64,000 nt of DNA from Loxodes magnus. Lineage: Eukaryota > Ciliophora > Karyorelictea > Loxodida > Loxodidae. Each line of letters opens with the position of its first letter. Position 1 is the stretch's first letter. The translations under genes were made by a program, and so were the position numbers. The stretch lies in NCBI GenBank assembly GCA_946699065.1, contig CAMPDV010000014.1, forward strand, positions 620,001 through 684,000, in the 5' to 3' direction. Positions 1 to 64,000 of this stretch are shown piece by piece. The notes beneath the pieces are model-generated. The model made no database searches. It had not been told where the DNA came from and worked only from the letters and a program-made list of their open reading frames with translations.

Positions 1-1
1 A

Positions 2-3000
2 AATTTAGAGTAAAGCAAGCCAATTAAGAAATAGCTATGAATTTTTACTAGTCATGCTTAAAATTTAATATATGAAATAGTTGTTATAATAAGTAAACTG
101 CTTTCATTATAATAATAGATATAGCTTTGATTATAATAACAACATTGGCTTATAGAAAGCAACTATATTAATACATACTTCTTAATTTCCTTTCTATGAA
201 TACAATTCTGAAATTAAATGATAAAAGGCCTATTGAAATTAACATAATTATAAAGGAGCAATAACTTAATTGGAAATAATTATATAGTACATTTAGTTAA
301 GCTTTTATAAGTTGAGAAAGTTAATTTTATCTAAGGTGATCTATTAGCATTAATATACTAATAAAATTTTAAAATTTCTCTTTATTTAAAATAACTAGCT
401 TTCTTTAACTATTACAGATAAACTCGAATTAATTTGAAGTAGAGTTATATTATCTGTATAAGCAATCCTATTTATTACTAGTTAGCAAATGAAATTATAG
501 AGATTTGAGAATAACCATATATTCTTGATAGATTATGTTCTAAATATATGATATTTAATTAAGATAAGTAGCAAGGTATTTTCTATTACTTTGAAGCAAA
601 GCTTTAGATTATTTGTAATATACTTTTAATAAAACTTGCTTCTTATTAATTATTAATAAATACAAACCTCTTTATCTTTTTAAATTTTTACATCTTTTTA
701 TTATAATTCCTAATTTACTTTAGCTATAACTGAGATGAAGTATATCCAATGGAAGATAGTTCTAAATAAGAAGCATTTAGAATAAAATAAAATATTAAGC
801 TTGCTTATGATAATTTGATCATTGCTATATTAAAATACTTATAAAAAAGTATGCTAAATCATAAAAAATCAATTATAATTTAATTTTTCTAGTAGTCACA
901 AATATAGATGTAATAATCAAACTTTGCAAGTTAGAATAGCTAGATTATAAATAACTATTTACACATATAAAATATAGAAATAGAGCTAATGTGCTATTTG
1001 AATAAGTAATTTCTATAGATAATAAATTAAATAAAATCCACCTTTCTTTTGCTTTGAAAGTTATTCATCAATTTAGTGTTTTTATGCTATTTTATGGAGA
1101 TAATTAAAATTAAAGAAAGTGGTATTTTTTTGACAAATTTACCTTCTAATTACTTGATTGGAGTCTTTGTGCTATATGATTCTACAAATCTCTCTTTATA
1201 ACATCTCATGCTTTATACTCGAAATAATTATACAACTAATCAAGAGTGATAAATATTATTTAAATGAGGATGCTTTTAGAGATTATAGTAGCATTGCTTT
1301 ATTTATTCAATTAAGATCATCTTATTGAGCAAGTAAATTAAGCAAACATACCCAAAGAGCAAAAGGTATTCTAAATACTTAAAAATAAATTGTATAAGCT
1401 AATATTATTTTATCAATCTAATTCTATTAATAACTCTTAATTATATTTGCCCTAGTTGTATATGCATCAATTCATTAATTAATAATTTATATCTATTTCT
1501 AAATCTATTTTAATGGATTATTTTACATAAAAGTATAAACTTAATAATTATACACTAGAGAAAAACTTAAAGTAATGATTTAAATTATAAAATTGCATCT
1601 CATATATGATTGCTAAATAATCTTTAATATTAAGCTGGAAGATATAAATAACTATTCAAATTTAATCTCTTATTAGTTTATTTAGATTATTCCTTTAGAA
1701 ATTATTAAGTGCAACACTTTGCTTTAACTAATTAGACATTAATAAATTTTTAATGACTAAATGTATCAATAACTTAGCTATATCTTTTATAAAGCTTTAT
1801 AGAATCTATTAATTATAAAGCTCTCTTTAATATACAAACTAGGTGAAAATAAATAAGCTTATTTAAATAAAATCTACTTGAATAAACTGATTTAATTAGG
1901 AATAAAGCTTTTAATTTATTTCTCTTAAAATGATAAAAGCATTTTTATCTATTTGCTTTTAGACTTATTAACTCATTGCTATATAAATTTATATCTTTGA
2001 TATAGTAAAAAGGATTCCTAAATTATAATATGAACAATCTAATTTCAGATTTGCTTATTACTGTTACTTAGTTTTTCGTAAGTTATTTAAAAATATAAAT
2101 ATAACTAGATATAGTTAAATTCTGGTAAAAATAAATAATACAAACAATAATTAAACTTCAATGAATTCCTTTTCATATATACCTAGATATTATTATTGAT
2201 TATTAACTTCAAGCTTTTCTAAAATTAATTAAGTATATCTACTTTAATATTAAAATTAGGTTAGTTTAAAATCAGAAAATTATATAAAAACACTTTAGCG
2301 ATAGTGTTAAGATAGTGGGATTACAAGCATCTAAATAATTAAAAACTTTTAGAGATAATTTTGCAGTGAATATATTAAAGGCAGAATAAAATTTAGAAAT
2401 ATAAGCAATATTTTTTATTATTATATGACTTTATAAGAAACAAAATTAAAAGTTTGGTAATCAAATAGAATGGAAAAAATAGCTGGATATCATCAAAGTC
2501 TTTAAATACCTTAAATTAAAAAAAATAAAAAACTATAGCGAGGATTATGCTAATATATTAAATAAATATTATGAAAGTTATACATTCTTTTAATTAAATT
2601 AAAATATTTTAACATTATTTATTTTTAAATTCACGCTAATGGTAAATTCTAGAAAGATTTAGAAAGATTTTATGAAAAAATTTAAATTTTAGATTCTATT
2701 GTAGTTATTTTTATGAATAGAGGGATTTCTTAATAAAAATCGCAATAAATTTTCATTTAATATATAAAATTATTGAGGGAGGATTAAGATAAATTTTCTT
2801 CATTTTTTAGAAATTTAATTTTTACCTTTTTATATTAAAAAAGTTGCATCATTATATGTTGCTAAACTTATTTTATCATCCTAATTATGATAAAAGGCTT
2901 TAACTTGCATCTCTAATCATGCTAAATTTATTTTAGCATTTTCTTTTATATTTTTATAATTTATTAAAGAAGTGAATCCAACTTCAATTCTGATTTATTT

Positions 3001-5182
3001 TTAGACATATTGTAAAAAGGAGATTACTTTAAGCTTATTATATTCTGACTAATTGAAAGCTTTTATTTAACTTTTTATCAAAATTTATTTTACTTTTCTA
3101 AAATTTTACAATATCTTTCAATATACTTTAGAGTATTATCTTTCATTTTATTTCGATTTATTATTAGCTTTGAAGGTTTTCAGAGTTTATTATTTTAATT
3201 TAAACATATTTTTTAATCTTTTCCAATTTATTATTTGAGAAAGAAATTTTTGATAGTTTAAATTAAATTTTAACAATATTTTATTTGCAATTTTTTTATT
3301 TTTCCATCTACTATAACTTTTTAAAGTTTGTAATATAAAACATTTCATTTATAACTTAACTCAAGTTAAGTTAAAATTTGAGTTATTTTAGCTTTTGTCT
3401 ATTTTTAAATGTTTTTCATAAATTATTATTTTAGCTTTTAAAAGAGTTTTAAATAATTTAATTTACATCCTTTAATTATAATCTATGCGCACAGATCTCT
3501 TTTTTTTAATTTTAGTAAGTATGTTATAGATAAAACTTTTATCTTAACTTTTATTTATTATATTCTAATTTTATATAATTGAAGACTTTCAAATATTGAA
3601 TGAAGTAAATTATCTCATTCCAATTTAGTTATCTTTCAATCTTAATAATATATTCATCTTCTGTATATTAACACTATTTATCGCTTCTTTTGTAATATCA
3701 CTACATTATAGATTTTTTTAATATGCTTCTTGTTATTATATATTTCTATCGATATTTCTTCTACAAGTAGTTTGCTTTTTCAAAGACAAAATAGGAAATA
3801 AAATAAAATTATTATAATTGCTTTTTCAAGCTTTTGTAAGAACAATTTTCTTTATATTTTTGTTTGAATATAGTTATTTTAGAAATTTTAATTAGTTTAG
3901 TTTAAATTCTTAAATGAATCATAGTAAAGTTAATAATTTTTATTTATTTATTTAAATATTTCAGGCAGATAAAACAATTAACTATTCAATATCTTTTTCT
4001 CAGTTTCTTTTTAATAAATCTATAATCAGCAACTTTTAATAATTAAAAAGATGGTGGGAGCTGAGATTGACCTTTTGAATCATACTTTCTGGTTTTATGG
4101 CTAGGAACAAGTTCCTTTCCTGTCGTTGAGAAAGTCCCTGGTCAAAGTCAACCTTTACAAGGGAACGCATTCCTCTTGATTATCCACTCCTGGTAGGGGC
4201 TTGAAGCTTGGCTGCCCATAGCGATGGAGCTTCCTGGCAGCTGCTTTTCGAAAGCAGCAGGATATCCCCGTTATCCCATGAAGGGAGTGTTGGGGTCGTT
4301 AAATTGCAAGAAGTTGCAGTCCAAAAATTCTTTTAGTTTAAAATTAATTAATTAATAATCAACAACTTTTTTGTATAATTCGCTTCGAATTATAGTGAAA
4401 ATAATTTTAATCTTCTTGAAATTAAATAAAACTTCTAGGAAATTTATTTGCCTAAGCTTTATTTAATCACAGAAGCTTTCATACAGTATTTTAGATTGCT
4501 TTATTGGAAATTGAGCTGATTGCATATTATGTTTGAACAGAATTGCATAAATGAATTAAATTAAATAGATAGATATTTTACTGTTTAGAAAGTTATTTTA
4601 TACTTGGTTAAATTTAGAGCTCCAAGTTATTTTTTGTCTTATGAGATTATTTCTTCTCTGCCGATTTTATTAAAAATTTCGTATCACTAGTGCATATATG
4701 AATTTCACAGATAATTTTTTTTTATTTTTCAATCACATTATAAATTTTTTAAGCATTTTTGCTTTGATTAAGTATCTTTTTAATTAAAAAGAATGTTTAA
4801 ACTGTTTGGCATTAATATATTATATATCCATTTCATAGATTAATCATTTTATAACTATCTCCAAACATTTCTCTTGCTTCATTTAGTATTTAATACTTAT
4901 CAAAATTATAAAGAAAACATATTTCTGATTTATAATAGAAATTACTACTTTAAATTTTTTTTCGCTTTCAAATTTTTCCTTTTTATAAATCATAGAGAAT
5001 TTGAATCTTTTGATAAATTATTTATTAGAAAATTAAAAATTAAAAAAAAGCTCCAATTCTTTATAATTAAGGGTAGAACATTTTTTGATAAAAGTGCTTA
5101 ATTATTTTTCGCTTTGTTTTTTTTTATTTTTTTTAATTTATAAATTTAATAAAATTTAATAGTCTCTATCATTATCTATTGA
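2..5182 (+). CDS. large helical protein, 3' part, split by a short repeat
   Basis: The gene enters from the left edge and reads in the frame starting at base 2. I prefer this frame because it has a normal share of Asp, Glu and Gly (for example SYNWDEVYPMEDSSKQEAF near 730-790 and KIVGLQASKQLKTFRDNF near 2305-2360), while the neighbouring frame lacks Gly for hundreds of residues. Several Trp codons are TGA. The protein is a run of Leu/Ile/Phe-rich helices with no motif I recognise; an armadillo/HEAT-like or membrane-rich scaffold is possible. At 4022-4370 it is interrupted by a 333-bp family B repeat, a multiple of three, and the same frame continues beyond it (LHLVFNTYQNYKENIFLIYN near 4880) to TGA at 5180-5182. 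The start lies outside the window. Function unknown. Confidence 0.55.
4038..4354 (+). repeat. family B short retroposon-like repeat inside a gene
   Basis: This GC-richer block starts AATAATTAAAAAGATGGTGG and ends in a TTAA-type tail. It is flanked by 16-bp direct repeats, ATAATCAGCAACTTTT at 4022-4037 and ATAATCAACAACTTTT at 4355-4370, one mismatch. The same sequence occurs at 22465-22767 and 50787-51104 (minus) and 23205-23512 (plus), with older relatives elsewhere. Long target-site duplications and a simple tail fit a SINE. It sits in the middle of a reading frame, and repeat plus one flank is 333 bp, so the host frame is kept. Confidence 0.8.
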
Positions 5183-5289
5183 ATAAAATATATAATTTGA
5201 TTTTAAGCATAATATAATCATTAAATGTAAATTTTAAAAGAAGAAAGAGATAGGAGGTTAGAATTTTATATAATAATAATAAGATAAAA

Positions 5290-7100
5290 AATTGTAAATA
5301 CTTTGAGTATTGGGACTTGCCCTACTTAAAGCTATATTTCATGCGAATTATGTTAAGTGTAAGAGTTTATGTAAGTTTATTATCAACCTCTAGTTAATTC
5401 TTCCTGGTCCTGTTCTTTTGTTTCTTCTATATTGGTTCTAAATTGAGTTCTCTCATTTTCCTCTTTCTCTTCTTATTTTCAATTTTCTTCTTATTTGTTT
5501 TCACAACCATTACTTAAGTTTCTTTCTTAAATTATATTTTTTTCTCCTATCATCCCTTCTTTTATCTTCAAACTATTAAATTTTCAAATTTCTATCCTTT
5601 TTTAAGCAATTTTTGATGAAAATTTTTAATATATTTGTCAATCTTAGGGGTTTTACTTTTTACAAAGTTTGAATTAATATAATTTTAGTCGTACAGAAAT
5701 AGTTTTTTATAATCTTTGTCATAAATACTTTTCGATTAGATAAATCCTAAAAGAAATCTTTATATAGAGTACATTCAAGTATATGATCGAGTTCCTCATG
5801 AGCAAAACCACATGTGCAATCAATTCCATTTTATGTGCTTATGTGACGCAAACTTAGTTCGTATTAGAAATTATAAGCGAATGTCCTCAGTTTGAAAATA
5901 GAAATTATGTCTTATATTCGATGTCTGTTAAACTTAATATAAGTTATTTCAGGAAATACACTTTGATTATTTTAAATAGATTACAAGCATCTTTATACCG
6001 TAGTCATCCATGTATTCCTTTAAAAGCATTCTTAAAAAAAATTTTCTTTCACTCTTAGAATAGTATGCTAATTAAATTATTTTAGATTTCCCATATTTTC
6101 AATATCAACTTTATATTATTCAAGGCTTTTATTCCGTATTTCATATATGGCAAATCGTATTGTTTGCATTTCGAAAACAAGAATGCTATATCAGATTTCA
6201 GATTTTCTCTACTGGTTTGTTCTAGTTTAAAATAAAAACACATAAATTAAATTTAGTCATGTGTTTAAACGGAAGTCAATTAAGATCAATGAAGTAAGAT
6301 TCATTAAATGCCGATTAAGGAGATTTAAATACTTTCCTTGAAATGAGTCTTTGTAATTTGGTTATTTAATTTTTCATTCCTTTAAGTCCTAACATGATAC
6401 TTCAAGGAAATATATCACTTCCATACTCTTTTTTAGTCAAAATAAACGTTCTGCAAAGTGTTTTAAAATTGAGTGGTTATACTACTCCGTACTTAGAAAG
6501 AATTGCTGATACTTTCAAAACTGCTACTCTGAAGTCAGATACTTTACTTGCCCAGTGTAATTTATAATTTTATTTATTTTCCAATATGTGACCAAGATAT
6601 GTAATTTCGTCCTTTTAAACAATAAGAATTCCATTAGTATTTAAATTTATATAATTTTCTTTTCTTTTCTTTCTTTTTTAAGAACTAAATTACTTCACAT
6701 TTTTCCACATTTATATTTAGTTTTACTCAAGAAAATAATTTTTTAGTGATGTCGAGTAATTTTTATGCATTTTACTATGAATTAGAAAACTCAAATAAGT
6801 AATCTGCAAAGCCAAGAACAACAAAGTTTCTCTAGCATATATTATAGCCATATTTATGATATTAAATTTTTATAATAATATATAAAATAAGCAATGTTTC
6901 CCCTTTAAATCATGTAAATAAATTAAAAGTAGCAAATGTTCAGTGCTATGAATAATTATGATAAATACTTCAAATGTAAATTATAGAAGAAATTAAGATA
7001 ATTTATTTCATACAGTTAAATAAATAGAAAAAGTATTGTAAGATTTAGAAACTACTTATCTCTCTTTAATTATAATTTTCAATCATTTAGCCCTTTCTAA
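5290..7100 (-). mobile_element. decayed LINE (non-LTR retrotransposon), 3' half
   Basis: On the minus strand a reverse transcriptase palm is readable near 6650-6830: a FADY box (usually Y/FADD) followed by a stretch ending LNINVEKCEVIQ, the usual Asn-x-x-Lys-x pattern after the catalytic box. Further on come a thumb-like segment (near 6560-6620, SWSHIGKQIK) and, near 5780-5870, a Cys-x-Cys ... His ... Cys motif (DCTCGFAHEELDHILEC), the zinc-binding end typical of LINE ORF2. A Glu/Gln-rich tail follows to about 5390. The second catalytic Asp is replaced by Tyr and no 5' half is recognisable, so this copy should be dead. The 3' end probably lies near 5275, next to a TAATAATAATAA run. Confidence 0.7.
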
Positions 7101-7815
7101 AGTTATATTTAAAATTAAAATAATTTTAGGTAATTAATGTGAAAGCTGGCGACTAGTGAAAAAATAGACTTTAACTAAACCAAAAGAGAAATAAAGATTA
7201 AACTAAAAAATTAATGAAAAAAAGTAAAGAATAATTTCATATTTTGATAGTTGATTTTAAATGTTTACTTATAATTCCTGTAAAAATAGAATATAATGAA
7301 AAATAATTTAAAATTACATCTAAAAATCTGATAATTATAAATTTTAAGCAGCTAATTTTGCTTATTTTTATATTTTAAATGAAATTATGACTCAGTTTTA
7401 TAATATTTCTTCTACTCGAGAAAAATGTATAAATATGACTATTAAATGAAGAAAAATTCAGGCAAAATGTAGATTTCTTAATTATTATATGATTTAGAGG
7501 GAATTATATTAGGGAGTTTGATTTATAGGATTAGAATAATAAATTTAGTTAATTAAAGTTTGAACTCTTAAGAATATTTATTCACCATAGAGATGCTATA
7601 TCGTCCAACTAAGTTGAAGAAACTGCTTAACTTGTTTTTAGCAAGTTTATTTCTTTACGCATAATTTTTATTTTCGCTTTCTCTGAAATTATCAAGGTAA
7701 TTTTTATTTAAAAATTAATATAAGCCTAAAAATTGAAATAAAAAACTTGATTTAGAATAGAATGAATTATTGGTGTTATGCATTTCGTTTTAATAAATAA
7801 TAAATAAATAAATAA
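7101..7815. other. AT-rich stretch, nothing recognised
   Basis: I see no motif or convincing frame here. It may hold eroded 5' sequence of the neighbouring LINE. It ends in a TAAATAAATAAATAAATTTG tract, which is the tail of the family A repeat that follows. Confidence 0.4.
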
Positions 7816-8315
7816 ATTTGATTATAGAGCGCGTAGCACTCTCGTTGGTGCACAGCTCTTTAAAAAAAAATGTTTCATACTGACAAGAATGTTTGCTACT
7901 GATAAAATTATCAGATATTGATAAACATTGTTCAATACTGGTATAATTATTCAGTACTGATAAAAATGTTCAATACTGATATAATTTTAGAATACTCGTA
8001 ATCTTTAATACTTGCTGGAGGTCTAAGGACATGGCAGGATTGTGTCTCATTGCATCACCAAAGCAGAGGAGGACGACATGTGTCAATTATGGGTACTTAA
8101 ATTCCCCACCTCTGATGAAGCTCGCAATATTATTTCTTTTTCGTTCCAGTATTAAAAATAAACGAAACCAGTGCCGAAGGTCTAAGAATCTTATGTCTCG
8201 AGGTCAAACCAAAGCAGAGGAAGACATAAAATCGATTATGGGTACTTAACTTCCCCAACCTCTGATGAAGATGACCTTGTTGTTCACCTTCGAACAACTA
8301 TGGCGGTTTTAAAAA
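7816..8315 (-). repeat. family A SINE-like repeat with internal duplication
   Basis: Read on the minus strand, the 3' end is the conserved family A hairpin (GAGCTGTGCACCAACGAGAG then GCGCTCTATAATC) followed by a TTTA tail at 7795-7820. The body at 8020-8270 contains two diverged copies of one segment about 150 bp apart: GGTCTAAG at 8020 and 8179, GGGTACTTAA at 8091 and 8240, and CTCTGATGAAG ending at 8120 and 8270. The short ATACTGATA-like repeats at 7870-7990 are another small tandem run. Confidence 0.6.
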
Positions 8316-8780
8316 TTTTAATAAAAAATAATTATTCAAATCTCTTATTAATTAAAGGTATTAATTTTAAATTTCAATGTTATTCTCGTTTGCATAATTT
8401 TAAAAAAAATTGGAGTATAAATTAATTTTATTGCTTAATTAAATTGATTTCCTTTGAATAATTGAATTTTTAAGTTTATTCAATTAATTTCTTTTCCAAA
8501 TCAGTTTAGTAATAAAATTAATTAATTTATGCAAAAATAATTATTTTACTAATTTAATAGACTATAAACGATAAAACTGTACGATTATTTAGCAAATTTA
8601 TAAGAAAAATGTATCATTTTTACTCTATAATTGTAAATAAAATTCATTTCTTCTTATGAAATAAAGTCTAAAATTAATAATTTTCATTTATGAAAATATT
8701 AAGAAAACTTAAAAGCTCAGTATTTTGGGCTTCATAGAAGATAGTAAGTGCAAGCTATAATATATTCATGAGAAATTATT
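8316..8780. other. AT-rich stretch, nothing recognised
   Basis: Very AT-rich sequence without a motif, hairpin or convincing frame. It separates a family A repeat from a decayed zinc-knuckle reading frame. Confidence 0.35.
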
Positions 8781-8789
8781 TTTGAGGTT

Positions 8790-9560
8790 TGAACTTTCTC
8801 CATATAACTTTAAGTAATGCCAAACTACCATTAACTTCTGTATCCAATGAAGATATTGCGAAAGATTAGACTCCAATCTCCCTTATCGAAGTCACATCTT
8901 CCCCAGATTAATTAAATAGGCACTTCACTTCGCGAAACAATTCAAAGGGAAAATTTAGTCAAAATAATAACTTGAGTTTGACTCTTTGTACCATTTCCTT
9001 CGGATCAAAATTAATAAAAAATTTAGAGCATAATTAACATAATTTATTATTGAAGTGTCATCTTTATTTGCTTTACCACATATTAGAGTTTGTAGAAGTA
9101 TTTTCTTATCAGAAATATCCTATGTCGTATTAATCTAGTTTTTACGGGTCGTAGATCCTTATAAATTGCTTCTTGTCTCCTCTTGCTAATGCTTGGAAGT
9201 TAAACCCTGACTTTCATGCCGAAAAGTATCTCAGTGCATCTGTTGTATTTTGAGCTTCTAATTAAGGTAAATTTTTTTATAATAATACTTCCGTTTGATA
9301 TTCAATTAATCTTAAATAAGTTTAAATTCTTCTTTTTGTTTAAAAAATATTTTCCCTTGAATCTATAACATGGCTTACCTTATGCCCATATCTTTTACAA
9401 AATAAACATCTTTTTCCTATTTTCTAATAGAAACCAAAGGACGGATTCTGTTCACCTCTTTATTCTGTTTCAATCGTTAGTTAAATCTGATTTGTTACAT
9501 TTAACTGATCTTCTCGTCAAAGATTTATCTTAAATCCCTTTCGAATTGAATAATCTATCT
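8790..9560 (-). mobile_element. zinc-knuckle ORF remnant
   Basis: On the minus strand near 9375-9420 a CCHC-type knuckle is readable (CLFCKRYGHKVSH). It is followed by a basic segment including RYFSAWKSGFNFQALARGDK. The block is related over its length to the one at 10600-11060. Proteins of this type are the ORF1 of LINEs or gag-like proteins; I cannot tell which. The copy is broken. Confidence 0.5.
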
Positions 9561-9599
9561 TTCCATCTCTTAAGAAAATGTCTGTTAATTTAATTTTCG

Positions 9600-10250
9600 A
9601 ATGAGATTCAATTCATATATCAGTTTTTAATTGCTAGCATAATAGATTAGGTTATTTATTTAAAGTCTTAAGCTTCTTTGTTAGATTTAATTATCAAATT
9701 GTAATAAATAGAAGTTATTAGAAAGGTCTGTTTAATTATTGGGTTTTTTGGAAAATTTTGTTATTTCTAAGTTGGCATTTTTTAAAATAATAATAATGTA
9801 ATAAATAAAAGATTTAATTTATTAAAATTAAAAACATTTAATAAGCACTAATTAACTATAATACAAATTTATATACTAGTGTTTAATTATATGTTTTTAT
9901 TATTTTTATTTATTATAATTTTGAATAAATATTTAGAAATTTTGCTTATATTTTGGAAAAAATTAATGATTCTTATCATTCGTATAGCTTCTATTTTTTC
10001 GCCAAATAATTAAAGTAAAAGAAGAAATATTAAATGTAAAAATAAATAGTTTGAGAAAGCAAAAATTTTAAAGAATTTCTAATAAAGATAGATTTTTAAT
10101 AAGCACAGAGATTATAAAATAAATGGAAATTAACAAATATTCTATTAAAATAAGAAATTAAATAGTTATTAATATAATTAATACAACTCTTTATCACTTC
10201 TATTTTCATAAATTACTCTTAATTTAGAAATTTAATTTCAATTAACTAAA
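9600..10250. other. AT-rich stretch, nothing recognised
   Basis: Homopolymer-rich AT sequence between two mobile-element remnants. I see no supported feature in it. Confidence 0.35.
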
Positions 10251-10254
10251 CAAA

Positions 10255-10572
10255 TAAGATTAGAGAGTGCGTAATGCCTCTGGGGCGAGCAGCTCTTTAG
10301 TAAAAGCTTTTAAAGTAAAAAAATTATTTTCTGAAGTCTTCCACAGTGCTAGCATTCATTTCTGTGATTCTTGTATTCTATAGGACCGTTATTGCATTGC
10401 TAACTAAGAGACCTTAGTATCTGGATCTTTCATCATTAACTTTACTTGATACCTCTTCATTCTTACCTTCTATTGGCTCCAATCAAGATTCTTGTTCAGT
10501 TCTTTGTCCATGGGTACTTCCTGATTCCAGATCTTAAATCAATCTCAGTTGGAAGATTGCTCCTCCCTATTT
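10255..10572 (-). repeat. family A SINE-like repeat
   Basis: The left side carries the family hairpin (AGAGAGTGCGTAATGCCTCT ... AGCTCTTTAG) and the right side the family start, read on the minus strand as TAAATAGGGAGGAGCAATC. The body is close to the copy at 20240-20490: both contain GGTACTTCCTG and the CTCCCTATTTA end on the plus strand. The minus strand would encode a peptide beginning AIFQLRLIQDLESGSTHGQR, partly shared with the other copy, so the body may derive from a coding sequence. Confidence 0.6.
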
Positions 10573-10599
10573 ATTTATATTATATAATATTTAATAATA

Positions 10600-11060
10600 A
10601 TAAAATAATATATTAAAGTTGAGCATCTTTATTTGCTAGTCATTAAATTAGAGTTTGTAAAAGCTTTTTATCCTCAAAATATTTCGTAGTCGAATTCTTC
10701 TGGTCTCTATGGATCGTAAATTCTTATTACTTTTTTTTCTTCTCTACTAATGATTGAAAGTCAATACCGTACTATCATCTTTTGTGTCGTCTTAGTGCAT
10801 TCGTAATCTTTGGAGCTTCTTAGTATGATTAAAATTTTTACTAATATAATCTTCCGTTTGGCACGCAGTAAATCTTAAATAGGTTGTAAGTATCTTTTTC
10901 TATTGCTTAATTTTACTTTGATTAAAATTTATAGCAATTTCTTATCTTGTGACCATATTTTTTGCAATATAGCATTTAACTTTTCTCTTTTATACGAAAA
11001 CTTAATCGAATTTTTTTTCTCTTGATTCTTGGTTGATTTATTGCTTAAGACTATATTTAT
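10600..11060 (-). mobile_element. zinc-knuckle ORF remnant, sister of 8790-9560
   Basis: Near 10935-10985 the minus strand reads YCKKYGHKIRNC, the core of a CCHC knuckle, followed by basic sequence homologous to the 8790-9560 copy (both carry a TTTGCT-GAGTTTGTA block at the far end and CTTCCGTTTG in the middle). It is a decayed copy of the same mobile-element gene. Confidence 0.5.
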
Positions 11061-11780
11061 TAATCAATTTGCTGACAGCTAGGATAAGAGATTAATTATT
11101 TATTTTACATCTTAAATAAATTTTTTTAGTATTAATTTTGCAATTATAACATGTATAAATTATTACTTAAGTTCTGTTAATTATTTGGTTTTGATGTATA
11201 AATCTGTTATTTCTTAGGAATAATTTTTTATATAATAATTCATTTTCATTTAAACAATTTAATTATTTTATAGCAACTTTATTTATTTCTTATTTTTGCT
11301 TTTTTAAATTAATAATTTAAATTAGTCAATTATTTTGTTAATTTCTCTAATGAAATCTTAAATTTATTTTACTTTTTATTTAATTTGTAATAAAATAATA
11401 AAGTTTAATTCAAATATTAATATTAATATTCCTCTTTTAAGAAAAGCAAATCTTTCACTTTAATTTATTTTATATAATTTTATTCATTATATCATTTTAT
11501 TTTGCTTGTTTCTAAATAATAAAATTTATCTAATTCACTACTTGGCTATTTTTTTACTTTATAAGTTATTATATCTAACGATATAATAACTTATGATATT
11601 TCAGCTTTTTTCTAATAAATTATTTATTTAATTATATAAATAACAGTTTTTACTAATTTTTAATTTTAACTAGATAAACAAATTTATTATTCCTAAAATA
11701 AAAATTTAAATCTTAGAATTAGTTTTAAACTTATTGCTTATCTTAATTAAAGAAGAACATTTTTTATTTTATTTATTTAA
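11061..11780. other. AT-rich stretch with a small palindrome
   Basis: No gene is recognised. At 11565-11595 there is a perfect inverted repeat, AAGTTATTATATC and GATATAATAACTT around a short loop, that could form a hairpin; its meaning is unknown. Confidence 0.4.
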
Positions 11781-11785
11781 ATATA

Positions 11786-12150
11786 TTTTAAATAGGGTTG
11801 AAAGCCCTTTCCTTCGGATCCTGCTTGGAGGCCCAGCAAGGCAACTATAAAATGAGCGCGGACGGAAGATAAATCGGAGAAAGAGAAACCAATAGCAAGA
11901 GAAGGAAAATTCAACAAGCTGGAGAACTCTGAAGGCCAGGAGAAAATCTTCTTCATCATATGTCGGGGAAAGATGTATCCGTAATCGCATATTGCATCCT
12001 ATGCTTTGGAAGGAAAAATTACAGGGATGTACTGCAGGAAGAGAAAACAAGATAGAGAGACCATTAAAAAATTGTTCAACATTAAATAAAATTAATTTAA
12101 TGAGCTGCGCCCCAACGAGAGTGCTTCGGCTCTATAATCCAATTTATTTA
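11786..12150 (+). repeat. family A SINE-like repeat, plus orientation
   Basis: It begins TAAATAGGGTTGAAAGCCC and ends in the conserved hairpin (GAGCTGCGCCCCAACGAGAG ... GGCTCTATAATCC) with an ATTTATTTA tail. GC content stands out sharply from the surroundings. The middle matches the 15742-16045 and 23816-24108 copies around the ATCGC and CCTATGCTTTGGA blocks. It lies beside the left end of segmental-duplication copy 1. Confidence 0.7.
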
Positions 12151-12638
12151 TAAATAAATTTAGCAATAAATCATTTAGTTTATTAAATTGCTGAATCATT
12201 TAAGAAATATCTCTTACTGAATCTTATAAGTTTTTTATTGTATAATTTTATTATTATAGGTAAATCCACTTTGTAATTTTTCATTTCCTAAGTAAATGAT
12301 AACAAAGAAAGATAATAATATTAAAAGCTTAAAATATTTAAAATTAATAAGCTAAATTAAAAGGTATAACTATTTTTTTATTTTTCTTATTTAATTGACT
12401 CTTTTTAAAGAAAATCCTTACAAAAACTAAATAAAAATTAAATATAACAATAACTAAAATTAAGAACTGAATATTTATTAATAAGTATAGCTTTTTAATT
12501 TATAAAATAACTTAGATATTAAAAAGGAATGAACTGCTAATATTTAATTTATAATAAATATAGTATTTATATAAAAGTTCTATCATAAATCTTAATAAAG
12601 ATATAGAATTATAAATTTCTTTATATCATTCATCTATA

Positions 12639-13964
12639 TCATAACTTTTTAAATATAGTAGCTTAATTATTTTATTTTTATTAATAACTTTATCTTTTAA
12701 AACAAATAATAAATTTTAATTTTAAATCAAGAAAAAAGTAAAGCTGTTACTTCTACGCTTAAATATTAGCCTATGCATCAGGATTATCTTGATTATATAC
12801 TACTGGCTAATTTGCAACGTTATTTTCCTAAACTGGTTATTACTCTTAAACTCAGTTATTATTTTAATTAGCTTATGGAAAAGCATCTTGAGGAGAAATT
12901 TAGCTCTCATTATTAGGTTAAAGAGCATTCTGTTCATTATTATTTTATTATTGAGAAGCTGCTTAATTTTGACTGTTTTATTGGAGACGATATTTATCCT
13001 TTTTCAAAAAATTCAATAAAAAAGAAATTCCTGAAAATGTTCCGAAAATTACGAACATAATTATGCCTATAGCAGAGTTAGAAGCAATTGGTTTTTTTAC
13101 TTTATCTGTATTATCTTAACTTTCTGTCATCCATTCCAAATTGCCATAGCTATTTGTATCGTCACAATCACCCTAATCATAAGAACATTCTTCTATGTTG
13201 CAATTAGAATCACAATAACCGTCTCCTAAGTTATTGTAGTTACATACAGTAGCACATTCAGAAGTATTTTAACAGTCTCCATTATCATAACTACATCTTT
13301 AAGTATTGCACACCTCGTCACATTAGCCATCTCCAATCAATGAAGATTAGCATCCAGTAGCACAATTAGAAGTGCCTGAACAATCTCCATTATCATAATT
13401 ACAACTTTAAGTATTGCAAGCCGTATCGCAAAAGCCATCTCCTATTCATTAATCTACACATCCATTAGAACATTCAGAAGTATTTGGACAGTCTCCATTA
13501 TCATAACTACATCTTTAAGTATTGCACACCTCGTCACATTAGCCATCTCCAATCATCGAAGATTAGCATCCAGTAGCACAATTAGAAGTACCTGAACAAT
13601 CTCCATTATCATAATTACAACTTTAAGTATTGCAAGCCGTGTCGCAAAAGCCATCTCCTATTCATTAATCTACACATCCATTAGAACATTCAGAAGTATT
13701 TGGACAGTCTCCATTATCATAACTACATCTTTAAGTATTGCACACCTCGTCACATTAGCCATCTCCAATCATCGAAGATTAGCATCCAGTAGCACAATTA
13801 GAAGTACCTGAACAATCTCCATTATCATAATTACAACTTTAAGTATTGCAAGCCGTATCGCAAAAGCCATCTCCTATTCATTAATCTTAGCACGAAGTTG
13901 AGCAATATTAAAGTGTGATTGGGCAAAAAATAATTAAGAAAGAAAAACTAATTGCAAAATTCAT
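12639..13964 (-). CDS. LNR1: membrane protein with seven Lin-12/Notch repeats
   Basis: A signal peptide (MNFAISFSFLIIFCPITLQ) leads into seven LNR modules of the form GDGFCDTACN...CNYDNGDC, then a TESQDNTDK stem, one membrane segment (near 13040-13100, GIIMFVIFGTFSGISFLL), a KKDKYR stop-transfer and a Gln/Asn-rich tail. LNRs bind calcium and are folded by three disulphides, so this is probably a surface protein. TGA encodes Trp in DQWIGDGFCD. Paralogs at 31.3 and 44.2 kb stop with TGA after ...ANI; here that codon is TAA (12759-12761), and the next in-frame TGA is at 12639-12641, so the tail may be longer or the real end may be at 12759. An in-frame TGA in the tail lines up with TAA in LNR2. 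There are no frame breaks over 1.2 kb. Confidence 0.85.
13226..13873 (-). repeat. 216-bp tandem repeat (dimer of LNR modules), three units
   Basis: Markers such as CCTATTCATTAATCT recur at 13441, 13657 and 13873, exactly 216 bp apart. Each unit holds two different LNRs, one with CDTACN and one with CDEVCN. The gene therefore grew by copying a two-module unit, not single modules. Confidence 0.9.
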
Positions 13965-14099
13965 TTTTTTTAGTTAGTCTATTAGATTACTAAAAATAAA
14001 ATAATTAATATACTAATTATAATAATTTTAAATAAAAAATTAAATTGAACTAATAAATTTATTAAGTTTGCTTAAAAGAGTATATAATGTAAAAGGCTA

Positions 14100-14600
14100 T
14101 TCACTCTTCAGCTATTTATTTTCAAGCTAAAGATTACTTTGCTTGCAGTCCATAGTTTAGATATCTTAGACTTTAGACTTGTAAGGTCCATCAAAATATT
14201 ATCTTTTTATAATTATTTTCTCTAAATCTATAGCAATTTCTAAAAAAATGATTTTCAAATTATAAAAATATCTTAACTTCTTGATTCTTATTCTTTTATT
14301 TATTTTTTAAGTTTATTAGATTTAATTTCCATTTCATTGCTTAGCAGACTTTTTACGAATTTATATATAATTAGTGTCTATTAAGAAATATATCTATATT
14401 TTTGATTCTTTCTTCTTAATCTATATTTATTTTTGCTTGCTCAGCGTCTTCTTTTTTGCCTTATTTTGTCACTATTCCAAATTGTTACCTAATTCTTCTA
14501 TCTTTATATCTTATTTTTCTTTAGAGATAAAGTAGGATATTTTTATTTTTATTATATAGCATGATCTTTAATGTTTTACAGAGTTTTTACAACGTTTATT
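14100..14600 (-). CDS. possible coiled-coil ORF inserted upstream of LNR1
   Basis: The minus strand reads as a plausible charged protein, for example SNEMEIKSNKLKKQIKEQES near 14300-14360 and DLTSLKSKISKLW near 14150-14200. This block is missing from the matching position in duplication copy 2 (between about 31960 and 32036), so it is an insertion. I do not recognise the family; by composition it resembles the coiled-coil part of mobile-element ORF1 proteins. Ends are uncertain. Confidence 0.35.
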
Positions 14601-14779
14601 CTAAGTAAAAGACAATATAAAATTTAAGTAAATTAAATATTAATCTTATTCTGCTTCATTTATAAATTTTAATAATACCTCTTTAATTTACATCTTTTAG
14701 TTTTCGCTTATTATAAACGTATAAAGAACATTAAGAATTTAATTTCATAAAAAACTAAAAAAAACTAAAAAGCTTTGTT

Positions 14780-15548
14780 AAAGCCTTAGTAGTCAGACAT
14801 CTGACTTATTCTAACAGCTTGTCTCCATTATTTTGTCTTGAATTCCTACTAGGCTTAGTTAGGCGGTGTTGCGCTTCATTAGTGCACTATCCTTTAATAT
14901 TCGGAATAGTTTTGGTCTTGCATGTAGTCCTAATTATTTCCCCAAGGATTAAGATTTTAATTAAAAAAAATTTTTCTATAAATTTTTCCGCTTTATGTTG
15001 GATATATCCTAAATAGTTTTCTAAAAATATCTTATTTATTCTTTCTTTAAATTTCGACTAGTTAGTAACAGTATTTTAATTGGTGTTATTTATTGCACAC
15101 GTAGCATTTTTCTCTTCTTTTAGACTTTTATTCCTGTAACACTTATTTAATTTAAATTTACTAGTTATTTTAAATAAACTTTTACTGTTTATTTTAATTT
15201 GAGGCTTCATTTTCCATAGGATCTGATTAATTCTGTCAAAACGAAAATGGCGTTACTTGAATTTATTATTAGATTTAAAGAATTCATTGTTCCAGTTTTT
15301 TTTTCAATTTCTTATGATGATTAATATTGTTTCTCAAGTAAAAACATTATTAATTTTTCTACTTTATCAGTGAGGTATCTATTTTTGAACATAAACTCTT
15401 TTAATGACTTAGATAATATTTCTATTTGAGCTTGTGTCGGAAGATTTTTTAATTCTGGATTTCCAAGTGGTTAATGTTCGTCATATCAATCATATTTCTC
15501 ACTTTCACTCATTTTAATTATTTCTCTTTTTTATTTTTTAGAAGCCAT
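14780..15548 (-). mobile_element. zinc-knuckle protein ORF of a mobile element
   Basis: The ATG at 15548 opens a protein MASKKQKREIIKMSESEKYD..., with TGA as Trp soon after. Towards its end, near 15070-15110, is a knuckle CYVCNKQHQLKYC, then a conserved region ending YQGFNKAFQ near 14790. A second copy on the plus strand at 49630-50225 shares both the knuckle and the end region (SEYQR, ATxP, QAQ, DYQGFNKAFQ), with TAA, TAG and TGA conserved or swapped with Gln and Trp codons. It is an ORF1/gag-like protein; class unsettled. This copy looks nearly whole but is not fully intact. It interrupts the upstream flank of LNR1. Confidence 0.65.
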
Positions 15549-15741
15549 TTTAATTAATATTTATAATAAAATATTATTAAATTGAAAAAATAAGCTAAAA
15601 TATATTTTAATTTTAAATATAAATAATTAAACTTTAATTATTTTATTTTAGGAAAAATTTAAAAACTTTTATTTAAATAATATTATTCAATAATATTTAA
15701 ATTTAACTTGCTGAAAATTTTATAGAAGCCAAAAATAATAT

Positions 15742-16045
15742 AATTAAGGTTAAATAGGGAAGACCTTGCCTTTAAAGTTTACTAGAAAAATTTCCCAAAG
15801 ATAAACTGACTGAGAAGCAAGTTTTCTTAATGTTGGACCAGACTAATCTCCTCATTATGGGTAGAAATCTTCCTGTAATCGCCTGTTTGCGTCCTGTGCT
15901 TTGAAGAATTGGAACCGCAACCTTGCCCGCAATTAGAAGAGAAGATGTTATGAGAATATTGGGATTTAAAGAGACTAAAAAGACTTTTTAAAGAGATGTG
16001 CCCTATTGAGGGGCTACACACTGAATAATAATATATTTTTAACAT
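15742..16045 (+). repeat. family A SINE-like repeat, plus orientation
   Basis: It starts TTAAATAGGGAAGACCTTGCC and ends with the family hairpin (GAGATGTGCCCTATTGAGGG ... ACACTGAATAAT). It is about 80% alike by eye to the inverted copy at 23816-24108. Both can be read as a peptide containing LDQTNL and IMG, so the body may come from a protein gene. Confidence 0.7.
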
Positions 16046-16062
16046 TTTTTTTTATTAATTTA

Positions 16063-16670
16063 ATATCTATTAATTGTATGGTATCCAAATAAGTCTGATC
16101 ACATTCAAGTCTTTAAATGTTATTCAGCAAAAGAAATATATCTTTAAAAATTATTTCCCCTTGCGTGTTAAAGATAATTACTTTTGGAAAATTTCTCTTT
16201 TATTTTGTACTTTCTATTTCCAGTGGGATTAATTAGATTATTATTTATGGTGGCATTATTCCATTTTATGTAAGATTATTTCTATTTTCTAAATTCTAAA
16301 TTCTATTTTCTCCTTCTTAGTTTTTCTTTTCTTGTTTCATTATATCTTATTCCCTTTGTTAAGGCATTTCTCATATATCTTAATCTAAATCTCCATCTTT
16401 AATTCATATTAGTTATTGAAATGCTCAAGGATGTGTACATTTTTTTCCTTAATGTGATTATCTATTTTATATTGGAACTTTCCTAAGGTCACTCCTGTCG
16501 TAATTTGTTGCGAACTTCTAAACACTTATCCCTTACTCTGTAATTTTTTATTTTTATGAGGTATTTCCTTTATGTTGTTAAGAGATGCTAGTACTTGCCT
16601 GTCTGTCTTGGCAGAGCGTATTTGAAAGTTTGCTATTAAATATTCCGATTTTTCCTTCTTTTAATAGCAT
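16063..16670 (-). CDS. unknown protein, probable ORF
   Basis: From an ATG at 16670 the minus strand reads a protein with well-balanced composition: KEGKIGIFNSKL, YDRSDLRKVPIQNRQ, GKKCTHPWAF (TGA as Trp), IKDGDLDQDIWEMP and KVIIFNTQGEIIFKDIFL. The other two frames also look passable, so the frame choice rests on the Gly/Asp/Glu content. I recognise no family. It ends against the family A repeat at 16045 without a clear TGA, so the 3' end may be lost. It sits in the insertion-rich part of duplication copy 1 and may belong to a mobile element. Confidence 0.4.
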
Positions 16671-17384
16671 AAATCCTTAGAAAAGTATCTTTTTTCTTTT
16701 TTATTTTACTTTAAAATGTTAAAATTAACTTTAAATGCTTTTTCTTCTTAAGATCATTCTATAATTTTATTTGATTTAAAGATTACCAAAAGATAATAAA
16801 ATATCTTGACGATGTAAAGAGGTGCTGAACAACTCCTTGTTTAATTTAAAAACTAAGAACTGAAAATTTAGAGATTTTAAACAAATTTATATTTTTAGAA
16901 AATTGGGTATCTACAAGAAAGCTACTTTATATCTTCAATTAAAACTTCTATACCTTAAACTTAAATAAAATAAAATTTAAAAGTTAAAAAATAATTACAT
17001 TTAAATTAGTAAAAACACTTTTTTAAAATATTTAAAGAATTATAGGATAATTTTTTTAAACAATGATAAGGAAGAAGTGAGATTTGAAGGAAAGCTATAA
17101 TTTTCTTTTTAGTAGAAATTTAGTTAAAAAATATTTGAATTATATTTTTTTAAAAGTTAAAGCTTTGTAGATGTAGATAAAAACTTATGTAATAGTTAAG
17201 AGTTTAATATAATTTAAAAGATATCATAATTAGGTTAAAATGTATAAATATCTAAATTTTTAATGGATATAACATTTAATTAAAAAAAATAGATTCTACA
17301 AAATATTTAAAAAATGCCTGAGTTCAAATCAGGATTTTTTGATGCTCCGAAAAGGCGGGAGTTAACGACATCCTAGAGAGACGA

Positions 17385-18245
17385 GGACCAGGAAAAAGGA
17401 ACCAAAAAAGTCAGCCATCAAATCGAATGTCTATCTTCTGAAGAAAAACCTAGGAAATATGCTAAGAATATAATTAGCTCGGAAGTCTCGAATCTCACCA
17501 CGTAATAGTAAATAAGCTATGATTAGCTGATTAAAGCGGTGCTAGACCTCCAAGAAGAGGTAAAAAAGTTGAAGAAAGACAATAAGAAGTTAATGGAAAA
17601 ACTTGAACTTACAGAGGAAATAGAATCGAGACTCATGACCTAAGAAAGAGACCTTAACGCATTTTGAAATATATCAAAAGACTAGAGCAGTTAATCTCAA
17701 AACTAATAATAGAAACAGAAAGAACTGATCAGCAAATTAGAAAAAATAGAAGAAAATCAGTACAAATTGCAGCTTTAAATAGAATTGAAAGAATAAAGGA
17801 ATGATCCAATGATAATTTAAGTTAAAATAACTCAAGATTTATACCTAAACGACAAACGAAAAGATGTTACTATTGTAACGCTCAAAAGTATCTGTGGAAA
17901 AGATGCTAGAATTTATCAATTTCAAGTAAGAATATTGAAACTATTAGAAGTAGTTGGAGATTAAAAAGAAGATACAACAACAACTAAAACTAAAAGGAAA
18001 AAGAGAAATATTATATAGCAACAAATTTGGAAAAATATACTAGATCAAAGATGTCAATCATTATTAGGCGAAAGGATACCTCGGTGATAGTATGTATAGC
18101 AAGGAGAAAAGTTGTAGATAAATTAAAACCTTTATATTTAGCCTCTAAGCAATCTAAAGGCTGGTGGGAAAGAGGAAGAAATACCTCCAAGAATGTTAAG
18201 CATTTAATTTGTACTTGTATTCTACTAAATATAAATTCAAGCTAA
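17385..18245 (+). mobile_element. coiled-coil plus zinc-knuckle ORF1-like gene
   Basis: The first part (17410-17830) is a strong coiled coil (LQEEVKKLKKDNKKLMEKLE). It is followed by NDPM and, near 17850-17900, a knuckle-like CYYCNAQKYLWKRC in which Tyr stands where His is expected. A basic region with WWERGRN follows to about 18200. The order coiled coil, NDPM, knuckle, basic tail matches the better-kept ORF at 26755-27462. ORF1 of a LINE or a gag-like protein; the copy is broken. Confidence 0.6.
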
Positions 18246-18364
18246 TTTTAATTATCTAAATCTTATATTTTTAATAAAATAATCATTAAATTAGATTGCT
18301 TATTAAATATAAAAAATTACTTTTATAATTAATTCCTATAGAAAATGTAATTAAAACGGAAAAA

Positions 18365-19870
18365 ATGGAGAATAAAAAAGGGCTCAAAAACTTAACAAAA
18401 AAAGATAAGGATATAAGCAAGATTGAAAGAGAAAAAAATAAAAGGTGCCGAAATATTCCTCATCGTTTTAAGACAATCGACTAAAAGGAATTTAGGATAG
18501 TACTTCAATAGAATAACAGTAAAATAAATCAGTATCTGAACAATATGATAAAATGAAGAAAATTCTCAGCAAGAAGGATGAGGTAATTTGCATTCATTCT
18601 GATATAATAAGAGAGATGACACATATTGAATAATTGTTCTTAAAAACTCCTTACTTATAGAAATAACTTGTTTAAAGCAAAGTCTTTTAAAAAAATAATA
18701 GTGGTAATAATCCTTAAACGATTAAATTTAGGAAGTTCCAACTATCAATAAATTAATTAAGAATGATTTCGTGACTAATCAAGTAACTGTTGAATCTGAA
18801 TTTTAAAGAAATGAAATAAATAAAAGATAGGAAAAATTTCAGAACTTTATTATATATATTAAAAGACACCTAAAAAAATAAAGATCTCCAAACTATACCA
18901 ACAAATTATAATAAAAAATATAAATCTATCTTTAAAATCTGCAAAATGAAAATCTTAAACTCTAATAATCAGTTCAGGAGCTTTCAAACAAAGTATGTAT
19001 TCTATTTTAGTGAATTGTTTAACTAAAACAAGAAAATGACAAATTAAAATAAAATATCGTAAGTAGACCTTCGGATCGGCAAGTATACTCAATAATCCAG
19101 CAGACTGAAAAAAAACTATTAAGAATAAATTATGAAAAGTAATAGGAAACGCAAAGTTAGATGAACTATGTTCTTAAGGATTAGAGAAGATATTGGAAGA
19201 AGAAGCAAATTCAGAATTTATCTATACATATCGAAAACCGTTATTAAGATGTTGATATTTAAAGAAGCAAGGTCATAAGGTAAGAAACTTTTGAAAATTT
19301 CAGGAAAAAATAAAAGCAAGAGCTTAAAAACTTTAAATAAACTATTTAAAATATAATACACAAGAGAAGAAAAGCTGTACTCAAGGAAAGAATGACAAAT
19401 CCTACAAACAATACCTCGTAGTATGGAGGTAAGAGAATGGGAAAAAGAAAATACGGATTCGATGAATGAATGATTATGCAAGCAAGTCTCAGTGGAAAGA
19501 AGGAAGGAAAAAGCAAGGCAAGACATATACAAGTTCAATTTGAAGATGAAGTTTATTATTGAGAATTAGCTAATTTTATAAACTAATATGTGAATAACCA
19601 AATAAAGGTGAAGTCACTCTAATAATTATGCTAAGTTATACCGAAATAGAAACAGAAATAAAAGAAAAAGAAGTGCAAATATTGTATTTATTTACATCAT
19701 CAACTAAAAAACTGTATTGGTTACAAAAGACTTAAAAACAAGAGGACTAAAGGGTCTGAAGAGAATTAGCAAGATTTTTTTATAAATAACAACAGAGTAT
19801 ACTCAAAAAAATTGGATACAAAATAGATCTGAGGGAGATGGAGACGAGTTGTAACCATCAAAAAAAAAAG
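18365..19870 (+). mobile_element. second zinc-knuckle ORF remnant
   Basis: Starting near the ATG at 18365 (MENKKGLKNLTKKDKDISK) this block is Lys/Glu-rich and reaches a full CCHC knuckle, CKYCIYLHHQLKNC, near 19675-19720, then a basic tail. It follows directly on the 17385-18245 remnant in the same orientation, so the two may be parts or nested copies of related elements. The copy is broken. Confidence 0.5.
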
Positions 19871-20239
19871 TTGAGGAATTCAACTTCGATAAAAATGTTT
19901 GCTGGAATTGTTTGAAATTTTAATGAAAGTAAACATTTATTAAAATTTTAGTTGATAATAATAATGTATTCCTTTTAGATAATATTTTATAATTTTACAA
20001 TGAACAAACAACCTAAAATTTATGAAAGTAAATATTTTAATTGTTTTTAATAATCAAATAAGTACTTAGTTATCATAGAATAGATAATATGAATTAATAA
20101 AGTTTAAGCTTATTTGTTATATTTTAAATATTTTATGATCATTTGCGACAGATGAAGAGGATATAAAACTTATAGGATATTAAATAATAATTTATTTATT
20201 ATATTGTTTCAAACTTGATTTATTTAATAAAAAAGTTGT

Positions 20240-20490
20240 AAATTTTCTTATTGGAGATTACTCTAGTGCTATCACTCTCTTGGAAATCTTATCTTCTAAA
20301 AGAGCATGCTCGGAGTGATGTCCCAAGAGACCTAATCGTCTGTTATCTTTCATCTAGTATTGCTTGATGCTTTCAGTTATTTTCTTCTTTGTCTCCTGCC
20401 AAGATTCTCTCAGTTCGTTGCTCCTGAGGTACTTCCTGGTACCAAAGTTTAATTTAATCTCATTTGGAGGATTGCCCCTCCCTATTTAAA
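20240..20490 (-). repeat. family A SINE-like repeat
   Basis: Its right side has the family start (minus: TAAATAGGGAGGGGCAATCC), and the body matches 10255-10572, including GAGGTACTTCCTGGTACCA against GGGTACTTCCTGATTCCA. The 3' hairpin is diverged. It is absent at the matching point of duplication copies 2 and 3, so it inserted after duplication. Confidence 0.6.
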
Positions 20491-20859
20491 TCATATATAT
20501 AATAAATAAATTTGGATGACAAAATTTTTAGTAAAATGAAGATGAATAATTATAATTTAGAAGTTATATTTGCCAAAAATAAAAAAGACTTGCAATCCTT
20601 TATTAATAATTTAAAATAGTGAAATTAAAATATTTTATATTTATTTTAAATACTTTCTCATATTTAAATATCCTTATGTTTTAAATTTTTATTTGTTTTA
20701 TATTTATTAAAGTTGATTCTAGATACTAAAAGGAAGGAATAAAGAAAATTATTATTAATTAATATAGTATTAAATTTTATATTTGAATAAGATCTTCTAA
20801 TAATCAAAGGAATAATAAGCTAGATTATTTATAGTCTTATTATAACTCTAATCTTAGAG

Positions 20860-21065
20860 AGGTTTCTGCTTGTATCCAAAATTTTTAAAAACATTTCTGA
20901 AAAATTATCAGGCTTTTGTAGAAATTTAAAGTTTACGATTATGAGTATGCAGTCATTACTCATGTCTCTCCTTCCAGAAATTGATTAATAGAATATTCTC
21001 ATTATTTCTATAAATTATCAATTCAAAGAAAACAATATAATGAGAGCTTAAATATCCTCAAGCAT
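20860..21065. repeat. old, diverged family B-like repeat
   Basis: It shares a weak pattern with 25820-26050 and 35330-35540 (an AATTGATTAATAGAATATTCTC-like core and a final TGAGAG). It lies at the same place in duplication copies 1 and 2, so it was there before the duplication. Confidence 0.35.
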
Positions 21066-21769
21066 TTAAAGTTAATCATTAAAACTGGATCTCTTTTTAA
21101 ATTTTAGATTTTGTGTAAATAAGAATAAAAATTTAGAAATATTTTTCATTTTATTCATTTACAAATTAATAGAAACATTCTAAATCTTTTAAATTACTTT
21201 TTTCTGTATAAATAAGCTAAATATCTCAAGGTTTACAGAAAGAATTCTTCTAAACTTCTAAGAATCGGAATATATGGCATTTATTAATTCTAAGAAACTA
21301 AAAAAATTAGCAATATAATTGCACATTATATAACAATTCCAATTTGTGATGAAAAACATAGAAAATAGCCTAGCCAGTATTATATCAATAGATTTTTAAA
21401 GTTTTTCTAGATTTAATAAATAAATTTGTATTAACTAGTTAAAGTAGTATTAAGCTAAAGGAAAATATAATAAACTTTAGATGGACAAAAAAATAACGAA
21501 AAACTTAAAAATCATTAATAAATAGAATTAAAAGTTATATTTTATGGCTATTATTAGCCTAAACAACATCTTCATTTTTTTTAAATAGGTATAAGTTTTT
21601 AATCCTAAGTACTTATAAATCAGATAAGAGTTATTTTAAGAATTCTTTTTTCATCAACGAGATATTTATTTTATCTTCTCAACTTTAAATGCAAAAATTC
21701 AGAGAATATAAAATATGATAATAGAAATTAAAATATAATATTACAGTTTTAGTTTAATATATATATTAA

Positions 21770-22460
21770 AACGTTTTTTAAAGATTTAATTAACAAATTA
21801 TGACCATTATATCCTTAAGAACATGTGTAAAAATTGTAATTGCTCTCAAGCGGGTAATGAAACTCAGTATAAATTAAATTTAATGGCTAATATCTGTAAT
21901 TCAACCATGCTAAGTAATTTAGCAACAAGTTATTTGTCTTAGTTTTAATTTAAACACCCCTCTTTCACTTCTGAGCGGTGAATAAGAACTATCTTATTTT
22001 CTATCATAATGCTCCAATAATGCAGCTAAACGACCAAATTAATAAATTATATAATTTATCTAGATTTTATTTTATTTAACTTATTTAACTTCTATTTTTA
22101 TAATGAAATAATTCGAATATAGTTATAACTGAGGAAATAAGCAACTATAGCAAAAATTTTAAAAAGGCTAACCAAGAAAAAATAATATTTATGAATAGTA
22201 AATTTTGCATTTTATAGACAAAATAAATAAAATAGATTTAATATAATTGTTAAATTTAAAATTTAATGCTTATTAAGATCACTTATTAACTTTTAAATTA
22301 AGGTTAGATATTATCTTATATTAAATTTATTAATTATTTATTCAATAATTTAATTATCATTATAAAATTTAATTATTGCTATTGCTATTTAATTTTATAT
22401 ATTATTTATTATTAAATCTCATGTAATGTCATTTTTATTTTATTATTTATATTTTAATTA
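21770..22460. other. AT-rich stretch, nothing recognised
   Basis: No motif or convincing frame. A small patch at 21960-22040 has slightly higher GC but I could not assign it. Confidence 0.3.
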
Positions 22461-22464
22461 ATTA

Positions 22465-22767
22465 ATTTCAACTATAAAAGTTTTTGGACCGGAAACTCTT
22501 TTCCGATTGCACGACCCGACTCTCTCTTTTTATGGAAAAACGGGGATATCCTGTTGTGCTCCAAGCACAGCTGCTAGGGAGCTCCATCGTTATGAGTAGC
22601 CAGGCTTCAAGCCCCTACCAAGAGCGGATAATCTCAAAGACAGTGTTCCCTTCAGAAATGACTCTGACCAGGGACTTTCTCAGCGACAGGAAAGGAACTT
22701 GCTCCTAGCCATAAAACCAGAAAGTGTTGTCATGAAGGTCATTCTCAGCTCCTACCATCTTTTCAAT
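22465..22767 (-). repeat. family B repeat, left member of an inverted pair
   Basis: The TTAATTAATTAATTTCAACT tail is at the left and the GATGGTAGGAGCTGAG start at the right, so it lies on the minus strand. It is almost identical to the plus copy at 23205-23512; the long peptide readable in each differs at one residue. The sequence just right of it, ATGAAACTCTTCTTTAA (22771-22787), is the exact inverse complement of the sequence just right of the other copy. Confidence 0.85.
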
Positions 22768-23204
22768 TATATGAAACTCTTCTTTAAATTTGTGCATGTA
22801 ATAGTTAAAAACTAACTTCTATTTTAATATTGAACTTTCGGATTTTAAAAATTCTTTAATGTTATTTAGATCTTAAGTTCGTTGATAAAAATCACTAATA
22901 GCCTTTGCTAGATTTTGGTTCTACATCTAAGATATAGATAGTTGGCTGTATGCATATTTATTATATGTAATTGCTGTAAATATATTTAAAAATTAAGAAC
23001 TAAATAGTTAATTGATTACTAATTTATATTAAAATTGTAAATATAAGTTGAATCACCTAAAGAAATAAAATTGAAAAAAGAAGCATAATCAATTTATTCC
23101 TTATATAAAAAGATAAATCATAAGAATTTATAAAATTAAAATAATTTTTAAATATTTTTCTAAATTATTAAGTTTTTATTTATTTAAAATATTAAATAAA
23201 TAAT

Positions 23205-23512
23205 TGAAAAGATGGTAGGAGCTGAGAATGACCTTCATGACAACACTTTCTGGTTTTATGGCTAGGAGCAAGTTCCTTTCCTGTCGCTGAGAAAGTCCCT
23301 GGTCAGAGTCATTTCTGAAGGGAACACTGTCTTTGAGATTATCCGCTCTTGGTAGGGGCTTGAAGCCTGGCTACTCATAACGATGGAGCTCCCTAGCAGC
23401 TGTGCTTGGAGCACAACAGGATATCCCCGTTTTTCCATAAAAAGAGAGAGTCGGGTCGTGCAATCGGAAAGGAGTTTCCGGTCCAAAAACTTTTATAGTT
23501 GAAATTAATTAA
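23205..23512 (+). repeat. family B repeat, right member of an inverted pair
   Basis: It reads GATGGTAGGAGCTGAGAATG ... GTTGAAATTAATTAATTAA in the plus direction. With 22465-22767 it forms a near-perfect inverted repeat around about 440 bp of AT-rich spacer. A stem this long could fold back in RNA or DNA. Confidence 0.85.
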
Positions 23513-23514
23513 TT

Positions 23515-23815
23515 AAAGAAGAGTTTCATAAACATATTATCATAAAGGATTTAAATTTTAAAAAGTTTAAGCCAGAACAAGCCTAATAATTCAGAGATCC
23601 AATTGAAAAAGAATAAAAATTTCAAGACAAAAGATTCCCTATTGAAGAATAAAGATATGTTTGATACTGTAAGAGGCTAGGGCTTAAAATACGGAGATTG
23701 TACCTATTTCAATAAAAATAAAAGTGAGTAGTTGAAAATTAATGGCATAAATTTATTCAAGATTTATTACAATTTAGAAAATTTGCTTTAAAAGAAAAAT
23801 TTTCTAAGTAAAAAA
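23515..23815 (+). mobile_element. fragment of a zinc-knuckle ORF
   Basis: Near 23650-23710 the plus strand reads YCKRLGLKIR, aligned with YCKRPGHKVR of the 26755-27462 ORF, with the same flanking Arg and Phe-Gln residues. The knuckle has lost most of its ligands, so this is a decayed fragment of that family, trapped between a family B and a family A repeat. Confidence 0.45.
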
Positions 23816-24108
23816 GGCTTTGATTATAGTGCTCGTAGCACCTAATGATTGCAGCACTATAAGAAGTCAATTTTAAAGTCTTTAAATTCCCAAAATTCCC
23901 TTTGTATCTTCTCTTCTAATTATGGGCAAGGTTGAGGTTCCAATTCTCCAAATCACAGGATGCCAACAGGCGATTATAGGTAAATTTCCAGCCCATGATG
24001 AAGAGATTAGTCTGGTCCAACACTTAGAAGGTTTGCTTCTGAGTCAGTTCATCTTTGGGGAATTCTTCTTGTAACCTTTAGAGGCAAAGTCCACCTATTT
24101 AAATTAAA
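23816..24108 (-). repeat. family A SINE-like repeat
   Basis: The hairpin end (TTTGATTATAGTGCTCGTAG) is at the left and the family start (minus: TAAATAGGTGGACTTTGCC) at the right. It is the closest relative of the plus copy at 15742-16045. Confidence 0.7.
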
Positions 24109-24925
24109 TTATTATTAAATAAAGAAACTTTCTATATTTAATAAGCAACTAATTAATTCAATAGAAAATTATTGAGATTTTACCTAAAGGAATAAAAAAG
24201 ATAAACAATCTTAAATTCATCAAGACTCATGACAGTGAAGATTCAAGTAAGTTTAAGGCGATTATTATTAAAAAAAAAAAAATTAATATATGGAAAACCA
24301 AATAAAGGTGATACCACAATAATTAATTGTTATGTTATATTATAAATTTTTTAATTGTCAATCAAAACTTTAAGCGATAGCCATTCTGGTGAATCTTTCA
24401 TTGCAGTCTTATGAAACTTTCGTTAATTATTTTAATGATATTTTTACAAATAATATTAAGTATACTGTTAATATATTTTCTATAAAAAAATATCATAAAA
24501 AATATCCCTTATTAATGTAGAATTGATATATTTCACTTCGATTATTCATTAAATTTTTTCCTTTTATTGATCTAGACTAATCAATGCTTTATTCCTTATT
24601 TTGTAAAGAACTTAAAAATAATGTACTTAAAGGTAAGTTAATTAAATCTATATAAAGTGATTCTTTAAATGATTTATCCACTTTTTAATAGATTTTTTAA
24701 GCAATAAGATACATATTTGTTCGATTCTATCGAATATAAAAGTTATTCCTTGTTAATAGTTCAGGAAAATAATTCTCCATGATAATCAACATTTGGCAAT
24801 GCAAAATGCCTCCAAAGGATTTAAAGGGCCTGAATTCACATTTTAATGTCGCAATAAAAAAAATTCACAGCAACAAGATATTTAGAAGTTACTTACAGTT
24901 ATTTATCAGATTTTTTATAAATGTA
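24109..24925. other. AT-rich stretch, nothing firm
   Basis: No gene is supported. A slightly GC-richer patch at 24780-24860 can be read as a short peptide on the plus strand (MQNASKGFKGPEF), but nothing supports it further. Confidence 0.3.
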
Positions 24926-24929
24926 TTAA

Positions 24930-25090
24930 GACTCACAAGTATGTGACCTGTCGTTTCAAAGAGAATAGTATATCATCAACTTTTAAATTATGTTTTACTT
25001 TTTTATTTTCTTTTTCAAGAATTAGTTTTTCACATTTAGAAATGTTTAACGAGCTAATTCGAATATTTTACTTTTTTCATTTACTAAATT
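24930..25090 (-). pseudogene. fragment related to the ORF at 37560
   Basis: The minus strand reads LEKENKKVKHNLKVDD, matching LEKKNKINKGNLKVDD of the plus-strand block at 37560-37710. The DNA match extends through ACGACAGGTCACATACTT and then stops. It is a partial copy of an unidentified protein-coding sequence, possibly from a mobile element. Confidence 0.45.
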
Positions 25091-25815
25091 TTATTTTTCA
25101 ATATTAGATCTTTTAATTAAATCATATGTATTTACTCTGCATGATATTCTGTTATCAAAATTATTACACTTGAATCCAATAATTTTACTTTAGCTATATT
25201 GCTCGTTTATATTATATAATAGAAACAGTAAATTATATATCTGTAAAAAATATCAAGTTTATTTATAAGAACCAATGGTAATTTTACTCTTTAAAGAAAG
25301 TTAGAATGTAATTTCCCTTCTATAAGATGCTAGTATTTTATTTAGATTTAATAATTTGGCTTTTTTCCTACTGATTATTGATGAATACATTTATTATTTC
25401 TCATTTGCTAAAATTTCAAAGGGATTTATTTTCTTTAAAATTAAATTTTTGTAAAATCGAAGGTAATTAATTTTTATATTCGTATTATTCTAGTAGATTT
25501 TTTCAATTATGCCTTTACCTTATATATTTCTTGTTAGTAATTTATGATACTTATGTAAAATTAAATTCTCTCCTGAAACATAAAATATTATTTAGTTTTA
25601 CCTTAAAATTATTTAGTTTCTTTTTGTTGATTTGATGGTTTTTGCTGCCTACGAAAAATAACTTTAGGATTTATGCTTAAAAAAGAAATATTTTCAAGTT
25701 AATTTTTAAGAATTTCCATAAAAAATTTTTATATTTTTTCTAGTTTAATGACAATTGTTTAGAGACTTATTACTATTTAATAGGGTCTTCCAAAATAATA
25801 TTAAGTGTCTTTATA
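25091..25815. other. AT-rich stretch, nothing recognised
   Basis: T-rich sequence with no motif or supported frame. Confidence 0.3.
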
Positions 25816-25819
25816 ATCT

Positions 25820-26050
25820 TAATTACCTTATGGAGATCCTTGGTTGGATTCAAAGTTTCGAAGGGAACATATCTGAAAAAAACCCAGTTTTGATAGGAGC
25901 TTGAAGTCTAATGATCATGGAGTATGCATTCAATACGCATGATAGTTCCTGTTAGAAAAACTGATTAACAGAAATCCCCGTTATATCAACCAGGATACCG
26001 TCAATAGATGCAGCTTAACGAGAGCTAGGCTATTCTCAAACTCTCATAGC
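25820..26050 (+). repeat. diverged family B repeat
   Basis: GATAGGAGCTTGAAGTCTAA and AGAAATCCCCGTTAT correspond to GGTAGGGGCTTGAAGCTTGG and AGGATATCCCCGTTAT in the 4038 copy. The order and spacing of blocks agree, but many bases differ, so this insertion is old. Confidence 0.55.
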
Positions 26051-26754
26051 TAATATTTAAATTAAAAGTTATAATTATTTAAATTAAACTTACTTAACTA
26101 TTTGTCTTTCTACACTTAATTTGCGCTGCTTTAACTCTTGTTTTAATTTTTTTTAAGGTTCTTAAAATAATTTATTAACTGTATAATTAATAGTTAGTTA
26201 TAATTTTTTATAATTTATGATGATTAAAAATAATCTTTATAATATAGAATTGTTATGTTAATCATTAATCATTAAAATAACTATTCGCTTTTCGGCATAA
26301 TTGAAACCTTAAATGTATAAAATCTCTGTTCCTGTATGTCTATCCGTGTATTGCACTTTTTTTGATTTCAACTTTTATATTCTGAGTTAAAGAATTCGTT
26401 TTTATTACAAATTTTCACATTTCCCGATAGCAAGAATTGCTTCAATATTTCCATCATAATTAAAAGTGCTCTTGCAAATATAGCAACTTTTTTCTAATTC
26501 AAGAAACGTCTTTTTTTGTTTCTCCATTTCCATTTGTATTCCTTATGAAAATTTCTACTAATCTTCTTCTATAAATTAGAATCTTAAATCTAATTATTCT
26601 CGATTTTTCTCGTTTTGCTATCTCATTACTCAATTATAATTTTTTAAACCTGTCATTCGTTCATAGATTCTGGCCTTAGTTCTTCGGTCTTACAGACTTC
26701 TTCATCATTATCTTTATAATATAATATAATAATTAATTATAGTGATCCCACCTA

Positions 26755-27462
26755 TCAATAAGGTTCGTCACTTTTTAAAGTTTAATAGTTTTGTTAAAAT
26801 TTCCATTTCCAGTCTTCTTCTGGGTCTTCTTCTTGAAGCACGTATCTATCTATGCGCTGTTCTCCCTTTTTTATTTTCGTAATCTTGCTTCAATCAATCT
26901 TCATTCCAAGCATTTGTTCATTTCTTCTTTGTCCTGCTATAATTACGTCTTCTAGAATTTCATGCCCTGCGTACATCTTTCTTCTATAAATTCTTCCTTC
27001 CGCAGGGCAATATAATTTACTTATGGTTCTTCATAGCTTTAAATTTTCTGTTTTCTGTTTTTATTGGAATTAGAAGCAGTTTCTAACTTTGTGTCCTGGT
27101 CTCTTGCAGTATCAGCATCGCAGTATTTTCCTATAGGGAATATCTTTTATTGCAGGCTGTTTCTCCACATCCATAGGATCATTCCCCTGTATATTTTGCA
27201 AAAATATGCTTTCAGTTAGTTCTGCGAATTAGTCGATTTTTTTCTCTAGCTCTTCTATTTTGTTGTTTCCTGTCTATTTATTTTAATTTTTCATTTATTC
27301 TCATTAATTGTACATCAGGTGCTCTATTTTTCTTTCTAGTTCTTGAACTGTTCTTAGGAGGTTGAAATTTTCTTATTACAGCAATTGGAGTGCTTAAAAT
27401 ATATTTTATTGCTCGTAAGATGAATCCTTTTGAGAAGAGGTTTTTTACAAGAAGTTTTCCAT
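26755..27462 (-). mobile_element. zinc-knuckle ORF1-like gene, looks whole
   Basis: The ATG at 27462 starts a 235-residue protein: a coiled-coil first half (QELERKIEHLMYNQ and NKIEELEKKIDQF), NDPM, a canonical CCHC knuckle CWYCKRPGHKVRNC at about residues 115-130, and a basic-then-acidic second half (KMYAGHEILEDVIIAGQRR, QEEDPEEDWKWKF), ending at TGA 26755-26757. TGA is read as Trp inside the knuckle and at KIDWSK. This arrangement fits a LINE ORF1 or gag-like protein that binds element RNA. A further coiled-coil segment lies upstream in another frame (27480-27560), so the original protein may have been longer. It is the best-preserved member of the zinc-knuckle group here. Confidence 0.7.
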
Positions 27463-27559
27463 TTTTTCTCTATACTTATCAAATCCTGACTTAATTCAAA
27501 TATTTCTTCCTTTTATAAATTTAATTTCTCTTCGAATTTTTTTACTTTTTAATAAGTTA

Positions 27560-28166
27560 ATATATCAGTTATATCATTAATAAGAGATTATTTATTCTAT
27601 TTAGATATCATCTAAATATAAGATATCAAAATCTATATTGAATTATCGTACTTTACTTCTTCATTTAATTTTTATTTCTTTATTACTATTTGCTATGATT
27701 CTACTGAGTTGTTTCTTTTTCCAGTTTTCATTGGAGGTTTTGAAAGTTGTTCTAACTTTCATTTCTGAATTTTTTCTTAACTCTTACTTGTCCTCAAAGG
27801 AAGAGAATCACTTTATTCTAATTTTTTAGAGGTTTAAATTTTTCTTTATTTCTTCTATTTTATTGGGTTGTTATGGTTAAATTTGTTAAAAAGAGTGTTA
27901 GTTTGAGGAAGATATGACTCTGTAGAATTGCTTCTGATTTTCTCTCTTACTCTGAGGGGATAGTAAAAAATATTTTCTGAAGCTAGCCATTTTATTTTAT
28001 ATATTTTAATTTTCTAAAAGTTGAACTAAATTTAATTTCTAAATAAGAAAGTTCTAATATCTTCAATAAATATAAGCTTAGTTTTATCTATTATATTATC
28101 ATTTTATATTAATTAGTTTGATCTTTAAATATAAAGTAGCACCTAATAACTAAAAGACCTCTCTTA
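27560..28166. other. AT-rich, possibly upstream part of the mobile element
   Basis: T-rich plus strand, hence Lys/Glu-codon-rich minus strand. It probably includes leader sequence of the 26755-27462 element, but no motif is visible. Confidence 0.3.
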
Positions 28167-29093
28167 ATGAGTACCTTAAAAATAAGAATAGCAATCTAAT
28201 TTAATTGAATAATCACTTTAATAAGTTAAAGTACAATAATCTCAGGAATTTTTTGCATAAACACTTCAATAAAAGATATCAAATTTATAATATAAATTAA
28301 AACTAAAAAGATTAAAGATTGAAAAATTAGAATAGGTACTAGGAAAAATGGTGAAGAGCTAAACTTTTAATTTACATGTATAGAAGATGCAATAAATAGT
28401 ATATAATTGTAAATATAACTAGATGAGAATAAAAATAATTTAAATAAATACCTAAAAAATATATTTATTCTATTTTCTTAATTCCTATATCAAATTGAAA
28501 ATATTTAAGAAAAATAGAATATCCAATAAGAAACTATATAAAGAGTCAATTGATAACAGGAAATTTATATGGACATTGAAATAAATGAGAACTAATAAAG
28601 ATCGAGAAGAAAAATACTCTGGCATGTATGTTAAAGCTGCATTATTGTAAAAGATATTGACGATGTAAAAAATCTATGAAAGAAATAAAAGAAACATACT
28701 AAAATACCTTAAATATGACACAAAGAAACAGTTTAATTTCTAGAAAAAATGTTATAATAGTAAGATTGATAATTTTAAAAGTAATTTTTGATGTAAAAAG
28801 CATAACTGTAAAGTGCAAATTATAAGAAAGGATGGCGGAATAATGGAGTAGGATGGTATTTGGTTCAAAAGAAGATATTCTCAAATTCACGGATGCTTAA
28901 AAGAATAAACTTTTAATAAAAGATTAGGTATTAATTGAATTCAATATTTTCTTCCAATAAATCGCATTGTATGTAAATTATATCATAAAAACTCTAGGCA
29001 ATAACCTTGCAAGCTTCTCCTAAAATTTTTTCACTTATATTCTTTAAATAAATTGTAAATTATCCCTAGATGCTTTCATATCTAAAACAATGA
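28167..29093 (+). CDS. unknown protein, about 308 residues
   Basis: The ATG at 28167 opens MSTLKIRIAIQFNW..., and the frame keeps a coding-like make-up to TGA at 29091-29093. Readable stretches include IRIGTRKNGEELNFQF, IEDAINSIQLQIQLDENKNN, QQEIYMDIEINENQQRS, IIVKDIDDVKNLW and SANYKKGWRNNGVGW. Several Trp are TGA. The middle is rich in Gln, Lys and Glu and may be helical. I recognise no family. All frames are open here, so the choice depends on composition. It lies just outside segmental-duplication copy 2. Confidence 0.5.
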
Positions 29094-30660
29094 TATCTCT
29101 TCTTGATTTTTAGTTTTTACATTTTTGCTCACTAAATTCAAATTAAACTGGAATCACTTAGTTATAACTGTAAATAAATAACTATTAAAAGCTTATCATA
29201 AACTAATTAAGGGCATAATTTATTAAATAAAAATTGAAAAATTAAAGTTATATTTAAAGTTTCATAAACTTAAAACATTAAAGAAATTATTTAAAATATT
29301 ATATTTAAATTAGAAATCGTTGGAATTAAAATTTACTGATAATCTTCTAACTTTTTAACTCTTTATTCCTAAATTTACTAAATTCATAGTAGCTAAACTT
29401 TCAAATTTTTATTGTTTTGTTTTTAGGAATAAATTATAAAAATTTAAGAGTTGCTATAAATAATTTAAATCAATTTAATTAAATAAGATAAAATTACTGC
29501 ACCTGTTCTTTAGATGGGTCTTTTATTTATAACGAAAATTAATTATCTAAATTAAGCCAATCATCCTGCTATTATCTCTAAATTAAAATCTTTTAAGCTT
29601 TTTATTTAAAATTTTTAATAAATTAATAAAGTTTAATTTAATTATAATAGTCACCTATAGATAAGCAAAAGCTTAATTTTTATTTGTCTATTGCTTTATT
29701 TTCTTGCTTAGTTTTCGATTTTATTTGGCTTGCTTCAAAGTTTTTGAAGATAATCTAATTTTAATGTAAGCTATTTTTTCTTTATATGTAATTTAAGAAA
29801 TAGAATAAAATTTTACGATTTATCAGAATTATTCTAATAAAGTTTATTTATTTGCTTGATAAACATATCATAGTTTTAATACATTCCTTATGGCTTAAAG
29901 TTTAGTTATCTTTATAGATAAATCTGAAAAGCATATTTACTAATGCTAAAATAAATTTTTCAATTCCAATATTCTTTTTAAGTTTATTGTATATCTAACT
30001 ACAAAGTAACAGCCAATTTATTATATTTACAAATTGTATTTTTCCTTTATAATGATTTATACCTTCTCCCATATAGCCCTTATTAGTTTATTCTACAAAT
30101 ATAATTTAGTATATTTTAATTAAATTATAATAATCAAGCTTACCATAATTAAGAGTTACTCTACTCTTTCTAATAAATAATATATAAATTAAAATTATAA
30201 ATAGATAATTTAGTAATAAATATCATTTAATTTAAATTACTTAGTGCCTTTTATATTTAAAGCTAAGGAATCTATTAGTTCAAAACAATTTTAAAGGAAA
30301 TGTATCTTAAAAGAATTTAAATCTAAGTTTAAACTTGAAGAACTAGAAATTTAAAAATAAAAAGAATAAATGAAAGCTGTTAAAGTTAGAAAATAAACTC
30401 ATAAAATAATAATTATTAATAGCATATAGATAAAGCCATTTGCTAAATAATTTAGATCTTTAGTATTTTAACAATTCTAATAGCTTATTATTTCAGAGTG
30501 ATAGATATAAAGGTTAAAAAATTAAAGGATTTAGTTAGAAATAAAGAATAGATGTTCTATTAATTTTGTAACATCTTTGAAGATCCTCATAAATTATTTA
30601 TAGGTCATTCATCAAAATGCTTTAATCTTAATATTTTCTAGATAAACAAGTTAGTATTAT
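29094..30660. other. flank of duplication copy 2, possible minus-strand coding
   Basis: The part from about 29900 recurs at about 42900-43600 and 48480-49150. On the minus strand some stretches look protein-like (for example LERVEQLLIMVSLIIII near 30150), and SLALNIKGTK aligns with SFASKCKSTK of the 43 kb copy. Small indels between copies change the frame, so a functional gene is doubtful. Confidence 0.35.
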
Positions 30661-31268
30661 AAATAAATTTAGCAATAAATCATTTAGTTTATTAAATTGC
30701 TAAATCACTTAAGAAAATATCTCTCATTGAATCTTATAAGTTTTTTATTGTATAATTTTATTATTATAAGTAAAATCCACCTTGTAATTTTCATACCATG
30801 AGTAAATGATAATAAAGAAAGATAATAATATTAAATTCTTAAAATATTTAAAATTAATAAGCTAAATTAAAAGGTATAACTATTTTTTTATTTTTCTTAT
30901 TTAATTGACTCTATTTAAAGAAAATCCTTACAAAAACTAAATAAAAATTAAATATAACAATAACTAAAATTAAGAACTGAATATTTATTAATAAGTATAG
31001 CTTTTTAATTTATAAAATAACTTAGATATTAAAAAGGAATGAACTGCTAATATTTAATTTATAATAAATATAGTATTTATATAAAAGTTCTATCATAAAT
31101 CTTAATAAAGATATAGAATTATAAATTTCTTTATATCATTCATCTATATCATAACTTTTTAAATATAGTAGCTTAATTATTTTATTTTTATTAATAGCTT
31201 TATCTTTTAAAACAAATAATAAATTTTAATTTTAAATCAAGAAAAAAGTAAAGCTGTTACTTCTAAGC

Positions 31269-31934
31269 TCAAATATTAGCCTATGCATCAGGATTATCTT
31301 TATTATATACTATTGGCTAGTATACTACGTTATTTCCTTAAACTGGTTATTACCCTTAAACTTAGTTATAATTTTAATTAGCTTATGGAAAAGCATCTTG
31401 AGGAGAAGATTAACTCTCAATATTAGGTTAGAGAGCATTCTGTCCATTAAAAGTTTATTTTTGAAAACCTGCTTAATTTATACTGTTTAATTGGAGACGA
31501 TATTTATCTTCTTTGCAAAAATTCAAGCAGAAAGAAATTCCTGAAAATGTTCCGAAAATTACGGCTACAATTATACATATAGCAGAGTTAGAAGCAATTG
31601 GTTTTTTTACTTTATCTGTATTATCTTAACTTTCTGTCATCCATTCCAAATTGCCATGGCTATTTTTATCGTCACAATCACCCTAATCATAAGAACATTC
31701 TTCTATGTTACAATTAGAATCGCAATAGCCGTCTCCTAAGTTATTGTAGTTACATCCAGTAGCACATTCAGAAGTATTTGGACAATCTCCATTATCATAA
31801 TTACAGCTTGTAGTATTGCACATTTAGTCACAAAAGCCATCTCCTAGATCTTAATCTGAGCATGAAGCTGAGCAGGATTAAAATGTGATTGGGCAATAAA
31901 TAACGAAGAGTAAAAGACTAATAGCAAAATGCAT
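31269..31934 (-). CDS. LNR2: membrane protein with two Lin-12/Notch repeats
   Basis: The 221-residue frame runs from ATG 31934 to TGA 31269-31271. It has a signal peptide (MHFAISLLLFVIYCPITFQ), LNRs GDGFCDQMCN...YDNGDC and GDGYCDSNCN...YDQGDC, the stem MTESQDNTDK, a membrane segment near IIVAVIFGTFSGISFCL, then a Gln-rich tail ending DAQANI. It is the nearest relative of LNR1 but lacks the 216-bp repeat array, so it may show the form before expansion or a collapsed one. The end TGA matches LNR3 and LNR4. No frame breaks. Confidence 0.85.
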
Positions 31935-31959
31935 ATTTATTTTATTTATAAACTAATAC

Positions 31960-33940
31960 ATAATTAAAATAAATCCCTACAGTTATTCAATTAATACTAA
32001 ACTTAATAGATCCCTAATTAATTTAATATTATACTTATTCTGCTTCATTTATAAATCTTAATAATACCTCTTTAATTTCAGTTCTTTTAGTTTGCTTAAA
32101 ATAAATGTATAAGAATTTTAAGAATTTAATTATATAATAAAAATATTCAAATAAGCTTTAAAAATATAAAAATCAAACTAACTTAAAATAAAGAAATAGT
32201 TATTTAGCTTTTAACTATTAAAATCATTTTGTTTGTACATAAGAACTAAGATTATAATTATAATCAGCGACTAAGAACCATCTTCAAAATTTAATCATTA
32301 TATAGAGAAATAAGAATTCAGATACCATAAAATAATTTTTTTCTGATTTTGCTTAGATATTAAGGGTTAAAGAACTCACAAAATTAGGAAAAATAATGCG
32401 AATGATGGATTGCGAATTAAAAAAATAAAATATTAAATATATTAAGAAATTATTTATTTTAGCATGGTAATTTAATTTAATAAATATTGTTATCTAAATT
32501 TATTTAAAGAATATATAAATGTTTAGTTTTAAAATAATATTAAATTAGCTTTAATGACATATAAACTCTATTAATTAATTATTTTAGAGAAATAAAACAT
32601 TAATCTATTAACGAAAGAAAAAATATATTTATTTAAATTATAAATATATTTAATTTAAATTGCTTTAATATAAATTTAATTTAACAAATTGAAATTTCTC
32701 TGTTAAAAATAAATTTTAATGGCCGTATATTTAGAGAATATAGCTATTTGATTAAGCTTTATATTTTAATTTTAAATTTTTTATATAAAATATTAACTTA
32801 AAAATACAAAAGTAGACTAAAATTTATATAATTAATTAGCTTAATTATATTTTATCTTAGAATATTTTTATTTTTCATAATATTTTCCATATAATAAAAT
32901 ATTAATAAATTGAAAAAATAAGCTAAGAAATAGTTTTTATTTTAAATATAAAAATTAAATTTTACTTTTTATTTTTAGTTTAAATTAATTTTTAAATTAT
33001 TATTTAAATTATTTAATTAAATATAGTTAATTTAGTTTTTATTAGATAACTATAAATATCTATATATTTTAAAATTAATTATAAGATATCATCGCAATAA
33101 AATTTATAGTGTTCAAATCATGAATTGTCAGAATATTCTTTGAAATTTTTTTCACTTAAGAGAAATCAGTCAATAATTTTTATATTATGCAATTTACTGC
33201 TTGACGAAAAATATCTTGATGAGGAAAATTTCTTATTTAAATAAATTCAATTTGAATTTAAAATTCTAAGAAAATAAATTTAGACTTATTTTCAACTAAT
33301 TGATATATGATTTAGAAAAATGGCTATTAAAAGAAAATTGTTTTACATTAATTACTCTAATTAAGAACCTCTATAGCTTAAACTTAAAAATATCAAAATT
33401 TAAAAGTTAAAGCATACCTAGATAAAGAATTGCAAAATATTTTTTGAGACTTTTAAGAATTAGAATAAAATTTTAAAGTAATAGGAATCGATAAGAGGCA
33501 TGAAAAAATTATAAAGAGATTAATAGTAATATTTTGCTTTTTCTTTAACTTAAATTAAAAAACTAATATAAATCGATTTAGTAACTCAAAGTATTTGCTT
33601 TTCATTAAATTTTTTGCTGTTAATTCCTTAAGAATAGCATTGCTTTTTTTTGTTTTGGTCTAAATTTTAGTAAAAAAGTATTTGAATTAATATTCCTTTT
33701 AATTTAAAGCTTTGGGAAGCAGATAGAAATAAATAATACTAAAGAGTTTAGTATAATTTAAATGATATAATAATAAAGTTAAAACTTATAAAATAATTAA
33801 ATTATGCTAATTAATAGAAAATTTAATAAAAAGATAGATTCTACATAATATAAACTTAAGCTTATTCTTTATCATTTTTATCTTATATTTTTATTCATAA
33901 ACACAATTAATAAGCTAGTTTGCTCTTTAAATCAAAAAAT
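31960..33940. other. AT-rich inner part of duplication copy 2
   Basis: Blocks here recur around 14630-14730, 16900-17300 and 45100-46150. I see no supported gene. Short minus-strand stretches near 32200-32420 are protein-like but not convincing. Confidence 0.35.
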
Positions 33941-34569
33941 TGATTTTACTACTAAATATTTTTAGCTAATTAAATCAAAATATTTCAATGAATAAACAAT
34001 TAAAAAATTACAACAAACATACGTTTAAATTAATTTAACTTCTAAAATAAGTTCTTAGATATCATAGAATAGATAACCTTAATTAATAAAGTTTTACTTT
34101 ATTTATTATATTTTATAAACATTAATATCATATGAAGAAGAGATAAAGCTAATAAGATATTAAATAAACCATTTCTTATTATTTTGTCTCGATTTTAATT
34201 AACTCTATACAATAAAGGACTAACACTAAATAAATAAGCTTAGATGCTTCAAATTTAAATTAAATAAATATGAATAAACATAATTTAAAAGTTAGATTTG
34301 CAAATGATAAGAAGAACTACAATCTTTTAGAAATAAATTAAAAATATTTATATTAGAATATTTCTATTTATTTAAATATATCCTCATCTTTTAGATATCC
34401 TTATATTTTAAAATTTCATCCATTTTATTATTTTTACTCTAGATTTTTTATATTAAAGGCGAAAAATAAAGAAAATTATTATTAATTAAGACAGTATTAA
34501 ATATTATATTATAATAATAGCTTCTGATAATTAAAAGAATGTCAGAAGTAATATTTTTAAGAGCTCTAT

Positions 34570-35310
34570 TATAAAAAAATACCTCAAAAAAAGCAGACTT
34601 CTTCCACTTAACCTAATAGCGCTTTTAAGAAATTGCAAGCAATCTCTTTTTTCTTAAGCCAGAAAAATTAAAGTTAATAAAAGTTGTTAATGATCTATAT
34701 CAACGAATCCAAAAATTGATGAGCATAATAGATTTATTAATCAGAAAATCCAAGCTTGAGATGGAAGCTAGCTCAAAATCCATTTTCGTAACAAAATTAA
34801 GAAAAAATTTAATATACTGAATTAATTTTATAGTATATTTAAAACTCCAGAAATTGAAAGTCTCAATAATCATAACTCATTCATAATGATACAATGGAAA
34901 TAGATAATAATCTCCAAAATAAATTTTTTCCTTTGAAAGGAAAAAAACACGTTGACATTATAAAATAAAAAGATATAAAATGCTAAATTTTATAAATTTT
35001 AAGAAAAATAAAAAATAATAGAATAGTAAATAAAGATATGTTCAAAATCTACTACACGCAAAAAATAAGATTATAGAAAAAAATATTCATATAACACAAG
35101 AAGTTCTTATAATCAAAAAACTGTCAGATAATTAAACAAGAAAAGATATGGTATTGACATATAAAAATTATATAGAGAAACAGTTTAAAAATTATCAAGA
35201 GACGTGATTCTGATAATCCAAGCAAGGTTAACGTATATATTTTCTTTTAAAATTAATCAATTATTTAGTGGTTAACTTAATAATGGTAAGCCACATTAAT
35301 TAATTTATTA
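34570..35310 (+). CDS. inserted ORF-like block, coiled-coil type
   Basis: This block is absent from copy 1 at the matching point (near 20820-20860). On the plus strand it reads KVVNDLYQRIQKLMSIIDLL, SKLEMEASSKSIF and later KNKIIEKNIHITQEVLIIKK, NYIEKQFKNYQETWF. The make-up is helical and charged, like ORF1 coiled coils, but no knuckle is visible. Ends and class are unknown. Confidence 0.35.
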
Positions 35311-35329
35311 TTATTTTTATTTTGATACC

Positions 35330-35540
35330 TCTAACCTTAGAGAGATTTCATGCTGGATCCAAGAATTTGAATTAAATTGTCTGAAAGAGAATTTGGTCTG
35401 TTGGATCTTGAAGTTTCTGTTTGCAGAAATTAATTAGTAAAGGATCCTCATTATATCAATGAAGTGTCCAATCAGAGAAAAATAAGATGAGAGTTTAACT
35501 TTCCTCAAACTATCAAAGTTTTTCATTAATAATTATAATA
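35330..35540. repeat. old family B-like repeat, same site as 20860-21065
   Basis: AAATTAATTAGTAAAGGATCC and ATATCAATGAAGTG correspond to ACTGATTAACAGAAATCC and ATATCAACCAGGAT of 25820-26050. It is shared with duplication copy 1. Confidence 0.35.
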
Positions 35541-36329
35541 AAATCTCATTTTAAACTTTAGAAAACATTAACTATTTATTCTTTTATAATTAATGCAAGC
35601 ATTAAAATCATTTAATCTACCTTTTTCGATACAAATAAGCAAAATATCTCAAAATTCACAAAAAAAATTCTTCTAAGCTCCTAATAAATAGGAGTGCATA
35701 ATATTATTAATTCTATTAAATGAAAATAAGTTAGTAGGATAATTGCACACTATATAGCAATTCCAATTTCTGATGAAAAACATAGAAAATATCCTAAGCC
35801 AATATTTCATAAATATGTTTTTAAAATTTTCGACACTTAACAAATAAGTTTTTATTAACTTGAATAAATAGTACTAAACTTAAAGGAGCAATAAAAAAAC
35901 TTAAAAAAGAGAAAAAAATAAATGAAAGTCTTAATAAGTTTTAAAATAGAATTAAAAGTTATACAATATATCTATTATTAGCCTAATTTTCAACATCATT
36001 TTTTTGTGAAAAAGATATAGGTTTTTAGTTCTAAATAATTATAAGACTGATAAGAGTTATTTCAATAATTCTTTTTTCATCAATGAGATATTTACTTTAT
36101 CTTCTCAGCTTTAAATGCAAAAAACTCAGAGAATATAATATATGAAAATAAGACAAATTAATTTATTTTAAGTTAAAGATTTTATTGATATATTTCTAGC
36201 AAAAAACCTATATAAGATTAAATTAATAACTTTGAATGAGTTGAAAAAAATTATAATAAATGAATAGAATTTAAATAAACTCCCTTAGAGCAATAAAACT
36301 TTTTATAAGATTAAGATTTTAGTTTAAGT

Positions 36330-36600
36330 AAGCTAAAAATTAAAGAAATCTAATTGCTTTATTATATTGATCGGAACCTCAGTTACTTGCTCATCCATAG
36401 CTCCGAATATACGGTCTTTGAGTATTAGCGATTATCAATGGCGTGTGCAGGGATAGGCAGTTGATATTTGGATATCTTCAGTCAGGGAGTTCCATAGTTA
36501 TGAACTGTTTATCGCTAAGCTTCTACTGATGGTAAACTGTAAAAATCAATTTTACTTTGAATCAGGATACTGCATTCATGAAATTTTACTTGCATAACAA
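36330..36600 (-). repeat. diverged family B repeat, left arm of an old inverted pair
   Basis: GGGAGTTCCATAGTTATGAA matches GGGAGCTCCATCGTTATGAG of the 22465 copy, and TAAGCTTCTACTGATGG matches its CAGGCTTCAAGCCCC region. Faces the plus copy at 36715-37000 across about 110 bp, the same layout as the young pair at 22465/23205. Confidence 0.5.
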
Positions 36601-36714
36601 AATATTTGACTCATCAAATTTCGAAAATTAATAAAGAAATTTAAAAATACTAAATTTTAAGAATTTATTTATAAAACTATTCATTTTAACTGCAGGAATA
36701 ATTAAAAAGATGCA

Positions 36715-37000
36715 GAACTTAGGTTTATTCTATGAATAAGCTTTCTATCTTTATGGGTAAGTTCATTTCATACTTGTCGCTAAGGAAATCCCTAGTTAGG
36801 ATCAATCTCAGCAAGATAATAAAATCTTTCTGATTATCCACTCTTGCTAGCGATTTTAAGCCTGTTGGCCCATAGTTATGGAACTTACTGGCCGAAGTTT
36901 ATTGAATAAAGCAACAGGATATTCACGTTATAGCGTTAAGATTGCTCTATTTCATTTAGCTGGAAAGAAGTTTCCAGCCTCTTGAAATAGAAATTTTTAA
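36715..37000 (+). repeat. diverged family B repeat, right arm of an old inverted pair
   Basis: It starts AATAATTAAAAAGATGCAGA, contains TGTCGCTAAGGAAATCCCTA and TGATTATCCACTCTTGCTAG, and ends near AGTTAATTATTAATTAATTA. These match the 4038 copy block by block, with scattered changes. Confidence 0.65.
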
Positions 37001-37559
37001 GCTTATAATTAGTTAATTATTAATTAATTAATTTAAGTTTAAGATCTAATAAATCATAAATAAGACAAATCAATCTTATTTTGCAAGAGTTTCATTAAAA
37101 AATGATTACCACTTATCTAATAATATAATTGCTTATACTAATATAATATCTTATATTAACAAGTAATCTAAAGTTATTAGTTCGTATTAAAAAATTAAGC
37201 AAATTATTTGAGGGAAATTCTGCCATATTTAGGATCTTTAACTTACAATTTTTTAAAAGTTAATGTAGCAAATAATTATTTATTATTGATTAAATTTAAA
37301 ACTTGGAGACTCGGAATTATCTTCTTAATTAATTTCATAGTCAAGCATCGAAGAGAAATATATTTTCCACAAGAAGTATATAAAATATATATCTTATCAT
37401 TTCTTTTTAATGGAATATAAATGAAAATATAGCTAGAGTAATATTAATGGATTCAAGTATAACAACTTTGATAACAGTATTTCAGGCAGAGTAAGGACAT
37501 ATGATTTAATTATATTGTTTAATATTGAAAAAATAAAATTTAGTAAATTAAGCAAGTAA

Positions 37560-38170
37560 AATTTTTTAATTAGCTCGTTTAAGCATTAACTTTCCAAATG
37601 TTAAGCAATCTATTTCTTGAAAAGAAAAATAAAATAAATAAAGGAAATCTAAAAGTTGATGATAAACAATATCTTAGAAACGACAGGTCACATACTTTGG
37701 AGCTTTAAGAAAAACGAAAACTTCTAAAAATCGGTATAGAATGGAAATCTTCTAAATCAAGATAAGTTAGCTCTAAAGAAGAATTCCGAGCAGAATGGTT
37801 AGCACAACTATCAACTCCACCAATGAAACAGAAAAAAGAGATTGAACAACTGAATCCATTAAAGAAATAACAAAGAAACAAAAAATTAATGAAAAGGGAT
37901 AAATTCGATAATGCAATATTGATTTGAAAATCTTTGAGATAGAAAAATTTGAAGAAATGGAATCATAATAAATAACTCAGCTAATTTATAAACTTATCAA
38001 GAAAATAAATTTCTTGAATAAAATTTAAACTCTAAGAAGGATGAAATTTTTTAGATATGTCAAAACATTATAGAATATTAAGATGATGATGGGAAATGTA
38101 AAATTTGAAAGAAAAATAAATAATTAACTCAGAATATAAAAAGGATAAAATTAAGGGGACAATATAAAAA
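37560..38170 (+). pseudogene. unidentified coding sequence, probably a remnant
   Basis: The plus strand reads LEKKNKINKGNLKVDD, then RNDRSHTLELQEKRKLLKIG, SKEEFRAEWLAQLSTPPM and KKEIEQLNPLKKQQRNKKLM, a charged and coherent protein. Further on, good composition moves between frames. The first 150 bp match the minus block at 24930-25090, so it is a dispersed sequence, perhaps from a mobile element. No family recognised. Confidence 0.4.
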
Positions 38171-38639
38171 AAAAAGAATTTACAGAGACTGAAATTTATA
38201 CATTTATAATTACATCTAAATCTAAAGGAAAATAGTTATTTTAATTATTAATGAATAATGATTGAAATAAGAATATTAGATTTAATTTATTTTATAATTT
38301 TTAACTAAATTTAAATATATTAGGTTTGATTTAAATTCTCTCATAAAAAATTATAACTATAATAAATTATTGGTTATGTAGGTTTATAATCTTATTTAGC
38401 TTATTAGTTTTCTAAAAAACATATCATAATAAATTATTTTAGCTTAATAAAATTAAAAAAAATAGATTCATAAATCAGAATATAATAAGATCTAGATAAT
38501 TTCAATTTTTAGTGTCTATAACTTCTTCAAATAATTAAAAAAATAAGAAAATGGAACGTCAATCGAAAGATAATAAAAGAATGAAGATATATGAAAAATA
38601 GAAATACCTTTATTACAAAATTTAATATAATTTAATTAT

Positions 38640-40140
38640 AAAAGATTATAATTTTTTGAACTTGCTATTAATCCAACTTAATTTGATCATATCTTCTGAG
38701 AAATAATTTTAAATCTCCTTTTGTTTGTTCCTGCTTAAGATTGTTCAGATTTTTATTTAAAAGAAGTTTAATCCTTTTTATTAAAAAATAATAAAATGTG
38801 AAATTCAAATAAATTTCGAAAGTTAACTATCGTTTTTTTATATCCAACTTTCTGCAATATAGTTTCTGGTTGTCCTTTTAGCTCTCAGAAAAGGTTGTAA
38901 TGAGGATGAAACATATTCTAATCAATATCCACTATTCTAATATAATCTTGATATGATTTTCATAACTTTTTATTATATTCCCAAATTAGAAGCTGCTTTT
39001 GTGGAAATATGTTTTTTGTAATTATTAAGATTAAGTCTCTTTTATATTAATTTTAGTTGGTTCTAAAGTCCTAAAAAGTTCATGAAAATCGATTTCAGCT
39101 AATCAAGAAGTAGGAATCGCCTTATTTGAGGCTTGTGGATCTTTTACCTTATTCGTAATTATTAGTTTCCTTTTTGAAAAGATATTCCACATAATCAAAA
39201 CCAAACTTCAAATATCCCACATTTCTAATGTAAATAGTAAAATTATCCAGAAAATAGTGAAGCTGGTTAATTTGTAGCTTCATAACGTACCATATGAAGC
39301 ATATCAAAATTTCCAAAATTGCTAAGGAGAAACTAATTTTATCTCTAAGTTAATTTAATAATTTAATAAGGTTATCAACTTGTTTAAGGATATTAACTAA
39401 ATGACTAAAGCAATATCCTACTTCTCAATAATAATAGATATGCAAGAATGTATTGGAGTTCCTTAGCAAATATATGGTCATTACTCAATATAATCCAGAA
39501 GCTAATACGAAGCCTGTTTCAGCGAATATTTGAATAACTCTTAACTTATTTACAAAATTAAATCAAATTAAACTTATTTTAAACTAAAAATATTTATTAG
39601 TATTTTAATTGAAAGAACTACTTCTTTCAAATAAAAACAATTTATTGCGTTTAAAAGAAAAGTCATAAAGCTCTCCTCTCCTTGCATAGAATATATTATT
39701 TTAATTGATTTAATAGTTTTGCTTCAAACCAAAAATAAATGATAAATTTGATTATAAACCTTTTCAACAAAAAAATATTATATTAAATAAAAGTTTATTA
39801 GATGACTATGATATAAATAAAAGATTTAAGAGCTTAAATATTTTTAATCTTAATGCTTTTCTAGTTTATTCATACTTCTATCTATGAAAAGTCAGACATT
39901 TTTTAATCATCTTATTTCTTAGAATATGAATCTTTTAATTTTAACACCTTTGCAATTAATACAATCTAAATTTAAAAAAAATTAAATAAGGAAATATCCA
40001 GAAAAACGAAAATTTAATTCAAAATAGACTCAAAGCAAACAGAATATCTTTATATTGAAAACAAAAAAATTCCAAAGAAAAGCAAAGAAATAGAAAAAAT
40101 TAAAAAATAAGTTAATAAAGATAAAAATATTTAAACTTTT
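38640..40140 (+). CDS. suspected gene, frame not resolved
   Basis: GC content rises above the surroundings, especially at 38860-39560. The plus strand gives protein-like runs in more than one frame, for example CNEDETYSNQYPLFQYNLD near 38895, YEAYQNFQNCQGETNFISK near 39290 and KPKINDKFDYKPFQQKN near 39730. Minus-strand frames are also tolerable. I think something is coded here, more likely on the plus strand, but give no product. Confidence 0.3.
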
Positions 40141-40630
40141 CTATTATTCAAAATGCTTTATTATTAAATTCTTTAGTTATTTAAAATTATAAACTTAATC
40201 AAAACTTCATTTAATAAATAAAATAAAAGTTTGATTAACCAATTATAAATATAAAAAATTATAAAATTAATAAGAATCTATTTCTTAGTAATATTATTTT
40301 ATAGTCACTTATTTTAAATCCAACTCATTTTATTAGATTTGCATTTTATTCATTTTAATTTTAAGTTAAATCATTATCTACATTTAATAAAAATAGTTAT
40401 TTTATCTATTAATAAATATAGATAAATTATATTAAATTTTAAATAAATTTATTAAATTTAATTTTAGAATAATTTAATTTCTAAAGAAAAAAATCGATTC
40501 TTTGGCTAAAAGTCTAACTTTATTTTGGAATAAAAATCTATTTATCATATATCTATAAATAAAGATTAATTAATTTTAATTAAAGAGCTTCTTATTCAAC
40601 TATTTCATTTAAACTAACTTTAGTTCTAAA

Positions 40631-41720
40631 TCATGTTATGGTAAATTATAATAGATGAAGCTTATTTAGATTTGAAGAATAAATTTATTTGGTCTTTTAC
40701 TTAAAAAAAATTAATCTAAAATTTATGAATTGCTATTATAATGCATCAAGTCTTTATTATAGATTTTTTTCAAACCTATTCTTTATTTTTCTTCTTTTTC
40801 AAAAAACTTTATATATAAATTATTTAAATCGAAATTATAGAATTTTTCTTCGTTTTTTATTTAAATTTTTTTTCTTTACTATCCTTCATTCAATTCCTTC
40901 TTAATAAAATCTCTTAAATCAGATTTTAAATGTTTTTATCTAATAAAAATAGTCTATCTCTACCTTCTGATTCTTTATTCTTTTTAATTGAAAATTTTAT
41001 TTCTTAAATTTTTCCATCAATTTGCTGCCCGATAATTCTCTATAAATAAAATTTTTAGATTCTATTTTGGTTGCTTTTCATTTTATTTTTTATCAATTTT
41101 ATATTTTTAAATTCGTTTCATGTGCATAAGATATTTTATCATTTTCTTCAAAGTCTGTGCCATCTAATTTTAGAGTTTCTATTCTCTGATCTATGAGTTT
41201 TTTTCAATTTTTCTTATTAATTATCTTCTTATCTAAATAGATAAACTCTATATATTTTTCTTTTTTCTTGAAAAAATCCTCCAAATAATTACTTATACAG
41301 CCAAATTTTATAATGTTTCTAATTATTTTTTCATTAGAACTAAATTCTTAGACGCTTATCTTCATTAACAAAGCTAAATTTTTTTTTCTTTTTTAAACTT
41401 CCCTCAAATAAAGCATAAACCAAGTTTGGATTCTTAAATTTTAATCTTAGGAAGAGAAATTTATTTCTAACTATTATTATTCCTTTTCTTAAACTTATTA
41501 TTATAAAAGCATAATGTTCTTAGATATTTTTCCTTTTATTCAGTTTTAATCTTAGGAAGAGAAATTTATTTCTAACTATTATTATTCCTTTTCTTAAACT
41601 TATTATTATAAAAGCATAATGTTCTTAGATATTTTTCCTTTTATTCAGTTTTAATCTTTGCTTATTCATATAATATCAAAAATAATTAATGCTAATTTAT
41701 TAGAGAATAATTATTAATTT
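40631..41720 (-). CDS. unknown protein with in-frame 35-residue tandem repeat
   Basis: On the minus strand two 105-bp units (41441-41650) encode 35-residue repeats containing NIMLLQQQVQEKEQQQLEIN. The same frame runs on through ALLMKISVQEFSSNEKIIRN, YLEDFFKKKEKYIEFIYLDK, RIETLKLDGTDFEENDK and RELSGSKLMEKFKKQN. That the repeat length is a multiple of three and joins this frame supports coding. An in-frame ATG lies at 41365, but the protein probably starts further up. Possible TGA ends are 40919-40921, 40799-40801 and 40631-40633; I cannot choose. Family unknown; helical, Lys/Gln-rich. Confidence 0.5.
41441..41650 (-). repeat. two 105-bp tandem units
   Basis: The block beginning TTAATCTTAGGAAGAGAAAT at 41441 repeats at 41546 with no visible change, and the first bases return at 41651. 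The identity means a recent duplication. Confidence 0.95.
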
Positions 41721-43605
41721 TTATTTAATATAATTTAATTATTTTCCTAATTTTTTATGATTGAAAGAGTTATTAAAGCATAAATCTTTCTATGCATTTT
41801 AAATTTATATATATCCGTTGCTAAAAATTATAAATAAGAAAAACTCATTATCTTCATTAAATTTAAGCTAATTCTATTTGATAATTATACTATTGATATA
41901 TAAATTAGATAGAATTTTTCTTAAATATTTAAAATATAAATGCTTTATGATATTTATTTATTAGCATTTTATCTATTTAATATAACTATTTATCAATATA
42001 CTCTAGAAATTATTTTACGAATAACTAAAACTTTTAGTTTATTAAATCATTATTTTAGGTTCTTTATAAGCAGTTCAAAACTTACTAAAAGCTATGCTTA
42101 CATTAAATTAATAATTTGCTTATTTTCTTATTTTTAATTATTTATATACAGAATTAAAATTAATTAAGTTTATTTCTTATTAAAACTAAAACATTTGAGA
42201 ATTTAATCTAAGATTAAACTTAATAATTAAGGAATATTTTTATATCAAATTATAAAATTAGAAATACATTTAATTAAAAATACCTATTAATTTCTAAGTT
42301 TCTATTCTTAATAATTATACATAATTTATAATAATAAAACTTAAATACTTGAAATTATTTTTCAATTTTATATAGCTATAATTAAATTTTAAGTAACTTT
42401 TTAAAAATGTTTAGACGATATATTAGATAAGATGGGATATTCTTTAAAATATTTGATTAATCTTTTATAAATTACATAGAAAATCAATAATTTATTTTTA
42501 GTCTATCAGCTTACTATTAACTCTAAATGGAAATTTATAATGCTTTGCTTTTTATCTAAAATAATGAATAAACTCATAAATTTTGTTTTAGATATTAATA
42601 TTTGTTTCTAAGTAAATAACCTTTATTTTGGTTTGCTTTATCTTAATAATCTATTAATTTTGCTTAATCTAAAATAAAATAATTAAAATCCAAACTTATA
42701 GCTGTATGAAACTTAAGTTTCGATATAATAATAAACGATATTTAAGTATAATAAGAATAAATTAATATTCTTTTATTTGATATAGTTTATAGCTATCTCT
42801 TAAGAATTACAGTTTATGCTAATTTTTAATTTAAATTGGATAAGCATATCTAATTAAAATAAAGCTAGGATTTAATAATTATGATAATTTACTGTTATCT
42901 ATATTAATAAAGAGCAACTAAATGAATAAAGTTATTAATATATATTATAATTTCTTAATATTTATACTTTCTCCCATATAACCATTATTATTTATTAAAT
43001 CTATCCTTTCTAAATTATAAAGAAAACTACATAATCATCTTAATACTATAAAGAAAGAGTTCTATACTTTTAGTTCTTTTTGATAAATCTAGTAGAGCAA
43101 TGATTAAAATATATCAAAGTTAGTGATTTAATATTTATAAATTGATTAATAATAGCTTAGTGCTTTTACATTTAGAAGCAAAGGAATTACTTATTTCATT
43201 CGATTCTCTAGAAATTTTATTTAAAATATTTGGAATATAAATGAAAACTTTGAAAGACATGAAAGCTAAAATATAAAAATCTTAATTTGGATATTATAAA
43301 TATAAGCTTAAAAAGTTTAAAAAATGAATACTTATTTAAATCAAACGAATATAATATAAAAGAGTCATCTGATAAATAATTATGATCTTTAGAAGTTTTA
43401 AATGTTTATTAAATTATATTATTCTAGAATGCTGTTACTATTCTAAAAATAGATAATTAAATAAAAAATAAATAATCTATTACCTTTATAAATGATTTAA
43501 TACTCTCATTATTTTATTTCTATATCGTTCATCAAACTATATCCTCCTATTAAATTTCGAGATAAGTAAGTTAAGATTATTAATTTATCTAAAAAAATAA
43601 AAAGT
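41721..43605. other. AT-rich, left flank of duplication copy 3
   Basis: From about 42900 on it resembles 29900-30650 and 48480-49150. Shared landmarks are the GTGCTTTTACATTTAGAAGC block and CTTTCTCCCATATA. Frames differ by small indels between copies. No firm gene. Confidence 0.35.
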
Positions 43606-44192
43606 TAGTGTATAAAATTGCTAAAAAATGAAATATTCTCTCATTTAATTTTAAAAGTTGGCTATCAGGATGATTTTATAATTGTAGAATAAAAGCTACT
43701 TTATAAATATCTATCCTTGTGTAATGGTATAAAAGAAAGATAAAAATATTAAATTCTTTAAAATATTTAAACTTTCTAGCCTAAACTAAAAAATTGATAA
43801 CTTCTTTGATTCTTCTTCATTTAATTAGAGTTTTTCAAAGATATTAATGCAAATTAACTAAATAAAAACGAAAGATAAAATAATAGCACTAAGAAACATC
43901 ATGCCTTAGAGATAAGTATAACCATTTAATTTTCTAAAATAACTTTTACTAAAATAGGTTTAACTGTAATATCTCAATTATAGATATAATTTCTATATAT
44001 AAATTCTATAATAAATCTTAATAAAATATAAAATTATAGACATTTAAATCTCATATCTAGATCTTAACTTAGTGAGATAGAATTACTTTATAAGATTAAC
44101 TATATTTATTGGTATTTTTATCTTGTAAAGCAAACAAATAAGATTTGATTTTTAATGATGAAATAAATGTAAAGTTATCATTTCTTCTATGC

Positions 44193-44969
44193 TCAAATGT
44201 TAGCCTATGGTGCAATAATACCTATATTATGTATTGTTTGCTGATATCCTTCGCTATATCCTTAAGCATGTTAGAAACCTTAAAATTAGTTATAAGGAGT
44301 TTAAGAAATTAAGATTTATAAATTTTGTGGAGGAATCTAGTTTCTATGAAATTAATTACTCAAAATTTATTAAGGGATACTAGGATCTTATTGCCTAAGG
44401 GCCATTTCTTAAATTTGCTTTCTTGGATCATCTTTTCTCAAATTTTAAGATTAACTTTCGCGCACAGTACTAGGCAATGTGTTAATTAACACATTTAAAT
44501 TTAATTGAGGAGCTACTTAATTTCAACTGTTGTAATCGGGAATGTTCTTATCCTTTTGCCAAAAAAACATGAAAGAAGAAAATCCTGAAAAAGATCTAAA
44601 AATTATGGCCATAATTATGCCTATTACAGAGTTTGAAGCTATTTATTTTTTTGCTTAATCCGTATTATCTTTACTTTATAGCACCCAATCATCATCACTG
44701 AACAATATAAAAATACAATCTCCAAAATCATAAGAGCACTCTTCGTTGTTGCATTCTGAATCACAATCGCCATTTCCTAAGATATATTATGAACAATAAC
44801 ATTAAGAATAACTTCGGCAGTCTCCACCATCGAAATTACAAATTTCAGTATTACACTCCTCATCACATTAATCATCTCCTAGTTAATACCAGGAGCAGTA
44901 CATTGAGCACTATTAAAATGTGACTGGGCTATAAATAACCAAGAGGAAAAGGGTAAGCACAGAAGGCAT
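44193..44969 (-). CDS. LNR3: membrane protein with two Lin-12/Notch repeats
   Basis: 258 residues from ATG 44969 to TGA 44193-44195. Signal peptide (MPSVLTLFLLVIYSPVTFQ), LNRs DQCDEECN...FDGGDC and GDCDSECN...YDFGDC, stem with SKDNTDQ, membrane segment near GIIMAIIFRSFSGFSSFM, and a long Gln/Asn-rich tail with HAQGYSEGYQQ and the end PQANI. The tail resembles LNR4 (PAQGYSGGYQPLGYNQG), longer than in LNR1 and LNR2. TGA is Trp in the tail (YNSWNQ) and stop at the end. No frame breaks. Confidence 0.85.
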
Positions 44970-44999
44970 ATTTATAATAATTTAGCCTGTAAACTACAT

Positions 45000-46685
45000 A
45001 AATAGCTTAGATAGAAGATTTAAAGTATTTATTTAATTAGGGCTAAATTAAATATATCTTTAAGTTAAACTTATTTTAAAATTATTAATTAAAAAATGTT
45101 AGTTGTAATTCTTCATTTCACTTCTTTTAGAATTTGTGTCTAATTACTATATGACTATCTTCTATAGATTTAATTATAAAAAAGAAAATACTAAAATAAG
45201 GTTTAAAAATATCTTAAGCAAAAAAACTTAAAAAGGAACAAAAAAAATTAAGCTTTCGAAAATTAGAAATATTTTGGATTGCTCATAGAAACTAAGATCG
45301 GATGATATAAGTAAATTAACAAAAATTTGCTTAAAAAATGCGTTTATCATAGAGAAATAAGAAATTGGAGACGATAAGATATTATTTTATTTATAAGGCA
45401 GCTCAAATAATAAGGGTTATTTTTTAAGAATTCATAAGATTAGAAAAAGATAGTACGAATGCTTGATTTTGAAATAAAAATAATAAAAATAATAAAAATA
45501 TTAATAAATTTCTATTTAACATGATAGTTAAATTTGATTGTAATTGATTATTTATAGAATTTATTTAAAGACGATGTAAACTGTTTAATTTAAAAATCAA
45601 ACCCTAATAATTTTTCTATAGTTGTTAAAACTTTAAAAAAATTTTAAGTTGAATAAAGCTTTTTAAATTTATGGATACAAGTAGAAATTTTCTAAATTCT
45701 AATGATTTATTATTTTGTATTTACTTGTTTAATATAATTTATTAAACAACAGGATATTTTCTTTGTTTAAAAAACTAAAGAAGCGCACATTAGAAAATAG
45801 AAGATAATTGATTAAATTTAATAATTTCAGTTTAACTTTATCACTTAAATAATCTCATAAAAAAGATCTTAGTAAGATTTTATATCTAATTAATTTGACT
45901 ATATCTTTAATTTTCATTTACTTTATTTTATTTCAGAATAGATCTTATAGAAGAAACGTTAAAAACTATACAAATAGTTACATAATAGATTTTATTTTAA
46001 ATATAAAGATTTAAACTCTAAATTTCTTAAAACTTATTAGATAAACATTTTTAGAAAAGGATTTAACTTATTAAAAATCAAATTAATATAATCTTGCTTG
46101 CTGCTAATTTAAAATTAGCTAGAAAGATTTTAAATATTTTAATATAATTAATAATAATAATTATTATTATTAATTGTCGTGGCATCACTATTAATAGGAT
46201 CATCACGATTCAAGAATTTAAAGGCTTAAAAAAGGTATTCACTTAAGGAAGAAATAGGATATATGAAAAAAACAATCTATTAAGGAATAATGACATTTTA
46301 TTTATTTCAAAACTTAAATTTATATTTAATTTATCTTCTTTTAATTAAATTAAAAGAATTCTCTTTCTTTAAATTATTTTATATTATTTTTTAGTTTAAG
46401 AAACAAAAATTTTGTTGGTAATAACTTAATTAAAATATAATCTCTTTTATGCTTTCTAAAAATTAAAAATAATTGCTTTTGTAAATAAACATTTATAAAT
46501 GCATAATAGCATAATATAATTTTATTTATATCATAATTAAATTAAGACTTGCTTAAGATTGTTTTGTTCTATTTATATAATTCTGATAAAAATATAATTC
46601 TACTTTATATAAGCTTTAACTTATTCTTTATTATTTTAATCATATTATTTTATTTAAAAATTAATAAAAAATTAATTTTATTATT
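45000..46685. other. AT-rich inner part of duplication copy 3
   Basis: It aligns loosely with 32120-33940. It includes a TAATAATAATAATTATTATTATTA palindrome at 46146-46170. No gene supported. Confidence 0.35.
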
Positions 46686-46844
46686 AAATATTTTAAGTTA
46701 ATAATATCATATTCTTTGAATAATCAATTAAAAAATTAGAATGAACATGAGTTTAAATCCATTTTTACTAATAAATAAGTTCTAATTTATTACAGAATAG
46801 ATAATATGAATTAATAAAGTTTGTCTTAATTCATTAATATAAAT

Positions 46845-47240
46845 AACATGGATGTTGACTGAGTTTGGAGAACTTGTAGGTAATTTGGTGTTATGTATAC
46901 TGCATTGAGAGTAATCTAGACTAGATGTCACATGGAAAAGGGTAGACAAGTTTTAAAGAGACGTCTAACTTGCTTGAGGGTTCTCTCTAGCATTAAGAAA
47001 TTTAATCAACATGTTATTTGATATACTTAATTGCTTATTCTTATTTGGATCTTATTTAAGAAGACTGAAGCGTTTACATCAATAATAAAGAATAATTTTA
47101 AATAAGTAGATATCCAAAGCTGATATAACATATTGGACGACCGGATTGGCAACAAAAATATGAGAACACTTATATTAATATTAAAATTAACAATTAATTA
47201 GTGACAAACATATTAATGGTGACGTAAATTTATTTTATTT
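46845..47240 (+). other. private insertion in duplication copy 3, possibly coding
   Basis: The homologous blocks of copies 1 and 2 are continuous here, so about 395 bp were inserted. It is GC-richer. The plus strand reads a basic, Trp-rich peptide from an ATG near 46849 (MDVDWVWRTCRQFGVMYTAL, then EKGRQVLKRRLTCLRVL). No family recognised, and no clear repeat at its ends. Confidence 0.4.
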
Positions 47241-47539
47241 TTCTTTATCTTTTAAATATTTTGTAATCACTTATGTGAGATGAAGAGGATATAAAGTTAA
47301 AAAAGAAAAAAAATACAAATTTTATTTATTACATTGTCTAAAACTTGTTTGAGTTAATAAAACAAAGTAAAAACGATGAATTAGATTTGTAAAAAAATAA
47401 AAATATTGTAATATTTTAGAAATAAATTAAAAAATAGTGATATTAAGCGTTTATTTTAAATATATCTTCATCTTTTAAATTTTCATTATATTTTAAAATT
47501 TATCATCTTTATAGATCTTAAAGTTGATTCTAGATATAA

Positions 47540-48070
47540 ATAAATAAATAAATAAATAAATTTGATTATAGAGCGCGAAGCACCTCGTTGGTACCCAGCT
47601 CTTTAATAAATGTTTCAATACATTTCTATTTCTTCAAGTAAGCCTTCAGGTAATAAAAATTCTTCTCTTATTAGTTCCATATCTTCATCATTTTCTTCTT
47701 CAATATCTCTTGTTCTTCTGTCTTCTATCTATCTACGTTTTATTGATTCTTTGTTACAAGCGTCCATTATTTTTTTACATACTTTGCTAATTTTCGTTTC
47801 TAATTCTTTTCTTCTTAATCAAGCTTTTATAAACTCATAAAAACTATCCTTTTCTTGCTCTATAATCTTTTCCTATTTCTTTTTTTCATTCAATTTTCTT
47901 TTCTAAGTATCCTTTTTTTCTTTTTTCTAATATGTTTTTGATATAATCTTTTATTATCAAGTCAGTTTTAGCTCTTTTTTACTCTTCTTAGGTTCTAATG
48001 AATTTTTCGAATTTTGCCGTACCTCATATTATATCAAATAGTTCCATTCCTTGTCTTTCTACTCCTATTG
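47540..48070 (-). mobile_element. ORF 3' end joined to a family A tail
   Basis: The minus strand reads an acidic helical C-terminus (RRTRDIEEENDEDMELIREE, then LLPEGLLEEIEMY) ending at TGA 47615-47617. Thirty bases later comes the family A hairpin (AAAGAGCTGGGTACCAACGA ... GCGCTCTATAATC) and a TTTATTTATTTA tail. Upstream there is a basic helical part (KDYIKNILEKRKKGYLEKKI). So a protein-coding element ends in the family A 3' end, as expected for the LINE that mobilises those SINEs. It is truncated at the 5' side and looks broken. Confidence 0.55.
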
Positions 48071-48479
48071 TTCTTATAATATAAATTAAGAAAGTCTAAA
48101 TATTATAATAGAATAATAATTTAAGAAAGCCTTAATTTTATATTATTTTATTATTTTTAGAAAATATTAAATAATTTAAATTACTTATTTCGATATAAAT
48201 AAGTACAATACTTAAAATTTACGATTTTTTTCTAAGTTCCAAAGAAATAAGAGTACAAGGAATTTTAATAATTCTAGAAAATTAAAAAATAATCAGATTA
48301 TTTTAAGTCCAAGCTTTGCTTTTGTATATTTTCCAATTTAGAATAATTATTATAAACTTTTATTTTATTTATTTAATATAAATCAAATTTATTTCTAATG
48401 ATGACGTTTTTGTAGCTTTTTAGTTAAATTGGATAAATCTATCTAATAATCCTAAATAAAGTTTAATATTAATTTGTTT

Positions 48480-49150
48480 CTATAAACTTATTGATTATCT
48501 TGAATTAAAGAAGAATTATTATTTGGAAATAGTTACTATTTATTTTTTTTCGTTATTTATACAACTCTTATATTAGCTTAGCATTAAACTCATACACTCT
48601 GTTCATATCTATAAAAGATTTTAATTTTTTATAATAATATAATTTATCTTTATAGAAGTACTCTACTTTTTGCTTCTTTATATTTAAATTTATCAAGGCA
48701 TAAAGTCTAAAATCTTACAAAAGTTAGTTATGCAATATTTGTCATTCCAAATTAATAATAATTTAGATTTTTTACATTTTAGAAGCTAAGAAATTTATAG
48801 TTAAGAAAATCATTTAACAAATTAATTTAAAAAAAGTTTAAATCTAAACTTCAACTTCGACTAGAAAGTTAAAAATAAAATACTTAAAAATAAATTTTAT
48901 AAATGAAAGCTGTAAAAATTTGAAAAATAGATGCGAACTAACATTAAAATAAATGGCATATAGATAGAATCATTTATTAAAATAATTCTAAGCGCTTGAA
49001 ATTTATTAGGTGATCTATTCAAGACACTATTTACTTAAATAAATTAAAAACAATTTCAAAAAATAACTTTTTTTTCTATTTCTAAATAAACAATTTTAGA
49101 TTCTTAATATCTTATTAAGCATCTTATCTTTTTATTAATTTATTATAGAT
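48480..49150. repeat. start of a fourth duplication copy
   Basis: 48810-48990 matches 30290-30440 (ATAAATGAAAGCTGT, then GCATATAGATA followed by CATTT). That is the left flank of an LNR unit, but no LNR gene follows, so the fourth copy is truncated. Confidence 0.5.
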
Positions 49151-49629
49151 GATAAAAACAATGAAATTTTAAAATGGATTAAGCATTTATATACTTTTAC
49201 AATAGATCAATATTTAAACATGATTCATTTAGTATTTAATGTAAATTTCTTCATGATAATTATTGATATACTTTATTCTATTACAAAGTAATTTAAAACT
49301 TAATTATTATTATAATTTTTTATTTAAATAAAGATTGAATTAAAAATAATTTAAAATTAAATTAATAAATTAATTTCCTAATTCGATGCTATTTATTATT
49401 TTATAATTTTAATTTTAATTTTTTTTTTGTAAAATTAAAATTAAAAAATTAGATAAATTTGGCTTATAATTAATTTTAAATTAAACATTATTATATTTTA
49501 AAATATTATTCTTCTATTTTGCTTTAGTTAAGAATTTATGATAAAGATGATTCTATGATAGTCTGCTAAATCACTAAATATGTTTATCTATCTTTCATCT
49601 CAGTAAAATTAAAATTTTAAAGTTTTAAA

Positions 49630-50225
49630 TTTGAAAAAAAAAAAAATTTTATTATTATTATCATCGTAAGAAATAGAAAGCAAATTGGAGCAAAGAATTT
49701 TTTAAATTTAATAATAAATTCAGCAACTTCATTCTTGTTTTAACATATTTAATCTGATCCTTTGGAAATAGAAAATGAAACTTCAAATTAAAATAAACAG
49801 TAAAAATTAATTTAAACTAGATAGTAAATTTAAATTAAATAAGTGCTACAGGAATAAAAGTCTAAAAAAAGAATAAAATGTTATGTGTGCAATAAATAAC
49901 ACCAATGAAAACACTGTTACTAACTAAGCGAAATTTAAAGAAGGAATAAATAAGATATTTAAAAAAACAATTTAAGATATATCCAAAATAATGCGGAAAA
50001 ATGAATAGAAAAAAATTCTTTAATTCAAATCTTAATCCTTGGAGAAATAATTAGGAACGCTACATGCAAGATAAAAATTATTCAGAATATTAAAGGATGG
50101 TGTACTAATGAATTGCTACAACGCCTAAATAAGCCTAGAAGGAATTCATGACAAACTAATGGAAAAAAGCTGTTAGAATAGGTCAGATTGCTGACTACTA
50201 AGGCTTTAACAAAGCTTTTTAATTT
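49630..50225 (+). mobile_element. zinc-knuckle ORF copy, partner of 14780-15548
   Basis: The knuckle CYVCNKQHQWKHC lies near 49887-49925 and the conserved end near 50035-50222 (MQDKNYSEYQR, IADYQGFNKAFQ). DNA similarity to the inverse complement of 14780-15360 is clear from about 49650 on. The 5' part is worn. In both copies similarity fades right after the TTTTAR that follows NKAF. Confidence 0.6.
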
Positions 50226-50594
50226 TATTTTTTAACTTTTTCATAAAAAATTCTCATAACTGTCTTTTTTTTAATAATAGAAATAGAAATATAAGTTTAT
50301 TATTTTCTTAACTCATAAAAAGAGTAATAAATGTGACTTGAAAATAAAAATAAGAGTTATGATTTTATTCCTTACTTAATTTATAAATATATTTTTATTT
50401 ATTTTTGCTATTTACTTTTATTTTCTTATAAATAATTTAACATTTTTATCATTAATTTATAATTATATAATTAAAAAATCGTTATTACTCACCATTTTTA
50501 AATTTAAATTTAACTAAAATAATCTTGTGACATCTTTTCATTGTTGGAATTCCTTCCTTCAATTCACGATATTATAATATTATTTAAAAGTTTT

Positions 50595-50785
50595 TCATTT
50601 CTTCGCACTTTCATCTTCATCTTCTTCAGCTTGATCATCTTCTTCGTCAGTTTATTCCTTCTAATCTTTCTTTTACTCTTCATGTTCTTCTTCGTCCTCT
50701 TTATCTTCCTCATTTTCTTCATCTTTTTCTTCATCTTTAACTTCTTCTACTCATCATTTTTATTTTATTATAAATTCCTTTATTT
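50595..50785 (-). CDS. acidic C-terminus of an unknown protein
   Basis: The minus strand reads EEVKDEEKDEENEEDKEDEE and on to TDEEDDQAEEDEDESAKK, then TGA at 50595-50597. Long acidic tails are common on chromatin and ribosome-associated proteins, but nothing else identifies this one. Upstream the frame meets a family B repeat (50787-51104) flanked by ATTCCTTTATTTA; the continuation beyond it is not clear. The spacing between the flanks is 331 bp, not a multiple of three. Confidence 0.55.
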
Positions 50786-50786
50786 A

Positions 50787-51104
50787 AATTAATTAATTTC
50801 AACTAAAAAGGTTTTTGGACCGGAAACTCCTTTCCGATTGCACGACCCGACATTCTCTTTTTATGGAATAACGGGGATATCAAGTTGTACTCCAGGCACA
50901 GCTGCTAGGGAGCTCCATCGCTAAGAGCAGCCAGGCTTCAAGCCCCTACCAAGAGTGGATAATCTCAAAGACAGTGTTCCCTTCAGAAAATGACTCTGAC
51001 TAGGGACTTTCTCAGCGACAAGAAAGGAACTTGTTCTTAGCCATAAAACCAGAAAGTTTAGGCACGAAGGTCACTCTCAGCTCCCACCATCTTTTCAATT
51101 ATAT
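50787..51104 (-). repeat. family B repeat with 13-bp target-site duplication
   Basis: ATTCCTTTATTTA occurs at 50774-50786 and again at 51105-51117, directly outside the element. The tail (AATTAATTAATTTCAACT) is at the left and the GATGGTGGGAGCTGAG start at the right on the minus strand. It is nearly as well kept as the 22-23 kb pair. Confidence 0.85.
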
Positions 51105-51117
51105 ATTCCTTTATTTA

Positions 51118-53968
51118 TATTTATGAGGAAAAAATAAACAATTAAGTTTATTTTGATAAAGATTATATTTTATAATTAAAATAGACAAAATAATATAATT
51201 CTCAATAAATCTTAAAGCTTGGGTATATTATGAAATGTATCGAATATATTATTAGGTTTTTTTATCGAAATTCATAATTCATTTCTTTAAAATTAATTTT
51301 ATATTTTTGGTTCCATTATATTTATTATCCATCAGCAATTTAAGTTTCAAATATTATTAAAAATAAAAGCTTTACATTGTGTACTTAAACATGTTAATTT
51401 CACAAGATTCTATCATAAATATTTCATAAATTTTCGCATAAAAATGTTCAAGATAAAATAAATATAAAAGATAAATATTAGATATAAATCTTCGTTTTAG
51501 GGTTATAAAAACATTTTAATATGTAGAAAGAAATATTTTTATGAGATAATTTAAATATTCTTAATATAGAAGATCAATGATTTAGTAATTATTACCATAT
51601 TAAACAACTACCATCTAATTTTTATTTATTTGACTAAAATTGCTTAGTTTTTTTCTCTAAATTAATTGTCTTTAGAAGCTTATGATGCAAATTAATATTT
51701 TGTAAAATCTAATAAATTTATATTTATTATCTTTAGTAATCTTTATTTCTTAGCTTTACTTTAAAAAAAATTAGTCTTTATATCTCTAGCAATATTCGAT
51801 AGCCTAAAATTATTTTATTTTTATTTTAATATATTTGCATTTTCATATTTTTTTATTTTAAATAATTGTTCTACTAAAAAACTTTTAAAAGAAAAAAATA
51901 TTATAAATATTATGGTTAAAAGGCTTTAAAAATAGTTTAGTATTTAGCTTGAAAGTAAAAAATGCAGATAAATAAAAATCGTAAAGTCCTTATATAAAAT
52001 CATGATAATCTTATCAGAGAAAAATAAAAAGTCTTAAAAGTAAGTTAAATTCATTAGAACCATACTATAAAAGATATTGAAGTATCAATTTAATGGTAAA
52101 CTTTAGAAAAATTTTATATATAGAAGATAGATAAATAAAAAAAGAAACAAATCTAGATTATAGAAATAAATAATTATTTTCTTTAAGAATATTTAAATAA
52201 ATCATCTAATATGAAATTATTTAATTGAGCTTTTCAAAATTTAAATTATTTTAAACTTATTGTTATTTTATAAAAAAATAGAAAAAATTATTTTAAATAT
52301 TTTATTAAATAAATTGTTATTAATTTAAGAGTTTTGAGTTAAAAAGAAAAAATATCTTATATAAGTTTAAATTTGTTATTCAATTAAAAATGAATAAATA
52401 AAAAAAATACTAATTAAAATAAAAATTTATAAAGTAAAAGAATTTTAAACTTCTAAATAAATTTATATAAGCTTAAAAATTTTAAATTTTATTAAAATAA
52501 AAATTAGTTAAATATAAAAGAGAAATTTTAAATTCTACAATATATAAACTTAATCTAAAAAATTTATTAGCATTCTAATTTATTGTTGATTATTACAGTA
52601 AGAATTTTCGTCTTTTAATTTTGATTGGTAAAAAATTAGTATTTATCTAGAAAAGAATAAAAGGATTTTAATTTTAGTAAATTTTTACCACTATAAATAG
52701 ATCGCTTCAAACTAAACCCCATCATAAGATTATATTCTAAATGATTAAGGAGAGAAACCTTCAAAACATATTATGCAATTCATATTTATGTATAAACTTA
52801 AAATTAAATATAATGTGTATTTCCTTAATTTAATTATTTTTCTTTACTAAAAATTTTAAAAATTTTTAAAAATTTAAAATCAAGATAATAAAAAAAACAA
52901 CATCCATTATAGAAAAAAATTTGAAAAACATCTAAAATACTTAAATTAAGATATTGGTTTTTAATAATTCTACTAATCTAAAAGATCATTGTCTAATATT
53001 TTCTAAATTTCATATCTTACTCTTCCTAAATTTTTAAATTTGCATAAAGAAGTTAATCTAATATAGCTTTTTAATTTTTCATAATTTTTATAATACTCTT
53101 TATTTCTCACTTTTAATTATAAGATCAATTTTAAAAATAATAAAAATTTAAAATAGATAGAAATTAGAAAATATGGATATGTATGCAAATAAATACTAAA
53201 TATTTTTCTTAAAAGTTTATTTTTAATGTTTTTAACTCTTCATTTTGTAGATATTATAATTCTATTTTATTTATTTTTTATTATTTTATTTAGAGTCTTT
53301 CAGATTAAGACATATTATAGTGGTTTATTTGACTTTAATAATTAGTAAATTGTTTTGATTTTATCTAATATATAAATCCATAAAATATAAAAAATAAATA
53401 TTCTATTACAATAACTTAAATGAACCTTATTTAAATTTTCTTTATATTTTAGAAAATATATGAAGAATAAAAATAATTAAAATGTTTATTTATTTTTAAA
53501 TTTTAAGTGATCCTTAACTTTTAGACTATGATATTATAGTTAAAAACATTAAAAATAAAAATGCTTTTATTATTTTTAAAACTTTAATTTAGTTTTCATT
53601 AATAAAATAACAATAAGCAACTAAAAGGATTAGGCCCAATTTATATTTAGCAAAGTGATGCATATTTATTAACTTTTATATATTTAAAAAAATTTAATTG
53701 TTTAATTAATTTATCAAAATTTAATACCTCTGAATATAGTAAAACATTAAGCCTTATGTAAGTTTTAATCTTCAAATAAATTAGCTTTATTTTTTAAGCA
53801 TAATAAACAATTGTATTTTTATTTAAGTTATTTCTGAAACAAAAAGATTATCTTTCTAAAGAAAAATAATTATATATAAATGATCTTAATTAAATGACAG
53901 CAAAGATTTGAGTTTCTTAAGAGAAAAGAAATAATTAATTTAAATTAAATTTTAGAATAAATAAAACA
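51118..53968. other. AT-rich region, no firm gene
   Basis: I found no motif. On the plus strand 51960-52210 has a passable coding make-up (KIKSLKSKLNSLEPYYKRYW), but ends and product cannot be given. Confidence 0.3.
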
Positions 53969-54793
53969 TCACTATTCATTTATGGATAGCTTTTCTTCGA
54001 ATTCTCCACTTATTTCCTTATCTCCATTCAAATAATACTCTACTTCTTCAAATAGTTTCTAAAACTGTTTTTCCAATTTTTTATGTAGTTATGATTTAAC
54101 TTTTAAAACTGGATTTTTTTTAAGTTTGAGCTATAAAAGTTCTTAATTGAAATCAGTCAATTTAAGACGACATCTTTGTAGCTAGTCATTCTCCTAAACT
54201 ACATCTTAATTAGTTTAGAAGAGCTCTAAGTTTTCAGTCCTGAGTTTTTGTAAATCAACTTACAGTTACTTTAGTAATTCTTTTTCCTCATCAAGCTATT
54301 TTTGCTCTGTCTCATACTGCTTGGAAATTATAATTAGTTCTTTTTCTTTTTGCTTATGTAAATGAGAGTATTGATCCATCTTTTCATTTAATCTTTCAAA
54401 TTATACCTTAGCCAGTTCAAATCCTCTTTCTCACCTTTTCGCCTCTAAATTTTGAATCTCTTTTTAGTGTATTTTCTTAGATTCATATTTCTAACGTAAG
54501 CTATCAAACTAAAATTTCGTTTTTTCATATTCTAGCTGAACTTACTAAAACGAGTCATTTAGCTCCTCGCCTTCTTATTAGAATTTCTTTTGTTTTTCTT
54601 TTTCTTCTTGAATACTTTGTTTAAGTTATTATATAAGTATATCTTTCGATTTGATGAGTTTCTCGAATACTTCAGAATGATCTTATGCCATCTAATATTT
54701 ATTTTAAACTAAATAACTAGAAACTTTATATTTAACTATTCATTTCATTAATACTGTCTCTATCAGGCTTATAAGATTATTACTCTTTTTCAT
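53969..54793 (-). CDS. coiled-coil protein
   Basis: From an ATG at 54793 to TGA 53969-53971 the frame encodes 274 residues, almost all one long coiled coil: KSKDILIQQLKQSIQEEKEK, QLEYEKTKFQFDSLRQKYE, QFERLNEKMDQYSHLHKQKE, QLDEEKELLKQLQVDLQKL and a final FEEVEYYLNGDKEISGEFEE. Gln is mostly TAA/TAG, and TGA gives Trp in KRWERG and MKWIVKY. The start is uncertain: coding-like sequence continues upstream to about 54880, partly in another frame (HEDMKNKEKFEDYKHREM), which could be an earlier exon. A cytoskeletal or basal-body role is a guess from the coiled coil alone. Confidence 0.75.
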
Positions 54794-54879
54794 CTTTTTC
54801 ACATTTCTCTATGTTTATAATCTTCAAACTTTTCTTTATTCTTCATATCTTCATGGATTTATAAGAGCACTATGAGTCT

Positions 54880-56550
54880 CTTTCTTTGTTTAAAAAAATC
54901 TCTTTATTTGAATTTGAATTATAAAAGAAAAATAAATAAAATTTAAGTAAAAATAAAATAAAAGCTTAACTTTTAATAGATAAAGGTAATAAAAACAAAC
55001 AAATATCTAAGACTCATTATATCTATCCTATGTCGTTTTCAATTTACATTTAATCAGCAATCTAAATAATAAATGCAAACAAAATGATTTAAATTTAAAT
55101 TTATCTATTTAAAATGCTAACTTAATAACTTTATTAATAAACAAATAATTTATTAATATGAGCATGTTCATTATATTTCTCAAAAGTTTATCTTTGCTCA
55201 GATGTATTAAATTTGCTAACCCTTAATATATTTGTAAATCAGAAGTATTACTATTTAAAAATTTAGAGCTTGATTGAATGAAATATAATTATTGGATCAA
55301 ATATCTTTATATCTTTGATTCTGCTGCCTCATTCTTGTCACTTTTTTAAAATATCTGAATTTAAATAAAAATAGAAAAGAATATAAAATATATTATGAGC
55401 ATAATAATATCAAATATATAACTAGAAAATTTAAATTAGAGTAACTTTTAATTTTTAAATCTAAACTTGTTTGTAGTATTTTATCTGTTTAAAATTAAGG
55501 AGAGATTAAATTATGCTGTTCTCTCAAGTATAAATATAGGAGATTTAGAAATTAATATTTGATAAGATTTTAATGTAGATTAACCTCCTTATTGACTTAT
55601 AAATTAAATAAATAGAAATTGCTTCTGGTTTCTTAAAATTATAACGAAAATTATTTGAATAAGAAAATAAATTTGGTGCAGTTGAATATCAAAGTTAATT
55701 ATAAAATCGCATTTTTCAAAAAAATAAAGAACTATTTTTTAAAAAGACTTTTACAGAATCTTGGTTGACTTATAATTAAATCATTCAGCTATAAAATAAA
55801 TTTTTCTCTTAATTCCTATTTAAACCAAATAAAATAAAAGTGTTTTAAAAGCTAATTAACTTTAGTTTGTGTAAGCTAAATTTAAAAATTAGTTTAATAA
55901 GCTAGTAATAAGGGTAGTTAAGATAGCCGCAAAATTAATTTATTTTAGAATAATTAGTAGTTATTATTAAATATCTCCTTCATATATTTTAGCTCTTATG
56001 ATAATTATTAATTAGGATTTATTATGATCTTAAGGTAAAAGATCTATGAAACATAGATCTTAAAATTAATTTAAATAAATCTTTATAAATATTATTATAT
56101 ATTACATTATGATTAATGATTTATAAGTTAAATAAATATCGCTAGCTGAAGAACTAAATGTGTATTCAAAATTAAAATTATAATTATATCGTTATTAAAA
56201 CAAGAAAAACATAAAAAATTCAAATTTTCGCATGGATAAATTTCAAGACAGAGCAAACAAAGCCCTTAATCTAATATTTATAGTTATATTTCATTACTGT
56301 GAAACGAAAAAAACAAGGGATTAGAAACAGATAATAAAAAAAAGAAAATATATTAAATATTTGAATCTTTAAGAGATTGTATAGAAACTAGTAATGAAAG
56401 AAGCAAAATAATATAAACATTAAGTAGGAATTATACTTAGTTTTAATATATTTCAATGTTAAGTTTAAGATATTTATTTTTATCCAGAAGGAAATAGAAT
56501 ATATTTAGACTATATAATATCAAATCATTAATACAACTATGACAAAACGT
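54880..56550. other. AT-rich intergenic region, nothing recognised
   Basis: Lies between the 5' side of the coiled-coil gene and the 5' side of the kelch gene, which diverge, so both promoters should be here. I see no defined signal. Confidence 0.4.
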
Positions 56551-56606
56551 GTATGGTAACTTTTAAAATGTAGCTATATGAATTTCTAAATTATTATTTT
56601 AGTAAA

Positions 56607-59420
56607 ATGGAGTATCTTATACGAAAAAACAAAAATAGAACAAATACTTAGAAGTTTTTCAGTAAAAATGGCTCTGAAGATAATGATCCTTTACAGAAGA
56701 GAATAAAATATATTCCTTTTACCAAAGACAATATATTTCCCTCATAGATAAAACCTTAAGAACCCTTTGGAGCTCTAAGATAGTTTAGAAAAAAATAAAT
56801 TAATAAGGAAAATTATAATTCGTGTATAAGTAAAACATTAGGACAGAACATATTTTAGGAAAAAATTACTATTGAAGAAATAAGATGTAGGCCATCTATA
56901 TTTAGCAGAGTTGATACAGATAATTAATAATAAAGATAAAATTTTAGAAATTTTCAATCAATGACCGCTAGATAAAGCATCAGACCGAGTATTTCCTCTC
57001 AACAAAAATCAGAAAGGAAAATTTCAAATAATTTTAACTTTTTTTCAGATTATGCCTCATACTAAGAAAACAAATAAATAACCGAAAAAATACAACATAC
57101 TTAGATCTTATTAAAAAAAATATCGAAAAGGATAGAAAAAATTTAATCTAGTCCTTAAATAAAAACTGTTGATTTATTTAAAGGAGATTTGCAAGAAGAA
57201 AATAAATTCATTTAAGAATTATAGCAAAAAAGAATTACATAAAAGATTGAGGCATTTCTTCCATAGCCTTCAGAAAATTTAAAATTTAGTAATAATATTG
57301 AAGAAAAATTAAAGATATTATAATTTTAAACAAGCAACAATGAAGAACTAATTAAAAATTTGGAATTTAACCCAGAAACTGATATTGAATATGTTGAAAT
57401 TGATTAAGTTTAAGGAGAAGGGAAAAAGAAAAAGATAGTCAGCAAAACATTTTATGGTTTTAAAGAAAAAAAAGCACTCCTATAAGTAAAGCAGTTATTC
57501 AATAACGAAGAATGAGCTCTTTATCTTTCGTTAATTCCATTCAATACTTTTTGATATCATCTTAATGCTTATAGCTGCACACCTACGGCACGTCAGGGAG
57601 CTTCACTCACTTATTTTGATGGACTTTTTTATTTGTTTGGCGGATCACTTATGGTAAAGAAAAACGATTTCTGAAAATTGAACACTATCCCTTGATAATG
57701 AAAATAAATTTAATAAACAACAGATTTATGACCTAAACCAAGAATGGGGCACTCTGTCTGTACATTTAACGAGAAGCTATTTTTATACGGAGGAATAGGA
57801 AATAAAAAAGAGAAAAAATGCGCTTTCTATAAAAAAATTTGAAGCTTTAACTTAAATACAAATGTATGAACAAAATATCATCCTTTAAATGCTTAACCAA
57901 AAGGAAAATACTTACATCGAGCTGTAGCAGTAAAAAATTCAATGATTATCTTTGGAGGAATTCAAGAGAACGGAAAAATAAATAACTAAATACAAGTTTT
58001 AAATATGGAAACTTTATAATGGCAAAAAATAAAGTAAAATAAAAATTAGACAGATCCTAAAAATTTGTTAGGATTCACAATGAATGCTGTATATGATAGT
58101 AATGTATTAGAAAACACATAAGACATTTTTTCACTTTAATTATAGAGCAATACAGGAATTTTCAATTTACAAAATTAAGGAATTTATATATATGGTGGAA
58201 TAAACGATCAAGGAAAGTGTACTAGTGATGTATGACTTATCTAAACATAGCTAGATGAAAAAAATGAAGAAACAATTTTTTATTTTGTAAAAATGAATAT
58301 AAAAGGTGAAAAACCAACTCCAAGATATCATCATTAAAGTGTTTTTATTAAAAATAGAATTATTATATTTGGAGGTAGAAATGACAAATCTTCACCTTCT
58401 TTGCAAGAAAATTGTGTAAATGATATGGGATTGCTGAACATTGAATTTTTACATTGAGAAAAAGTAAAATAGTTTGGAGAAACTCCAAACCCAAGATATT
58501 GCTTTTAAATGGCATGCAACGAAAGCAAAGTATTGCTAATGGGAGGAATGTAATTGAATACTTTTTGTAATATGTAAATATTTGCTTGTGAAACGGATTA
58601 AAAATTTGTAGCTGATTGTACAAAAGCATGAAGAATGATCTAAAAAAGAGCAGATGATATATATCATTAAAGAGAATGATTTAATAATTTAAGTATGAAA
58701 TAGATAACTCAAGGTCAACCAATTTACTCTAACATTCAATTAATTTCTAGTAGAAACGATTGGAAAAGTAAAAAGAATACAGAGGAGTTCGATTTACCAG
58801 TGGATAAAGATTTACAAATTAAAAAATTAAGAGCTAAAATAGTACAAATTTAATAAATTCCTGACTTTAAATTTTAATATGATATTATTTTACAATAGTT
58901 TCATAAAACGAAAATATAATTAATGAAAAAAATAATAAGAAGGATTTCATATAAAATATTAAGAACATTCATTTTATATTTTAGAAAAGGTTTTGCTAGC
59001 TATTTTTTTTAATATCTAAAATTAAAATAAACTTTGCTTTTGAAAATTTCAATTTCAATTTAATTTTTTAATTTTTATTTATTTAAAATATTTATTCATA
59101 TTGTAATTTCATTTAGACTTTAATTTAAGCAAGATTATTTTAATTTTAAAATTAAGAATTTGAAGATAATTCTATTTATAAGAATATTAAGTTAAAAATA
59201 AATTAAACTAGAAATTATATTAGCCTTAAAATTTAGTAATCGCATTTCCTTATCCTTTTATTATTCATATTTTATTAATATCTTATCTAATTTATTTAAC
59301 TAATATTGTATAAAATATTTTAAAGCCAATATGATCATATAAAATCACAAGCAACAATTCTTTGATTTCTTTCTTTGTATAAATAATAATTATATTTATC
59401 ATTTTCCATCAAATGACTGA
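56607..59420 (+). CDS. kelch-repeat beta-propeller protein
   Basis: From the ATG at 56607 (alternatives in frame at 56553 and 56568) a 310-residue polar N-terminus leads to about six kelch blades at roughly residues 325-655: LTYFDGLFYLFGGS, RMGHSVCTFNEKLFLYGG, HRAVAVKNSMIIFGG, IYIYGGIND, RYHHQSVFIKNRIIIFGG and RYCFQMACNESKVLLMGG. TGA sits where kelch Trp is expected (NDFWKLNT, TNVWTKYHP, SDVWLIQT, LHWEKVKQFGETPNPR), beside TGG elsewhere. Kelch propellers are protein-binding platforms; the partner is unknown. Clear coding ends near 58900, but the next in-frame TGA is at 59418-59420, so the true end may involve another frame, an intron, or TAA/TAG as stop. Product call is firm, C-terminus is not. 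Confidence 0.85.
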
Positions 59421-61282
59421 AATAATAGCAATATTAAAATAATTGTTATCTTTATAAAAATTGTTCTTCCTTGCTTGTTTAAAAAATTATCAAGATTTAT
59501 TTATTTTTTAAATAAATTTTATAAATAAATAAATAATTCTTTAATTTTTGTGATTTAGTAGTCAGTTTTATATCTAAAAATAATTATATTATAAGCATTA
59601 ATGTAAATTATCGTGACTTACTTATTTTTTTCTATTAATTAAGAAAATTTTTAAAGATAAATTTAGCTATATTTATCTGACTGCTGTTTAAGTATGTTAT
59701 TACGTCAAAGTATTTTGTTTAATATTAAGCAGGCAAATAAAGTTTAAAGAAGAAGAAATATTTCTTTATGAGCATTATTATAGTTTCTATTTTCCCTATA
59801 AATTTATTTTTTATTTAAAATAAACTTATCTAAATTTAAATAGCTTTTATTAATATATTTATTAAAAATTGCTTGATATTAAAATAGAGACTTTTCATAG
59901 AGGAAATATTTCTTAAACTTATTTAATAATATTTTAAATTGCATCCATAAATTTATCTTAAAGATAGTTTAAGTAGAAAAATAAATTTAGAGAGAAAATT
60001 TCAATAGATAAATTAATATTTTCATATTATTATTATTAAAATTTATTTTAAACTCAAAATATAAGCCTATTTAATTATAATTGAATCAAATTTCACTTTA
60101 AAAAAGAATTCATTGAAATTAAAAATTTATTAATTGAATTTGCTTTTATCTTCTATCTTTGAACTCTTTTACATTTTTAAGGATTAATTAGGAAAAGTTT
60201 GTCAATAATTATTTAAATTTTTAAATTTAATTATTTATATGAGATATAATTTTATCTTTCATATATCTCCTTACTATTTTATAGTTCTTTATTTTAAAAA
60301 AATAATATTAATATTTTTTATGAACTTTCATATCTTTTTTAATTGATTTTTAATTATAAATCTTCTGAAATATAAAACCATGTCATTAATCATAGCTGAT
60401 TTACATTCTTAAATTTATATTAATTTAATTTAATTTAATCAAATTTATTTTAATTTAAAAAAAGCTATAATAGATTATTGCTAGATTTATAATTTTATAT
60501 TTTGCTTCTTTAGTTAAAATCATGAATTTTATTGTTTTTTTTCAATCTCATAAATTATAAGGTATGCGTTATTTCTTTATTTAAAATATTTATTCCATAT
60601 GCTAATTAATCTTATATCTCCCTTATATTAGTTTTTCAATTCATTTTAATAAATAAATCAATCAATAGCTCCTTTAATTTATTAATTCTTTATTTTTCTT
60701 AAGGAATAAATATATAAAATTGTTTTATTTTTATTTTTATATTAATTAAGTGAGCAAAGACTCAAATATAATTAGATGAATTGTTTATCAAAACTATTCT
60801 TTATTTCAAAAAATTCTTAATTAAATATTTTTCTTTTTCTTTTAAATTTATTTAAAATTTATATTTATTTAAATTTATTTTACCAAATTTTGTTTAAAAT
60901 CACTAAAATTTAATTGAAAAAAGATTCTTTCTTTTATTATTATTTTAATATTAGAATGTCTGCTATAATAAAACTCTTTTGTTTTTAATTTAATTAGTTA
61001 CATTAATATCTTTATTTGTTTTAGTAAACAACTAATTTTATCTATTTCAGAATACTCTATAATTTCTATTCTTAGCGAGTTTAGTATTTTTATAATTTTG
61101 TAACTAGCAAATCAATAACTTTTCATAAAGAAAGAATTATTATTAAAATATGGACTTAATTATTAATTTATTATCAATTTAATTTGGTTTTAACAAAAAA
61201 GCTATCTTTTAAATTTTAAAGGTATAAAGTTTAATAATTATATATAAAGCAATTTTTATAACTATTCAATTTTATTTTATTA
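59421..61282. other. AT-rich intergenic region, nothing recognised
   Basis: No motif or supported frame. Several A/T homopolymers and TTTAATTTAATTT-type runs (60420-60450). Confidence 0.4.
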
Positions 61283-61505
61283 ATGGCAAATTCTTAGGTA
61301 GAATGCTTAAATCCTTTATGCAATTTAAAAAATTTCATATGCTCAAAAACATTTATTGATGAAAATATTCGTTTTAGAATGCTTATAAAAATTTTAAAGA
61401 AATTTAATTTTGTCCTTTTAAAAGTTATTTTCCCTTATGAATAAATATACTAGCAATTTTGTCAGTTACATATAAATTAATTTACCAGAATTAGACATTA
61501 TAAAT
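61283..61505 (+). other. possible short ORF upstream of LNR4
   Basis: An ATG at 61283 starts MANSQVECLNPLCNLKNFIC with paired cysteines and then FIDENIRFRMLIKILKKF. The frame is not that of LNR4. It could be a separate small gene, an upstream exon or chance. Confidence 0.25.
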
Positions 61506-62666
61506 ATGAATAAAATGATCAACTTTTTATTGTTTGCGATATTTATTTAGTTAGCGCTATCTTAAACTTGTTCACCTTCTTGTCCAGATAGTTCTTTAGG
61601 AGATTATGTTTGTGATCCTGAGTGCAACAACATATATTGTTCCTATGATTACGGAGATTGTGACACTTCTTACGATTGTTCTACTGGATGTAGTTCTTTG
61701 GATTTAGGAGATTATATTTGTGATCCTGAGTGCAACAACGTATATTGTTCCTATGATTACGGAGATTGTGACACTTCTTACGATTGTTCTACTGGATGTA
61801 GTTCTTTGGATTTGGGAGATTATAATTGTGATCCTGAGTGCAACAACGTATATTGTTCCTATGATTACGGAGATTGTGACACTTCTTACGATTGTTCTAC
61901 TGGATGTAGTTCTTTGGATTTAGGAGATTATATTTGTGATCCTGAGTGCAACAACGTATATTGTTCCTATGATTACGGAGATTGTGACTCTTCTTCTTAC
62001 TGTGAGTGTGACTATTATGACTTAGGAGACGGCTATTGCGATTAATATTGTGACACTGAAGACTGCTCTTATGATTATGGAGATTGTGATAGCTCAGATA
62101 ATTTTGTAGATTCCTTCTGGATGCTAGAAAGTTAAGATAATACCGATAAAGCGAAAAAGCCAATTTCTTCCAACTCGATTATAGGAATTGTTTTGCTTAT
62201 AACTTTTGGAACATCTTCATTGGTTTTTACTTTTATGTTTTATTGCAAGAAGGATAGATATAACCTCCATTACAACAGCCAAAACTAAGTAACTCCTCAA
62301 AATTTGCAGTTTGTTGTGCAAAATGCTACATAACCTAGTACATCGCGTGAAGTTTCTCCTCAAAAAGCAAATAGTAAAGTTTAAAATGATAAAATTAATT
62401 CAAATACCCATACGAGAGAAAATACTAATATTCCTTAAAGAGTTTTGTCTGATCAACCTTACGGAAACAGTTATCCTCAGTATGCCCAAAATATTTAAAT
62501 AGAAACTATTTCTTCTCCTTAGACAAATTTTCCATAATCTAATTATAACTATAATTATGGTTAAGGATATTAACCAGCCTAAGGATATAGTGGTGGATAT
62601 TAACCATTGGGATATAATCAGGGTATACCTGCAGCAGAGATTAGTATTAATAACAAGAATATATGA
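61506..62666 (+). CDS. LNR4: membrane protein with five Lin-12/Notch repeats
   Basis: 386 residues from ATG 61506 to TGA 62664-62666. Signal peptide (MNKMINFLLFAIFIQLALSQ), five LNRs (LGDYVCDPECN...CSYDYGDC and so on), stem FWMLESQDNTDKAKKP, membrane segment GIVLLITFGTSSLVFTFMF near 62180-62240, CKKDRY, then a long cytoplasmic tail rich in Gln, Asn, Ser and Tyr with YNYNYGQGYQPAQGYSGGYQ. It shares stem, membrane segment, tail motif and the ...NI-TGA end with LNR1-3 but lies outside the duplicated units. LNRs usually bind calcium. Role unknown; a surface receptor or adhesion protein is likely. Confidence 0.9.
61597..62000 (+). repeat. 108-bp tandem repeat (36-residue LNR units)
   Basis: GATCCTGAGTGCAACAAC recurs at 61614, 61722, 61830 and 61938, exactly 108 bp apart, with very few base changes. 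Each unit is one LNR plus the linker TSYDCSTGCSS. Recent array growth. Confidence 0.95.
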
Positions 62667-64000
62667 TATTTTACTTTTATATTTCATCTTAAAGAATTAA
62701 AATTATATTCGCTTGTTTTAAAAAGAGCACTATTAATAAACATTTCGATAAGCTTAGAAAGAGAAATTTATTCTTGATTTAATTATGTAAGATTTAAAGA
62801 AATTTATAATATTTATAACTTATCTTTATCGTTTTATATTTACTAAAAAATTATTATAAAAGTATATAATAATTATTAAATTAGAAATTGTGATGCAATT
62901 CATTTTAAAATTCAAGCCAATATAAAAATTATAAGGTTATTTAATGACAACAAGTAGGATATTATTTAATTTTATAATTTTTCCTTTGCTTATTATTTAT
63001 TTTGTATTTTTTTAATTTGTTTAAAGAGAGAAAAATTTACTAAAGTTAAATAAGTTTTCTAACTTTTATTAAATAAACAATTTTTAGAAATGATTTTTAT
63101 ATTTATTTTAAAATTTATTCAAGAAAAGATAATAGCTATGCTCTTTTTAATTATTGTCAATTTATTAATTGAATGACTGAATATTTAAAAAAATTTTAAT
63201 AAGTTTAAAAATAATAAAATGCTTCTCAAATAAAATCCTAGAAGCTTATCAACAAATTCATATTTTAAAATGAATTTAAATAAATTATTTCTTTTATAAT
63301 AATATTCGCTAAAATAAAATATTTTCTATCAAACCATAATGATTAATGGATAATTAGTCATTTTATGAATTTGTAGAAATAAGTTATTTAATTTTTGCAA
63401 GAATAGAAATAATATAGAGTTATTAGAGAATATTAAAAAAATTGAAAAAAGAAAATAGATTGAATGATGAAAGAAATAAATATTTTTATTTTTATAATTT
63501 ATAAAAGTCTATATCATTTTTGACTTTTTCAAGCAATCAATTATTATTATAAACTTGTAGAAATTAAAAGAAATAACTTTTAAATTAGGAGTTTATAAAG
63601 ATCTCAATATCTTTTTATTATTCATTAAAACTTATATCAGCAAAGATATTAATTAAAATAAGCATAATAACTTTATTTTATAATAATTTAAAAATATGTT
63701 TGAACTCTCTATAAAATATTATTTTTATTTAAATTCATTTTTTATCTATGCATAATCCCTTTCTTTAAGTTTCTTGTAAAGAAGAGAGATTTTAGTTATT
63801 TGTTAATTTATGAAAATAAACTTAAAATTTAAATTAATTTTAAATTTAGATTTATTTAGATTATAAATCTAAGGAGAAAAATGAATTAAATTAGCTTGAA
63901 TAGATTATTTTCAATTTAAATCTCACGAAAAAGCTATTTATGACTTAACACAAGTATTTTTAAGCATTTCTTATTTAATAAAAATTAATTTAGAAAAGTT
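62667..64000. other. AT-rich region, nothing recognised
   Basis: Sequence downstream of LNR4 with no motif, repeat or convincing frame. Confidence 0.4.

Follow-up and report, generated by a model that had tools for sequence, protein, structure and literature searches.

SINEs derived from tRNA, 5S or 7SL RNA are found in animals and plants as short, dispersed and non-coding elements, bounded by target-site duplications and ending in a short-repeat tail. In ciliates, SINE-like elements are already known from Paramecium, since putative SINEs have been described in the germline of Paramecium tetraurelia (Guerin et al. 2017, PMC5405496). For Loxodes magnus, Seah et al. (2024, PMC11441545) describe about one million repeats in 915 families, most of them unclassified. 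The same work presents LINE-type domains as abundant, finds 504 repeats that coincide with monoallelic indels, and reports that direct repeats flank indels at a frequency above chance. A SINE in a karyorelict was sought in the titles and abstracts of the open-licence literature, and none was found there. The element described here is very probably one insertion of a family of short, non-autonomous, non-LTR, SINE-like retroposons in a karyorelict ciliate.

The insertion lies near one end of the window, by which we mean the whole 64-kb stretch of DNA that was analyzed. The initial annotation had recorded at this place a 333-bp repeat with 16-bp flanks. On the plus strand, a SINE-like retroposon of 317 bp (4038..4354, hereafter c1), whose ends coincide with the ones seen in other copies, is preceded by a 5' target-site duplication, ATAATCAGCAACTTTT (4022..4037), and followed by its 3' counterpart, ATAATCAACAACTTTT (4355..4370). 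The two duplications, which were called from the sequence and with random-pair and swapped-flank controls, start 333 bp apart, as annotated; the identity of the flanks that the annotation implied is not exact, because they agree at 15 of 16 positions and differ at one. Among random pairs of segments (n=2000), a score of at least 13 was reached in 0.35%, and the match between the flanks of c1 is beyond chance. The element itself opens with a fixed 5' end, (N)ATAATTAAAAAGATGG, and continues with a GC-rich body and an AT tail of TTAA repeats. Its GC content is 42%, against 22% for the window. An empty allelic site for c1 was searched in the assembly by means of both flanks and was not found, since each of them occurs once, with only short partial matches elsewhere (two in one search, three in another).

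The assembly (705,730,643 bases in 7843 contigs) was searched with c1, and the 40 best matches of 1672 first-look candidates were scored. These 40 places comprise c1, 38 copies that were fetched and one at a contig end that was left unfetched. Copies with identical flank duplications were judged to be duplicates; 7 of the 38 were dropped in this way, and the 31 that remained, together with c1 and c4 (a further copy within the window, see below), made up an independent set of 33. Target-site duplications with a score of at least 12 were present in 30 of these 33 best matches to c1. When the 5' and 3' flanks were taken from different copies, the same score was reached by 34 of 1056 pairs. In a first pass over all 38 fetched copies, 34 had reached a score of 12. 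Three of the 33 copies (L018, L034 and L043) showed no clear duplication.

The duplicated sequences vary from copy to copy, and TTAA/TAAA-like sites mark the start of the duplication in 28 copies. The copies have a fixed 5' end, and their 3' tail is built of variable runs of TTAA, TTAAA and TTAAAA units, for example AATTAATTAATTA, AAATTAAATTAAA and AAAATTAAAATTA. Divergence from a 317-bp consensus of 32 aligned copies ranges from 0 (L014) to 5.7%, with c1 at 2.8%; this sample consists of the best matches to c1 and is therefore biased to young and complete copies. As in SINEs, the members of the family are short, non-coding, numerous and dispersed, with varying target-site duplications and a 3' tail of short repeats. 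Their anatomy gives strong support to the classification of the c1 family as a SINE-like, non-autonomous non-LTR retroposon without a recognised Pol III head, and the duplications at 30 of the 33 independent copies speak strongly for the label of SINE-like repeat that had been given to c1. Pattern scans of viral and genome contig collections, which may omit this genome or its near kin, returned no match.

Within the 64-kb window, BLAST and nhmmer detected four more copies beside c1, three of them clear and one old. The clear ones, c2 (22453..22770, minus strand), c3 (23200..23517, plus strand) and c4 (50784..51102, minus strand), form a second subfamily that is 77-79% like c1, and the gaps between the subfamilies have lengths that are not multiples of three. 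The duplication of c4, AAATAAAGGAAT, lies at 51105-51116 and 50774-50785, with an offset of 331. The old copy, c5 (36697..36996, plus strand), is diverged, with 64-66% identity to the other copies, and no target-site duplication was found in its flanks. In addition, 25832..25988 on the plus strand may be what is left of an even older copy (nhmmer E = 7.9e-05 in the window), and 36449-36523 is perhaps a weaker remnant according to nhmmer and BLAST.

Further short and mid-length repeat families were observed in the window, several of them GC-rich and with copies 68-85% alike, and some of them may be SINE-like. The pairs are 15736-15993 with 23857-24117, 10312-10594 with 20232-20509, 14734-15326 with 49656-50254, 24926-25240 with 37385-37708, and 20964-21799 with 35413-36232. 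A Pfam search of the other GC-rich islands and repeats, which covered some frames and some copies, gave no mobile-element domain and only weak matches below the cut-offs. The window also carries four LNR (Notch-type) genes, at 12148-13925, 30657-31895, 43596-44930 and 61539-62663, three on the minus strand and one on the plus strand; the latter was called by a Pfam match and the others by similarity. Two of these genes have 1.19 kb in common at 93.5% identity, and internal domain repeats are up to 97.6% alike. The C-termini of the minus-strand genes (within 12200-13100, 30650-31500 and 43700-44700) share the ending ...ANI, followed by TGA in two paralogs and by TAA in the third, which may read past the usual stop.

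Regarding the origin of the family, several searches for a known small RNA at its head were carried out. Rfam gave nothing above threshold over the window and, on three copies, only matches far below the family cut-offs; ARAGORN found no tRNA. A-box-like words occur in several places with one mismatch each, and B-box matches need three mismatches, with the exception of short-form matches in c5. No tRNA, 5S or 7SL head was recognised in the copies by these searches, which diverged heads would escape.

On the other hand, a fold predicted in common for c1, c3, c4 and c5 has changes on both sides at 20 of its 79 pairs. Shuffled controls gave a mean of 8.8 and none of 500 was as high, and slid structures gave from 1 to 8; when further pair types were counted, 6 of 500 shuffles were as high. 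It should be noted that this control leans towards structure, because these same four sequences served to derive the fold. The comparison supports, without proving it, a covarying RNA fold in the family. The folding energy of c1, with z of -1.66 on the plus strand (7 of 100 shuffles as low) and of -1.84 on the minus strand (4 of 100), is not striking by itself.

Another aspect to consider is whether c1 interrupts a gene, as the initial annotation had proposed when it placed the repeat in frame inside a coding sequence and stated that the code leaves it open. As the genetic code, NCBI table 6 was tried and was dropped after the kelch-repeat gene (Pfam domains at about 56901-58700, with TGA read as W) gave TGA where tryptophan was expected. 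The in-frame TGA codons of this gene fall at what we take to be the tryptophan positions of the kelch motif and support a tryptophan reading of TGA, in agreement with table 27. Among the 1263 training codons of the LNR and kelch genes, in-frame TAA, TAG and TGA occur 68, 12 and 12 times, respectively. Seah et al. (2024, PMC11441545) state that Loxodes magnus uses translation table 27. This table has no unconditional stop codon; therefore, every frame is open and openness is uninformative. In the proposed frame the repeat unit contains 3 TAA, 1 TAG and 3 TGA codons; read with table 6, the frame would be closed by the three TGAs. The statement that the code leaves the frame open is then correct under table 27, in a trivial way, and loses its value as a sign of coding.

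The reading that follows from such a frame is that the element is exonic and adds 111 residues to the protein by in-frame translation, in a code that has no dedicated stop. The points that favor it are that the spacing of 333 is a multiple of three, and that, whichever of three training sets is used, the joined flanks score highest in the proposed frame among all six (for example, -0.02 versus -0.14 to -0.36). Under the same codon model, some stretches of the kelch gene do no better than this (down to -0.04). These values come from a windowed codon score, which was used instead of a codon HMM that was discarded because its calls tracked GC content and included the repeats. Against this, the proposed frame is equalled or surpassed by the best frame in 20-58% of windows of the same length, depending on the training genes, and the protein search with the joined-flank peptide gave 18 candidates, none of them at E <= 1.

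The composition of the flanks points in the same direction: their GC content of 16-24% is closer to the mean of 3' UTRs than to that of CDS, which are 18.6% and 33.5% in L. magnus, respectively (PMC11441545). This low GC is not decisive against coding, because the kelch gene reaches just 26%, and on that count alone a coding flank would be compatible. Neither the GC of the flanks, nor codon usage, nor the homology search provided a positive sign of coding for the frame proposed in the annotation. As regards the multiple of three, its arithmetic holds and the meaning attached to it does not: in the 30 copies with duplications, the offsets modulo three (0/1/2) are distributed as 10/12/8, which is no excess of 3n spacing over chance, and consequently the spacing at c1 needs no explanation. 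A translated insert is thus improbable, and the apparent fit of c1 inside a gene is most likely due to chance.

The possibility that the element is a relative of MITE-type DNA transposons, or a terminal repeat belonging to a larger element, arises from the arrangement of c2 and c3, which are identical at 317 of 318 positions and lie in inverted orientation around 429 bp. The flanks of this pair bear on the question. A 17-bp segment flanking c2 on its 5' side (22771..22787, minus strand) recurs at the 3' side of c3 as a matching 18 bp (23513..23530, plus strand) that overlaps the tail of c3 by 5 bp; the identity is of 18 bp when one base of the element is counted. The matches of each copy with its own other side are at chance level (score 8 for c2 and 7 for c3). 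This crossed match was one among 20 cross-copy pairs of flanks compared, and another of them, between the 5' side of c4 and the 3' side of c2, lies in AT-rich sequence and reached a score of 12. For c2 and c3, the reciprocal crossed duplication is weak, with P of 0.004 versus random pairs and 0.11 versus AT-rich pairs, so that the inversion stays at the level of an interpretation. Its simplest form is that recombination between two insertions would have inverted the segment between them, and gene conversion may account for their near-identity. Another candidate reading, c3 as an interruption of an open frame, was set aside, its codon score being ordinary (64-84% of windows are as good).

The crossed 18-bp duplications fit such an inversion between two insertions and not one composite element. 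Furthermore, four pairs of inverted repeats were detected around c1; they measure 14-16 nt, are AT-rich, and none is placed at the two ends of the element. The process of target-primed reverse transcription fits both the 12-20 bp length of the duplications and the variable TTAA-type tails. A DNA-transposon origin is for these reasons very unlikely.

In other ciliates, IESs typically look like repeat-bounded, transposon-derived inserts. The insert c1 resembles them, since a direct repeat bounds it, and the initial annotation had raised the option that it would be removed as an eliminated germline sequence. As an IES, c1 would be cut out between its flanking repeats during the development of the somatic nucleus. 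The assembly that carries it appears to be the MAC assembly of L. magnus, judging from its size, code and composition; Seah et al. (2024, PMC11441545) published a MAC assembly of 706 Mbp and a MIC assembly of 848 Mbp. Because the total of 705,730,643 bases agrees with the former, c1 is probably present in somatic DNA. In the comparison of both nuclei by these authors, no canonical IESs were detected, neither a domesticated DDE transposase nor editing-associated small RNAs were found, and indels tracked haplotypes and not the type of nucleus (PMC11441545). In addition, the repeats that flank the element vary between copies, like target-site duplications and unlike a conserved excision signal. 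Elimination is contradicted, because c1 lies in what we infer to be the somatic assembly of a species for which such elimination was not found; it is as poorly placed as a DNA-transposon origin, and retention of c1 in the DNA is what the evidence shows. The removal of c1 from mRNA as an intron, another option of the annotation, with nothing in its favor beyond the shared flanks and the spacing, is the least credible reading of all, given that L. magnus introns have a mean of 19.3 nt, with 93% of them of <=25 nt (PMC11441545), and that no GT/GC...AG pair fits the repeat unit at a 333-nt spacing within the duplicated flank. One longer GT...AG span is present around c1, from 4003 to 4395.

The SINE-like insertion would then have come about by retroposition. 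A copy of the family would be transcribed into a structured RNA of ~300 nt, and an endonuclease encoded by a LINE, the presumed source of mobilisation, would nick AT-rich DNA. The 3' tail of the RNA, of (TTAA)n type, would prime reverse transcription at the nick, and a staggered cleavage of the second strand would produce the target-site duplication of 12-20 bp. The new copy would stay in the somatic nucleus, as c1 seems to have done, since DNA of this kind is not eliminated in this ciliate. At its own site, c1 is presumably without effect on any protein.

Considered alone, the site of c1 is of modest interest, because the claim of coding is unsupported. The family as a whole gives an anatomy to a part of the large unclassified fraction of Loxodes repeats, to which it very likely belongs, and it points to recent movement of short retroposons in a ciliate that, according to published work, leaves its genome unedited. 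A bolder reading, which we put forward as tentative and on balance doubtful, is that of a recently active SINE family in a transposon-retaining ciliate, with a head derived from no described small RNA and with a conserved fold of its own. If this were true, insertions into exons would cause no truncation by stop codons in a code without a dedicated one, and an unusual tolerance to them would be possible. The family offers a direct test of whether a stop-free code relaxes selection against insertions in exons.

With respect to known systems, the c1 family is like the tRNA-, 5S- and 7SL-derived SINEs in length, dispersion, non-coding nature, target-site duplications and short-repeat tail, and it is unlike them in that none of those heads was recognised. 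In the description of the unclassified repeats of L. magnus, the word "SINE" is absent from the main text, and no family appears to be tied to a SINE-like anatomy (PMC11441545). The SINEs of Paramecium are also multi-copy, short and without coding capacity in a ciliate host, and the LINEs of Paramecium end in short tri- to pentanucleotide repeats, as the copies of the c1 family end in short repeats (PMC5405496). The Paramecium SINEs make up 0.04% of MAC-destined DNA versus 0.53% of the next compartment, whereas c1 is present in an assembly of somatic size (PMC5405496 for the Paramecium values). Finally, the REP non-LTR retrotransposons of Tetrahymena are described as LINE-like elements that excision keeps, for the most part, out of the somatic genome, a difference from the c1 family; what both would have in common is retroposition of LINE type in a ciliate (Xiong et al. 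2019, PMC6564038).
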